This document shows positions 1-49,052 of a DNA stretch of 49,052 nucleotides, in pieces. Position numbers and translations under genes: made by a program. Under the pieces are notes generated by a model, which did no database searches, was not told where the DNA came from, and was given only the letters and a program-made list of their open reading frames with translations. Origin of the DNA: a virus; the IMG/VR virus record IMGVR_UViG_3300017725_000009, positions 1-49,052 of that record; one strand, 5' to 3'. Numbering within the stretch: position 1 is the first letter of the stretch; every line of letters begins with the position of its first letter.

Positions 1-1356
1 AAATTCAACATTAGTATCACTTCCATCATCAACTTGATAAACATAAGTATTATCACCAGCAGCAACGCCAGTAGCAATACTATGTTCTGATACTATTGTC
101 CCTTCATTCTGGTTATAAAAATCTGTGAAGTTTGTTCCTGTAATTTTTGCGGTTTCTACGGCACGAGTCACTGCGCTTCCGTTGGTGGGAATATAAGAGG
201 TTGCGAAAGAACCTTGTTCTGCTTGAGGTCCCCATACATAATAATAACCAGTGGTATTACCCGACATACTAGATCCAGTTTGACTATGGACCCAAATAGC
301 ATCAACTTGTGTATTACCAGCAAATGTTCCTGTTGCTTCTAGTTTATACCACCCATTTGGATAAGCAGTTGCTTTAGCTGACACACCACCTGAAGCTGTA
401 ACCGCTCCTGTAGATAAATTAACTGTGATATATGGATAATTACTACTAGCCCACTTACCACCACTATTAACTGTAATACCTGCTATTGTTACAGTTCCTG
501 CCTTCAACCACATAGTATGAGTATAAGTAGTATTTGATGAATATTGAATCGAATCATATATTCCAGCTGTAGACACATCACCCTTGGATGTTATTTTTTT
601 AGCAGTAAGTGTTCCATCAGGTGCTGCAGTTTCTGTAGTGCTTGAAGCAGTGCCACCATATTCATTCCATCCTGTAGTAAAATCTCCATATTCAACTAAG
701 TTAGTCCTACTCTCCTCAATCAACAATCCAAGACTCTCACCAGTTGTTGGGTCGTGGTCAAATCTTGGAACATTATTAGAAGCATATCTAACAATACCCA
801 TATCATCAGTAAAGGTTCCAAGACTATCTCTGGTGAAAGTAATTCTGCGGTCTAGTGTTTTCGTTGCCGCAAAGTTGAGATCTAATGTAGGTCTGATGGT
901 TGGGAAATCGTGATTACTACTAATTACTGTTGCCGACGAACCAATAGTAAGTCCTCCATCAACAGTAAGATTACCGTCAATATTAGTATTACCACTTACG
1001 TCCCATGATGGTCCACCAGAATTTAATTTAGCGGGTGTTACAGTACCATCATTAACACCCTGTTGTTCATTTAAACCATAAATTTTACGTCCAGCAAAAG
1101 ATAATCCTGATTGAGGAGCAGTTGTGAACGTAATTTGACCACCGGAAGTTGAGTAGTCTGTACTAGGATCTTGTACTACACCACCCAATACTATAAAAAT
1201 TGCTCTAGCAGCAACTGTATGAAATACTTCTCCAGAACTTGTTAGGTTAAAGGTAGTCGTACTACCATTAAACTGAGAACTAAGGTCATCTATTAATTGA
1301 ACATTAGTTAAGTTATTTTCTGCTAAAATATTTGGTGATATACCTAGATATGGCAT
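1..1356 (-). CDS. Tail fibre/adhesin-like virion protein, C-terminus cut off by the window edge
   Basis: An open frame of 452 codons runs from an ATG at 1356-1354 to the left edge of the window, so the C-terminus is missing. The first ~115 residues form a fibre-attachment module seen again in the gene at 10626-11255: SQFNG, a VLGGVVQDP strand, and GTVTPAKLNSGGPSW. Next comes a coiled 'DGNLTVDGGLTIGSS' stretch, then a phage spike module with the hallmark PRFDHDPTTGESLGLLIEE followed by SRTNL, and then lectin-like (concanavalin A fold) beta sequence. The start overlaps the stop of the upstream gene by one base (TAATG), implying translational coupling. The role as a host-recognition fibre is inferred from these modules; the receptor is unknown. 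Confidence 0.8.
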   Translation of the reverse strand, partial: MPYLGISPNILAENNLTNVQLIDDLSSQFNGSTTTFNLTSSGEVFHTVAARAIFIVLGGVVQDPSTDYSTSGGQITFTTAPQSGLSFAGRKIYGLNEQQGVNDGTVTPAKLNSGGPSWDVSGNTNIDGNLTVDGGLTIGSSATVISSNHDFPTIRPTLDLNFAATKTLDRRITFTRDSLGTFTDDMGIVRYASNNVPRFDHDPTTGESLGLLIEESRTNLVEYGDFTTGWNEYGGTASSTTETAAPDGTLTAKKITSKGDVSTAGIYDSIQYSSNTTYTHTMWLKAGTVTIAGITVNSGGKWASSNYPYITVNLSTGAVTASGGVSAKATAYPNGWYKLEATGTFAGNTQVDAIWVHSQTGSSMSGNTTGYYYVWGPQAEQGSFATSYIPTNGSAVTRAVETAKITGTNFTDFYNQNEGTIVSEHSIATGVAAGDNTYVYQVDDGSDTNVEF

Positions 1357-1823
1357 TAGTTAGTCTCCTCTGCTTTTGATGCCTCTGCAGCTTCTTTAAT
1401 AGCACGAACTACCCATGGTGTTGCTGGAGAATCAAATTTGTATTTATTTGGATTTAAAATTTTATCTTTTTTCTCAGCAACTATTGCGGCACCTTCAGAT
1501 TCCAAAGATGATACATCTTTGGAAGATTTTACCCACTCAATAACTTGTTCTTCTGTTATGTCATCCCATTCAACAAATTTAGATGAGACTATATTTGTTG
1601 TGTCAAAATTAACTATAAACTCATCTAAATGTTGTACAGTTTTTGATTCAGTTTTACTTACAGTTTTTGATTCTGAAGTTTTTTCATCATATTCTGTTTG
1701 TTCAAAAGTATGATCAAATGTTTCTTTGGTGTTAATATAAACAATTGCAGATACTGCAACTTTATTATGTCCAGATTTTTCTCGGACATTTACTAATGAT
1801 GGTATACTGTATACGTGTTCCAT
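1356..1823 (-). CDS. Hypothetical protein, possible fibre-associated or chaperone-like
   Basis: A 155-residue protein lying between two fibre genes. It starts MEHVYSIPSL, has a Ser/Lys/Thr-rich repeat near residues 49-63 (SESKTVSKTESKTV), a mixed alpha/beta middle with WDDITEEQVIEWV, and a charged Ala/Glu-rich C-terminus. It contains no cysteine and no membrane segment. I do not recognise a named family with certainty, though similar small proteins sit beside cyanophage fibre genes. The upstream AATAAATA box (1841-1848) and the one-base overlap with the fibre downstream suggest late expression together with that fibre. An assembly-helper or fibre-accessory role would be a guess. Confidence 0.75.
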   Translation of the reverse strand: MEHVYSIPSLVNVREKSGHNKVAVSAIVYINTKETFDHTFEQTEYDEKTSESKTVSKTESKTVQHLDEFIVNFDTTNIVSSKFVEWDDITEEQVIEWVKSSKDVSSLESEGAAIVAEKKDKILNPNKYKFDSPATPWVVRAIKEAAEASKAEETN

Positions 1824-1840
1824 GAGATTCTTTTTATTTC

Positions 1841-1848
1841 TATTTATT
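1841..1848 (-). promoter_or_regulatory. Candidate T4-type late promoter (AATAAATA)
   Basis: The minus strand reads AATAAATA 18-25 bases ahead of the ATG at 1823 and overlaps the last bases of the 1844-6553 gene. It matches the NATAAATA form used by T4-like cyanophages but not the full T4 TATAAATA consensus. In AT-rich DNA this can occur by chance; its position just upstream of a start codon supports it. Confidence 0.4.
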
Positions 1849-4800
1849 TGGCGTTAGCAGTTTTAAATGGAGATTCAGCAAAAGCAGCAAAAATTATTCT
1901 ATCATGATTGCCGTTAATATCTGTATAATTTGTAGTTAAATTTGTAATTCTAAATCCATTTGATAGGAAATCTACTTTCATGTTACTAATTGATTCTGAA
2001 TTAGAGGCATTTGCGAGTAAATGATTATTATTGGGATTTGCAGAACATCTAGCACTATCCATCATAACCCAAGCACCAGCATCACTAGTATTTTTTAGCA
2101 TGATCCATGCTGGTTTAAATCCACAATATACAAATGGTCCATTTTGAGCTGTATCAGCATCCCCTTCATATTTCCCAAACTTACTAAAACCTTCTATTTC
2201 TGACCAACAGTAAGCAATGTATTTGTCATTATTAGCATTACTACCACCAGAAGTTCCTAAAGCAAAAGTAGATGATGTTGGTTCTGTATCATTATATAAG
2301 TTAGATGTTGTAAGCTCCGAGAGAGGTTGATTAAGTCTTAAATTTTTAGTTGCTCCAAGAGAACTGTGATAAACATACCAGTCACCATCATTATCTCTAT
2401 TTTTGTGTATGATAAATTTTAGTGTTTTACCTAATCCGTGACCAACTGTGGAATTTGATGCATTTCCTGTAAAACTTACAATACTAAATCCAGCAGTTGG
2501 ATTAGCACTTACCTCTGATGTGATACTACCATCAGTGTTTGATACTGCGGCACCACCAGCCTTCCAACACCAGGCAACATAGTCATCTGTAGATGCGTTT
2601 ATACCACCAGAAGTTCCGAGAGTAAAACCATCAGAATCTAGTGAATATAGATATGATGCTGAATAACTTTCATTTTCGTTTGAATTTGTCATAAGTACAG
2701 TTCCAGCACCTCTAATAGAATCATGCCATTGGTGTGATGAGCTGCCTGGAGCTCTTTCTTTAATCCAAACTAAATCTGGTTGAAATCCAACACCAGTAAT
2801 AGAGTGACCATTATTATCATCACCACGATAAAGCACAGTCTTAAAGTGATCACCAGGATTAGCAATAGCAGGAGCAGGTAAGTTATCCTCACATAATGCT
2901 AGGAAACCTGTGGGTGGTTGATAATGAAACTTACCCTTCCCATTTACATCCGAATATCCTTCAGTAATTTCAGATATAACAAAATTATTTAATTCGTATG
3001 TTGAATTCTGGAAACCAGTAATTGAAAATTGATTCCCTTGAACTATAAAAGCGTACTTATTTCCTGAAGAAAGACTATTGGGGGAAGAAGATCCACTTGT
3101 TGAAGTTAAATATTTTAAAGGAGACCCAGCCTGAACACCTAATCCTGTAGAGGCATTTGGACCAGTAACATAATTAAATGATACCAAATATTTTTTCTTT
3201 GGGTCAATTGTTCCATCACCTTCTAGGAGATATGCCCTAGCAGCTGATGAGCCAGGTACTGTTACGGAAAGATTTTTTCCATCATTACTAATGTTCCAGT
3301 CAGTATAATTTGATGGATTACTTGATTGATGCCAAACATTGTTTAAATTACTAGTATTGAGTCGATTTCTATCTACTGCTTGTTTATCTATAAATGTTGG
3401 ATTTTGTCCAAAATTTGTGTAAACATATCCTGCTGTTCTATTTAAAACGCAAGGCATCCAAACAGCAGTATCATCTATATGACTCGGGAAAGAGTAAGTT
3501 GATTTTTCTACATAATTTCCGTTTTTATAAAATTTTACTTCTCTTTTTTCTATATCTATAGATGTTCCCATAATATCACCTTTTAACCATCGTGTAGCTG
3601 TTCCTAAAGGTGGATCAGTTCTAGATTGTCCATTCCCTAAGTAGAAACCACCATTATCTCTCATAATAATTCCATATCCACCGAGTTGTGTTCCATTGAC
3701 TCCATATTCATGTTGTGCAACAAATCCAAGTCCATCAGCATTATTATAACCTACACTAAACATTGATTCATAATACCATTTACCAGAAGTAACTCCAACA
3801 GTACCGTGAACGCTAGTGTTACTGCCCGACCCAGATGTTAAATTACCATCAGAAAGAGTAGAAATGCTACCTTGACCTCCAATATTTACACTATCATCTA
3901 AAGGATTCCAAGTACAAAAATTATTCTTACAATTATCAGAAACTGTTCTCCAATTATCAACATTTACTGGGTAATATGGGTTAGGAACATCAAAACCACC
4001 CCTATATTTTGCTACACCTTTATAGATACGAATGTCTTGTAGTTGACCACCCCACCTATAACTACTACCATCTTGAGTCTGTAATCTAGGATCAGCGCCA
4101 ATAATTATTGGTCCAGTTGATGCTTTGTGTGCCTGATATCCATATTTATTCCCTTGTCTATGACAAGCAACTCCATTGACATATATTGAAGTAAAACCAT
4201 TTTCTTGGACAACGGCACAATGATTCCAATTATTGTTAAGAACATGATCTCCAGTATTCATGGTGTGATCACCAAATAGTTGTATACCGTCTTCGCTTGT
4301 TGAATTTTTATCAGTGAAAGTTATTCTAAAGGCAACGCTTCCACTTCCAGGTACATGTAATCCAATAATATCAGCGTGAGGAAGGTATCCACCACTCCAA
4401 TCATTATTTTTATACCAAAATTCAACTGTGTGATCAATATCATATAAGTTAGCAAAATCAGCATGTGCTGCAACTGAAACCCATCTATTGCCAGAACTAC
4501 TCTTCAATGCAGAACCATAATACGAATGACACTCACCAACAGAAAATGATCCGTTTAAGGTTACTGATTTATTTGTTCCATTACCTTTAATATCAGCAGA
4601 ATAATCACCAGCACCAGCATGATTACCGGTTCCCTGACCACCAGAAATGAAAGGAATAGCAAGGACAATAGATCCACTGAGTTCATTTCTGGTTGCAAAG
4701 ACATCACCATATGATTCTAAAGGTGTGGTAAGAATATTACTATCAATTCTTACAGCAGCTATTCCATATGAACCAGTATTTGCGGTCTTAACTTCAAGTT

Positions 4801-6553
4801 TAGTTACTGTTCCACTGAAACTATGAGAATCCCATCCGGGAGTTAATGCACCTGATCCACCATTAATTTCCGTTGTTCCATTAACTCTAATAACTCTCTG
4901 GCCAGCACCAACTCCGTTCCAATAAATTTCAATAGTAGATGAGACAGCAACTGATTGTCCATCAAATAATGTTTCATAACTACCATCATGAGAACTACTA
5001 TTACCACCTCTATTACTGGTTCCAATTTGACCATCATATATGGCACTAATACCATTATAACCATCAAGGTCTGAACTAGTATTTTCAGTCCAGTTTTGGA
5101 CATATGTTCCAATAGTAGGAGCAACAGTAGCAGACTCTGGTGCTTTTGTTGAATTACAACACAAAAGTTTTGTATTGGTTACATTTGTGAGTGGTTCTGT
5201 TGGTACTGTAAAATCAGAAGTGTAAAGTGCAGTGCCATCAAGTACACGTAAATTGGAAATAAATCCAGTAAAATATCCACTAAGACCACCGCCACCACCA
5301 GCATCATATACACCAACACTAAAATCTTGAGTTGAATCTGTAGAACTTTGTGTATTATAAGATACGGTTTTAAGTAATCTACCTTCAACAAAAATTCTTA
5401 TTGAAGTTCCATCATAAGATACTGCAATATGCTGCCATCTATTAAGTGCTACTGATCCAGGTAAATTTTCAGATACTACTGTTCCAGAGAGTGCTTGTCT
5501 TACTCTTAATCTAAAATCACCACCACTATTAATATAAACTGCAGTTCCTATTGTTGCTGATGATGAACCACCAGTATCAAATATAGTTCCTTGAGCGTCT
5601 ACTGTTTTAAATATATACCCCTCTATTGTCCATGAAGATGTCAACTTATGGAGCATTTGGAAAGATGCCTTTGGTAAACTTAAATAATCTCCAGCACCAT
5701 CAAACTTAACAACACCATCAAAACCAAGTTCTCCTGTTTCTTGTCTCAACTGACTAACAAAATCATCAGTAGTTTCAGGAGCACCATTACGTGGTTGTGG
5801 TAAGTTTTCTCCTTTTAGTGTAATTATACTATTAGAGTCACAATGGAAGTCAGCACCAGGATTAGAACTATCATTCATAGGCAGATAGAATCCGTTTTGA
5901 CCAAATCCACCAATATCATTAACAATTTTTTTAATTTGTCTGGGCGCTCTTGGAACCCATTGTCCTTCTCTAAAATCTGTTGACTTTATACCACCAGCAG
6001 AAATATAACCATCTCCGTCTTTATTAAAACCAAAATCATCAGCGGTTAATGTTTGACCGTCTACAAAATACATGTCAAATATTTGAACCTCGGATGCTCT
6101 ACCAGAACTACTATCTCTTACTCCAATATAATGTTGATATGGTCCATTGATTGCAAGTTTATTATTTCCGCCAAGATTTAATGCAGTAGTTTCATATTCT
6201 ACACCATTAATCCAAAATCTATGAACTCTTTCTGTAGTTATGGCAGCAATTGTCGTATCTAAAGAAAGACAAAAATGCATCCAACTACTAGGATCTCTAC
6301 TATGCGCTGATGAGCCTGATGGAAGAGTAAAAATTTGTGAGATAGAAGTAGTACCAGTAACTGCCCATCTACCATCACTGTAATGATATAAGTGATATCT
6401 ATCACTATTATTTGAACTCGTACCAGCAGCAACACTCCATATAGTATTGTAATTACTGGATCCAAAATCATTATTAATTTTTATCCAACCACTCAAAGTC
6501 CATTTTTGTCTATTACCAATACTAGTAGGATGTCTTTGTAGAAATTCTGCCAT
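1844..6553 (-). CDS. Large LamG/SPRY-domain fibre or adhesin protein (paralogue of 6579-10226)
   Basis: A 1569-residue virion protein. Modules in order: an N-terminal LamG-like domain (residues ~1-190, opening MAEFLQRHPTS, with a GWIK strand); a linker with GGFGQNGFYLPMND near 214; a second LamG (~270-470); a third LamG (~650-850, ending DIRIYKGVAKY); a SPRY/B30.2-like domain (~900-1050, with TSGKWYYE and NFGQNPTF); and a C-terminal phage module (~1240-1569, with TGVGFQPDLVWIKER and DDYVAWCWKAGG). It ends FAAFAESPFKT, like its neighbour. LamG and SPRY folds bind carbohydrates or proteins, so a receptor-binding or surface-adhesion role is likely but inferred. A late-type AATAAATA box lies ~23 bases upstream. 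Which part of the tail carries it cannot be told. Confidence 0.82.
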   Translation of the reverse strand: MAEFLQRHPTSIGNRQKWTLSGWIKINNDFGSSNYNTIWSVAAGTSSNNSDRYHLYHYSDGRWAVTGTTSISQIFTLPSGSSAHSRDPSSWMHFCLSLDTTIAAITTERVHRFWINGVEYETTALNLGGNNKLAINGPYQHYIGVRDSSSGRASEVQIFDMYFVDGQTLTADDFGFNKDGDGYISAGGIKSTDFREGQWVPRAPRQIKKIVNDIGGFGQNGFYLPMNDSSNPGADFHCDSNSIITLKGENLPQPRNGAPETTDDFVSQLRQETGELGFDGVVKFDGAGDYLSLPKASFQMLHKLTSSWTIEGYIFKTVDAQGTIFDTGGSSSATIGTAVYINSGGDFRLRVRQALSGTVVSENLPGSVALNRWQHIAVSYDGTSIRIFVEGRLLKTVSYNTQSSTDSTQDFSVGVYDAGGGGGLSGYFTGFISNLRVLDGTALYTSDFTVPTEPLTNVTNTKLLCCNSTKAPESATVAPTIGTYVQNWTENTSSDLDGYNGISAIYDGQIGTSNRGGNSSSHDGSYETLFDGQSVAVSSTIEIYWNGVGAGQRVIRVNGTTEINGGSGALTPGWDSHSFSGTVTKLEVKTANTGSYGIAAVRIDSNILTTPLESYGDVFATRNELSGSIVLAIPFISGGQGTGNHAGAGDYSADIKGNGTNKSVTLNGSFSVGECHSYYGSALKSSSGNRWVSVAAHADFANLYDIDHTVEFWYKNNDWSGGYLPHADIIGLHVPGSGSVAFRITFTDKNSTSEDGIQLFGDHTMNTGDHVLNNNWNHCAVVQENGFTSIYVNGVACHRQGNKYGYQAHKASTGPIIIGADPRLQTQDGSSYRWGGQLQDIRIYKGVAKYRGGFDVPNPYYPVNVDNWRTVSDNCKNNFCTWNPLDDSVNIGGQGSISTLSDGNLTSGSGSNTSVHGTVGVTSGKWYYESMFSVGYNNADGLGFVAQHEYGVNGTQLGGYGIIMRDNGGFYLGNGQSRTDPPLGTATRWLKGDIMGTSIDIEKREVKFYKNGNYVEKSTYSFPSHIDDTAVWMPCVLNRTAGYVYTNFGQNPTFIDKQAVDRNRLNTSNLNNVWHQSSNPSNYTDWNISNDGKNLSVTVPGSSAARAYLLEGDGTIDPKKKYLVSFNYVTGPNASTGLGVQAGSPLKYLTSTSGSSSPNSLSSGNKYAFIVQGNQFSITGFQNSTYELNNFVISEITEGYSDVNGKGKFHYQPPTGFLALCEDNLPAPAIANPGDHFKTVLYRGDDNNGHSITGVGFQPDLVWIKERAPGSSSHQWHDSIRGAGTVLMTNSNENESYSASYLYSLDSDGFTLGTSGGINASTDDYVAWCWKAGGAAVSNTDGSITSEVSANPTAGFSIVSFTGNASNSTVGHGLGKTLKFIIHKNRDNDGDWYVYHSSLGATKNLRLNQPLSELTTSNLYNDTEPTSSTFALGTSGGSNANNDKYIAYCWSEIEGFSKFGKYEGDADTAQNGPFVYCGFKPAWIMLKNTSDAGAWVMMDSARCSANPNNNHLLANASNSESISNMKVDFLSNGFRITNLTTNYTDINGNHDRIIFAAFAESPFKTANAK
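5854..5911. repeat. 58-bp exact direct repeat, copy 1
   Basis: This stretch is identical base for base to 9545-9602. Both copies encode (minus strand) the GGFGQNGFYLPMND linker of the two fibre paralogues, whose flanking sequence is clearly diverged. Such islands of identity can mediate recombination or domain exchange. Confidence 0.85.
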
Positions 6554-6575
6554 TTTATGTTATCTCTTATGATTG

Positions 6576-6583
6576 TATTTATT
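6576..6583 (-). promoter_or_regulatory. Candidate T4-type late promoter (AATAAATA)
   Basis: The minus-strand AATAAATA lies 23-30 bases ahead of the ATG at 6553 and overlaps the TAA stop of the 6579-10226 gene. The spacing repeats that seen at 1841, 10620, 26674, 36554 and 38390, which is why I keep it despite the imperfect first base. Confidence 0.42.
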
Positions 6584-9500
6584 TAGCATTTGATGTCTTA
6601 AATGGCGATTCAGCAAAAGCAGCAAAAATCATCGTATCGTTATCTCCATTTACACTCGTTTCATTATCTCTTGCTTTAAATCCATTAGAAAGAAAATCCA
6701 TTTGAAAACCATTAGTTTCTGAGAACGGCCCAGCGTCTGGTCGCATTGCATCTTGCTGTTCATTAATTGATTGTCTAGCTGAATCCCATATACACCAATG
6801 ACTAGAATCATTTGTATTTTTTAACATAACCCAGGCTGGTTTAAATCCACAATATACAAAAGGACCATCGTTATTTCCATTTCCAGTAAAACTTCCAAAC
6901 TTACTGAAACCTTCTATTTCTGTCCATGCATAGAAGATGAGATTGTTATCATTAGTTGCTCCATTATTACCAACATAAAATACATCAGAAGTTGGATCTG
7001 TTAGAGCCCAAGAAGCAGTACTATCTGTCTCAGTATATTCACTATCCGTTATATTAATATAACTTACTCTAGTACTTCCTCTAGAACTATTGTATACACT
7101 CCATCCACTATTAGCATTCCTTTCCTTTAAAATTATCATTGATGGGAGTTTTCCAAGTCCATGACCGATGGATTGATTAGCAGTACGATTTCCAGTATAT
7201 GTGCCAATACTAAACCCTGCAGTTTGGTTTACAGATATTTGAGAAGTTAATGTTCCCTTAGTATTTTTATATGAAGGTCCACCTGCTTTCCAACACCATG
7301 CAACATAATTATAATCTATATTTACATAGCTTCCACCGTCAGAATTATCACCAATAGTAAAACCATCATCATCAAATGACATAAGTTGTCTGGTTCTAGT
7401 ACTTTCTAATCTATTTGCACTATTAGTACTATGTATTATATTTGGTCCTCTCACAGAATCAACAACAGCATTAAAATGATTACCAGAATTATTTCTTGGC
7501 ATTATCCAAACTAAATCTGGTTTAAACCCTACACCAGTAATTGATCGTGCAGAAGCATCTGAAGAAGAATTTCCTTTATAAAGCACAGTCTTAAAGTACT
7601 TACCAGGATCAGCAATCACAGGATCAGGTAAGTTGTCCGTACACAATGCTAGGAAACCAGTTGGAGGGGCATACTTAAACAGTCCCTTACCATTACCATC
7701 TGCGTTAGTTCCTGATGTTGTAGTTCCAGAGAATGATGGGTTCTGACCAAAGTTTGCTATGATGGTTGGCGTTTCAGAACTGTAGTTGTCACCACATATA
7801 GTTAATAGGTCTATATCAGTTGGTAAATTAGTGTATCCTGCATTGCTATTTGCTGCTGGATTTCCTGAGGCAAACCAGGTTCCATTTTTACCCCACCAAA
7901 TAGATGTGTTAGCAATATCAACAGCCATCATAATTATATCACCGTTAGAAAACGCACCACCAGCATAAGCAGATGTACTACCATTAGCCTTGTGTCCATT
8001 ATCTCCACGAACTAACCAAATGTCACTAGTTCCACTGGTGTCAATACCATTGTTTGTAAGGGATGTGTCATACTTCATCACACCAACATAAGCACCAATA
8101 GCACTTGATGTCAAAACAAATTCACAATATATTTTACCCTTAATTGCCATAGTTGCTGCAGCAGTTACGTCAAATCCGCCAGTAGCACCACTTACAACTT
8201 TTAGATTGCCATCACTATATGTCATTTGATCTTGTCTACCTCTGCCAAGAAGAGGGTTCCAAGTAGCAAAGTTATTCTTACAAGTATCAGCAACTGTTCT
8301 CCAAGTCTCAATACCTATTGGTGTATAATGTTTTGCTATATCAAAACTATTTTTGTACTTTGCTACACCTTTATAGATACGGAGATCCTGTATAAAACCG
8401 TCAAAATGCCAATTAGTATCAACACTAGTTCCGTCAGAACCAATAACAAGATCTGCTTCTCCAGGCATAGATTTGCCATTCAGAAACCCTTCTATTACAC
8501 CAGATGCAACTCCATTTACGTAAACAGTCCAAATATTTCCATATCTTACTGAAGCAATATGAGTCCATTGATTACTTGGTACAACACCAGTTGCTAAAGT
8601 TATTCCATTTTGACCAGTTCTACTATAAGTTGATCCATCACCGTGATAAAATACCGCTCTGCCGTCAGACAAAAATCCATATTCAAGATCAGAATTAGTT
8701 CCTGTTCCACCATTTTTACCAAGCCAATCACCCTGATTTGGGTTAAAACCTCTTGGGTAAACCCAAGCTTCAATAGTAAAGTCTGATCCACCCAAATTCA
8801 AGTCCTCGTCATCCCTTGGTAATTTAAATTCAGCAGCATCACCTGTAAAAAACATAGCGCTTCCATAATAACCACCAAGATTATAACTAACACCCGGTTT
8901 TGGTTTATTTGTAGATGAGGCGCAAAATGGAACGAGAGTTTTATTAGTTCCACTACCTTTGATATCAGCAGAGTAATCTCTTGGTGTGTCTTCTTGTTTG
9001 AGAACTACATTATCCCAAAAACCATAGACAGCATTGATACTCGCCATCTGAAAGTCTATTACCAATGAAGTTGTAGTTGCAGTAAATGATGCTCTCCATA
9101 CATAATCTGCACTTTGCCACCCAGAATTAATACTTGGTGAAGCTCCACTTATTGCGGTAACCATTGAAGCATTTCCATAAAACATATCCACTTGGAAGGT
9201 GTATCTTTGTCCAACCGTCAATCCAGTTACAGTTTGAAGAGCACTACCGTAATTAGTATTAGTAGTAAGAACTTTTATTCTACCACTATCAACTGATAAT
9301 GTTGCATCCTGTGAAGTCCAACCAGTAGTATTAGTACCAAAAGTTCCATTCGTAACCAGATTAGCACCAGTCGCAGTAGAAGCACCAGGAACAGCAAGAA
9401 CTAAGTTAGCAGCATTAGGGTCTGATCTCAACTGACTAACATATGCATCAGAAGTTTCGGGAGCACCACTAAGTGGTTGTTGATATTCATCAAAATTTTC

Positions 9501-10226
9501 ACCTTTTAACTTAACAATACTATTGGGAGTGCAGTGAAAATCAACACCAGGATTAGAACTATCATTCATAGGCAGATAGAATCCGTTTTGACCAAATCCA
9601 CCTTTAGCATTAATTATTGACTTAATAATTTTTGGTGGTTTTGGAGTCCATTGTCCTTCTCTATAATCAGTTGCTTGTTCTGACCCACATGAAAGATAAC
9701 CAGTTCCTTTTTTATAATATCCAAATACCTCTGGTGTTAGTTCTTGACCATCTACATGGAATACGTCAGACATATATCCTTGAAAGTCTGCTGCTTGGTT
9801 TGCAGAGTTTCCTATGTATTGCACCTCACCTGATTCATTGTGTTTAAATAGTGCATTTAATGCTGGAGGATCATTAGTTGAAATCCCATGATTGTTTATT
9901 AAACTTCCATTAATATACATCTTTACTCTGTCATCTCCATTTGATAATGTGCTATTTACAGCAATCATCACATGACATATTGATGAACTATCTCTCAATT
10001 TGTAATTTGATACAAGACTATCTCTGTTTGCATTAGATGCCTGCTCAGTAAATCTTAGTTCATCTAAATCTGTATAGGTAAAATATGTTCTATTTCCAAC
10101 TGCACCAGACTCAAAGAATCTGCCAAAACCACCACTATTCTCAGTTTTTTTTACCCATGCACTCCAAGTAAAAACACTACGATTACCACTACTGGTAGGA
10201 GTTCTTTGTAAATATTCGTTTGCCAT
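6579..10226 (-). CDS. Large LamG/SPRY-domain fibre or adhesin protein (paralogue of 1844-6553)
   Basis: A 1215-residue paralogue of the next gene. It opens MANEYLQRTPTSSGNRS and has an N-terminal LamG-like domain (~1-185), the shared GGFGQNGFYLPMND linker near 208, and then a segment absent from its neighbour: a carbohydrate-binding-module-like domain at ~289-390 starting NLVTNGTFGTNTTGW. A LamG domain (~412-625, ending DLRIYKGVAKY), a SPRY-like domain (~655-830) and the shared C-terminal module (~875-1215, with TGVGFKPDLVWI and YVAWCWKAGG) follow. It ends FAAFAESPFKT. The domain swap against its neighbour indicates mosaic evolution of host-recognition proteins. Only 11 bases separate it from the gene upstream. 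The function is inferred from modules. Confidence 0.82.
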   Translation of the reverse strand: MANEYLQRTPTSSGNRSVFTWSAWVKKTENSGGFGRFFESGAVGNRTYFTYTDLDELRFTEQASNANRDSLVSNYKLRDSSSICHVMIAVNSTLSNGDDRVKMYINGSLINNHGISTNDPPALNALFKHNESGEVQYIGNSANQAADFQGYMSDVFHVDGQELTPEVFGYYKKGTGYLSCGSEQATDYREGQWTPKPPKIIKSIINAKGGFGQNGFYLPMNDSSNPGVDFHCTPNSIVKLKGENFDEYQQPLSGAPETSDAYVSQLRSDPNAANLVLAVPGASTATGANLVTNGTFGTNTTGWTSQDATLSVDSGRIKVLTTNTNYGSALQTVTGLTVGQRYTFQVDMFYGNASMVTAISGASPSINSGWQSADYVWRASFTATTTSLVIDFQMASINAVYGFWDNVVLKQEDTPRDYSADIKGSGTNKTLVPFCASSTNKPKPGVSYNLGGYYGSAMFFTGDAAEFKLPRDDEDLNLGGSDFTIEAWVYPRGFNPNQGDWLGKNGGTGTNSDLEYGFLSDGRAVFYHGDGSTYSRTGQNGITLATGVVPSNQWTHIASVRYGNIWTVYVNGVASGVIEGFLNGKSMPGEADLVIGSDGTSVDTNWHFDGFIQDLRIYKGVAKYKNSFDIAKHYTPIGIETWRTVADTCKNNFATWNPLLGRGRQDQMTYSDGNLKVVSGATGGFDVTAAATMAIKGKIYCEFVLTSSAIGAYVGVMKYDTSLTNNGIDTSGTSDIWLVRGDNGHKANGSTSAYAGGAFSNGDIIMMAVDIANTSIWWGKNGTWFASGNPAANSNAGYTNLPTDIDLLTICGDNYSSETPTIIANFGQNPSFSGTTTSGTNADGNGKGLFKYAPPTGFLALCTDNLPDPVIADPGKYFKTVLYKGNSSSDASARSITGVGFKPDLVWIMPRNNSGNHFNAVVDSVRGPNIIHSTNSANRLESTRTRQLMSFDDDGFTIGDNSDGGSYVNIDYNYVAWCWKAGGPSYKNTKGTLTSQISVNQTAGFSIGTYTGNRTANQSIGHGLGKLPSMIILKERNANSGWSVYNSSRGSTRVSYINITDSEYTETDSTASWALTDPTSDVFYVGNNGATNDNNLIFYAWTEIEGFSKFGSFTGNGNNDGPFVYCGFKPAWVMLKNTNDSSHWCIWDSARQSINEQQDAMRPDAGPFSETNGFQMDFLSNGFKARDNETSVNGDNDTMIFAAFAESPFKTSNAK
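9545..9602. repeat. 58-bp exact direct repeat, copy 2
   Basis: The partner of 5854-5911, in the same reading frame and the same protein position (residues ~208-228 of the 1215-residue paralogue). The two copies are 3.7 kb apart in direct orientation. Confidence 0.85.
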
Positions 10227-10237
10227 TATATCTTACC

Positions 10238-10597
10238 TCAACCTAAAATTGTAGATCCACTAGGAATATAATCAGTAATAACTTCAATCCATTCAGCACC
10301 ATTGTAAAGTTCCGCTGCACCTGTTGTACTATTCCAGCGCATCATACCAGCGACTGCAGTAGGTCTCTGTGCAGTAGTTCCTCTTGGTAGTGCAATTGCA
10401 TCCGTTTTATTTCTTGCATCAACAGCAACTGTCGGAGATACCGTACCAGCTCCAATATTACCAGTTGCACCTACATCACCATCAGCATCTACAGTAAAAT
10501 TATTAGAACCACTAACAACTACTTTATTATCAGTGGAGATGTCAACTGTAACATTATCATTTAGATTTTTAATTTGATTTACGTTTACGGTACTCAT
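10238..10597 (-). CDS. Small fibre-type virion protein
   Basis: A 119-residue protein. The N-terminal half is a repetitive beta/triple-helix-like fibre shaft (VTVDISTDNKVVVSGSNNFT, then DADGDVGATGNIGAG). The C-terminal half carries the common tail-fibre motif in which a 'TDAIALPRGTTAQRP' strand is followed by GMMRWNSTTGAAELYNGAEW. This motif occurs in many phage fibres and is often C-terminal. The gene lies between two other fibre-type genes and behind a GATAAATA late-type box. It is probably a trimeric fibre tip or short accessory fibre; the exact place in the virion is unknown. Confidence 0.75.
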   Translation of the reverse strand: MSTVNVNQIKNLNDNVTVDISTDNKVVVSGSNNFTVDADGDVGATGNIGAGTVSPTVAVDARNKTDAIALPRGTTAQRPTAVAGMMRWNSTTGAAELYNGAEWIEVITDYIPSGSTILG

Positions 10598-10619
10598 TTG
10601 TTTGTTCCTTTCTTAGAGT

Positions 10620-10627
10620 TATTTATC
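10620..10627 (-). promoter_or_regulatory. Candidate T4-type late promoter (GATAAATA)
   Basis: GATAAATA on the minus strand, 23-30 bases ahead of the ATG at 10597. It overlaps the TGA stop (10626-10628) of the upstream gene. It differs from the T4 consensus TATAAATA only in the first base. Confidence 0.5.
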
Positions 10628-11255
10628 AAGTAATTGTCCATTGACCATTTATAGTTACTGAAATATTAGAATTTACAGAAACACTTGGCCCTATAGTTTC
10701 TGCATTATAATTTACTGGAATAGTTGTATTAACACTCACAGCATTTGGATTCATTTGAATCGGTGGAGTGGTAATAGTACTAGTATTAATTATCGTGTTT
10801 GATGCAATAGTTGCAGAGGTATTGACGGTTAAAGTGCCAATAGTTGCTGTATTTGTTACCGATAAAGCGCTAGTAGTTAATAAACCAGCCGTTGTCCAAG
10901 AAGGTCCACCAGTAGATAATTTATCTGGTGTTACAGTACCTTCAGCTGGACTACCAAGATCAATGATATGTCCATACGAAATAATAAAACATTTTATACC
11001 AGCAGCTGGAGCTACAGCAAAAACAATTTTATCATAATTAATCTTAAATCCTTGATTTCCAGTTGTATCTGGTTCCTGTAACACACCACCAAGTGATACC
11101 ATCAACTGTCTAGTAGTTGCTGGATAATAAGTCTGAGATACACCGTTTACAGTTCTCTGAAGAGTAAACTCATTTAATACTCCATTGAATTGACTTTCAA
11201 TGGAATTAAATAAAATAATTTCACCTGATGTGGGTTTCCTTCCTACATATGCCAT
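10626..11255 (-). CDS. Fibre protein with cyanophage N-terminal attachment module
   Basis: A 209-residue protein that opens MAYVGRKPTSGEI. Residues ~1-115 repeat the attachment module of the 1-1356 gene: IESQFNG, VSLGGVLQEPD, and GTVTPDKLSTGGPSW. Residues ~120-209 are a Thr/Ser/Asn-rich low-complexity beta stretch with short TATIGTLTVNTSATIAS-type repeats, typical of a fibre shaft. No enzymatic motif is seen. The sequence suggests a short fibre or a connector to which larger adhesins attach. The gene follows the 111-residue gene by 8 bases and is probably cotranscribed with it. Confidence 0.75.
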   Translation of the reverse strand: MAYVGRKPTSGEIILFNSIESQFNGVLNEFTLQRTVNGVSQTYYPATTRQLMVSLGGVLQEPDTTGNQGFKINYDKIVFAVAPAAGIKCFIISYGHIIDLGSPAEGTVTPDKLSTGGPSWTTAGLLTTSALSVTNTATIGTLTVNTSATIASNTIINTSTITTPPIQMNPNAVSVNTTIPVNYNAETIGPSVSVNSNISVTINGQWTIT

Positions 11256-11263
11256 TAGTTACC

Positions 11264-11599
11264 TCAGGTCTGTTCTAGTACACTTACTATAACATCCGCA
11301 CTAGAAGCAACATTTGAGGTTATTTTAAGTGCATCACCAGTTTGCATCACAATTTTATTTCCAGCATTAAATTCATATGCTGAACCATTTGGTATTGGAA
11401 TATTTTTTACAATCCATGCATCATCTTGACCACCAGCATTAGATTTATCTAATTTAACATCAACAGTAATCTGGTCACCTGTTACATTGGCAATATTACA
11501 ACCAATTACGACTGCTACAGTTGCAGCTGGAACTGTATAAGCTGTTGCTTCGGAAGTACCGATTCCGTCTTCTGTATAACTTTTAAATGTATTAGCCAT
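11264..11599 (-). CDS. Small beta-rich virion protein
   Basis: A 111-residue protein that opens MANTFKSYTEDGIG. It is all-beta in character, with an AYTVPAATVAVVIGCNIANV strand pair, a central DVKLDKSNAG loop, and a C-terminus ending VIVSVLEQT. Proteins of this size and pattern occur in cyanophage structural clusters, but the sequence gives no specific name. It is flanked by fibre-type genes with gaps of 6 and 8 bases. I infer a virion decoration or fibre-base role. Confidence 0.68.
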   Translation of the reverse strand: MANTFKSYTEDGIGTSEATAYTVPAATVAVVIGCNIANVTGDQITVDVKLDKSNAGGQDDAWIVKNIPIPNGSAYEFNAGNKIVMQTGDALKITSNVASSADVIVSVLEQT

Positions 11600-11605
11600 G
11601 GGGGA

Positions 11606-11827
11606 TTATCCTAACGCGATGGCTAATGCGAGAGCGTCTGATACTGCTTCTGTTACAGATCTCTGATGCAAGTCTATGATTGTATCTCCTGGATCTGATC
11701 CATCACCTTTCCTAACGTATAATTTTCCGTCAGCAGTATTAATTGCTAGTTCTCTTAAAGATAAGTTGGTTAAAGTGGGTACTGCATTAGCACTAGCACT
11801 AGACTTTAATTTGATTGTTGTTGCCAT
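11606..11827 (-). CDS. Short fibre N-terminal-domain protein
   Basis: A 73-residue protein. It opens MATTIKLKSSASANAVPTLT and carries LRELAINTADGKLYVRKGDG, the signature of the N-terminal domain found in many phage fibres and in the major tropism determinant family. Normally this domain heads a much longer protein; here it stands alone with a short C-terminal helix (VTEAVSDALALAIALG). It may be a truncated fibre or a stand-alone baseplate-attachment module. A GGAG sequence lies about 10 bases ahead of its ATG. It is the first gene after the terminator at 11862-11887. Confidence 0.72.
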   Translation of the reverse strand: MATTIKLKSSASANAVPTLTNLSLRELAINTADGKLYVRKGDGSDPGDTIIDLHQRSVTEAVSDALALAIALG

Positions 11828-11861
11828 TTAGCTCAATCTCCGAATTTAGGTATATACCTAC

Positions 11862-11887
11862 AAAAAAGAGGGATATATATCCCTCTT
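11862..11887 (-). terminator. Rho-independent terminator after the 11892-12404 gene
   Basis: The minus strand forms the perfect palindrome AGAGGGATATATATCCCTCT (11867-11886) followed by a T run (11862-11867). It should end transcripts coming from the giant gene and the small gene after it. An AATAAATA box (11889-11896) lies just upstream and a second palindrome, TAGGTATATACCTA, just downstream. Confidence 0.8.
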
Positions 11888-11891
11888 CTAT

Positions 11892-12404
11892 TTATTGATT
11901 TTCTGTTTCGTTATCTATCTGTAAATTTTTTAATACATCTGCAGGCGGACTATAATTATCAATATCAATATCACTAAATTCATCTGCATTGAGAGAATCT
12001 AATTTTTCTAATACATCTCCACCTTCAACTGAAAATTCTGTTGGATCATCATCATACTTAAAAGATGATTCAATTTCTTCAGTTGGGTTCACATCAATTT
12101 GTTCATCATCAATAATAGTTACTCCATTTGCTGGATCATAAATTGCTTTCGATTCATTTGACAAATGATGATGGGCATAAATTCTATTACCGTCTTTACA
12201 TGGTGTAAATGACACCGTATAATATCCATATGTTGGATCAAATACGGGCAGAGGAGTACCAGACTCCTCTGTTTTTTTAACGAATTCCTTCAATTCTGAA
12301 GGAATATCGTCTGATTTCATTTGCTCTTCATACACTTTTTTGTTTTGTTCATCCAAGAATAAATTTAATTCATATTCTTGTTTATCAGTCAGAAAATAAG
12401 ACAT
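11892..12404 (-). CDS. Hypothetical acidic protein
   Basis: A protein of 170 residues from the ATG at 12404 (MSYFLTDKQEYEL). I chose this start over an in-frame TTG at 12416 because a GGAG sits six bases ahead of the ATG. The N-terminal ~55 residues are helical; a beta segment follows with FDPTYGYYTVSFTPCKDGNRIYA, and the last ~70 residues are strongly acidic (Asp/Glu-rich). It lies 20 bases after the giant virion gene and before a terminator, so it is probably cotranscribed with it. It could be a small chaperone or cap for that fibre, but this is inference from position only. Confidence 0.72.
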   Translation of the reverse strand: MSYFLTDKQEYELNLFLDEQNKKVYEEQMKSDDIPSELKEFVKKTEESGTPLPVFDPTYGYYTVSFTPCKDGNRIYAHHHLSNESKAIYDPANGVTIIDDEQIDVNPTEEIESSFKYDDDPTEFSVEGGDVLEKLDSLNADEFSDIDIDNYSPPADVLKNLQIDNETENQ

Positions 12405-12424
12405 TAACAACTCCAATTTTTTTA

Positions 12425-15400
12425 TTAAATATGTAAATTCGCACCTACAACAGAGATCGAAGATTCAACGTGAGTTTTCGCATTGAATCTAGTTACTTCA
12501 ACATTGATCATAGGTGATGCAAATTGAGCAAGATCACCAAATCTGACATCAACAACTTTATTTGCGTTGTCAGATCCATTAACAGATTGTAAGTTACCGA
12601 AAGTATTTATCAGGGTAGTTTGATTGTAAACTCTTCGGTCAATATTAAATCTAATATTGTACTTATTGAACCCTGGTGTATTATTAGCAATAATATTAGG
12701 AGAAGAGGAACTACCACCAACACTTGTTAAAGTGACAGTTGAAGCAGAATCACCACTGAATACTAAACCACCACCAGCAATATTAGCACCGTCAGTACCA
12801 CTAGTGATGAATCCTCTAGAAGTAAGTATGAAACAGTTAGAATTAGAACCAGTAAAATTGGTATTAGCAGTTTTTTGTGTTAATGTAAACGTTCCATTAC
12901 CACTATAATCAGCTGTTTTAACTATACCAACATATCTATCATTCACACCAGTTAAACCTGATGGAGCACCATCATAAATTACATCACCAACCTGAATCAA
13001 GTGTTTAGTACCAGATGTTGCAGTGAATGTTTCAGAATCAGTTACATTTAATGTTCCAACGTTAATACCAGATGAGTCATTTCCATGAGTTACCTTGTAG
13101 GTAATAACATTATTAATTGCAAATTGTTCAGACAATCTAGCAGAATCACCACCACTAACAGCACCAGTAGCACTTACAGTTCCATTTTGTAGAGAATACT
13201 TAAGTTTTGTATTCGTAGACAACAATCTGTAGTGTTGTGTATCAAATGAACCAGCACCAATATCAGAATTACCGGTATTAACTGCACTATAAACTGAACC
13301 AGTTGTTAGTTTTGTGTGGTTAAGAGCATATATTTTATGTGTACCGGCGCCATCGTATGCAATTGGTGTAGGAGTTGCAACATAGTTATTTTCAATAGAA
13401 CTAGATTGATCAGACTGCAACATATAAGTTGCATAACTTGTTGTTTCCCACCATGCATGTACAGGCACAGCAGTTAACCACATACCACTATTATACTGTC
13501 TTCCTCTTTGAATTGAAGAAGCACCATTTAGTTGTATACCAACTGCTCTCCTACCAGTGGTTGTTAATCCAAAGTTACCAACCCATCCCTGTCTACCAGA
13601 CATCGCCTGTCGTGTTCTATCAATTGGTCGGATATAGTTATTGTAATTTTCATACCACATTCTATACTCACCGAAACTTAACTTAACGCCAGTATCAGAG
13701 TAAATAAACGTCTTAACAATAGGACCATCATTAACAAAGTTACCTAGTCTATGACTTACATAAACTTCATCAATAGTAGCAAGTAGATCTTTCAACTTGA
13801 GGTGCATCCTACCATGCAAGATATGATTTGATCCAGCACTTATAGTACACTTAGAATAACCATGACTATCTGGAGCTGCAACTTCACTAATAGTTGCAGT
13901 ATAGTTAATTACTTTACCAGTTGAAGTATATGTCCAGTTGGTAACTCCACTAACAGCAACCTTAGCGTTTTCTGTTAAAGTTATAGTACCAGTACCAATA
14001 GCAGAAATTGTTCCAATTTCATCACCATTATTAGCAAAGAGTTGATAACCAGGACGTAAGACTGTTATTAACTTATCAGCATTACTACCACCGAGAGTAA
14101 CAGTTGATGTATTAGTTGCAGAAGTCAAAGCAGCATTTGACCAATCATCTTGACCACTATAGGAATCAATACCATTTCTAGAATTAACTCTTAAAATATC
14201 CTCCCATGAATATGATAGGATATCACCTGCTCTAACTCTTCCACTACGGTTAGGTAACCAAATTTCATTGGAGTGAGTACCAATCTCAGCAGCGCCATTT
14301 GCAGTGCCATTTTTATCGGTATATCTACCTTTAGTATCTTTTTCAATGTTAACATTTCCAGGACGGAATGAACTACCACCAGTCTTAGGATAAGTCCAAC
14401 CACCATCATTAACATACATCATACCAAATGTCTTAACTGGTGAATCAGCGGTGTTAGCTTGTAGTGTTTCTTCACTACCAAATACACCTCTCTGCCAATT
14501 TTCTCTTGGTAGTGGATCAGCAAGATAAACTCTAATTCTGGCATTTGCACCACTTCCAACTTTCTTCATGTCTATAATTTTAGACTTGAATAAGAAATTA
14601 CTCTCATTAGACTTGTTAGTTCTATTTGGAGTAGGAGCTATACGTAGTTTAGTTCCCTCTGGAATAGAAGTTGATAGGGGTTTATCCAACCTGAGTTTGA
14701 TACTATTGTCATAGTAACCTTGATAATACATGAGTACATAATTACCAGAATTTAGAGAAGTACCACCAGAATATCCACTAGAACCAACATCAGACAATCC
14801 TCTACCTTGACCATTTGAATATCGGAAATATACAACGTTAGTTCCATCATCTCTTACTATTCTCTTGAAGATGAGTCTATAAACACCAGAACCTGGTTCA
14901 TTCCACCACATACCTTGATTAGATCCATATGGGAAGTAATCGGTAGAATCTTGTTTACCATGTATTGTTGCAGAAGCAGTTTTAGTGTTTGAAGATTGGT
15001 TGAATGTTAGTTCACCAAATGGACCAGCACCAGAACCATATGCTGTTGATAATAGAACTCTGTATTTTCCTGTTCCACCATCACCGGTTAACTCAAGACC
15101 ATCCTCATAACCTTCTACAACACCCTGAGAACCTTCTGTGGAAGTAATGGTGTCACCTCTCATACCAACAACATATCCAATTAAATCACTGGAAGAGTAT
15201 GAACCTGCACTATAAGATGTAGACCAATTACCAGCACTACCAGTAACAGTAAGAGTTGGCGTAGTACAATTACTATAAATTGGTTGACCCTTATAGATTC
15301 CGCCATCAGCTACATTAGTTACATCCATAATAACTTCAAATTCATCAGTGGATGTACTAATTTTCTCAAATGTTGCGGTGTATGTACCCCAAGTTGATAT

Positions 15401-18400
15401 TCTTTGCATCTGTCTGGAATATCCAGGAGAAATTGTAAAGTGCAATGCACCTTCCAAATTACTTGCTATACCAGTACCATTAGAATCAGCTTGAGCTGTA
15501 GTTAAAGAAACACCAGCACGGAGACCAAGGTAACTACCTCTTTGTCTAAATCCTCTTTGATTAAACTGACTGATTGATAATCTATTTGGGGCAAATTGTG
15601 CAGCAGTTAGAGGACTAATATATTCATAAAGACTTGTATCATTTGTATTTTTACCATGGATGTTAAATGTCTGTTGATCATTTGCACCGACAGTAGATTG
15701 GGTGGTTCTAAATGTTCCAGAGATAAATCTATCTCCTTCTTTGTTTGTTGATGTATTTGTTCCTTTATCACCCTGTGGATCACCAACGGTAACAACAAAG
15801 TTATTCCAATTACTGGTACTTTGGTCTTGTGAAATATTCCTATATGGAATAGTTACTGTTTGACCAATCGATAGTTTTTCAAAATCAGCATTAATATTTT
15901 CAGCGGATGAAGTAATACTAACAACAGCGGTCTGATCAGTCAATACTCCAGTTGGAGTTGTATAACAAATACCTGCATCAACTTCTGTAATATCTGATGG
16001 ACTTTCTGCAGCAAATGGTGCAGAAAGAGCAGTTGAATCACCAGCAGAAGAGAATCGCTTCAAGCCATAACAAGTAACATCAACTGGGTCAGAGAGTCTA
16101 AGTTCAGTTGGAATAATTGCTTCAGAAGCAACAGCATCATCAGTTGAGTTGTTTGGATCAAGACCTTCCCAGTCACGGATGTAATGTGGCCAGTACTTAG
16201 TCATACTTCTACTAAGTCTGATTTCGTATCCTTTATTATCACCAGATGAACCACCTTTAGAGAAATCACATGTTTCTCGTTTGCCAATCACAACTCTACC
16301 AGATGTTGGCCAGTAATCTAAGATATTGTCATAATCGAATAGATCAAATCTAGTATTTTGTGGATAAGTAGGAACTTGGTCCCCATCTTCCAACTCAACT
16401 ACAATATCTGCTCTAATGTCAGTTATATTATCAGAGTTTACATATCTGTAAACACCGATATATGATTTATTGTTAGCTAAATCACTTCTAGCAATCTTAT
16501 AGTATAGTCCACCATATAGAATGTAACTACCTGGTTTGAAGATTGATTTTGCTCTATTGATTTGTTGTTTTAGATTTTTTGCACTGTTTCCACTCTCAAT
16601 GGAATTAAGGATAAAGCAATTTTTGGGTAGCATTACTTTATATTCACCTGGACTGAAGATAGTGAAATCTTCATCTGAATAGTTTGACCTTACTGTAAGT
16701 TGGAAAGTAGATAAATCAGTATTACTTCCTGATTGTCTTAGTCTTAACTGTTGACCAGTTTGATGTCCAACACCAGGATCAGTGATGTAAAGACTTGTTA
16801 GTCTATTACTTGAATCAGTTGTAATTACAGCACTACCTTTAGTTGTTCCAGATGGATCACTAACATTAACAAGATCAAGAACTGTAGATGTAGTAAAGGA
16901 ACTACTAAATACTGCATCTTCATTTGATACAGAATAGTTTGCTGGTTCCGAATAATTTGTAGTTTCCGAAGTTTCTGCGACAATTAATTTTGCAGTTCTA
17001 TTTTGAGTAACTTTTTGATATCTGGAAGTTACTGTAGAAACATAATTATATCTTCTAGCATTTAAATAGTCGGTATTAACATTAATGTTTGTACCTGCAG
17101 CGTTAGATAGTGAAGTAAATGCATTTGATCGGTCATATGAGACGTTAACAAAAACATATGCACCAGATTCACTTTGTGTTATAGTACCAGAATTACTAAT
17201 ATTATAGGTATTACCAATATTGAGTCCAGATACATTAGCATAAGAAGTTTCAATATTGTCAGACTTAACAAGTCTAGTTGCATTAGAACCAAAGAAAATA
17301 TTTGCTGGAACATCTAAACCAGCTGCATTATTCGCAACAAAGAATCCAAGACTTCTTCTTGGTAGTGAAATATTTGATCCAGAACCAGTTACTGTATATG
17401 TAGTAACTGTTGAATTACTATCATTCCACCTTAGGTATACAGCAGAAGCTTTATCAGCATCCTGAACAGCATGGTTTGCACCAATTGCAATATATTCTGA
17501 TTGCACACCAGCACTATGTGGATAATCATATACGATTGTATACGGTGTTTGATATCTTTCAAATAGCGCAACTTTAGTTAAGAGATCGCCAGAAGAGATT
17601 GCAGATTCACCAGACCATGGAATAACAGAATTAGGTGACTTATTAAATCTTCTAATTGCTTGTTTTGTTCTCAGTGGGAATGTTCTTGCATCTCCGTCAG
17701 ACAATGTACCATATGGATCTTTACCTGGTTCTAAGTAAATATTAGATTCTGGGTTAAATTCAGATAACTGTCTAAATTCTTCATCATCACCAGAAGTTGT
17801 AATAGCAAATGCTGGTCTAGTTCCACCAATTTGTTTGAAACTATTTTGATCTTCCATCTGGAACATCTCAATAGAGTGACCAGCAACAAAAGCGTTTGCT
17901 GCTGCAGCACGGCCGCCGGTTGTTCCAATACCAGTCCAATCTAGAGATAGATTTCCTCTAAATCTAGTTCCATTAAGTGTTAGTTGAGCACCTCTACACT
18001 TAATCAATCCACCACGATAACCACCACCAAATGTATTTGCTCTTGAGTCAGCAACTGATTGAGCACCAATTGTAACTCCGGTTAGATTTAATTGGAAATC
18101 GGAACCAGGAATAGCATCAACGGCAAGTAATGTACTCTGATAATTACCATTTACTGGCATACCAGCAAGTGGAACTCTTCTTCTGAATGATCTATATGCT
18201 CTAGGCCAGGAATTAAAGAGTCTCTTACCAGTAGCAGTTAAAGGATCGTTATCACCGAAGGAATCAGTACCTACAGATTCCATATATGGAGAACCATCAG
18301 AAACTGAATCGTTTGTTGGATCAACTCTAGCACCAGCAAGTAGATTTGTCTTCGCAACCATCAAGAAATCTGAAGAACTTAGATTGTTAAGACCACTACT

Positions 18401-21400
18401 CGTACTTACAGTGCGACCTGATGGAGATAGAACATATCCACGACCATCAATAACCTCAAATCTATATTCACCATTCAATACGTCTGATGCAGTAGGAGAT
18501 CCACTAGACCAATAGGTTTTAATAGAATTAATAGCACCTGTTGATGAATTGATTGAAGCATAGAATCTCCAACTCTTAGTACCTGCAGTGATAGCAGCTG
18601 CGTTGATTGGATACATAACTACTCTCAATCTGCTATTATACCTTCTGGTATTTGCCAATGCAGTGTTAGATGCTAATTGAGTAGCAATCTTAGTTTCAAT
18701 TGTACCATCAACATAATCATTAGCAAAAGTGATAGTTGTAGGTACATATCCTCTTCCTAGAGCACCTGCATTCTTAATTGATTGTTGGGTGTAAGATCCA
18801 AACAGACTGAGAATATCTTTGTGAATTCCAGCGTTTTCGATGTAGTTAACTACACTTTCATTTTCTGGATTAGATGATCCAGAACCAGAAAGTACATCAG
18901 ATGAACCAGCAAAATCTTCCGGAGCAATATCAAGATAGATATATCTATTATCGGGAATACCACGAATTCTTTGATAAGAAGCTGTACGCTTACTGAATGC
19001 GAGTAAGTTATCTTCTACAGATGCTCTTTCTCTACCATCAGTACCACTGGTATATGAATTGGTTCCCTTAAGTTGAATAAGTTGAGTTGGACTTTGACCA
19101 AATCCGCCAGATCCAAATGGATATGATTGAATACCTGAATCATATATAGTATTTGGATTTCTATCAATTACCAATAGAATATTAGAACCTTCTTTACCAT
19201 TCAAGATACCATAGATTTCTGGAATATCAAATTTAGAAATTTCATCTCCAAAAACGTTGAATTTAGTAAATGATAGAACACCACCAACTGGTATTACAAC
19301 TGTATTTGGAATAAAGTCAGATAGGGTTAGGAGATAACCACCATTAGCAACAGATGTTGCAATAGAAGTTACTCTAAAACCATTTAATTGATCAACGCCA
19401 TTAACGTCTCTCCAAACTACTCTATCACCGACTGAAACATCTTCAAAATTATCAACAACTAATGTATTAGTAGATGTACCATTACCAGTTACGGCTGTAA
19501 CAACTCTCTTGAGAATTGGTCCTTGATATCCACCCTCATGCATAATACCTTTTGGAAGATATCTTCTTCTTTCTTCTTGTCCCCAGTTAAGAGTTAATGT
19601 AGTGTATTCTGCACCATCTTCATTTTCAAATACAATTTTTCTGAGGTTTCCGGTCCAGGAACCTGGATTTAAATCTTCAACAGAGTTTGTATATGAACTA
19701 GAATTTCCATTAGTTTGAGCTGAAGCAGTTTGATAAACAGAAACTAGTATTTCAAGTCTTTCCTGCGAACTGCCGTCAAAATCTAAACTAGTTGAAGGTA
19801 AATGTCTCCTGACACTAATTACCTTAGTTGACATAGTGAGATTAGAAACATCAGCAGAATCAGAATCAATGACAACTTTATCTGATGCATTCGTCAACCA
19901 GTACATTGTAGTACCAGGAATAATATATTTTCTCATTCTATCAAATTTTCTTCTATTATCAGCAGAACTAGCAAAACGAGATGCATCAATAGAGATTGAG
20001 TAATATCTACAATCAGCAAAACTTGCAGATTTTAATTCACCGTATGTAACTTCATTTAAGTTACTTTCAATAATATCACCACTATTAACAACAGGATATG
20101 CAATAGCTGAATGACCAGATTCACCAGTATTAGTTGAAGCTTTAACCATCAACTCAACTGCACCGTTTAAACCAGATGTACTAATTGTATTACCAAGTGG
20201 TCTACCAGAAACATCGTTACCGGTAACTGTAGTCTTAATAATATCTCTCTTCGTAAAATATGCATTTCTAACTAATCTTCTAGCATTCTGAGTTTTAGTA
20301 TCAGTACTAAAGATAGAATCTGGAATTTCATTTTTAGTGATTGATTCGTTAACACCAATAACGTGGACATTATTGAGTGACACTGAACCATTTGCAGATA
20401 GTCCCCCAGATACACCAGAGTAGATTGCATCATTACCTACACCATATTGAGCACTAAATCCTAATGTACGATATAAGTAAACACTATCACCTCTCTTTAC
20501 AGTATCCTCTAGATATCCACCCATTCTTCCTGCAGAAGTTCTAGTTTGTTCTTTACCAGCATATATTGATGAAGTTGCAACTCCAGTACCATTAATTTTT
20601 AATGAACATGGGAATTTAGTACCATCCAACTTGTAATATCCTGGTTTCATTAACAGTTCTAGTTCATCACTAGAATTAAATCCAGAATTTTCTGCCCACT
20701 GTCTACACTGAGAGAAGGAGAATAAAGGACTAAATCTCTTAACTTCATTTCTTTCCTGAATGTTAACACCAAGTGCTTTTGAACTATATGGGTTTGGTAG
20801 TCTTTGATCGAAGTAATCTTCATCAAGATCAATAGCAAGAGGTAGTTTTTTCTCAGGAACTCTATAAAGAATAGCATCCTCAATATTAACTTCCTCAACA
20901 ACACCTTTAGTAGGATCTAGAGGTGGAATGAATGGTGATTCAGACGCCCATCTGTCAGCATCAAATGCCAGTGTATCTGTACCAGTAAAGAATACGTTTA
21001 CAGAATCTATACCTGGATATCCATTATTGTAAGTGGTTGTATAATTATGTACTTTACCTGCCTCGTTAGTACCAGCGCCGTAATTGTCTACTAATTTAAA
21101 CGTTCCGACAGTACCAGCATAACCTGATTTGTAGTACTTATAAGTTGCAATGTAATATGTACCATTTTTTGCGTATTCTCTTAGAGAGATACAACCTCTA
21201 TCTGGCCACTGATCATATTCTGCTGATGTAGCGATAGTGACTTTAAGATCTTGATATTCAGAAGAATTATCTTTATTAATGTCTTGATGTGAACTTGCAT
21301 CAAAACTAGTTTGTAGTTTTGCTTTAAGGTACTTAACATCACTTTCTGTTGCATTTACACCAAATGCACCATCAGCTGTAATTGGTGGGAAGTTTCTGAT

Positions 21401-24400
21401 AATAGAAGTATGTGTTCCATCACCAAGATAACTCTTAAGGTAATCAATTATTCCTAAACCATTTTGATTTCTAGAAAGAACAATTTTATTGGTTGTATAA
21501 TCAACAGATTCATATGATAGAGGAATGGTTACTGCAGTATTAAAGTATACGTTATTACCACCACTTACATAGTAATCTTGAATTGCAATACCAGTCATGT
21601 TGAACTGGACATCAATCTTACCGAATGAAGCAATACCGGCGGTTTCTGCCATCTGCAATTCAATTGCATCAGTACCTGAAACTGTTACACCGTTTACAGC
21701 AGTATTACTAAATGTTAGACCTTCATACCTAAAGAATCTATTTGTACCAGATACTTGTGTTGCATAACCAGACAATGCTGATTGTAGATATGGTTGAATA
21801 TAAACTCTGTTGTTGTCAAGTGTAACAGCTTGAGCAGAAATAAGTTGTCTCTTAACTCTCCAAGCATCTAGGTACTTAGGAGATACATATAGTTTGTCGT
21901 TGGTGTCAGTTGAGATGAAACCTGTCTTCTCTGGTTTAGCACCCTTAACGAAACCATATGCACTAGTATTACCTTCTGGGAAGTTAGCAGCATTGTTAAT
22001 TTCTGCTCTATCAATAAAGAGTCTTTCACCAATAATCAAATTACTGATGTTTGCTTTATCACTAACAGTTAGTTTAGCAATGTTGAAGAAGTTTGCGAGA
22101 TCCTTAAGTGCGGATTGTGCGGAAGCACTTCTACCTGCGGATGCAGTTACGTTAATAACAGCGTTAGAAATTCTGTTCTCAATATTTTCAATATCCAGGT
22201 AGTTAGACTCAGAAGACTTACGAAGTTTTGGAACGTTTAATGTAACAGTACTTGTACCACCAGCTTGAATTACCTGGTTACCAATGTAGAAGTCACCTGC
22301 AGAGTTAGTACCAGAAGAAGCGATAAATCCACCAGCGTTTTCATAACCCTGTGCAATAAACTGTTCGTAAATCTTAAGAACTCTTGTCTGTAGATTTGGG
22401 AAACCAGTTGAATAGTTACCAGAACCAAGACCGATGTATTCCCAGGTGTGTGAAGAAGCACGTAGGATAGATGGTCTGTATAGGTTTAGTTTTGGAGCAA
22501 ACTTAAGTCCGTCTTGGTGCGTTCCAGTTCCATTAGTATTAGAACTTGCAAGTAATGCATTTGCATTAATGGATGTACCAGTTACACCTTCTGCATTAGG
22601 AGAAGAAACAACAATTCTTCTGTCAAAAATTTCTGCATTGATACCATAAGTATTGTAATTAGAAACTTTGCTAACATCTACTTCTCTACGTCCAGCTGGA
22701 GTTATAACTCCATTGGATAATACTTCTGGTTGTCCAAGTCTCCAGTTTGAATTATACAAGTTTAGAGCAGATGAAGATGAGTGCTCATCACCTTTTTCGC
22801 CCGAATTTAGTATTCTACTATCCCATGTGTTAACTGGAGCAATGGAAATTCTACTTGCTGAGATGGTGGTCGTTGATCCATTGTCAACTACATATCTGAG
22901 GTCTAATGATTGAACCAATCTGTGAATAGCTTCAGCTGTCATTGATGTCAATGACGGAATATCCTTGAATGGACATTCAGCAGTAGCAATAGTACCAGAA
23001 GAAGTTTTATATCTCTTGAAGTTAGGAACTGTAATATCTTTAATTCTATTTCCAACTTCAATAGGTTCTACAAGAACTCTACTATCTGATTGTGGTGGGT
23101 TCCAAATTTTTCTAATGTCATAAGTTGGACCCTCTTCGTTAACTGATGGATATAGGTAATTTACATTACCAATAAGTTGAGTTTCTTTGTCGAAAAGATT
23201 AACTGCTTCAATTGTTGTACAACTGAATGAGTTAGTTGCAGTAATACCAATAGGTCTTCTCTTAATAATAGAAACAACATTGTCTCCAGCACCAGCTTGA
23301 CCTGTTGGAATACGATAATCAACAAATTCATTAACGTCTGCTCTAATTACAGTTAGATAATAGATACCATCTCTACTATTCTTTTCCCAGGATTGAACTT
23401 CTTCAACATCCCAAATCATGAATCGATAATCACTATATGGAACATCTGCTTCACCATTACCTGGTCTAGTTCCTTTTATAATAAATCTCTTTTCGGGTGG
23501 TTTTGGATTTACATTATTTGCAAGATACTTAGGAATAGTATATTCTACTTTCCATAGAAGATCACCAGGTTGTGATGTTCTAGTATCAGAGAACTTCTTG
23601 ACAATCAAACTAGATGGGAAACCAGTCTTATATTTTAGAAGATTCTTAGTTACTTGTTGTAGTTCGGTTGTAGTAATACCAGTATTTGGATCAATTGCTG
23701 TCACAAATTCAAATGATTTTTCTTCATTGGAATCAAAAATAAAGTCGTTTACAAAAGCATCAGATCCGTTTGAAACGTTATACGTATGATCTACTTTTAG
23801 ATATACACATTTTTCAGCGGGATCCCAAAAATATCCAATTCTTTCTGAGTTTCTAGTAGCTTGAATTGTGGAACCACCAATAGTCTTTGTAGGTAAATCT
23901 GAAGTAGATGTTGTTGTAGTAAGTCTTATATTAAATGTTCTATCACTTTCACCACCAGTAGATTCTAATGGTAGGTTAATAATTTTATTAGCATCTGGTG
24001 TTATACCATCTTTATCGTAGAAATCTCTGAATAAAGCAAATTGACCTGAAGTACCATACGTCAAGAAACGTTTTGTTACAACTGTACCATCAGATTTTAC
24101 ACTTTCAACTACCAATTCTGGAATATCATCATCTGTTGTAGCACCAGTTTCTAGATAAAGTCTAAATCCACCAGATTCAGTATAACCATCTCTCAAACTC
24201 TTGAGTTCGTCAGATAATTCTTCACCAACAGCACCGATATAACTCCATGTGTTAGTTGCAGAAATATTATAGAAAGTTACATCAGTAACATTATCAGAAA
24301 TACCTCTAGGTGGAACAAGTGCAGTAATTCTACCTTGAGAAGAAGGTGTGAATGATCTGAACTGAGATCCTTTTGCACGGAGTGAAACTTGACCAAAGTT

Positions 24401-26638
24401 AGAGTTAGAGTTCGTGATGGACATATCACCACCAGATACTGCTAAGAACTGGTCAGCGTAACCAACTGCGAAAACAGAAACGACCTGAATAAATCCACCG
24501 TTGGATGCCTTAATGTGGAAGTGTCTACAATCTGTCTTATATTGAGCGTCTGGATCTGCAAAGATTGGAGGTTGCGCTGTGCTTGGGTCATCATCATTAT
24601 ATGTTGTATTATCTCTATCACCTTCAAGATCTTTTGGTGAAATAAATACGTCTCTATCTTTTTGAAGTGAGATGCCCGTAAACTGTGCAACAACCATGGA
24701 TTTAAAGCTGTTCTCAGCAACTTTATAACCATCAGTGTGCATACCACATAAACCAAAAACTGAACGTAGCGAACAGTTAAAGATATATGGAGAACAGGAG
24801 TTTACAGTATCAATAGTGTAGTTCTTACTTCTATCACCAACAATCTGGAATTCCTCGGTTCTTACATCGGAAACATCTCCAGATCTACCTTGCCATGCAT
24901 CAATCTTCGCATAATACTGATTTAGTTCACCATCAGTATTTCTTTGATCAGCATATGTAAATGCTACAACTCTATGGTGAGAATATCCTGTGTAATTAGA
25001 TGCTTTGGTGAATGTTGGAATACCGCTGGAATTGAAACTTACACTATCATAAGGTGCATCCTCAGCATCCTTAAATGTCATCTGCCAGAAGTAACAACCA
25101 CCAGTTACCTTAAAGATAGAAGTCTGATTGTATACACCTTGAGTTTTTCTAAGTACAAGATTTTGTGTAGAACCTCCAACTAGAGGAATACTGGTAACAG
25201 TATGACTGGTATAGGTATCTGGATTTGCAATGATACCATCAGCAATTGCACCAAGAATTGCAACAGCATTTACGACACTATTACAATCACCATTACTTAC
25301 AAAACCATCTCCAGGTGTAAATGTAACTCGGTTAATGGTCTTACCAGAAGAAATTTCAGTAAAGTATGTTGCACCATCATTATAACTTTTGACGATATCT
25401 CTCATCGCAGAAGTTACTGTAGCAAAAGCTAATCTAGTATCTGCAACTTCACCTGAGATATCAGAATCACCGGCATTTAAAAATTCTTTTCTATAACCAT
25501 TTCCATCAACATAAGCTTCAGCGTTAACGAATGTATGTTCATTACCACCTGTACGTAAATCTTTAACAATTGCATCGATAAAATAACCAATATCACGACG
25601 ACATGCAGCTTTTTCAATATTGTTAAGAGAAGACCAACCACCAGCAGCGCCGCTGGCAGTCATTTTAAGTTCTGCCTGTTCAATGAGATAACCACGGTTT
25701 CTCTCAACCATGACAGCACCATCAAATGCTACCTGAAGGAGTGAGAAACTATCTGCAGTAATACTTCCTTCAACTGAGAAGGGTGCGGGAACGTACTTTG
25801 GTCTAATAACAGTCTTTCTTAAGTCATAACCAACAATAGAGGTTCCTCTTGGTACGATAACACCACCGTTTCTTGGGTTGAATCTCCAAGATGAACCAGT
25901 ACCCAAATTACCAGCAGCTGCTGCAGTTCCATCAGTTGGATCTTCATCAACACTTTGAGTTAGTGGGTTTGTGAAGATATCTAGTCCTGGTCTATTGTCA
26001 ATCTCATATTGACCAGGAAGCACCATAACTGTAAATGCTTCAAACTTGTCATTATTAAGAGTTGCTGTACCAGTTCCAGTTGCAGTTCCGGTAGCAATAA
26101 AGGATACACCAGCAGTATTTGATGAAGCACCAACACTCGTAAAATCAGTGTTTCCTGCAGTTGTGATAATATAAGTTTTTCCAGGTTCTAGATTTGCACC
26201 ACTAATTGCTGCTGGATCTGTTTTAAAACTTCTTTTAGCGGCTTCTAGAAGTGCTCTCTCAATAGTTTTAAATGGTTTGTTTAAATTACCACCATCATTG
26301 TCTTCAGCATCTGTTGAGTTTAGATCAGCTTGGTTGACATAAAGAGTAATATTTCTTGCATTAGCAAAATCTGTATTTGTACCACCAATAACAGTTCCGA
26401 CTGAATCGGATGAATCTCTATAAGTTTTTAATTTTCCATCTGCAGCAATTGTAAATCTCTTTACACCACCAGTGGCGAATGAAATTTCATCAGCACCAGA
26501 CTGGTACATGCCAGTATCATCATCCCCCTCAAAACTGATAGCAGGTAAATTACCTGACATCTGTGGTTCATTCTGTGCATTAAATTTAATACTAATTCCA
26601 GGTGCAATTCCACCTGAAGTTACTCTTGTTAGAGTCAT
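12425..26638 (-). CDS. Giant 4737-residue virion fibre-like protein
   Basis: A single uninterrupted 14.2-kb frame. It starts MTLTRVTSGGIAPGISIKF behind a GGAG nine bases upstream. Residues ~38-58 hold a fibre repeat (GMYQSGADEISFATGG). Residues ~100-300 look like a pectate-lyase-type parallel beta-helix (NKPFKTIERALLEAAKRS, later GGVIVPRGTSIVGYDLRKT) with an inserted TYIITTAGNTDFTSVG module. The rest is beta-rich, Ser/Thr/Asn/Gly-rich sequence with few cysteines and no transmembrane segment or catalytic motif that I recognise. T4-like cyanophages often carry one such giant structural gene. A long tail fibre or whisker is the natural reading. Two late promoter boxes precede it, and tRNA-Leu lies immediately upstream. 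Confidence 0.85.
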   Translation of the reverse strand: MTLTRVTSGGIAPGISIKFNAQNEPQMSGNLPAISFEGDDDTGMYQSGADEISFATGGVKRFTIAADGKLKTYRDSSDSVGTVIGGTNTDFANARNITLYVNQADLNSTDAEDNDGGNLNKPFKTIERALLEAAKRSFKTDPAAISGANLEPGKTYIITTAGNTDFTSVGASSNTAGVSFIATGTATGTGTATLNNDKFEAFTVMVLPGQYEIDNRPGLDIFTNPLTQSVDEDPTDGTAAAAGNLGTGSSWRFNPRNGGVIVPRGTSIVGYDLRKTVIRPKYVPAPFSVEGSITADSFSLLQVAFDGAVMVERNRGYLIEQAELKMTASGAAGGWSSLNNIEKAACRRDIGYFIDAIVKDLRTGGNEHTFVNAEAYVDGNGYRKEFLNAGDSDISGEVADTRLAFATVTSAMRDIVKSYNDGATYFTEISSGKTINRVTFTPGDGFVSNGDCNSVVNAVAILGAIADGIIANPDTYTSHTVTSIPLVGGSTQNLVLRKTQGVYNQTSIFKVTGGCYFWQMTFKDAEDAPYDSVSFNSSGIPTFTKASNYTGYSHHRVVAFTYADQRNTDGELNQYYAKIDAWQGRSGDVSDVRTEEFQIVGDRSKNYTIDTVNSCSPYIFNCSLRSVFGLCGMHTDGYKVAENSFKSMVVAQFTGISLQKDRDVFISPKDLEGDRDNTTYNDDDPSTAQPPIFADPDAQYKTDCRHFHIKASNGGFIQVVSVFAVGYADQFLAVSGGDMSITNSNSNFGQVSLRAKGSQFRSFTPSSQGRITALVPPRGISDNVTDVTFYNISATNTWSYIGAVGEELSDELKSLRDGYTESGGFRLYLETGATTDDDIPELVVESVKSDGTVVTKRFLTYGTSGQFALFRDFYDKDGITPDANKIINLPLESTGGESDRTFNIRLTTTTSTSDLPTKTIGGSTIQATRNSERIGYFWDPAEKCVYLKVDHTYNVSNGSDAFVNDFIFDSNEEKSFEFVTAIDPNTGITTTELQQVTKNLLKYKTGFPSSLIVKKFSDTRTSQPGDLLWKVEYTIPKYLANNVNPKPPEKRFIIKGTRPGNGEADVPYSDYRFMIWDVEEVQSWEKNSRDGIYYLTVIRADVNEFVDYRIPTGQAGAGDNVVSIIKRRPIGITATNSFSCTTIEAVNLFDKETQLIGNVNYLYPSVNEEGPTYDIRKIWNPPQSDSRVLVEPIEVGNRIKDITVPNFKRYKTSSGTIATAECPFKDIPSLTSMTAEAIHRLVQSLDLRYVVDNGSTTTISASRISIAPVNTWDSRILNSGEKGDEHSSSSALNLYNSNWRLGQPEVLSNGVITPAGRREVDVSKVSNYNTYGINAEIFDRRIVVSSPNAEGVTGTSINANALLASSNTNGTGTHQDGLKFAPKLNLYRPSILRASSHTWEYIGLGSGNYSTGFPNLQTRVLKIYEQFIAQGYENAGGFIASSGTNSAGDFYIGNQVIQAGGTSTVTLNVPKLRKSSESNYLDIENIENRISNAVINVTASAGRSASAQSALKDLANFFNIAKLTVSDKANISNLIIGERLFIDRAEINNAANFPEGNTSAYGFVKGAKPEKTGFISTDTNDKLYVSPKYLDAWRVKRQLISAQAVTLDNNRVYIQPYLQSALSGYATQVSGTNRFFRYEGLTFSNTAVNGVTVSGTDAIELQMAETAGIASFGKIDVQFNMTGIAIQDYYVSGGNNVYFNTAVTIPLSYESVDYTTNKIVLSRNQNGLGIIDYLKSYLGDGTHTSIIRNFPPITADGAFGVNATESDVKYLKAKLQTSFDASSHQDINKDNSSEYQDLKVTIATSAEYDQWPDRGCISLREYAKNGTYYIATYKYYKSGYAGTVGTFKLVDNYGAGTNEAGKVHNYTTTYNNGYPGIDSVNVFFTGTDTLAFDADRWASESPFIPPLDPTKGVVEEVNIEDAILYRVPEKKLPLAIDLDEDYFDQRLPNPYSSKALGVNIQERNEVKRFSPLFSFSQCRQWAENSGFNSSDELELLMKPGYYKLDGTKFPCSLKINGTGVATSSIYAGKEQTRTSAGRMGGYLEDTVKRGDSVYLYRTLGFSAQYGVGNDAIYSGVSGGLSANGSVSLNNVHVIGVNESITKNEIPDSIFSTDTKTQNARRLVRNAYFTKRDIIKTTVTGNDVSGRPLGNTISTSGLNGAVELMVKASTNTGESGHSAIAYPVVNSGDIIESNLNEVTYGELKSASFADCRYYSISIDASRFASSADNRRKFDRMRKYIIPGTTMYWLTNASDKVVIDSDSADVSNLTMSTKVISVRRHLPSTSLDFDGSSQERLEILVSVYQTASAQTNGNSSSYTNSVEDLNPGSWTGNLRKIVFENEDGAEYTTLTLNWGQEERRRYLPKGIMHEGGYQGPILKRVVTAVTGNGTSTNTLVVDNFEDVSVGDRVVWRDVNGVDQLNGFRVTSIATSVANGGYLLTLSDFIPNTVVIPVGGVLSFTKFNVFGDEISKFDIPEIYGILNGKEGSNILLVIDRNPNTIYDSGIQSYPFGSGGFGQSPTQLIQLKGTNSYTSGTDGRERASVEDNLLAFSKRTASYQRIRGIPDNRYIYLDIAPEDFAGSSDVLSGSGSSNPENESVVNYIENAGIHKDILSLFGSYTQQSIKNAGALGRGYVPTTITFANDYVDGTIETKIATQLASNTALANTRRYNSRLRVVMYPINAAAITAGTKSWRFYASINSSTGAINSIKTYWSSGSPTASDVLNGEYRFEVIDGRGYVLSPSGRTVSTSSGLNNLSSSDFLMVAKTNLLAGARVDPTNDSVSDGSPYMESVGTDSFGDNDPLTATGKRLFNSWPRAYRSFRRRVPLAGMPVNGNYQSTLLAVDAIPGSDFQLNLTGVTIGAQSVADSRANTFGGGYRGGLIKCRGAQLTLNGTRFRGNLSLDWTGIGTTGGRAAAANAFVAGHSIEMFQMEDQNSFKQIGGTRPAFAITTSGDDEEFRQLSEFNPESNIYLEPGKDPYGTLSDGDARTFPLRTKQAIRRFNKSPNSVIPWSGESAISSGDLLTKVALFERYQTPYTIVYDYPHSAGVQSEYIAIGANHAVQDADKASAVYLRWNDSNSTVTTYTVTGSGSNISLPRRSLGFFVANNAAGLDVPANIFFGSNATRLVKSDNIETSYANVSGLNIGNTYNISNSGTITQSESGAYVFVNVSYDRSNAFTSLSNAAGTNINVNTDYLNARRYNYVSTVTSRYQKVTQNRTAKLIVAETSETTNYSEPANYSVSNEDAVFSSSFTTSTVLDLVNVSDPSGTTKGSAVITTDSSNRLTSLYITDPGVGHQTGQQLRLRQSGSNTDLSTFQLTVRSNYSDEDFTIFSPGEYKVMLPKNCFILNSIESGNSAKNLKQQINRAKSIFKPGSYILYGGLYYKIARSDLANNKSYIGVYRYVNSDNITDIRADIVVELEDGDQVPTYPQNTRFDLFDYDNILDYWPTSGRVVIGKRETCDFSKGGSSGDNKGYEIRLSRSMTKYWPHYIRDWEGLDPNNSTDDAVASEAIIPTELRLSDPVDVTCYGLKRFSSAGDSTALSAPFAAESPSDITEVDAGICYTTPTGVLTDQTAVVSITSSAENINADFEKLSIGQTVTIPYRNISQDQSTSNWNNFVVTVGDPQGDKGTNTSTNKEGDRFISGTFRTTQSTVGANDQQTFNIHGKNTNDTSLYEYISPLTAAQFAPNRLSISQFNQRGFRQRGSYLGLRAGVSLTTAQADSNGTGIASNLEGALHFTISPGYSRQMQRISTWGTYTATFEKISTSTDEFEVIMDVTNVADGGIYKGQPIYSNCTTPTLTVTGSAGNWSTSYSAGSYSSSDLIGYVVGMRGDTITSTEGSQGVVEGYEDGLELTGDGGTGKYRVLLSTAYGSGAGPFGELTFNQSSNTKTASATIHGKQDSTDYFPYGSNQGMWWNEPGSGVYRLIFKRIVRDDGTNVVYFRYSNGQGRGLSDVGSSGYSGGTSLNSGNYVLMYYQGYYDNSIKLRLDKPLSTSIPEGTKLRIAPTPNRTNKSNESNFLFKSKIIDMKKVGSGANARIRVYLADPLPRENWQRGVFGSEETLQANTADSPVKTFGMMYVNDGGWTYPKTGGSSFRPGNVNIEKDTKGRYTDKNGTANGAAEIGTHSNEIWLPNRSGRVRAGDILSYSWEDILRVNSRNGIDSYSGQDDWSNAALTSATNTSTVTLGGSNADKLITVLRPGYQLFANNGDEIGTISAIGTGTITLTENAKVAVSGVTNWTYTSTGKVINYTATISEVAAPDSHGYSKCTISAGSNHILHGRMHLKLKDLLATIDEVYVSHRLGNFVNDGPIVKTFIYSDTGVKLSFGEYRMWYENYNNYIRPIDRTRQAMSGRQGWVGNFGLTTTGRRAVGIQLNGASSIQRGRQYNSGMWLTAVPVHAWWETTSYATYMLQSDQSSSIENNYVATPTPIAYDGAGTHKIYALNHTKLTTGSVYSAVNTGNSDIGAGSFDTQHYRLLSTNTKLKYSLQNGTVSATGAVSGGDSARLSEQFAINNVITYKVTHGNDSSGINVGTLNVTDSETFTATSGTKHLIQVGDVIYDGAPSGLTGVNDRYVGIVKTADYSGNGTFTLTQKTANTNFTGSNSNCFILTSRGFITSGTDGANIAGGGLVFSGDSASTVTLTSVGGSSSSPNIIANNTPGFNKYNIRFNIDRRVYNQTTLINTFGNLQSVNGSDNANKVVDVRFGDLAQFASPMINVEVTRFNAKTHVESSISVVGANLHI

Positions 26639-26673
26639 GTGTGTTATCTCCGAGCGCTTGGATATCCTGGATT

Positions 26674-26681
26674 TATTTATA
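26674..26681 (-). promoter_or_regulatory. T4-type late promoter (perfect TATAAATA) for the giant gene
   Basis: The minus strand reads TATAAATA, the exact T4 late consensus, 36-43 bases ahead of the ATG at 26638. A GATAAATA box (26696-26703) lies 22 bases further upstream, giving a tandem arrangement. Confidence 0.75.
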
Positions 26682-26695
26682 CAAGCAAAACCCTT

Positions 26696-26703
26696 TATTT
26701 ATC
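26696..26703 (-). promoter_or_regulatory. Second candidate late promoter (GATAAATA) ahead of the giant gene
   Basis: GATAAATA on the minus strand, 22 bases (about two helical turns) upstream of the perfect TATAAATA box. The 108-base interval between the tRNA and the giant gene contains these two boxes and otherwise only AT-rich sequence. Confidence 0.45.
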
Positions 26704-26746
26704 AAGTATTTTCCGTTGTAAATTAGGATAATTACGGAGTAAAAAA

Positions 26747-26831
26747 TAGGACGAGAGGGACTTGAACCCTCATGAGCGTAATGCTCGACAGATTTTAAGT
26801 CTGGTGTGTCTACCAATTCCACCACCGTCCC
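26747..26831 (-). tRNA. tRNA-Leu (anticodon UAA)
   Basis: The 85-base minus-strand sequence folds as a type II tRNA. It has acceptor GGGACGG paired with TCGTCCT (G-U at both ends), the D-arm block GTGGAATTGGTAGAC, anticodon loop CTTAAAA (TAA), a long variable arm with GAGC/GCTC pairing, and T-arm GAGGG TTCAAGT CCCTC. The discriminator base is A, and CCA is not encoded; a six-T run follows at once. The outermost pair of the anticodon stem is a C-T mismatch. This is a common cyanophage tRNA and would help decode UUA in an AT-rich phage. A strong promoter lies ~90 bases upstream. Confidence 0.93.
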
Positions 26832-26836
26832 GAAAA

Positions 26837-26859
26837 GGGCCTAAAGTCAATTTTGGCCC
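26837..26859. repeat. Inverted repeat just upstream of the tRNA
   Basis: GGGCC and GGCCC are separated by 13 bases. On the minus strand the second arm is followed by TTTTCG and then the tRNA; on the plus strand by GGGATTTTTTT. It may be a weak or antisense terminator or a processing hairpin in the tRNA leader. Confidence 0.4.
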
Positions 26860-26929
26860 GGGATTTTTTTGCCGACTTTTTGGTAAACAAAGCCGGAATT
26901 TCACTGAGGTTTTGACCTCTTACCTATAC

Positions 26930-26958
26930 ATTATATACTGTGTTCCGTGCGATATCAA
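26930..26958 (-). promoter_or_regulatory. Sigma70-type promoter for the tRNA unit
   Basis: The minus strand reads TTGATA (26958-26953), 17 bases, then TATAAT (26935-26930), a near-perfect bacterial vegetative promoter. Initiation near 26923 would transcribe tRNA-Leu. The -35 box contains the TGA stop of the 26955-27140 gene. Confidence 0.8.
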
Positions 26959-27140
26959 TAAGTATACTCTATCATATCCTCGGTCAAAGATTTATTGATA
27001 AAGGTACACATCTGTAAAAATTCATTAGCAGTATTGTTCTCAACCTCTACTGACTCTCCATCATGACCTATCAAAGTGACTACTCTCGTTAACATATTGA
27101 CCTTAACTGAATGTAAGGTTGATTCGGGTCGTACTTCCAT
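26955..27140 (-). CDS. Hypothetical 61-residue protein
   Basis: I start this gene at the ATG at 27140 (MEVRPESTLHSVKVN) because AGGAG lies seven bases ahead and a promoter (27164-27192) lies just upstream, inside the longer possible frame. The protein has a beta-rich middle (RVVTLIGHDGESVEVENN) and a helical C-terminus (NEFLQMCTFINKSLTEDMIEYTY). I recognise no family. Its own sigma70-type promoter suggests early expression, unlike the late structural genes on both sides. Confidence 0.72.
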   Translation of the reverse strand: MEVRPESTLHSVKVNMLTRVVTLIGHDGESVEVENNTANEFLQMCTFINKSLTEDMIEYTY

Positions 27141-27163
27141 GGAAACTCTCCTGTATTGATACC

Positions 27164-27192
27164 AGTATACCGCAGAACAAAACAAAAGTCAA
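27164..27192 (-). promoter_or_regulatory. Sigma70-type promoter for the 61-residue gene
   Basis: TTGACT (27192-27187), a 17-base spacer, then TATACT (27169-27164) on the minus strand. Initiation would fall near 27157, ~17 bases ahead of the ATG. The -35 box contains the TGA stop of the gp5 gene. Confidence 0.75.
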
Positions 27193-29615
27193 GAAGTGCT
27201 ATGGAACGCTCCTTTATTTAAGCACAATGCATCTGTTTTATTCAATTTGAGTCCAACAGCTGAATCAGCCATTATTCCAGTAGCCTGATAGAATGAAGCA
27301 CCAACAATAGACTCCCAAGATGCAGCTTGTTTAGTATCTGATGATACCCCGGTAACATTTGATTGATCAGCGGCAAGTTTATTTTTACTGCATATACCAG
27401 TAACAATCTCACTTAAAGTTCCACCAAACCAGTCTTGTTCGTTTCCAAGTTGGGTTTTATTCGATGATCCAATACCAATTTCAAAGTTAAGACCAACTCT
27501 ATTTAAGATGTTATTACCTACAATTTGTGAATAATTATTTAAAGAAACACTCTTGTTATAGAAGGTTGTCACGATATTAAATGAACCGATGCAGAAATTA
27601 TTCATTTCATTAACCCAGTTAGTAGCAACAGGTGACCACAATTCATATTGACCAGATGCTGAAAGACCAAGTTTAGATGCTGTTAAAGCTAAACCATTAC
27701 TTGATTCTATTCTAGCATCACTCTTGTGTATAGTTTGATGTTGTCCAAGATAGTTTAATGAGCTCCCTTGATTAACAGATAAATTGTAATTACCTAATAC
27801 TTCTAGATGATAGTCCTTACCAACTTTCAAATGATAATTACCATCAACCATCATATTAACATTTCCATGCACAATGATGTCGTTGTCTTTAATTACAACT
27901 TCTGTTTTTCTTTGTGCATTAGTAATTCTAACATCACCGTTATCTGAAATGTGAATACCAGATTTACTAGGACCATGTTCAATAACGAGTCTGGTATTAT
28001 ATGGAGTATCATCCATCATCACCATAGTACCAGTCTCCGAGAACTGTCCTAGGATTCTGGTATATTGTGGATTTAATTTACCTTTTACTCCAGTGATTGA
28101 TGCACCTATGCCTTTACCGGAACCAATACCACAGTCTAAAGCAAATCCTATTGCACAAGAATCAAAAGTGATAGCGTGTGGATCTGGAGTATCTTTGTAA
28201 CAACCAATTCTTAAGATACTAAAGATAAAATCTAAGACACTGGTAACATTTATCTGAGAGAAATCTGTCAGATTTTGTATGTCTATTGAACCAAGAGTTG
28301 ATACAATATCATTAACAGTTGAAATTACTTTCTCTACTAGATCAGTAATACTAAAAATTGTTTGGAAGATTGCATCAAATACGCACTCTACCGAATCAAT
28401 AATATCTAATGCAGCATTTTTCAAACCGTTTATAGCATCTTCAATAACACCAAATAAACTATCAATTAAAACCCCATCAAAATGACAAGCAATTTGATTG
28501 AGAATAAACATTATAGCATCTGTTATTATCTTGGTAATTCCAGGACCAGGCGATGGGATTGATAATCCAATGGTATTCATGATAAGAGTTGCTTGACCAA
28601 TCAACCAAGATTTAATTTGATTGACGAGACCAATGATAGAATTTCTAATTATGTCAAGATTTCTATCGACCAAATCTTGAATATCAAGTAATGTGTCTGT
28701 GAAAGTTCCTAGAAATTCTCCTTTCTTTTCGCTACCTTCTTCATCCGCTCCAAGATATTCACTCTTAGTTATTAGTCTGACTGAAGTTCCAACTTTATGA
28801 TCTACTGGAGTTGTATTATCTCCACCTCTGACAACAGAAACAAACTTTCCCTCTGCTCTGTTAGTGTAAGTAACTTTCTCTTCTCCTATTTGAAGCCAAC
28901 CAGACCAAGGAAAATCTTCACTCGATTCTACAAATATAGTTTGATCTTCTTTATCTAATTCAACTGTAGTTTTTGTTTTTGCCTTAGTTACCTTTCTTGC
29001 TTGAGCAATTGCTGTAGCTGTTGCAGTAACGGCGTAAGTTAAGTTAGAGTTTAGTGTACTGTTATTACCCTTTCCATTAGCAATAGGAACTGCTTTAAGT
29101 TGTCCAGACGGATTAGCTGGAGATTCTGGTGCAACTGCAGCTGCTTCTGATGTAGATGATCTAGTTTCTGGATCAGCAGTTGCTGCTTGATGTGTTCCAG
29201 AATCAGATGTATCTTTTGAATTAATAACATTGTCAACACCTCTAAAATAATCAAACGCCTCCTGACTCTTAGGATCTACAACTGGTTTAATTTTACTTAG
29301 TAGTGAACCCAATACGATCGGTTGTTGGCAATCTGGATAGTCAAGAAAAAATCCTATAACAAAACTTCCTGCTTTTAATTGAGCACCAGCAGATCCAGCA
29401 CCATTAACACCAGCAGATGTAGTTGGTGCAGCTACTATGGCCCAAGGAAGATTAGATGGTTTTTCGCCTGGTTTATGGTATCCAAGGATGTTTACTTTAA
29501 CTCTACCGAGTTTTGCATCCCTGTCGTCAGCATTTTTTACTGTACCCAACCACCATTGAAAATCATCATTTCCTATGAAACTGGAAGAAGGTTTTGATGG
29601 ATTATATGTTGACAT
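27189..29615 (-). CDS. 5: Baseplate central spike/hub protein, gp5-like (no lysozyme domain)
   Basis: An 808-residue protein. Residues ~15-110 form a VgrG/gp5-type OB fold (WWLGTVKNADDRDAKLGRVKV, LPWAIVAAPT, FVIGFFLDYPDCQQPIVLGSL). A beta module at ~215-285 has GWLQIGEEKVTY. Residues ~300-470 form an unusual long amphipathic helical insert with many Ile/Leu/Phe. Residues ~520-690 carry gp5C-like beta-prism repeats (VDGNYHLKVGKDYHLEVLGNY). T4 gp5 is the membrane-puncturing spike, with a lysozyme domain between OB fold and prism; that enzyme is missing here, and cell-wall domains are found in two neighbouring genes instead. The start overlaps the stop of the CP12 gene (TGATG), whose last codons supply the ribosome-binding GAGG. 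Confidence 0.87.
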   Translation of the reverse strand: MSTYNPSKPSSSFIGNDDFQWWLGTVKNADDRDAKLGRVKVNILGYHKPGEKPSNLPWAIVAAPTTSAGVNGAGSAGAQLKAGSFVIGFFLDYPDCQQPIVLGSLLSKIKPVVDPKSQEAFDYFRGVDNVINSKDTSDSGTHQAATADPETRSSTSEAAAVAPESPANPSGQLKAVPIANGKGNNSTLNSNLTYAVTATATAIAQARKVTKAKTKTTVELDKEDQTIFVESSEDFPWSGWLQIGEEKVTYTNRAEGKFVSVVRGGDNTTPVDHKVGTSVRLITKSEYLGADEEGSEKKGEFLGTFTDTLLDIQDLVDRNLDIIRNSIIGLVNQIKSWLIGQATLIMNTIGLSIPSPGPGITKIITDAIMFILNQIACHFDGVLIDSLFGVIEDAINGLKNAALDIIDSVECVFDAIFQTIFSITDLVEKVISTVNDIVSTLGSIDIQNLTDFSQINVTSVLDFIFSILRIGCYKDTPDPHAITFDSCAIGFALDCGIGSGKGIGASITGVKGKLNPQYTRILGQFSETGTMVMMDDTPYNTRLVIEHGPSKSGIHISDNGDVRITNAQRKTEVVIKDNDIIVHGNVNMMVDGNYHLKVGKDYHLEVLGNYNLSVNQGSSLNYLGQHQTIHKSDARIESSNGLALTASKLGLSASGQYELWSPVATNWVNEMNNFCIGSFNIVTTFYNKSVSLNNYSQIVGNNILNRVGLNFEIGIGSSNKTQLGNEQDWFGGTLSEIVTGICSKNKLAADQSNVTGVSSDTKQAASWESIVGASFYQATGIMADSAVGLKLNKTDALCLNKGAFHSTS

Positions 29616-29827
29616 CAGTCCTCATAGATACGGCATTCGTCTGCTTCAGGCCAATCCTCACAATAAAGTTCAAGATCTGAAGGATCATGATGATCTTCTG
29701 GATGTGATTCTTGATATTTTTCTAATTGACTTAGTTGGCCTTCAATGTGACGACGCATCTGAGGCGAAGTTGTTGGGTTATCGAGGATCTCTTTATCCTT
29801 TTTGATATGCTTTTCGATGTTTTCCAT
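29615..29827 (-). CDS. cp12: CP12-like regulator of the Calvin cycle (auxiliary metabolic gene)
   Basis: A 70-residue protein. The N-terminal ~45 residues are a charged helix pair (KDKEILDNPTTSPQMRRHIEG). The C-terminus has the CP12 signature, a DP...LE..C segment followed by PEADECRIYED, with C56 and C65 as the redox pair. CP12 proteins bridge GAPDH and phosphoribulokinase and shut down carbon fixation. Cyanophage CP12 genes are known auxiliary metabolic genes thought to shift host carbon flow from the Calvin cycle to the pentose phosphate pathway. The N-terminal cysteine pair of plant CP12 is absent. It sits between gp27 (2-base gap) and gp5 (one-base overlap), so it looks cotranscribed and coupled with late baseplate genes. 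Confidence 0.82.
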   Translation of the reverse strand: MENIEKHIKKDKEILDNPTTSPQMRRHIEGQLSQLEKYQESHPEDHHDPSDLELYCEDWPEADECRIYED

Positions 29828-29829
29828 TT

Positions 29830-30261
29830 TTAATTTGTACCGTCTAAGTTTGTTCTATTCTCTGATCGTTTCGTATCAGGTAGTGGAGATCCACCAAATG
29901 AATCTCTGCATAATGTGATGTATGTACGAAGTTCACTTCTATTTAGAATAGAATGTTTAACAGAAGTGACTAAGTATCTTCCGCTTGCCCTTTTATCGGG
30001 ATTAACATTACTTCCAGACGCACTAGATGGATCTGGTAAATCAATCTTAATTACATTACCAGCTCTATTTTCTAGGTCACCAGGAACGGATACATCGATT
30101 GTATTATACTGCATAAAGTAGTATCTGTAAAAGGCTTTCTCAAAGTTTTTGTTCATTTCATCAATATTGTCTTTCTCTGAATCACTTTGATTATTATCCC
30201 AATCTCCAAACGTACTGATAGTTGATGGTCTATAGATAAATCTACTTCCTCTGTCTAACAT
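29830..30261 (-). CDS. 27: gp27-like baseplate hub protein, C-terminal part after an in-frame amber codon
   Basis: A 143-codon frame from an internal ATG at 30261; the same frame is open back to 30318, directly after the TAG at 30319-30321. It contains SGRYLVTSVKHSILNRSE then LRTYITLCRDSFGG, the typical last beta domain of gp27-type hub proteins (the part that meets gp5). No Shine-Dalgarno sequence is evident before the internal ATG, so independent initiation is not well supported. With the 19 intervening codons and the N-terminal piece, the whole protein would be ~443 residues, somewhat longer than the 391 of T4 gp27. It is either made by readthrough or is the remnant of a recent nonsense mutation or base-call error. 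Confidence 0.78.
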   Translation of the reverse strand: MLDRGSRFIYRPSTISTFGDWDNNQSDSEKDNIDEMNKNFEKAFYRYYFMQYNTIDVSVPGDLENRAGNVIKIDLPDPSSASGSNVNPDKRASGRYLVTSVKHSILNRSELRTYITLCRDSFGGSPLPDTKRSENRTNLDGTN

Positions 30262-30318
30262 TTGAGCTAAACCATTACTCAGATATGGTTTAGCTTTTTC
30301 TAAGTGAGCACTCTTATC

Positions 30319-31161
30319 CTAGTAATCATCTGCGTTTGATTTGAATACTCTATAAGTTGCTCTATTAAGATCAAGATATATTGATTGGTGACAGAAAGCA
30401 CCTGCTCTCAAGTCATCATAGATGTCAAACACTTTAGGGAAATTAAAATTCATAACTCTATATCTATCTGCCTCTTTATTAGAAACAGCATTCACATTTC
30501 CCTGTGAGTACTTATAAGTTATGTTATTTGAAGGATATGGTTGTTGTTCTAATAATTTATCAATAGATTTGAAGTTATATCCATCAAATGTTTCGTAAAA
30601 AAGAAATCCAATTGAATCTTTTTTATACTCAGGTATAGATCTAATTGACATCCAATTAAAGAAATCAAACACTCTCCAATTAGGAACATACATATCAAAA
30701 GGAAAAACTGTACTGTCTTTTTGTAATTTTTTACCAGAAAAATTACTTTTTTTCAGAACATCTTCAATTACATCTTCAGATTTTTCACCATCAATTCTCT
30801 GACAAATCCTAAAGTTTTCATTTCTAAGTCCTTCAATAGAAACACCATGCATAATATATGTTTGATCTTTTTCAATGATTGTACGTGAATCTACCTTATA
30901 AAGATAATAATTTAAATCATATATTTTATTTCTACTTCCAATTTTTATTTGAATTCTTTCTTGTCCTACTATTGGTAAAGTACTAATTAAATTTTGTCCA
31001 ATATCCTGTATTAATATTTCTACTTGTAGAGCAGAAGACATAACACTTTCAAATAAATTTATTTCCATTACAAGATTTTTTATGTCTATCTTCTGAGTAT
31101 TATAGACACTATAAAGATATACTTCTTCTAAAGTAAAATCACCAGAGAATTGATTTGCCAT
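30319..31161 (-). CDS. 27: gp27-like baseplate hub protein, N-terminal part ending in amber
   Basis: A 280-residue product starting MANQFSGDFTLEEVYLYSVY and ending SNADDY before TAG. The sequence matches the first domains of gp27-like hub proteins: an early beta barrel with IDIKNLVMEINLFESV, a strand-rich IVGQERIQIKI, and a middle with PNWRVFDFFNWMSIRSI. In T4, gp27 trimers form the channel between gp5 and the tail tube. The start overlaps the stop of the lysozyme-domain gene (TAATG). A hub protein lacking its last ~160 residues would not be expected to work, so the amber codon matters. Confidence 0.82.
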   Translation of the reverse strand: MANQFSGDFTLEEVYLYSVYNTQKIDIKNLVMEINLFESVMSSALQVEILIQDIGQNLISTLPIVGQERIQIKIGSRNKIYDLNYYLYKVDSRTIIEKDQTYIMHGVSIEGLRNENFRICQRIDGEKSEDVIEDVLKKSNFSGKKLQKDSTVFPFDMYVPNWRVFDFFNWMSIRSIPEYKKDSIGFLFYETFDGYNFKSIDKLLEQQPYPSNNITYKYSQGNVNAVSNKEADRYRVMNFNFPKVFDIYDDLRAGAFCHQSIYLDLNRATYRVFKSNADDY

Positions 31162-33347
31162 TATAACCTACTAAGGACCTGATTGACAGACTTCTTCTTA
31201 TTATTTAGAGTCAAAGTACTGACTGACAATCCAATACTATTTTCTTGTATGTTGTTTAAAATAATTGGTTGTTCTATTACAGTAGTAGATTTCATTTTTT
31301 CATCAATAGCAAACGTTGCACTTGATTGTGGCATAGATGAATTCTTTATCGGAATTTTTTTCATTTTAGCAGGAGATTTTCTTGGTGCTTGCATTCCATA
31401 CCCATCACCTTGACCAAGACTCTTATTATAAACGGCTTGTAATGTATCAAAACTTTTTACTGGTTGATTATATCTACTCTTACCATTCATCATAGGTAGA
31501 GAAGCCCATACAGGTGCTATCTGTGCAATTTGTTCCCTGTTAATTGGAGCATCAATTTGTGATTGAGACATTCCTGCTTGCCCTTTCATGTAACCAGCAA
31601 TTGCCATTCTATCCTGAACTTCAGGAGTAAATTTAGTTGCTGATGGATCATAACCAGCCTTTACAGCGAACACCTCAGGTTCCATCATCTGATATGCACC
31701 TACAGCAGCAGATGTATAACTTCCATAAGTCGCTTCACCGTTACTAAGTCTTCTTTTTTGTTCCTGGACTACTTCATTAATTGTCATGGATGTTAAGTCC
31801 ATATCAGTTCTACCACCAAACCAAGTGTTATAACCTTCTGTGTGAGATGTTCCTTCGGCAAACCTAATAGTATTCAACAATGCTTTTGCATTTGTTCCTG
31901 CTGGTGGAACCTGTCCAGTATACCCTCCTCCACTTGTTTGTGGATTTGCATCCCCATTACCACTACTCGTTTCGTCATCTGTCTTCGGATCATCTGGGTT
32001 GTGGCCACTACCAAACCATGCATCATACAACCATCCACCTGCTTCACTACCAAGCCATCCACCGATGATAGCTCCTATTGGACCACCAAGCATACCAACA
32101 GCACCAAGCAATCCTCCACCTATTGCTTTAAATGCCGACCTAGCAGGAGATTGTTTGAATAAAAATACATCCATAAAAAACTGTAGAAGAGCACCGATAA
32201 AAGGAACTCTACTTATAATTTTAGTGAATCCTCTACCGACTGCACCAAGTAGTTTGAATAAACTTTTACCACCAACTTTAATAATAAATCTTCTTAATGG
32301 TTTGAAGAGTTTACTACTAAACACTTTACCCAAAGTGCTGTTCAAAGATTTCTGAACAAAATTTTGGATCATCTTAATTGGTTTTCGTAAAATTTTATTT
32401 ACAAATTTACCAAACTTACTAAAAATTTTAAATACTTTTTTGAGATCTTTAATTATTTTAAATGGATTTTTTAACCATCTGAGTACAAAGAAACCTCCTA
32501 TTAATTTAAGAGCTCCACCAAACCTTTCCCCAATACTGCTATCTGGTCCGAGAAGTTGTGATAATCCTGTCATAGCATTATCAATAAACCCACCCACAAA
32601 GAAATCAATAAATTTAAAAGCTTGACCTAAAAATTTAACAATACTTTTTACCTGTTCTCTATTTTTTGGATCTCCAATCCAATTTAAAACTGAAAATGCT
32701 ATAATATCACCAAAGATTCCAAAGATATCACCCAGTGTTTTTGACACTCTACCTTTAATTTTTCTACCAACACCAAATATATCTCTACTAGGAGTTTTTC
32801 TCTCCGTTTTTTTCTTCTTCTTCTTTTCTTTTTCTTTAAGTTTGTCAGTCTTCTTAGATGATTTTTTTTGTTTATTTTTTAACTTAGTTATTCTTTTTAG
32901 AGTCTCTAATAATTTCTTAAGAGCATCTTTAAAATTTTCTTTTGACTCTTCAGATTGTTGAGGCGGTGCATCATCAACGTTAACTCTTGCTTTTTCTACA
33001 GGTTCTTCTAATTCCTGTACGTCTGTTGATAAAGCACTACTAGAAGATACTTCAGAGAAAGGAACAATGGCACCAACACTACCACCTGATCCACCTCCTC
33101 CTGCAGCTTCATCATTTAGTTTATCCATCTCACGTTCTAGATCAGCATATCCTCCTACATCAGACTCTGCTTTTTGTCTTACCTTCTCTGATGCTTTGAC
33201 ACCTGAAATTACATCACTTTTGAATACAGATGGGTCAATCTTACTACCCATCTTCCCCTTTTTAAACAGAGCTTTTCTCTCTGCGGGTGACAGATATTCA
33301 CCTGTCTTTGGATTTATGCCGTGGGCTATTACGTTAATATCTGACAT
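31161..33347 (-). CDS. Tail hub/tape-measure-like protein with lysozyme-type (transglycosylase) domain
   Basis: A 728-residue protein. The N-terminus is charged, with a very Lys-rich stretch at ~145-190. A hydrophobic helical middle (~195-450) contains LNWIGDPKNREQVKS, also found in the 33352-35622 product, and Gly-rich membrane-like segments (GGGLLGAVGMLGGPIGAIIGG). Residues ~486-645 form a lysozyme-like domain of the lambda-R/lytic transglycosylase type (LLNTIRFAEGT with candidate catalytic E498, GYNTWFGG, AVGAYQMM). The role suggested is local peptidoglycan cutting during DNA injection, replacing the lysozyme missing from gp5. It ends at gp27 with a one-base overlap. Whether it is tape measure, hub or both is unresolved. 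Confidence 0.8.
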   Translation of the reverse strand: MSDINVIAHGINPKTGEYLSPAERKALFKKGKMGSKIDPSVFKSDVISGVKASEKVRQKAESDVGGYADLEREMDKLNDEAAGGGGSGGSVGAIVPFSEVSSSSALSTDVQELEEPVEKARVNVDDAPPQQSEESKENFKDALKKLLETLKRITKLKNKQKKSSKKTDKLKEKEKKKKKKTERKTPSRDIFGVGRKIKGRVSKTLGDIFGIFGDIIAFSVLNWIGDPKNREQVKSIVKFLGQAFKFIDFFVGGFIDNAMTGLSQLLGPDSSIGERFGGALKLIGGFFVLRWLKNPFKIIKDLKKVFKIFSKFGKFVNKILRKPIKMIQNFVQKSLNSTLGKVFSSKLFKPLRRFIIKVGGKSLFKLLGAVGRGFTKIISRVPFIGALLQFFMDVFLFKQSPARSAFKAIGGGLLGAVGMLGGPIGAIIGGWLGSEAGGWLYDAWFGSGHNPDDPKTDDETSSGNGDANPQTSGGGYTGQVPPAGTNAKALLNTIRFAEGTSHTEGYNTWFGGRTDMDLTSMTINEVVQEQKRRLSNGEATYGSYTSAAVGAYQMMEPEVFAVKAGYDPSATKFTPEVQDRMAIAGYMKGQAGMSQSQIDAPINREQIAQIAPVWASLPMMNGKSRYNQPVKSFDTLQAVYNKSLGQGDGYGMQAPRKSPAKMKKIPIKNSSMPQSSATFAIDEKMKSTTVIEQPIILNNIQENSIGLSVSTLTLNNKKKSVNQVLSRL

Positions 33348-33351
33348 TTAC

Positions 33352-35622
33352 TTATAAGTGATAACTATAAATTGCCCACAGTCCAGATGTAGGAAGAATG
33401 TCACCAGAGAATCCTTCTGATTGTTCCGAAACAGACTGAGTAGAGGTTGAATTATTAACAATAGTTGGTTGTTGTGTTGCTTTAGGTTTGGTCGTTAACT
33501 GTTTGCTCTCCTGTTGTGCATTGTTTAAGTTAGGTCCTGATTTAGATGGTGAAGATGTTACATTAGCAGGAGCAGGTGGTGGTGCATCAACAGCAGAACC
33601 AGCTGCTGGAGCAGTAGAACCACCGAATGGTGCGGTGAATGCATACTTTGATAGAGGATTAATTCTAGAAAGAACTGATGCCTTTGACCTACCAGTGTCA
33701 CCTGGTGTTGTAGAAACTTCCCAATGTAAATGTGCTCCATCAGAATTTCCAGTATTTCCTACCGCACCAAGTTTAGTTCCAGCTTTTACTTTATCACCAA
33801 CTTTAAATGGAGTTGGTTTCTTCATATGAGCATAGAAATGTTCAAGTCCAGCTGTGTCTGTCCAAGAAACCCAGTTACCATAACCAGCAGATGGAACTCC
33901 AATGCCAGTAATTGTTCCATCAGTAAAGGCTTGTAGTGGTGCTCCAGATTTACCGTTAGCAATATCAACTCCCATATGCATACCAGAAGATATTGCTAAA
34001 CTTCTGTTCTGCATCGCAGATGAAGTCACAACCATATCATATGGATTTCCACCCGAACCTGTTGGAGCAGCTGCTGGTGGATCAGTGCCTCTTCCTGTTG
34101 GATCAGACATACCTCCATGTTCTTTGTCAAACGCTTGAACTAGACCCTCAACTTTAGTTGGATCTATTCTAGTTGTTTTAATCGCAGCGCCTTTACCACT
34201 GTTTTTGGTTCTTGTGATAACAGACCAACCATCTTTCTTTCTGGTAAAAATATATTTTGTACCATCTAGTTCAACACTCTTCGCGGCGTTTACCTTGACA
34301 CCATAATTCCTAGTACCAAGATCTGCAGTACCAGAAGTCTTTGTTAAAGGCTTTGCTGCTGCAGGTGGTGTTTTTGTTTTAGCTGGTGTCGATGTTTTAG
34401 TTGATGATGTACGCTGTTGTTGTCTAGTTGCGGCAGTTTTGGGAGCTTCTTTTTTCTTATCTCCACCACCACCGAACAATCCACCAACAGCATTAGTAAT
34501 ACCAGACCATGTATTACCAAGTAATCCTTTAACAAAACCTGCAGCACTTCCAAGCAAACTTGTTACACTACCAAGATCAATTCCTTTCAGTGGATTATTA
34601 AATAACTTACCAACTAAATCACCAATTTTTGTTATAGCACCACCAGTGACTGCATCTAATAAAGAGCCAATAATTCCTGGTACAACTTCAATTAATGTTT
34701 TAGGAATCTCCATCAAATTATTGAAGAAGTCCCCTGGATTAGTCAACCAATTAAGTGTAATAACATCTTTGAATACTTCAAAGAAAGACATGAATATTTT
34801 AAATCCACCACCAAAAAGCTTTTTACTAAATTCCCACCACGGTTCAACAAAGTTCTTCCACATGAACTTTAAGGCACCTGGAATAGCTCCTATAAACTTA
34901 ACCAGTTGATGAACTTTCTCTTTATTTTTTGGATCCCCAATCCAATCTAAAATTTTAAATACAACAAAGTCTTTAAATAAATCAAGTAAAAATTCAAATA
35001 TATTACCAATACCTTTCTTTGCAGCTCTTACTACAGGATTTGGTTTTGACTTTCCTTTCTGTGCTTTTTTAGATTCTTGTTTCTCTTCTTCCTCGTCTCT
35101 CTTTTCAGCTTCTAATAATTTTCTTTCTTTAGCTTGTTCTTTCTTAGTATCTTTATATTCTTTATTATCATTATCTAATTCTTTTACTTCTACTTCAAGA
35201 ATTTGATCTGCAGTCTTTTTAATATCTTCTAATAGACCAAGTACATTACTTTTAGCAGGTCCAGTTTTTATAATTGAAGTAGACTTCTGACTACTTGGGC
35301 CGAGTGATGAAGTTAACGCTCCCCCTTCTTTGATGGTTCTACCTTGTACAGCAAGACCACCATTTTCAGATCTAGTAATAGCAGAGTCGTTTGTTTTTTT
35401 AACAATCGAACCACCCTTAGTACCCTTACCTTTACTGCCTTTAAACGTTCCGCCCCTGACGGTATTTCTAATTCCTCTTGTAAATCCGCCCCTCATTCCT
35501 CTAGCACCTCTAGCAGCACCCCTAGCAAGAGAACGACCACCAATACGAGCTCCTGCTGCTGCACCACGAAGTGCTCCTCCTAGGAGTCCTTTTAGTAATC
35601 CTGCTGCGAGTGGTGCTGGCAT
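33352..35622 (-). CDS. Tail hub/tape-measure-like protein with M23 endopeptidase domain
   Basis: A 756-residue protein. The N-terminus is Gly/Ala/Arg-rich (~1-60); a charged coiled region follows (~140-200), then a hydrophobic helical region with LDWIGDPKNKEKVHQ (~225-390), a Thr/Pro/Lys-rich linker, and an M23 peptidase domain at ~545-640. The zinc ligands are visible as H549 and D553 (GMHMGVD), plus H599 (FYAHM) and H631/H633 (GAHLHWE). M23 enzymes cut peptide cross-bridges in peptidoglycan. It lies one base after the putative frameshift extension of gp26, the position of the tape-measure gene in many tailed phages. The shared WIGDPKN motif shows it is related to the next gene. Confidence 0.82.
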   Translation of the reverse strand: MPAPLAAGLLKGLLGGALRGAAAGARIGGRSLARGAARGARGMRGGFTRGIRNTVRGGTFKGSKGKGTKGGSIVKKTNDSAITRSENGGLAVQGRTIKEGGALTSSLGPSSQKSTSIIKTGPAKSNVLGLLEDIKKTADQILEVEVKELDNDNKEYKDTKKEQAKERKLLEAEKRDEEEEKQESKKAQKGKSKPNPVVRAAKKGIGNIFEFLLDLFKDFVVFKILDWIGDPKNKEKVHQLVKFIGAIPGALKFMWKNFVEPWWEFSKKLFGGGFKIFMSFFEVFKDVITLNWLTNPGDFFNNLMEIPKTLIEVVPGIIGSLLDAVTGGAITKIGDLVGKLFNNPLKGIDLGSVTSLLGSAAGFVKGLLGNTWSGITNAVGGLFGGGGDKKKEAPKTAATRQQQRTSSTKTSTPAKTKTPPAAAKPLTKTSGTADLGTRNYGVKVNAAKSVELDGTKYIFTRKKDGWSVITRTKNSGKGAAIKTTRIDPTKVEGLVQAFDKEHGGMSDPTGRGTDPPAAAPTGSGGNPYDMVVTSSAMQNRSLAISSGMHMGVDIANGKSGAPLQAFTDGTITGIGVPSAGYGNWVSWTDTAGLEHFYAHMKKPTPFKVGDKVKAGTKLGAVGNTGNSDGAHLHWEVSTTPGDTGRSKASVLSRINPLSKYAFTAPFGGSTAPAAGSAVDAPPPAPANVTSSPSKSGPNLNNAQQESKQLTTKPKATQQPTIVNNSTSTQSVSEQSEGFSGDILPTSGLWAIYSYHL

Positions 35623-35623
35623 A

Positions 35624-35809
35624 TTAACTCTGTTGGCTCTTTTGACGTTCGTTTTCTTCTTTAATATAATCTACTAACATAGTCACATAAATTTCTCTTT
35701 CCCAAGGAATCATGTTTTCTAATTCAGTTAAACTATATTTGTGGTGTTGCATCATTGCAAAATTAACTTTATAAAAATTCTCAAGACTTTCATGGGATAG
35801 GGCTATGAG
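35624..35809 (-). CDS. gp51-like/chaperone extension expressed by -1 frameshift from gp26
   Basis: A 61-codon frame (LIALSHESLENFYKVNF onward, with SLTELENMIPWEREIYV and a helical Glu/Lys-rich end) that opens in the -1 frame inside the last codons of the gp26-like gene and stops one base before the M23 gene. It has no ATG near its beginning; the only ATGs are the pair at 35755 and 35752, with no clear ribosome-binding site. The heptamer T TTT TTC at 35815-35809 lies exactly where a -1 slip would join the two frames, giving a ~298-residue fusion. T4 has gene 51 at the same place. Internal initiation (35624-35755, 43 residues) is the alternative. Confidence 0.72.
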   Translation of the reverse strand, partial: LIALSHESLENFYKVNFAMMQHHKYSLTELENMIPWEREIYVTMLVDYIKEENERQKSQQS

Positions 35810-36519
35810 AAAAAACTTGATAGTCCCTCAATTACTACATCACTTTTCACTTTAGTATTTGGATTGGTAACAGAAACTGTATGAGATAGTTTCGGCATAG
35901 TCTCAAAGAAATTTTGTACCTTCAAGAATTGTTTAGTATCCATACCCTCCAAGAATTCATTAATTTCTTTCTTGGTAGAATTTGAAGCTTCATATACTTC
36001 TTCACCATCTACAATTTGATGTATACACATAGATGCAATCTCAAAAATATCATCAACTTCAGATACATTATCAGCCATATTATTTTTAATGAATAGATCC
36101 ATACTTGGATACTTCATAACAACTGATACAGTGTCATTCATCTCTAGGATATTTGTATGATCACTTTTTTTATCAACATTAATATCCTCCAAATCAATAT
36201 TTACATCAACTACAGTCTCACCATCATCTGGGCATGTGATTTGTAAATCTACTGTTTCACCAACCGACTTTCCTCTAATGTTCAGAAAGATATATTCAAT
36301 ATCAAATAAAGCAAGATCATCAATTTTAAATTTTGGAGTTTGAATACAGTTGGACAAAATAGTTTTGACTGCATTTGCCATCTGTTTTTCATCTTCAGTT
36401 TCCATAGCAAGTAGAAGAATTTTTTCTTCTTTAACTAAAAAGGGTCTATATTTAATCTTCTTTTTAGTAGATGGGATCTCCAACTCATATGTTGGTGTAG
36501 AAAGTTTTGGTAAAGCCAT
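35803..36519 (-). CDS. 26: gp26-like baseplate hub/tail assembly chaperone
   Basis: A 238-residue product starting MALPKLSTPTYELEIPSTKKK behind AAGGAG five bases upstream. The N-terminal motif IKYRPFLVKEEKILLLAMET and the later DLQITCPDDGE are characteristic of the T4-type gp26 family in cyanophages. T4 gp26 takes part in baseplate hub assembly. A TATAAATA late promoter lies 35 bases ahead. The frame ends ...SSFFS-TAG, and its last Phe codons form the slippery heptamer discussed with the next feature, so two products (238 and ~298 residues) are expected if frameshifting occurs. Placement ahead of a tape-measure-like gene fits the G/GT chaperone layout. Confidence 0.83.
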   Translation of the reverse strand: MALPKLSTPTYELEIPSTKKKIKYRPFLVKEEKILLLAMETEDEKQMANAVKTILSNCIQTPKFKIDDLALFDIEYIFLNIRGKSVGETVDLQITCPDDGETVVDVNIDLEDINVDKKSDHTNILEMNDTVSVVMKYPSMDLFIKNNMADNVSEVDDIFEIASMCIHQIVDGEEVYEASNSTKKEINEFLEGMDTKQFLKVQNFFETMPKLSHTVSVTNPNTKVKSDVVIEGLSSFFS

Positions 36520-36553
36520 TACAACTCCTTATAATGTAGAATACTATCGGAAG

Positions 36554-36561
36554 TATTTATA
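36554..36561 (-). promoter_or_regulatory. T4-type late promoter (perfect TATAAATA) for the gp26-to-gp5 operon
   Basis: TATAAATA on the minus strand, 35-42 bases ahead of the gp26 ATG at 36519 and just past the end of the 36568-37425 gene. Every gene from 36519 down to 27189 follows with gaps of at most a few bases, so this promoter could drive the whole hub cluster. Confidence 0.75.
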
Positions 36562-36567
36562 CACTAC

Positions 36568-37425
36568 TTAGCGAATAAGTCCCAACAAAGCATCTAAGAT
36601 ATCTATTCCTTCTCCACCTCCGTTTATAGGATCCCTAAAGTTTGATACAGAGTCACCATTGAATGTTGTAGTTGTATAAGTTTCATACTCAAAAGAAACT
36701 GATAGTTTTGATATAGATGTTTCTTCTCTGTTTAACGGAATTGATGCTATATTTGATGGGAAAGCATTAAATAATTTCACAGCATGTACTGGTATAGCCT
36801 TATAAAATCCAGAGTTCATTAGACTTTTTTTGTCTCTAATATCTGGTATTATATCACGTAAAGAATAAGCTAAAGAATTGTTATTTGGTTCCTCACTATT
36901 TTTCTTACCATTCATATATTTTTCATACTTTATAATTATTATGTCACATGTATAATCATCTCTATATGCTGCTCTAAAATTTTTCTGTGGCGCTGATGAT
37001 CTAAGAATATCTTCAATTGAATTTGGGAAATCTGTAATTTGATTTGAGTAACCATATATCCAATTAGTCCACAGATCAAATATACTTTTGATCCTTGAAT
37101 CAGAATCCATCATAAAAGAAAGTTCCATTTCACTGAACACTGCACCATAAGCATACTTTAAATTTGGGGTGTTAGTAATTCTATAATCACCAGTAGAAAT
37201 TTGAAGTCCAGGAATACTAGCTTCATCAGTATATATTCTAAGTAAATTCTTAGATGGTTGTAAGTCAAACTCGTCATCTCTTGAGAGTTGTCTAACTAGT
37301 TTTGGGTTACCCTCCAGTTCAATAATAACATCATAGAAGTTACTAGCACTGTAACCAGATCTTTTAAATTGTTCTTTAAATGTCGAATAGTTCGACATTG
37401 GCGTTGCGCCAGATATTCTACTCAT
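36568..37425 (-). CDS. Tail-tube-fold baseplate protein, possibly gp54-like
   Basis: A 285-residue protein (MSRISGATPMSNYSTFKEQF). It has the strand pattern of the gp19/gp54 tail-tube fold: NFYDVIIELEG, a central GDYRITNTPNLKYAYG, SEMELSFMMDSDSRI, and late KLSVSFEYETYTTTTF. In T4, gp54 nucleates the tail tube on the baseplate and is 320 residues long. The neighbours (gp4, gp26, gp48) agree with a baseplate-tube junction role. It overlaps the upstream gene by four bases (ATGA). It could instead be another tube-related structural protein; the sequence alone does not settle this. Confidence 0.65.
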   Translation of the reverse strand: MSRISGATPMSNYSTFKEQFKRSGYSASNFYDVIIELEGNPKLVRQLSRDDEFDLQPSKNLLRIYTDEASIPGLQISTGDYRITNTPNLKYAYGAVFSEMELSFMMDSDSRIKSIFDLWTNWIYGYSNQITDFPNSIEDILRSSAPQKNFRAAYRDDYTCDIIIIKYEKYMNGKKNSEEPNNNSLAYSLRDIIPDIRDKKSLMNSGFYKAIPVHAVKLFNAFPSNIASIPLNREETSISKLSVSFEYETYTTTTFNGDSVSNFRDPINGGGEGIDILDALLGLIR

Positions 37426-37928
37426 TGAGAAGTTTCTCCCCAGACTGCTGATTTACTATATTGTTGATACATATTATTCTTTCTAGTAACAAAACTTTCA
37501 ATAGGAAGAAAGATTGATGTTTTATAATCTTCTCTATTTATTTTATAAAGAGGTGTTTCTAGTCCCGCTACAACATAATGGTGATAACATTGTTTAGGAA
37601 ATTTAGCTCTACCATTTTCTAATCCTAGTATTACATTCATCCTAGACCTATGTCTTAGGTAATGTAAGTTAGCACCAAAAAATTTTGTACCTGTACTTAG
37701 AACATAAACGAGTGGAAACTCATCATAGAATTTCAACTTTGCAGCATATGTTGCCTTATATTCAAACATATAAAGTTCACCTGGAGTCGGTATCATAGAC
37801 TCCTCCATCTCAGACATATCTGAATACAGATCACCTGATTGAAATTTCATTCTTACTGCATCACGATACCAAGAATATGATCTCGGTTCATTACCAGCTA
37901 GTTCTTTTATCTCTTGAAAGATACTCAT
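37422..37928 (-). CDS. Conserved T4-like structural or morphogenesis protein
   Basis: A 168-residue protein with the pattern PTPGELYMFEYKATYAAKL, then FYDEFPLVYVLS, then FFGANLHYLRHRSRMN. This 'FxGxNLHYL' block is widespread in T4-like phages, and I recognise the family without being sure of its name or role. It contains no enzyme motif that I can see. It is coupled by ATGA overlaps to gp4 upstream and the tube-fold gene downstream, so the three form one translationally linked unit for head or tail completion. Confidence 0.7.
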   Translation of the reverse strand: MSIFQEIKELAGNEPRSYSWYRDAVRMKFQSGDLYSDMSEMEESMIPTPGELYMFEYKATYAAKLKFYDEFPLVYVLSTGTKFFGANLHYLRHRSRMNVILGLENGRAKFPKQCYHHYVVAGLETPLYKINREDYKTSIFLPIESFVTRKNNMYQQYSKSAVWGETSQ

Positions 37929-38362
37929 ACTTTGAGTTCGTCTTCTGTGATTAACATAAATTTATAATTCCTATCATCGCAAAATTCTTTTGCCGCTGTC
38001 CATTTAGCTTGGTTTTTGGCATACTCAGTAACTTCATAGATATATTTTTTAGTCATCCTCTTTTGAACCTTAGGTTCTCTAGTCTGTTTCTTTGGTTTAA
38101 CTTCAATCAAATACTTCTGAATGTTTCCATTAACATCCTTAACCTTTATATAAAAGTCAACAAAGTATCTATGTATCTTATTGTCAAGTGGTGATCTATA
38201 AGGAATAATAATCTCTTCACTACCCCACTCAAGTATACTAGGATTACCATCACAGTACTTCATGAATTTTAATTCCCATGAAGATCTATAAATAATATTA
38301 CGGTAGTCCCCTCTATACTTGGCAGAATTTTTAGGAATGTATTTTCCCTTCAAAGTGTTCAT
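37925..38362 (-). CDS. 4: gp4-like head completion protein (nuclease fold)
   Basis: A 145-residue protein with the TnsA/PD-(D/E)XK pattern of T4 gp4-type head completion proteins: E30 in YRSSWELKF, D69 in RYFVDFYIK, and E87-x-K89 in YLIEVKP. In T4 this protein acts on packaged heads before tails join. The size is close to T4 gp4. It is the first gene of the minus-strand baseplate cluster, is preceded by a CATAAATA box, and diverges from gp48 with a 32-base gap. Confidence 0.8.
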   Translation of the reverse strand: MNTLKGKYIPKNSAKYRGDYRNIIYRSSWELKFMKYCDGNPSILEWGSEEIIIPYRSPLDNKIHRYFVDFYIKVKDVNGNIQKYLIEVKPKKQTREPKVQKRMTKKYIYEVTEYAKNQAKWTAAKEFCDDRNYKFMLITEDELKV

Positions 38363-38389
38363 ATATAGCTATAGGAATAATCATAGAAA

Positions 38390-38397
38390 TATTTATG
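38390..38397 (-). promoter_or_regulatory. Candidate late promoter (CATAAATA) for gp4, overlapping the gp48 start
   Basis: CATAAATA on the minus strand, 28-35 bases ahead of the gp4 ATG at 38362. Its complement includes the ATG (38395-38397) of the divergent gp48 gene. No clear plus-strand late box is visible in the 32-base gap. Confidence 0.5.
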
Positions 38398-39417
38398 ACC
38401 GCAGCAAGTAAAAGTTATAAGAATGATGTAGTAAGCGGTGATCTATATTGGCCGGCTAATATAGCCGACACATTCGACTATCTAGAATTAGAGATGATAC
38501 AATTTGAAGAAAGAAGTATAAGAAGATTTACACCGAGTACTCAAGTTCAGTCTAATACTACACCACAAGAAACAGCAAGTGGTGGATCATCTACACCAGT
38601 AAAACCTCAAGCAGATTTTTTCAGTAGTAAAGCAACTACTACATCATCGACTGGTAAAATATTATTACCAATACCAGATAATATTTCTTATACAGATGGT
38701 CCACAATGGTCAGATCAATCAGTTGGAGCACTAGGAAGATTTGGTGCTGAAGCAATCAACAATGCAATTGGTGGTGATACTGAAAATGTAACAGATGCAA
38801 TCCAACTTGCTGCCCAAGCAGGAAAGATAGGAATGATTAAAAACATGTTGAATAAAATTGGTGTTGACCCAAATGCATTATCGCAAAATGTTGCTGGTAA
38901 AATTGCTAATCCATATATGCAGCAAGTATTTCAGGGAGTTGGATTGAGACAGTTTGATTTTAATTGGAAACTTGTTCCTAGAAATGAGAGAGAACAAAAA
39001 TCAATTAAAAGAATAATAAGAGTGCTTCGTGCAAATGTAATGCCAGGATTTTCTAATTTTTTCCTTAGTGATCAAAATGTTGGTGGAATAGTTGATGTAC
39101 TTTCTCCAGATTTAGTTGTAAAAAAAGGTGATAACGAGACTGCACTTGGAGGAGAGAGTAGTCAAAATACAGAAAGATGGTTAACTGTCCCAAATATTTT
39201 TAACTTAAAATGGAAATGTCAAGGTAGTGAAATAGAATCTCTACCAAGATTGAAACAATGTGTATGTAAAAATATTTCAGTACAATATACACCAGATGGC
39301 GTATGGGCAACTAGAATGTCTAATGGAAAACCTCAACCAATTGCATATAATTTAACGATGTCATTTGGTGAAATGTCTATTATCACAAATCAAGATGTTT
39401 TCAATGGAGGTTTCTAA
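38395..39417 (+). CDS. 48: Baseplate tail tube cap, gp48-like
   Basis: A 340-residue protein on the plus strand. Features include an early YWPANIADTFDYLELEMIQFEERS segment in two parts, a Ser/Thr/Pro-rich linker (~45-90), ILLPIPDNISYTDGPQWSDQ in pieces around 90-115, a helix LRQFDFNWKLVPRNERE, and the C-terminal FNLKWKCQGS and YNLTMSFGEMSII strands of a tail-tube-type domain. T4 gp48 (364 residues) caps the baseplate and starts tube growth. It overlaps the gp53 gene by one base (TAATG). With gp53 it is the only plus-strand block in the window. Confidence 0.8.
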   Translation: MTAASKSYKNDVVSGDLYWPANIADTFDYLELEMIQFEERSIRRFTPSTQVQSNTTPQETASGGSSTPVKPQADFFSSKATTTSSTGKILLPIPDNISYTDGPQWSDQSVGALGRFGAEAINNAIGGDTENVTDAIQLAAQAGKIGMIKNMLNKIGVDPNALSQNVAGKIANPYMQQVFQGVGLRQFDFNWKLVPRNEREQKSIKRIIRVLRANVMPGFSNFFLSDQNVGGIVDVLSPDLVVKKGDNETALGGESSQNTERWLTVPNIFNLKWKCQGSEIESLPRLKQCVCKNISVQYTPDGVWATRMSNGKPQPIAYNLTMSFGEMSIITNQDVFNGGF

Positions 39418-40160
39418 TGTTATTTGATTCAACACCAAATTTTTTATATCCAGACTTTAAAATAGCTGGTAAATTTAAACTATCTAAAAATTTATTTCGT
39501 AGAGTAAGATCAAGAGATAGTTTCAATGCAGTATACGCTTCTTCTAAACAATATACAATTTTACCTGGAGAAAGACCGGACTCTTTATCATTTAAAGCTT
39601 ATAGAGATCCAAGATTTTTCTGGACAATTTTATTATTGAACAATATAACAAACATGAATACAGAGTGGCCTTTAGATGGTGATGAACTAGATACTTTTAT
39701 ACTAAACAAATATGGTACTGAGTCTGATGACCCAAGACACTGGGAGACCAATGATGTAAAAGATAGTTTTGGAAATATTGTTTTAGAAGGTGGTAACGTA
39801 ATTGAATTGTTTACCAACAGTACTCAACAGAATACTGGCGGATATTTTCCAAAGATTTTTAATTCAGAAACTAATACATATGATCAATGGTCTTTTACAT
39901 ACATAGATTATGCAGAGTATGATTCTAACGGTACAATAATTGAAAATTCAATAATTACTAAAACTGTTACTGCCTCACAAAATCTAACAAAAGTTACTAA
40001 TAGAGAATATGAATATGAATTAAATGAATTGAAAAAAATAATCTATCTTCCAACCAGAATAGGTGCCAAAATTATGGAATCTGAAATTGAATCTCTATTA
40101 GCTTACGATACTCAATATAAAATAACTGACGACGGATATAGAATTTCTGAACCAGTATAA
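39417..40160 (+). CDS. 53: Baseplate wedge protein, gp53-like
   Basis: A 247-residue protein. The N-terminal half has a LysM-like block, YTILPGERPDSLSFKAYRDP, followed by RFFWTILLLNNITNMN, which is the hallmark of gp53-type wedge proteins. The C-terminal half is acidic and extended compared with T4 gp53 (196 residues). In T4, gp53 clamps wedges around the hub. GGAGG lies six bases ahead of the start, inside the end of gp48. Transcription would end at the hairpin at 40159-40186. Confidence 0.83.
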   Translation: MLFDSTPNFLYPDFKIAGKFKLSKNLFRRVRSRDSFNAVYASSKQYTILPGERPDSLSFKAYRDPRFFWTILLLNNITNMNTEWPLDGDELDTFILNKYGTESDDPRHWETNDVKDSFGNIVLEGGNVIELFTNSTQQNTGGYFPKIFNSETNTYDQWSFTYIDYAEYDSNGTIIENSIITKTVTASQNLTKVTNREYEYELNELKKIIYLPTRIGAKIMESEIESLLAYDTQYKITDDGYRISEPV

Positions 40161-40186
40161 AAAAAGGGGGTCCTAAGACCCCCTTC
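40159..40186. terminator. Bidirectional terminator between convergent gp53 and gp32
   Basis: GGGGGTC (40166-40172), loop CTAA, GACCCCC (40177-40183). Seven A's precede it on the plus strand, so the minus-strand gp32 transcript ends in a strong T run; on the plus strand it is followed by TTCTTAT, a weaker tail for gp53. Confidence 0.85.
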
Positions 40187-40189
40187 TTA

Positions 40190-41140
40190 TTAGTCATCAA
40201 ACTCAGCAAGGTTTGCGAAGAAACTCAGTGCATCATCATCGTCAGTTGATTCGCGAGGTTTAACTTCTTCACGAACTGGTTCCGGCGTAGAAGGACGACT
40301 GGGAGCAGACATTGTAATGTCAGGTGAATTAAATCCACGACCCTCAGACATATCCTGAAGTTCATTCTCTTCAGTCTCCATGTCAACACGGGGTTGTTTC
40401 TTAGTGTTCAACACCGTGTTCAAACGTTTCTGAAGTTCTTCATATGTTTTGAAGTTTGATGGTTCGGTGAAAGCAACTAGAGAATTAGTCTTAGCATAAA
40501 CCGCTTCTAGTTGATCATCATCAAAGTCACCAAGAGTAGATACAGATGCAAACTCAGAAGAATCATAGTTCCAATATCCTGCAACCTTCTTGATCTTCAG
40601 TTTGAAATCAGCACCTGCCCAAAAATCAAATGGATTGATTGGAGTTTCATCTTCAAACTCTGGTTGCATAGCACCGATGATCTTATCATAGATCTTCTTA
40701 CCAAACTTGAACAGGAATACTTTACCTTCGTTCTCAGGATGGAGAGGATCACGGACAACATAGATGTTGCTGTAGTAGGACAGTTTACGTTTCTGTTTAC
40801 GTGCGATTTCTTTATCTGAATCACGACCACTGTTCCACAGTTCACGATTCATTTCACCAACAGGATCAGACTTGTTAATCGTAGTCAACGAGTTCTCGAT
40901 ATACCATCCACCTGGACCTTGGAATGCATGACTAAACAACTTAGCCCATGGAAGATCTTCTCCATCAGGTGCGGGTAGGAATCTAATAACTGCATAACCG
41001 TTACTAGACTTATCCAGTTCTGGTTTCCAGAAACGATCATCATTAGATGAACTTTGTTGACTACTAGCAACCTTCTCAAGTTCGCGAGTCAGTTTCTCAA
41101 ATGATGAGTTAGAATTTTTTTTGAGTGCAGCAAATGACAT
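40190..41140 (-). CDS. 32: Single-stranded DNA-binding protein, gp32-like
   Basis: A 316-residue protein. A basic N-terminal helix (MSFAALKKNSNSSFEKLTRE) for cooperativity precedes the OB-fold core (YAVIRFLPAPDGEDLPW, HAFQGPGGWYIENSLTT, then LSYYSNIYVVRDPLHPENEG, FDFWAGADFKLKIKK). The acidic tail (ESTDDDDALSFFANLAEFDD) is the protein-interaction end. T4 gp32 holds a zinc ion through one His and three Cys; this protein has no cysteine at all, so that site is lost. GGAG sits seven bases ahead of the ATG. It has its own strong promoter at 41194-41222 and the terminator described above. Confidence 0.93.
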   Translation of the reverse strand: MSFAALKKNSNSSFEKLTRELEKVASSQQSSSNDDRFWKPELDKSSNGYAVIRFLPAPDGEDLPWAKLFSHAFQGPGGWYIENSLTTINKSDPVGEMNRELWNSGRDSDKEIARKQKRKLSYYSNIYVVRDPLHPENEGKVFLFKFGKKIYDKIIGAMQPEFEDETPINPFDFWAGADFKLKIKKVAGYWNYDSSEFASVSTLGDFDDDQLEAVYAKTNSLVAFTEPSNFKTYEELQKRLNTVLNTKKQPRVDMETEENELQDMSEGRGFNSPDITMSAPSRPSTPEPVREEVKPRESTDDDDALSFFANLAEFDD

Positions 41141-41193
41141 GTGTGTTCTCCGTATTTGTACGTATTTGGCCTTTGTGGTTCGACCACCTAGCT

Positions 41194-41222
41194 ATTATAC
41201 CAGATGGGCGGGGGTTAGTCAA
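41194..41222 (-). promoter_or_regulatory. Sigma70-type promoter for gp32
   Basis: TTGACT (41222-41217), a 17-base GC-rich spacer, TATAAT (41199-41194) on the minus strand. It lies ~55 bases ahead of the gp32 ATG. The -35 box overlaps the TAA stop of the upstream gene by one base. Confidence 0.82.
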
Positions 41223-41547
41223 GGTCTATTGACTCCTTCATCCTCTCAATATCAGATTTCATTCTGCGAAAGGAATCAGTGACATCTGTCTCACCCTTTA
41301 CAGCTACTAGCGGAAAGGATAATTTTAAAAAGTTTACAAATTCTTGTGCATCTTCTTCGCTAGAATATTTAGCGCGAAAATAAATCATCTCTTGTAATTC
41401 AATCATACGAGATACTTTAACTAAGTATTGATTGAGTCCCTCTGGAGTTTTAAATTTTGCAGATCCCATGAGGTCTATAATGTCCTCATAAATTTGCATC
41501 ATTTCTGCAGCTTCAGAACGAACTATTTCATTGTCGAAGAATTGCAT
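41215..41547 (-). CDS. Conserved helical protein between gp59 and gp32
   Basis: A 110-residue, almost entirely helical protein (MQFFDNEIVRSEAAEMMQIY; EGLNQYLVKVSRMIELQEMI; SFRRMKSDIERMKESIDLD). Its first codons overlap the end of the gp59 gene by 25 bases. Cyanophages often carry a small gene at this spot, but I do not recognise a function from the sequence. It does not look like T4 UvsY. The position inside the gp33-gp59-gp32 block suggests a role in replication or recombination, which is inference only. Confidence 0.72.
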   Translation of the reverse strand: MQFFDNEIVRSEAAEMMQIYEDIIDLMGSAKFKTPEGLNQYLVKVSRMIELQEMIYFRAKYSSEEDAQEFVNFLKLSFPLVAVKGETDVTDSFRRMKSDIERMKESIDLD

Positions 41548-42125
41548 AACTTTAACAGAATACCTTTATATTTAGACTTGTCCACTGACAGGAAAGGTTC
41601 GTATTTTACTACTTTCTTTTTGATATCCGGCCAAACAATGGGATCAGCAATACTAGAAGTAAAATATGGAACATAGTTAACCAAGGTGTTTAAAATGACC
41701 ATGGTCTCTATACAAACATTACCCGATAAATGTTCTCTTAATATAATCGGATGTTTGCCATCATGGATTTTGAACAGATCATCTAAACTATCATTATCAT
41801 CAAGTAAAGATTCTAGTTCTTGTTTAAAATTGAATGACATACTCTGGATCTTATTTTTCCATCCAGCGTATGTCTTTGATTTGTGTATAGAGATATTACC
41901 TATCCAGGTATTTTCGTTTTCTATAAAGTGACTTACAAAAAACTCTATAATCTCTTCTCTATTAAATTTTGTACCTAGTTTTTTAAAGAAATATCTATCA
42001 TTTCTTTTTTCAAATGAAGACAGGCTTGCTCTAGACTTACCATTGAATGTAAAGAAGTTATATTTATCTTTGGTGAAATGTAGTTTTAGAGCAAGGTATA
42101 TCTTATAAACCTCGTACCCATCCAT
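41523..42125 (-). CDS. 59: Helicase loader, gp59-like
   Basis: A 200-residue protein (T4 gp59: 217). It starts MDGYEVYKIYLALKLHF and has the family block RNDRYFFKKLGTKFNREEI, then FFVSHFIENENTWIGNISI, and a C-terminal domain with CIETMVILNTLVNYV. T4 gp59 brings the gp41 helicase onto gp32-coated forked DNA. The neighbours support this: a gp33-like gene immediately upstream and gp32 two genes downstream, as in T4. The stop codon is TAG, showing that amber is read as stop in this phage. Confidence 0.85.
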   Translation of the reverse strand: MDGYEVYKIYLALKLHFTKDKYNFFTFNGKSRASLSSFEKRNDRYFFKKLGTKFNREEIIEFFVSHFIENENTWIGNISIHKSKTYAGWKNKIQSMSFNFKQELESLLDDNDSLDDLFKIHDGKHPIILREHLSGNVCIETMVILNTLVNYVPYFTSSIADPIVWPDIKKKVVKYEPFLSVDKSKYKGILLKLCNSSTMK

Positions 42126-42126
42126 A

Positions 42127-42396
42127 TCAAATAGGGAGTTTTGCCCTAGAAGATTTTTTCATAAATGATAACCGTTGGGCATCATACTTAAGTTTTTCTT
42201 TCAATGTCTTGGACAGTAACTTTGATACTGATTCAAACTCAATCGAATTCTCTTCGCAAAAAGTAAGAATAGCTTCAATGTAATTTAATTGTCCATTACT
42301 AGACTTTACAATGTTCTCGATCTCCATAGAAAACTTACTCGAAGTCATGAATTTTTCTTCAAGAACTTCGTTGATAGCTTCTTTACTTTTATTCAT
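42127..42396 (-). CDS. 33: Late transcription co-activator, gp33-like
   Basis: An 89-residue protein from the ATG at 42396 (MNKSKEAINEVLEEKFMTSS). I prefer this start because GGAAG lies seven bases ahead and it overlaps the upstream stop by only eight bases, while longer frames overlap that gene by more than 100. The segment LNYIEAILTFCEENSIEFES resembles the T4 gp33 block around its LEATTAFLEENSIP, followed by a basic C-terminus. T4 gp33 tethers the sliding clamp and RNA polymerase at late promoters, which fits the NATAAATA boxes in this window. The order gp33-gp59-...-gp32 matches T4. Confidence 0.72.
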   Translation of the reverse strand: MNKSKEAINEVLEEKFMTSSKFSMEIENIVKSSNGQLNYIEAILTFCEENSIEFESVSKLLSKTLKEKLKYDAQRLSFMKKSSRAKLPI

Positions 42397-43051
42397 GAGC
42401 AAGCTTCCACTCTCGTATATACTGAGTAAGTTTTCTAATGTATTCTCTTTTGTGATACTTTTCATAGACGACGCATTCTCCATTTTCACAGGACATAATG
42501 ATAACAAGTTTCTTGACTATTATACCAGTTAACTCGTATAACATGCAAGCGTATGCAACAGCTTGCACAAAATAACCTTCAATCCATTCTTCAGGTTTAG
42601 GTTTTTCTGAAGTTTTAAAATCAATTACTGCAAGTTCACCGTTGTACTCAGCGATGCAATCAACGGTTCCTGCAATACCTAACTTAAAACTATATAGGGG
42701 AGTTTCTAGTGCATGAATATTATCTATCTTATTTAATTCTGTTTTAGCAAACTTAAATAAAAATTCTGATAGAGGTTGAGCTTTCGGTAACTCCTCATTC
42801 CTTAGATAATGTTCAGTGAGAGTATGCATACCAGTTCCCCTACTGGCAGCACGTCTAGACTTTCTATTAGCTGCTTCATTACCTACACGTTTTCTCCACG
42901 CCGCAATAGATTTAGCGGATTGAAAACCAGTAACAGTAGTAACAGAGACTAATTTCTTATTCTCATGTCCAGGGACTTTATAGTATCTCTTACCATCAAT
43001 AGTTTCTCTAGTTAACTTATCAGGTAAGTCTACCTTTACATGATTGAACAT
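42389..43051 (-). CDS. PD-(D/E)XK (RecB-type) exonuclease
   Basis: A 220-residue protein with the RecB/MGME1-like nuclease motifs: D131 in GIAGTVDCIAEY, D144-x-K146 in AVIDFKTS, and Q163-x3-Y167 in VQAVAYACM. An N-terminal basic segment has SIAAWRKRVGNEAANRKS. Such nucleases are common in T4-like cyanophages and probably act in recombination, end processing or host DNA degradation. The start overlaps the stop of the PhoH-like gene by one base (TGATG). Confidence 0.82.
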   Translation of the reverse strand: MFNHVKVDLPDKLTRETIDGKRYYKVPGHENKKLVSVTTVTGFQSAKSIAAWRKRVGNEAANRKSRRAASRGTGMHTLTEHYLRNEELPKAQPLSEFLFKFAKTELNKIDNIHALETPLYSFKLGIAGTVDCIAEYNGELAVIDFKTSEKPKPEEWIEGYFVQAVAYACMLYELTGIIVKKLVIIMSCENGECVVYEKYHKREYIRKLTQYIREWKLAHE

Positions 43052-43803
43052 CAGAATCCTAGACTAATCTTACTGATCAGATAACTCTTGATTAATCCAG
43101 ACCTAACAATATCATCAACACCAAATTCAGTCATACCAAATTCATCCATCAAACGAAGGATACTCATAAAGTCTAGAATACCATTCTTTTCATTTGCTTT
43201 TACCAAATCAGTTTGTTGAACATCACCTGCAAAAATAATTTTACAGTCTTCACCAACACGGGTAATAATAGAATCAAGTTCATGGAAGTTCAGGTTCTGA
43301 CATTCATCCACAATAATGATAGCACGATCAAATGTAGTACCACGAATGAATGATGTTGACCAGAAGGAAATAGTCTCTTGTGTTTTTAAGTTACCATATA
43401 ACATTTCAAATGAATTGTCATCTGGCATCTCAAACATAAATTTTACCATATTTTTATATGGAATTTGATAAAGAGATGATTTATCTTCATGATCACCAGG
43501 TAGGAAACCAATTTCTCTAGTAGAAACTAAGGACCGTACAACATAAACTTTATCATATGGACTTTCTTCTTTCAGAACTTCTCTGAGAGCAAGATAGAGA
43601 GCAATAAAAGTTTTACCAGTACCAGCAGCACCGAACATAAAAAGATTTTTATCAGATGCCCAATCTGCATATACTTTCTCTTGTGCTGGTGTTAGTGGTT
43701 CAATTCCCACCAACATATCAGAGTTGATTGGCTTCCTGCGTTTCATTTGTTTTGCAGACATGCCATTAATATCTGGCGTAGTTTTTTTTCTCGATCTTGG
43801 CAT
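43051..43803 (-). CDS. phoH: PhoH-like P-loop ATPase
   Basis: A 250-residue protein. Walker A is GAAGTGKT at 58-65, Walker B AIIIVDECQN at ~161-170, and later motifs IIFAGDVQQTDL and SRL-type sensor regions are recognisable. PhoH-like proteins are ATPases with RNA- or DNA-related roles and are near-universal in cyanophages; the precise job in infection is not established. The N-terminus is Lys/Arg-rich. It is followed at once by the exonuclease gene and preceded two bases away by a small unknown gene. Confidence 0.92.
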   Translation of the reverse strand: MPRSRKKTTPDINGMSAKQMKRRKPINSDMLVGIEPLTPAQEKVYADWASDKNLFMFGAAGTGKTFIALYLALREVLKEESPYDKVYVVRSLVSTREIGFLPGDHEDKSSLYQIPYKNMVKFMFEMPDDNSFEMLYGNLKTQETISFWSTSFIRGTTFDRAIIIVDECQNLNFHELDSIITRVGEDCKIIFAGDVQQTDLVKANEKNGILDFMSILRLMDEFGMTEFGVDDIVRSGLIKSYLISKISLGF

Positions 43804-43805
43804 AC

Positions 43806-44045
43806 TTAGAATCCCTGAATTGTAGAACCGTGATGTCCTTTTTTAATGTTATTGATTTTTTTCTGAAGATCTCCAGGAACTTTGTTCCTCCAATCTCCAA
43901 CTTCACTGACAGAAGAAGCACATCCTGCAGACCAATCTTTATCCCATTCGGGATTCTCATCCTTCCAAGAACAATATTCTTTCATGGTCATTGAGAGATC
44001 CTTTTTCTCTCCAGTGGTTTTATTTATTACTGGGTATGTTGGCAT
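43806..44045 (-). CDS. Small conserved protein of unknown function
   Basis: A 79-residue protein from the ATG at 44045 (MPTYPVINKTTGEKKDLSMT). A longer frame would need a TTG start inside the neighbouring gene. It carries MKEYCSWKDENPEWDKDWSA, then GCASSVSEVGDWRNKVPGDL and a basic C-terminus. The 'PxWxKDWS' block is shared by small proteins of other T4-like phages. The N-terminal MPTY is reminiscent of FmdB-type zinc ribbons, but the cysteine pairs are missing, so I do not use that name. Confidence 0.72.
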   Translation of the reverse strand: MPTYPVINKTTGEKKDLSMTMKEYCSWKDENPEWDKDWSAGCASSVSEVGDWRNKVPGDLQKKINNIKKGHHGSTIQGF

Positions 44046-44047
44046 AA

Positions 44048-44575
44048 TTAAATCCAATCTGGTTTACGGGATGGGTCACGAAGATAATTAGATGTAACCC
44101 AAGGTTTGCTGCTAATGTACATTTTGTAAGCAGTAAAAGTGTCAATGCTTGTGTCAAGTTTAAACTCATCGGGCATTGCTCGTGCAAAATTTTGTGCTTG
44201 TGTGTGGTATATAATTGGTTTATCTGCTTTACGATGAAAAGTTTTCTTTGCTTCAAATAAAGCGTGACTACATGAATGTACTTTATTATATCTATGTGTA
44301 TACTCCATACACAATGCAGTACCATGAGCGATTAACCATGCAGTGTTGAATATATTCTCTGATGCCCATTTAGTGCAGGGATGATTACGAAATGCACCTT
44401 TCTTAGTAGCATAGGGTTCACCATTTATTTTATGGATAGGACCCCAGTCGTAATACCAAGATGAGTATATAATCGAAAGCATCTGACAACACTCAAGAGG
44501 CATTTTGACAATGTGTTTGTCTGGAAGAATTTGTGCAGATTTAGATGGACTTTGATCAGTAACAAAAATGTTCAT
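44048..44575 (-). CDS. Phage protein of the pyrimidine-dimer-glycosylase-like family, function uncertain
   Basis: A 175-residue protein with MNIFVTDQSPSKSAQILPDK, HIVKMPLECCQMLS, NHPCTKWASENIFNTAWLI, and AMPDEFKLDTSIDTFTAYKM. This pattern belongs to a family often found in cyanophages and other large phages that annotators link to T4 endonuclease V. I cannot confirm the glycosylase residues by eye, so DNA repair is only a possibility. It has its own sigma70-type promoter at 44615-44643, suggesting early expression. Confidence 0.65.
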   Translation of the reverse strand: MNIFVTDQSPSKSAQILPDKHIVKMPLECCQMLSIIYSSWYYDWGPIHKINGEPYATKKGAFRNHPCTKWASENIFNTAWLIAHGTALCMEYTHRYNKVHSCSHALFEAKKTFHRKADKPIIYHTQAQNFARAMPDEFKLDTSIDTFTAYKMYISSKPWVTSNYLRDPSRKPDWI

Positions 44576-44614
44576 AATCTGTGATCAATAGGATTTTGTT
44601 TCCTTATCTTCTTT

Positions 44615-44643
44615 AGAATACCATACGATTCTTCATATGTCAA
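44615..44643 (-). promoter_or_regulatory. Sigma70-type promoter for the 44048-44575 gene
   Basis: TTGACA (44643-44638), 17 bases, TATTCT (44620-44615) on the minus strand: a perfect -35 box and a 4/6 -10 box. The -35 box contains the TGA stop of thyX. The ATG lies ~40 bases downstream. Confidence 0.75.
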
Positions 44644-45296
44644 TCAACTGTAATCCATTCCAGTGCTTCTGCAACTGTAGGGAACTGTTCAATAAAGATT
44701 TGTTTACATGATTCTGCGACTTGCATGTGTTCTTTTTGTGTTCCATTTGCAGATCTCAAATTAATATAATGAATCCATGACCTGCATGAGCCAGTCATAT
44801 AAATTTTAGTTGGTGTGCAGAGAGGTAGCACATTACGAGCACACTCCTTCGCTACCCCAGATTCAAGCATTTGTTGATACAGTGCCATAGAAGAATCAAA
44901 TAGAGTCTGCATTTGCATCTCTAGTTTCTGAGTGATGAAAGGATCAAGGTCATCAATAGAGTTCTGACGATTCTTTGTATCCTGTCTACGAAGTTCTGGA
45001 AGAGGAATCTTATCTGATAAGATAGCACTAGAAGCATACCTCTGACTGAACTCTTGAAATGTAAAGCTACGATGTCTTAAAATTTGAGCTGCAATAGCTC
45101 TAGTAGTATCAATTTCCAAAGTCATAGAACTTTGTTCAAATACAGACCAGTGATTGTGCTTAATACAATATCCTAAAAGACCTGCATACTTTTCGTTGTC
45201 CTGATTAGATGGGTTAGAAACTCTGGCAATATATGCCATAGTTTTTTCTGCATCGGGAGTGACAGAAACTAATTGAGCGGTCATTTGTGAAGTCAT
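44640..45296 (-). CDS. thyX: Flavin-dependent thymidylate synthase
   Basis: A 218-residue protein with the ThyX signature RHRx7S: RHRSFTFQEFSQR at 74-86. Other conserved parts are the early IARVSNPS, HWSVFEQ near 49-55, and the C-terminal LRSANGTQKEH region with TGSCRSWIHYINLR. ThyX makes dTMP from dUMP using FAD, NADPH and methylenetetrahydrofolate, supplying DNA synthesis. It is typical of cyanophages. The next gene upstream ends two bases ahead. The start could also be Met5 (45284), which leaves the fold intact. Confidence 0.95.
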   Translation of the reverse strand: MTSQMTAQLVSVTPDAEKTMAYIARVSNPSNQDNEKYAGLLGYCIKHNHWSVFEQSSMTLEIDTTRAIAAQILRHRSFTFQEFSQRYASSAILSDKIPLPELRRQDTKNRQNSIDDLDPFITQKLEMQMQTLFDSSMALYQQMLESGVAKECARNVLPLCTPTKIYMTGSCRSWIHYINLRSANGTQKEHMQVAESCKQIFIEQFPTVAEALEWITVD

Positions 45297-45298
45297 AA

Positions 45299-45601
45299 TT
45301 AATTTTTCTTTTTGGTGTCTTCTTTCTGGACATAGTTCCAGAGCTTAGGGACTATTTTTCCATCAGTCCATGCTATATCTTTAACAACATTTCCATACTT
45401 ATCATAGTATGCATGGAAGATGTCAAGTTTTGAACCCATAACTATATCATACCAGACTTCAGTTCCATTGTCACAATGTACTAGATAAGCACTACGTGGT
45501 AGACTTTTATCTTTAGCAGCCGAAGGATCACAGTTTACATGAATGCAGACGACACTATACACAGATTTAAAGTTAGCTATATCAGTTCCTGATAATACCA
45601 T
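45299..45601 (-). CDS. Hypothetical protein
   Basis: A 100-residue protein (MVLSGTDIANFKSVYSVVCI) with SLPRSAYLVHCDNGTEVWYD, FHAYYDKYGNVVKDIAW and a Lys-rich C-terminus. It has four cysteines or fewer and no membrane segment. I recognise no family. It lies two bases ahead of thyX and nine after the 150-residue gene, inside the replication/metabolism block, so it is probably cotranscribed with them. Confidence 0.68.
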   Translation of the reverse strand: MVLSGTDIANFKSVYSVVCIHVNCDPSAAKDKSLPRSAYLVHCDNGTEVWYDIVMGSKLDIFHAYYDKYGNVVKDIAWTDGKIVPKLWNYVQKEDTKKKN

Positions 45602-45610
45602 ATGTTTTTC

Positions 45611-46063
45611 CTATGAACGATTTCCCCACTGAATTTCTGGATAAGCTTCAGAAATACATGCTTTAGTAATTTTATATCTTTTATTTAATTGTTTATCTTT
45701 GACAAGACATAGAACCTTTGCTTCTGATTCATGAAGGCCTTCTAGTAGTTGGATGAACATCATCTCTCTACGACCCTTGGCTAGCTTGTCATTACCACCT
45801 TTAACGAAGTGGTATAGTTTCTTGTACTCATGGAAGAGCAACGTGTGTTCTGTACCCTCTGGCGTGTCATTGGGAGTGTATGGAACATCACCTGGTGGCA
45901 CCATACTCTTTACAGACTCATCATATCCCCAAATGAGAATAGATTGTAGAGCAGGACTCTTATACTTCTTGAGTAGTGTAACTTTTTCTTTTTTAGTTTT
46001 AGCGTTAGAGATCTTCTGAAGAACTTCAGAGATCAACAATTTTTCTACAGGTAATTCAGCCAT
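45611..46063 (-). CDS. Conserved T4-like phage protein of unknown function
   Basis: A 150-residue protein with the recognisable pattern ISEVLQKISNAKTKKEKVTL, LQSILIWGYDESVKSMVPPG, TPEGTEHTLLFHEYKKLYHF, and LLEGLHESEAKVLCLVKDKQ. Proteins of this pattern occur across T4-like phages, usually near replication genes; the role is unknown to me. It ends in TAG, another example of amber used as a normal stop here. It sits two bases after the RNase H gene. Confidence 0.75.
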   Translation of the reverse strand: MAELPVEKLLISEVLQKISNAKTKKEKVTLLKKYKSPALQSILIWGYDESVKSMVPPGDVPYTPNDTPEGTEHTLLFHEYKKLYHFVKGGNDKLAKGRREMMFIQLLEGLHESEAKVLCLVKDKQLNKRYKITKACISEAYPEIQWGNRS

Positions 46064-46065
46064 AG

Positions 46066-46920
46066 TTAAAAATCCTCTATATCATTTAATAGTGTAGTCA
46101 GTTTATTTTTTAAGAAGTAATTAATTGTAACTCCTTGTTTTACAGTACTATTTAACCGATTGAATTCGGAGACAATTTCAGTTTGAATGTCTTCTGGAAT
46201 GCAACTCAGATCAATTAATTTTTTATTGCGTTCATAATTTTTCAATTGAATATCAGTACAAAAACTTTTTGGATCTGCAGAAATCCACTTCACCAGATTT
46301 TTTTTGTTGATTGGTTTCTGTCTCTTACCAGATACAAATGTATCATCATCAGATAAGAAGTTTGGAATACCATCACTTCGATCTCCCTTAATGATATGCT
46401 CCATCAAAAATTCTTTGGGATTATCAAGAGTGATGTATTTTTTCTGTACTGGATTATATTGAGAAACGAAAGAATACTTACCTAGTTGAAGGAAGTCTTT
46501 ATCACCAGACATGATAAGAACTTTTTCTGGATTATCCTTACTAGAATTATTCTTGATCAAAATACTGATGATGTCATCAGCTTCTGCGCCATATACATCC
46601 ATGACAATATATGGAAAGTTGTTTCTAATTTCGTCTCTAATTTTGTTTAGACATTCAAAGATAGCATTCCAATCATGCGATGAATTTTCTCTATCTTTTT
46701 TACGGTTCTGTTTATAGAAAGGAAACTCTTTCTTCCTCCAATAAAATTTAGAATCATAACAAAGAACTAGTTCGCCAAACTCATTACCAAATGTTTTTTT
46801 ATAATGTCTTAAAGAATTTAAGACCATGTGCCGAACTAGATCTTCATCAAGTCCATTACTATTTTTCACTTGTACCATCAGATTACTGATCATACATTGA
46901 TTCATGTCAACTAAAATCAT
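46066..46920 (-). CDS. rnh: RNase H / 5'-3' exonuclease, T4 Rnh-like
   Basis: A 284-residue protein (T4 RNase H: 305) of the FEN-1/5'-nuclease family. Metal-binding acidic motifs are visible as D5 (ILVDMNQ), LVLCYDSKFYWRKK, GAEADDIISIL, MSGDKDFLQL and IKGDRSDGIPNF. In T4 this enzyme removes RNA primers and adjacent DNA from lagging-strand fragments together with gp32. The start lies two bases after the upstream gene, whose last codons provide a GAGG. Confidence 0.9.
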   Translation of the reverse strand: MILVDMNQCMISNLMVQVKNSNGLDEDLVRHMVLNSLRHYKKTFGNEFGELVLCYDSKFYWRKKEFPFYKQNRKKDRENSSHDWNAIFECLNKIRDEIRNNFPYIVMDVYGAEADDIISILIKNNSSKDNPEKVLIMSGDKDFLQLGKYSFVSQYNPVQKKYITLDNPKEFLMEHIIKGDRSDGIPNFLSDDDTFVSGKRQKPINKKNLVKWISADPKSFCTDIQLKNYERNKKLIDLSCIPEDIQTEIVSEFNRLNSTVKQGVTINYFLKNKLTTLLNDIEDF

Positions 46921-46922
46921 AG

Positions 46923-47153
46923 TTAGTCCTCTTCGTATTCCTCCTCGTCTATAAATCTAACGGACAAAAGTTCTTCTTCAATCATAAAACCCTGATCGTT
47001 TAACATCTCTGGATGAATATTCATATTCTGTGTAGCTGTTAGCTCCATGAATGATGTATAGTATTCATTACCAAACCATCCAAAAATGAAACCCAGGCCC
47101 ACACCCACAAGACAGAATAAAAAGCTGAGCACTAGTGTAGTTACTTCTGTCAT
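46923..47153 (-). CDS. Small single-pass membrane protein
   Basis: A 76-residue protein with one strong N-terminal membrane segment (residues ~7-27, LVLSFLFCLVGVGLGFIFGW) and an acidic cytoplasmic-type tail ending DEEEYEED. AAGGAGAGGATC-ATG is a good ribosome-binding arrangement. No family is recognised. Its place just ahead of RNase H suggests coexpression only. Small membrane proteins in early phage regions can act on the host envelope or on host processes, but nothing specific is visible. Confidence 0.7.
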   Translation of the reverse strand: MTEVTTLVLSFLFCLVGVGLGFIFGWFGNEYYTSFMELTATQNMNIHPEMLNDQGFMIEEELLSVRFIDEEEYEED

Positions 47154-47163
47154 GATCCTCTCC

Positions 47164-47340
47164 TTAAGGTTCTTCCTTAATAATTTTTAACTTTACTCGA
47201 TATTTTTTCTTGAAACAAGAAAATAATTTATCTAAGCAAAGAACATATTCTGGTTCTGGTTCCGGTTCAGTTTCTACGTTGCCTCCACTTAACATAGCCC
47301 TTACGTTAGTATTTAGATACTTCTCGGGTATGTCAGTCAT
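47164..47340 (-). CDS. Small 58-residue protein
   Basis: A frame of 58 codons from the ATG at 47340 to TAA at 47164-47166. It overlaps the stop of the upstream 235-residue gene by ATGA. The product starts MTDIPEKYLNTNVRAMLSGG, has a Glu/Pro repeat (ETEPEPEPEY), then LCLDKLFSCFKKKYRV and a basic end. It fills what would otherwise be a ~180-base gap between two genes. The ATGA coupling and tight fit support a real gene; the function is unknown. Confidence 0.68.
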   Translation of the reverse strand: MTDIPEKYLNTNVRAMLSGGNVETEPEPEPEYVLCLDKLFSCFKKKYRVKLKIIKEEP

Positions 47341-48044
47341 TTAATAACTCTCAATGGAAAGTAGTTTGGAGAAACTGTTTTGGGCACTGATCTAATTTTG
47401 TTTGGTAGTTCACCGAATGATCGTGAACAATTTAAAGATGTTACTGACATAATAGTTTTGATTGTTTGATCAATCTTTTTAATTTTTTTAATGCCAGAAA
47501 GTTCTTCATCGTAATTAATAATCCTTGCACCAGTACAAGAAAGTTTTTTACCTGTCAAAAAAAGAATTTCATTGGTTTTTATGTTGATTAGGAACACTGA
47601 CTTAGAGTCAATGATCTCCGTCTTGGAAACGGGAGTGTATTTTTCCTCTCCTATTATAACAGGCTTTTGGATTAAGTGCAAGTCCTTGGTCAGCTGATCT
47701 GGATTTTTCTTTCTCTTGCGGCGAACAATTTTTTTGAAATCTTTATATTTCTCTACATCATGTATAAATCTTTCCAATAAACACTTAAGTTCTTTTAGTT
47801 CAGATTTTTTATAACCACCATAAGCTTCAACTAGAAACCTATCACCATCAAGAGCACCATCAACCTCATCTAAGAGATCTGTGACAAAATGAAATTTGTC
47901 TGATGTATATTCATTGATAGTTTTCCTATCAATATCTTCGGATTGCAGATACTTGAAGAAATCAACACGAATTTTCTTCTTAGTAATTACATACTCATCC
48001 AAGATGGTATCTACAAATTGAGTGATTGTTTCAGTGCGAGTCAT
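47337..48044 (-). CDS. Hypothetical protein
   Basis: A 235-residue protein (MTRTETITQFVDTILDEYVI). The first ~120 residues are helical, ending in a basic KKIVRRKRKKNP patch at ~105-115. The rest is beta-rich, with SVFLINIKTNEILFLTG and a SLNCSRSFGELPNKIRSVPK stretch near the end. The basic patch hints at nucleic acid contact, which is inference. It is coupled by ATGA overlaps to glutaredoxin upstream and the 58-residue gene downstream. Confidence 0.7.
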   Translation of the reverse strand: MTRTETITQFVDTILDEYVITKKKIRVDFFKYLQSEDIDRKTINEYTSDKFHFVTDLLDEVDGALDGDRFLVEAYGGYKKSELKELKCLLERFIHDVEKYKDFKKIVRRKRKKNPDQLTKDLHLIQKPVIIGEEKYTPVSKTEIIDSKSVFLINIKTNEILFLTGKKLSCTGARIINYDEELSGIKKIKKIDQTIKTIMSVTSLNCSRSFGELPNKIRSVPKTVSPNYFPLRVIK

Positions 48045-48277
48045 AAGATTTTTTGCTCTTGCAAATATTGAAGTGTTTCTTTACATCCACCGATGTGTTT
48101 CATTCCAATTGATACTTGAGGAAAAGTGGCACCCTCCCCAAATTCATTATAGAATTGATTTTTATTAAAATCTTTATTGTACTTATATTCTAGATAATCA
48201 ATTTCAACTGCTTTAAAAAGTTGTTTGACTCTATCACACCACTGACAATTTTCCTTTGTGTAAACTACTGCTTGCAT
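48041..48277 (-). CDS. grx: Glutaredoxin
   Basis: A 78-residue protein with the thioredoxin-fold layout: redox pair C11-Q-W-C14 after VVYTKEN, the cis-proline motif TFPQV at 51-55, and the glutathione-binding IGG at 62-64. Glutaredoxins reduce ribonucleotide reductase and other disulfides with glutathione; cyanophages often carry one near nucleotide-metabolism genes. AGGAG lies six bases ahead of the ATG. Confidence 0.93.
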   Translation of the reverse strand: MQAVVYTKENCQWCDRVKQLFKAVEIDYLEYKYNKDFNKNQFYNEFGEGATFPQVSIGMKHIGGCKETLQYLQEQKIL

Positions 48278-48286
48278 TCTAAACTC

Positions 48287-48493
48287 CTATCCTAATTTTT
48301 TGGCAATAGTAAGAGGGTTTTTTTGTTGACGGCGATAATTTTTCAACATTTTATTTAGTGTAGTTGCCCTTGATCGTTCTAATGATTTCCTTTCTTGGTA
48401 CGACATCTTTGGTTGCTCTGGTTGTTCTGGTTGAGCAGGTTCGTCAATAACTTCTTGAGCTTCAACATCAACAATTAGGTTTTCTTCAGTCAT
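48287..48493 (-). CDS. Small hypothetical protein with Pro/Glu/Gln-rich N-terminus
   Basis: A 68-residue protein. The N-terminal half is acidic with a PEQPEQP repeat (DEPAQPEQPEQPKM), and the C-terminal half is basic and helical (YQERKSLERSRATTLNKMLK). It ends in TAG, followed nine bases later by glutaredoxin. It is the first gene after the promoter at 48512-48540. I recognise no family; the bipolar charge suggests a small adaptor or nucleic-acid-associated protein, which is a guess. Confidence 0.65.
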   Translation of the reverse strand: MTEENLIVDVEAQEVIDEPAQPEQPEQPKMSYQERKSLERSRATTLNKMLKNYRRQQKNPLTIAKKLG

Positions 48494-48511
48494 AGTACTT
48501 TAATTTTTTTT

Positions 48512-48540
48512 ATTATATCAAAAAAGGGGGGTCTTTGCAA
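48512..48540 (-). promoter_or_regulatory. Sigma70-type promoter overlapping a terminator
   Basis: TTGCAA (48540-48535), 17 bases, TATAAT (48517-48512) on the minus strand. The -10 box is perfect and the -35 box partial. It would start the unit beginning with the 48287-48493 gene. The spacer contains one arm of the upstream terminator and its T run. Confidence 0.65.
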
Positions 48541-48546
48541 CCCCCC
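48520..48546 (-). terminator. Rho-independent terminator after the 48578-48796 gene
   Basis: On the minus strand the 7-bp stem GGGGGGT/ACCCCCC (arms 48540-48546 and 48526-48532) with a 7-base loop is followed by six T's (48525-48520). It should end the transcript of the two genes at the right edge of the window. Confidence 0.85.
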
Positions 48547-48577
48547 TAATAATTTATATATTTATTTTTTAGACTTA

Positions 48578-48796
48578 TTAAAGATTAGAAGAATCTTTAT
48601 AAAGATCTTCCAGTTTTTCTCTGGATAGATCTACATACATCACCTCTTCACCTGCTTCAGGTGCTTCAGGGTGCTTTGGTTTGGGTGTATTCATCTCTAC
48701 GTTGATAGATTGAATGTTAGCCCACATCATAGCAAAGGCAGCACCACCAATGGCAGCGAAGCACACAAAGTATATCAAAAGTTCAAAGTTATTCAT
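48578..48796 (-). CDS. Small single-pass membrane protein
   Basis: A 72-residue protein with one N-terminal membrane segment (~5-25, ELLIYFVCFAAIGGAAFAMM) and a soluble acidic tail (PKPKHPEAPEAGEEVMYVDL). Its start overlaps the stop of the upstream gene by ATGA, so the two are probably made together. No family is recognised. Confidence 0.7.
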   Translation of the reverse strand: MNNFELLIYFVCFAAIGGAAFAMMWANIQSINVEMNTPKPKHPEAPEAGEEVMYVDLSREKLEDLYKDSSNL

Positions 48797-49038
48797 GCTT
48801 CCTGCAGAGATTGAACTGTGTTGTGAAGTTCTCCAATGTCTAGGAGACCTTCAGCACTGAACCAGGGAGCATTCTCCCAACTAAATCCAACACCCATGGT
48901 GCTATCAGGTGCTGTGATGTACCAATGACATGCTGTGTCTGGCACATCAACAGCGCACTTACTCCAGTCATCGCTCCACTGTGGGACTTGTACCCACATC
49001 ACCGCAGCAAATATAAAACTGAAGAGTGATTTAATCAC
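48793..49038 (-). CDS. Small probable exported protein
   Basis: An 81-residue product starting at GTG (49038) with GAGG eight bases ahead; an in-frame TAA just upstream rules out a longer start. The N-terminus MIKSLFSFIFAAVMWVQVPQ looks like a signal peptide or membrane anchor. The rest is Trp-rich, with WSDDWSKCAVDVPDTACHWY and GFSWENAPWFSAEGLLDIGE, and two cysteines that could form a disulfide outside the cytoplasm. The family is not named to me, though a similar pattern seems familiar from cyanophages. Confidence 0.7.
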   Translation of the reverse strand: MIKSLFSFIFAAVMWVQVPQWSDDWSKCAVDVPDTACHWYITAPDSTMGVGFSWENAPWFSAEGLLDIGELHNTVQSLQEA

Positions 49039-49052
49039 AGTGCATTACCTCT

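Follow-up and report, generated by a model that had tools for sequence, protein, structure and literature searches.

Ribosomal -1 frameshifting is associated with slip sites of several kinds. For example, the lambda slip site is G GGA AAG, where the locus described here has T TTT TTC, while the -1 cassette of E. coli dnaX has the slip site A AAA AAG with an SD-like motif about 10 nt upstream. A tail assembly chaperone (TAC) gene generally has the tail tube gene just upstream. Closer to the present case are the T4-like phages. Poly-T -1 signals are known in their TAC-N genes (PMC12846349, citing Vladimirov et al. 2022), and some of these phages have, in place of frameshifting, a short TAC gene and a second, fused long one (PRFect, PMC10885494, citing Vladimirov et al. 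2022). The primary source, Vladimirov, Gautam and Davidson 2022 (Virology 566:9-15), is used here as relayed by PMC10885494 and PMC12846349. A similar site has been described in the TAC loci of Vandenendeviridae and Andersonviridae (Pseudomonas phage Adele, PMC12846349). By the account of these sources, the chaperone frameshift of T4-like phages was reported in 2022 and is not new in kind; what is added here is a survey of its sequence conservation. A literature search by title found no description of the slip site specifically in cyanophages.

The locus lies in a viral stretch of 49,052 nucleotides (IMG/VR record IMGVR_UViG_3300017725_000009, positions 1 to 49,052), referred to as the window. 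Its features are as follows.

36568-37425, minus strand: tail tube gene, upstream (PF23849, E 5.6e-13; phrog_45 tail tube, E 1e-29)
36519-35803, minus strand: gp26-like tail assembly chaperone ORF, the short form of 238 aa (PF12322 / phrog_150)
35825-35829, minus strand: SD-like GAGGG, 9 nt 5' of the slip site, within the codons GAG GGA
35815-35809, minus strand: slip heptamer T TTT TTC, with TTT TTC as zero-frame codons, in phase for -1
35803-35805, minus strand: zero-frame stop TAG, one codon past the slip site
35809-35624, minus strand: -1 frame extension of 61 codons plus stop (TAA), the C-terminal part of the predicted 298-aa long form
35622-33352, minus strand: downstream gene of 756 aa with an M23 peptidase domain (PF01551, E 1.1e-20), in the tape-measure position

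A programmed -1 frameshift at T TTT TTC very probably makes the long form of the tail assembly chaperone, to judge from the sequence comparisons below. The locus would then be the TAC of a marine T4-like phage, one gene giving two proteins. The majority of ribosomes would terminate at TAG, yielding the 238-aa short form (TAC-N), and a minority would slip back one base on the heptamer and read 61 more codons, yielding the 298-aa TAC-NC. If the pair works as lambda gpG/gpGT does, the tape measure protein, probably the product of the next gene, would be coated by many copies of the short form and few of the long one, and the coating chaperones would recruit tail tube subunits. What the analysis shows is phase, conservation, coding selection and fold; the occurrence of the slip, its rate and the chaperone role are inferred.

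The 3' end of the gp26-like ORF reads AGT TTT TTC TCA TAG. Rereading the sequence gave the same coordinates, phase and 61-codon -1 frame as the preliminary description, along with its product sizes of 238 and about 298 residues (computed as 238 and 298) and its placing of the extension stop one base before the M23 gene (stop at 35624, next start at 35622). Among the 14,453 codons of the window's main genes there are 70 in-phase X XXY YYZ heptamers. The one at 35815-35809 is the only one that opens a -1 frame of more than 14 codons, and for this reason it is not attributed to chance. The absence of a start codon near the beginning of the -1 frame, also claimed earlier, was borne out: codons 1-18 contain no ATG, GTG or TTG, the earliest start is the ATG at 35755 (codon 19), and no SD-type motif was found 5-16 nt ahead of it. 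The predicted junction peptide of the window's long form is ...SSFFLIALSHESLENF... and that of P-SSM2 is ...GLQSFFRISMAHEDLESYYK.

The slip site is strictly kept in close relatives. The set examined comprised the window and 80 IMG/VR relatives (81 loci, 53 of them distinct at the junction), with gp26 identities of 55-90%. T TTT TTC was found at the same position in all 81, each with a -1 peptide of the type HESLENYYKVNFALMQHHKYSLTELENMIPWEREIY, and the zero-frame stop fell 0 or 1 codon beyond it in all loci examined for start codons. The Phe pair is written TTT TTC in every gene of two sets (49/49 and 52/52). Elsewhere in the 52 genes Phe-Phe pairs are written TTC TTT (32), TTT TTT (14), TTC TTC (3) and TTT TTC (3). 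In the 49 genes both slip Phe codons are fully conserved at synonymous sites, the third such column being the gene's codon 3. The codon ahead of the pair varies (AGT, TCT, GCT, AAT; Ser, Ala, Asn) and always ends in T, the base that the heptamer needs there.

Sequences around the slip site are also constrained. The Glu codon of GAGGG is GAG in 42 of 49 genes, against 368 GAG to 890 GAA elsewhere (about 29% GAG). Downstream, single-sequence folding of 106 nt predicted no stable hairpin 3' of the slip in the window (z -0.58). In 28 cyanophage-type loci (among L025-L082) an 11-12 bp hairpin begins 4-5 nt past T TTT TTC, with arms AGTATGGCTCA/TGAGTCATACT and a variable loop; it encloses the only nearby ATG of the extension. 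Its 3' arm reads GAG TCA TAC in 28/28, with Tyr elsewhere TAT 118 times vs TAC 28 times. By pair counting in this group the stem pairs hold in 94% of cells and there is no compensatory change, the stem being unchanging; the pattern therefore represents constraint, not covariation. This hairpin was considered as an element of the window and rejected, as it is absent there. S-PM2 has a strong hairpin near its slip site that is unrelated to the cyanophage-type stem.

Another fixed element is found in the window's group. At codon 3 of the extension (35798-35803, minus strand, with CTN after it) every one of the 12 sequences tallied, Mosig among them, has GCC, as does Melnitz-3; in the gp26 genes of nine of those relatives GCC makes up 4 of 63 Ala codons. 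The fixed GCC CTN past the slip points to an RNA-level constraint, perhaps acting together with the upstream GAGGG. A tentative reading, less probable than not in our estimate, is that the chaperone frameshift is a stimulated cassette, with GAGGG and T TTT TTC common to marine T4-like phages and a downstream part that differs by lineage: the hairpin hiding the nearby ATG in cyanophage types, the unrelated hairpin in S-PM2 and the fixed GCC CTN element in the window's group. If so, one short-to-long ratio would be set by differing elements, all of which T4 would have exchanged for a second gene. The less expected features are GAGGG and the dnaX-like hairpin of many cyanophage-type relatives.

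The slip site is also found in distant phages. The junctions of 18 GenBank phages, with gp26 identity down to about 25%, were read, and 17 have it as T TTT TTC, TTT or TTG. T TTT TTC occurs in P-SSM2, S-PM2, Mosig, Desulfovibrio 7757, Vibrio K571, Vibrio EniLVp02, Aeromonas 65.2, Aeromonas phiWae14, Agrobacterium OLIVR6, Stenotrophomonas BUCT608 and DLP6, and Synechococcus BUCT-ZZ01 and S-B68. HTVC008M, phiM12 and Melnitz-3 have T TTT TTT, and RHph_I34 has T TTT TTG. Conservation of the heptamer and the -1 phase, which the preliminary description had proposed to check, thus extends through 81/81 close and 17/18 distant phages. The sole case of the 18 without a slip site is Vibrio phage D528 (L104:2160-2388). 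There a -1 frame ATG shares bases with the gp26 stop (TAATG) and the gene neighbours are different, an arrangement which suggests that D528 switched to a small gene with its own start. Searches for remote relatives that used the Vibrio and Desulfovibrio proteins singly as queries found nothing.

Selection on the -1 frame can be followed 5' of any start codon. The codons following the slip were compared across 14 loci that lack any start codon ahead of codon 18. Before any start codon, pS was 0.77 and pN 0.16 in the -1 frame; the same stretch gave pS 0.20 and pN 0.32 in the zero frame and pS 0.23 and pN 0.32 in the +1 frame, both of which contain stops. Because pS is saturated, no exact dN/dS is given. 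As judged from these substitution patterns, the -1 frame is under purifying selection ahead of any start codon, and the first codons of the extension are predicted to be translatable only by ribosomes already in that frame.

These results bear on whether the extension is instead a small gene of its own (gp51) that needs no frameshift, its translation starting at an internal ATG or through reinitiation once ribosomes have reached the gp26 stop. The GenBank records of P-SSM2, S-PM2, HTVC008M and Mosig do annotate a separate gene, 33 of the 48 close sequences tested have an ATG 3 codons into the extension, and the stop and ATG overlap as TAATG or TGATG in five distant phages (K571, phiM12, EniLVp02, RHph_I34 and BUCT608). 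However, in the window and 14 relatives a conserved coding stretch, about 18 codons long, has no start codon ahead of it, an SD-type motif 5-16 nt ahead of the first extension ATG is absent in 48/48 sequences, and in the hairpin group that ATG sits inside the predicted stem. A separate gene would also leave the fixed T TTT TTC unexplained, and this explanation is considered quite improbable. In Desulfovibrio 7757, Aeromonas 65.2 and phiWae14 no Met precedes the conserved block of the extension. Short proteins are annotated in GenBank from an internal ATG at L084:1555-1692, L085:1555-1689, L109:2250-2393 and L108:2250-2381; these annotations omit the conserved first part, which would be translatable only via a frameshift.

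Both routes might operate, the frameshift giving the long form and reinitiation a free extension wherever a start adjoins the stop. The stop-start spacing of the cyanophage types (TAAGTATG) and the TAATG/TGATG overlaps are in keeping with this, and reinitiation could add to or replace the product in some phages because an ATG is near or overlaps the stop. This combination is closed to the window, which has no start codon near the stop, and to our knowledge a free extension has no known function; it is thought very improbable. That a sequencing error or a real homopolymer indel split one ORF deserves almost no credence: homopolymers are error-prone, but the identical run and phase recur in 81 contigs, 53 of them with distinct junctions, as well as in 17 GenBank genomes. 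The programmed frameshift is far ahead of these alternatives and is the reading kept in what follows.

The protein families agree with a single product spanning both frames. The gp26-like protein matches PF12322 (Pfam, E 2.4e-73) and phrog_150 (PHROG, E 7.7e-80). For the 61-aa extension the matches are to phrog_634, named 'baseplate hub assembly catalyst' (E 1.1e-29), and to positions 236-276 of phrog_150, the end of that profile, so that phrog_150 covers gp26 plus the extension. The closest match to the extension among the matches listed is from a Pelagibacter phage. By sequence gp26 found no counterpart among solved structures; its AlphaFold model (pLDDT 85.8) was compared with them by fold. 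The best scores were 3fgx (Z 8.1) and the HK97 tail assembly chaperone 2ob9 (Z 7.9), with the third-best at Z 3.0. Both top matches lie within gp26 residues 1-95 only and, with Z near 8, are moderate; the one to 2ob9 covers 84 residues at 3.7 A. Foldseek by itself was weak for this model. The modelled short protein thus resembles the HK97 tail assembly chaperone fold over its first 95 residues. Foldseek with the T4-type gp51 model was uninformative, and the extension of that model has low confidence (pLDDT 53-68). A G/GT-type -1 frameshift, the earlier interpretation, gains support from the kept slip site, the coding -1 frame and this HK97 TAC-like fold.

The gene order is tail tube, tail assembly chaperone and candidate tape measure. 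The 756-aa gene begins one base beyond the extension stop and is a candidate tape measure from its position and weak PHROG matches to tape-measure families. Its description as an M23 tape-measure-like gene stands as to the M23 domain and the position; as to homology, the profile matches are weak and comparison with the P-SSM2 and HTVC008M counterparts gave E 0.007 at best. Past it lies a 728-aa gene (31161-33347, minus strand) with matches to the endolysin families phrog_90 and phrog_1200, and the two may share an internal tail role. Elsewhere in the window, a gp4-like head closure protein (37925-38362, minus strand) matches a TnsA-like endonuclease domain (PF08722, E 1.6e-23), and a single ORF of 4737 codons (12425-26638, minus strand) is unusually long for a phage protein.

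T4 has separate genes 26 and 51, as was noted earlier, though these are not two halves of one protein. Both products match the whole of PF12322 (gp26 E 8.8e-64, gp51 E 3.9e-52), and gp51 runs on into the extension as an in-frame fusion (phrog_150 13-280, phrog_634 2-103). Since it has the whole domain and the extension in one frame, T4 gp51 is the long form as a single ORF, with T4 gp26 as the short form, and since each protein has the whole domain, two paralogous genes replace the slip in T4. The genes lie on opposite strands, and in a family tree gp26 and gp51 fall apart, with long branches and an arbitrary midpoint root. The window extension corresponds to the last part of T4 gp51 only. When the window's gp26 was searched against the 49-kb window, the sole match was itself; such a search could overlook a diverged paralog, and the record is itself a fragment.

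These comparisons indicate that the small gp51 gene ('baseplate hub assembly catalyst') in the annotations of many marine phages does not, for the most part, stand alone: it encodes the C-terminal end of a chaperone reached by frameshifting, and its annotated start is often a wrong internal ATG. The T4 hub proteins gp26 and gp51 would thereby be linked to lambda-type tail assembly chaperones. The phages also offer a natural comparison, one protein ratio being reached via ribosome slippage in some and two genes in T4, and the junction sequence allows a direct search for junction peptides in existing proteomes.

Compared with known systems, the locus shares features with each. Like the Adele-type loci (PMC12846349, as far as described there), its TAC-N gene ends with a conserved poly-T -1 site, and the ORF downstream is of the sort routinely annotated as a separate hypothetical gene; those loci belong to other phage families, and the motif is given there as GTTTTT. 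With dnaX it shares the SD-like motif, here 9 nt upstream, and its cyanophage-type relatives share the downstream hairpin; it differs in that the window has the motif without a predicted hairpin, and in the heptamer T TTT TTC. As in lambda and HK97, the -1 slip would occur close to where the short form ends, here in a gene that follows the tail tube gene and precedes the candidate tape measure gene, and the gp26 N-terminal domain resembles HK97 TAC 2ob9, whereas in sequence gp26 matches no solved structure. With T4 it shares the family (PF12322) and the architecture of a short and a long form; T4 encodes the two forms in two genes, and the window would make both from one gene with a slip site.
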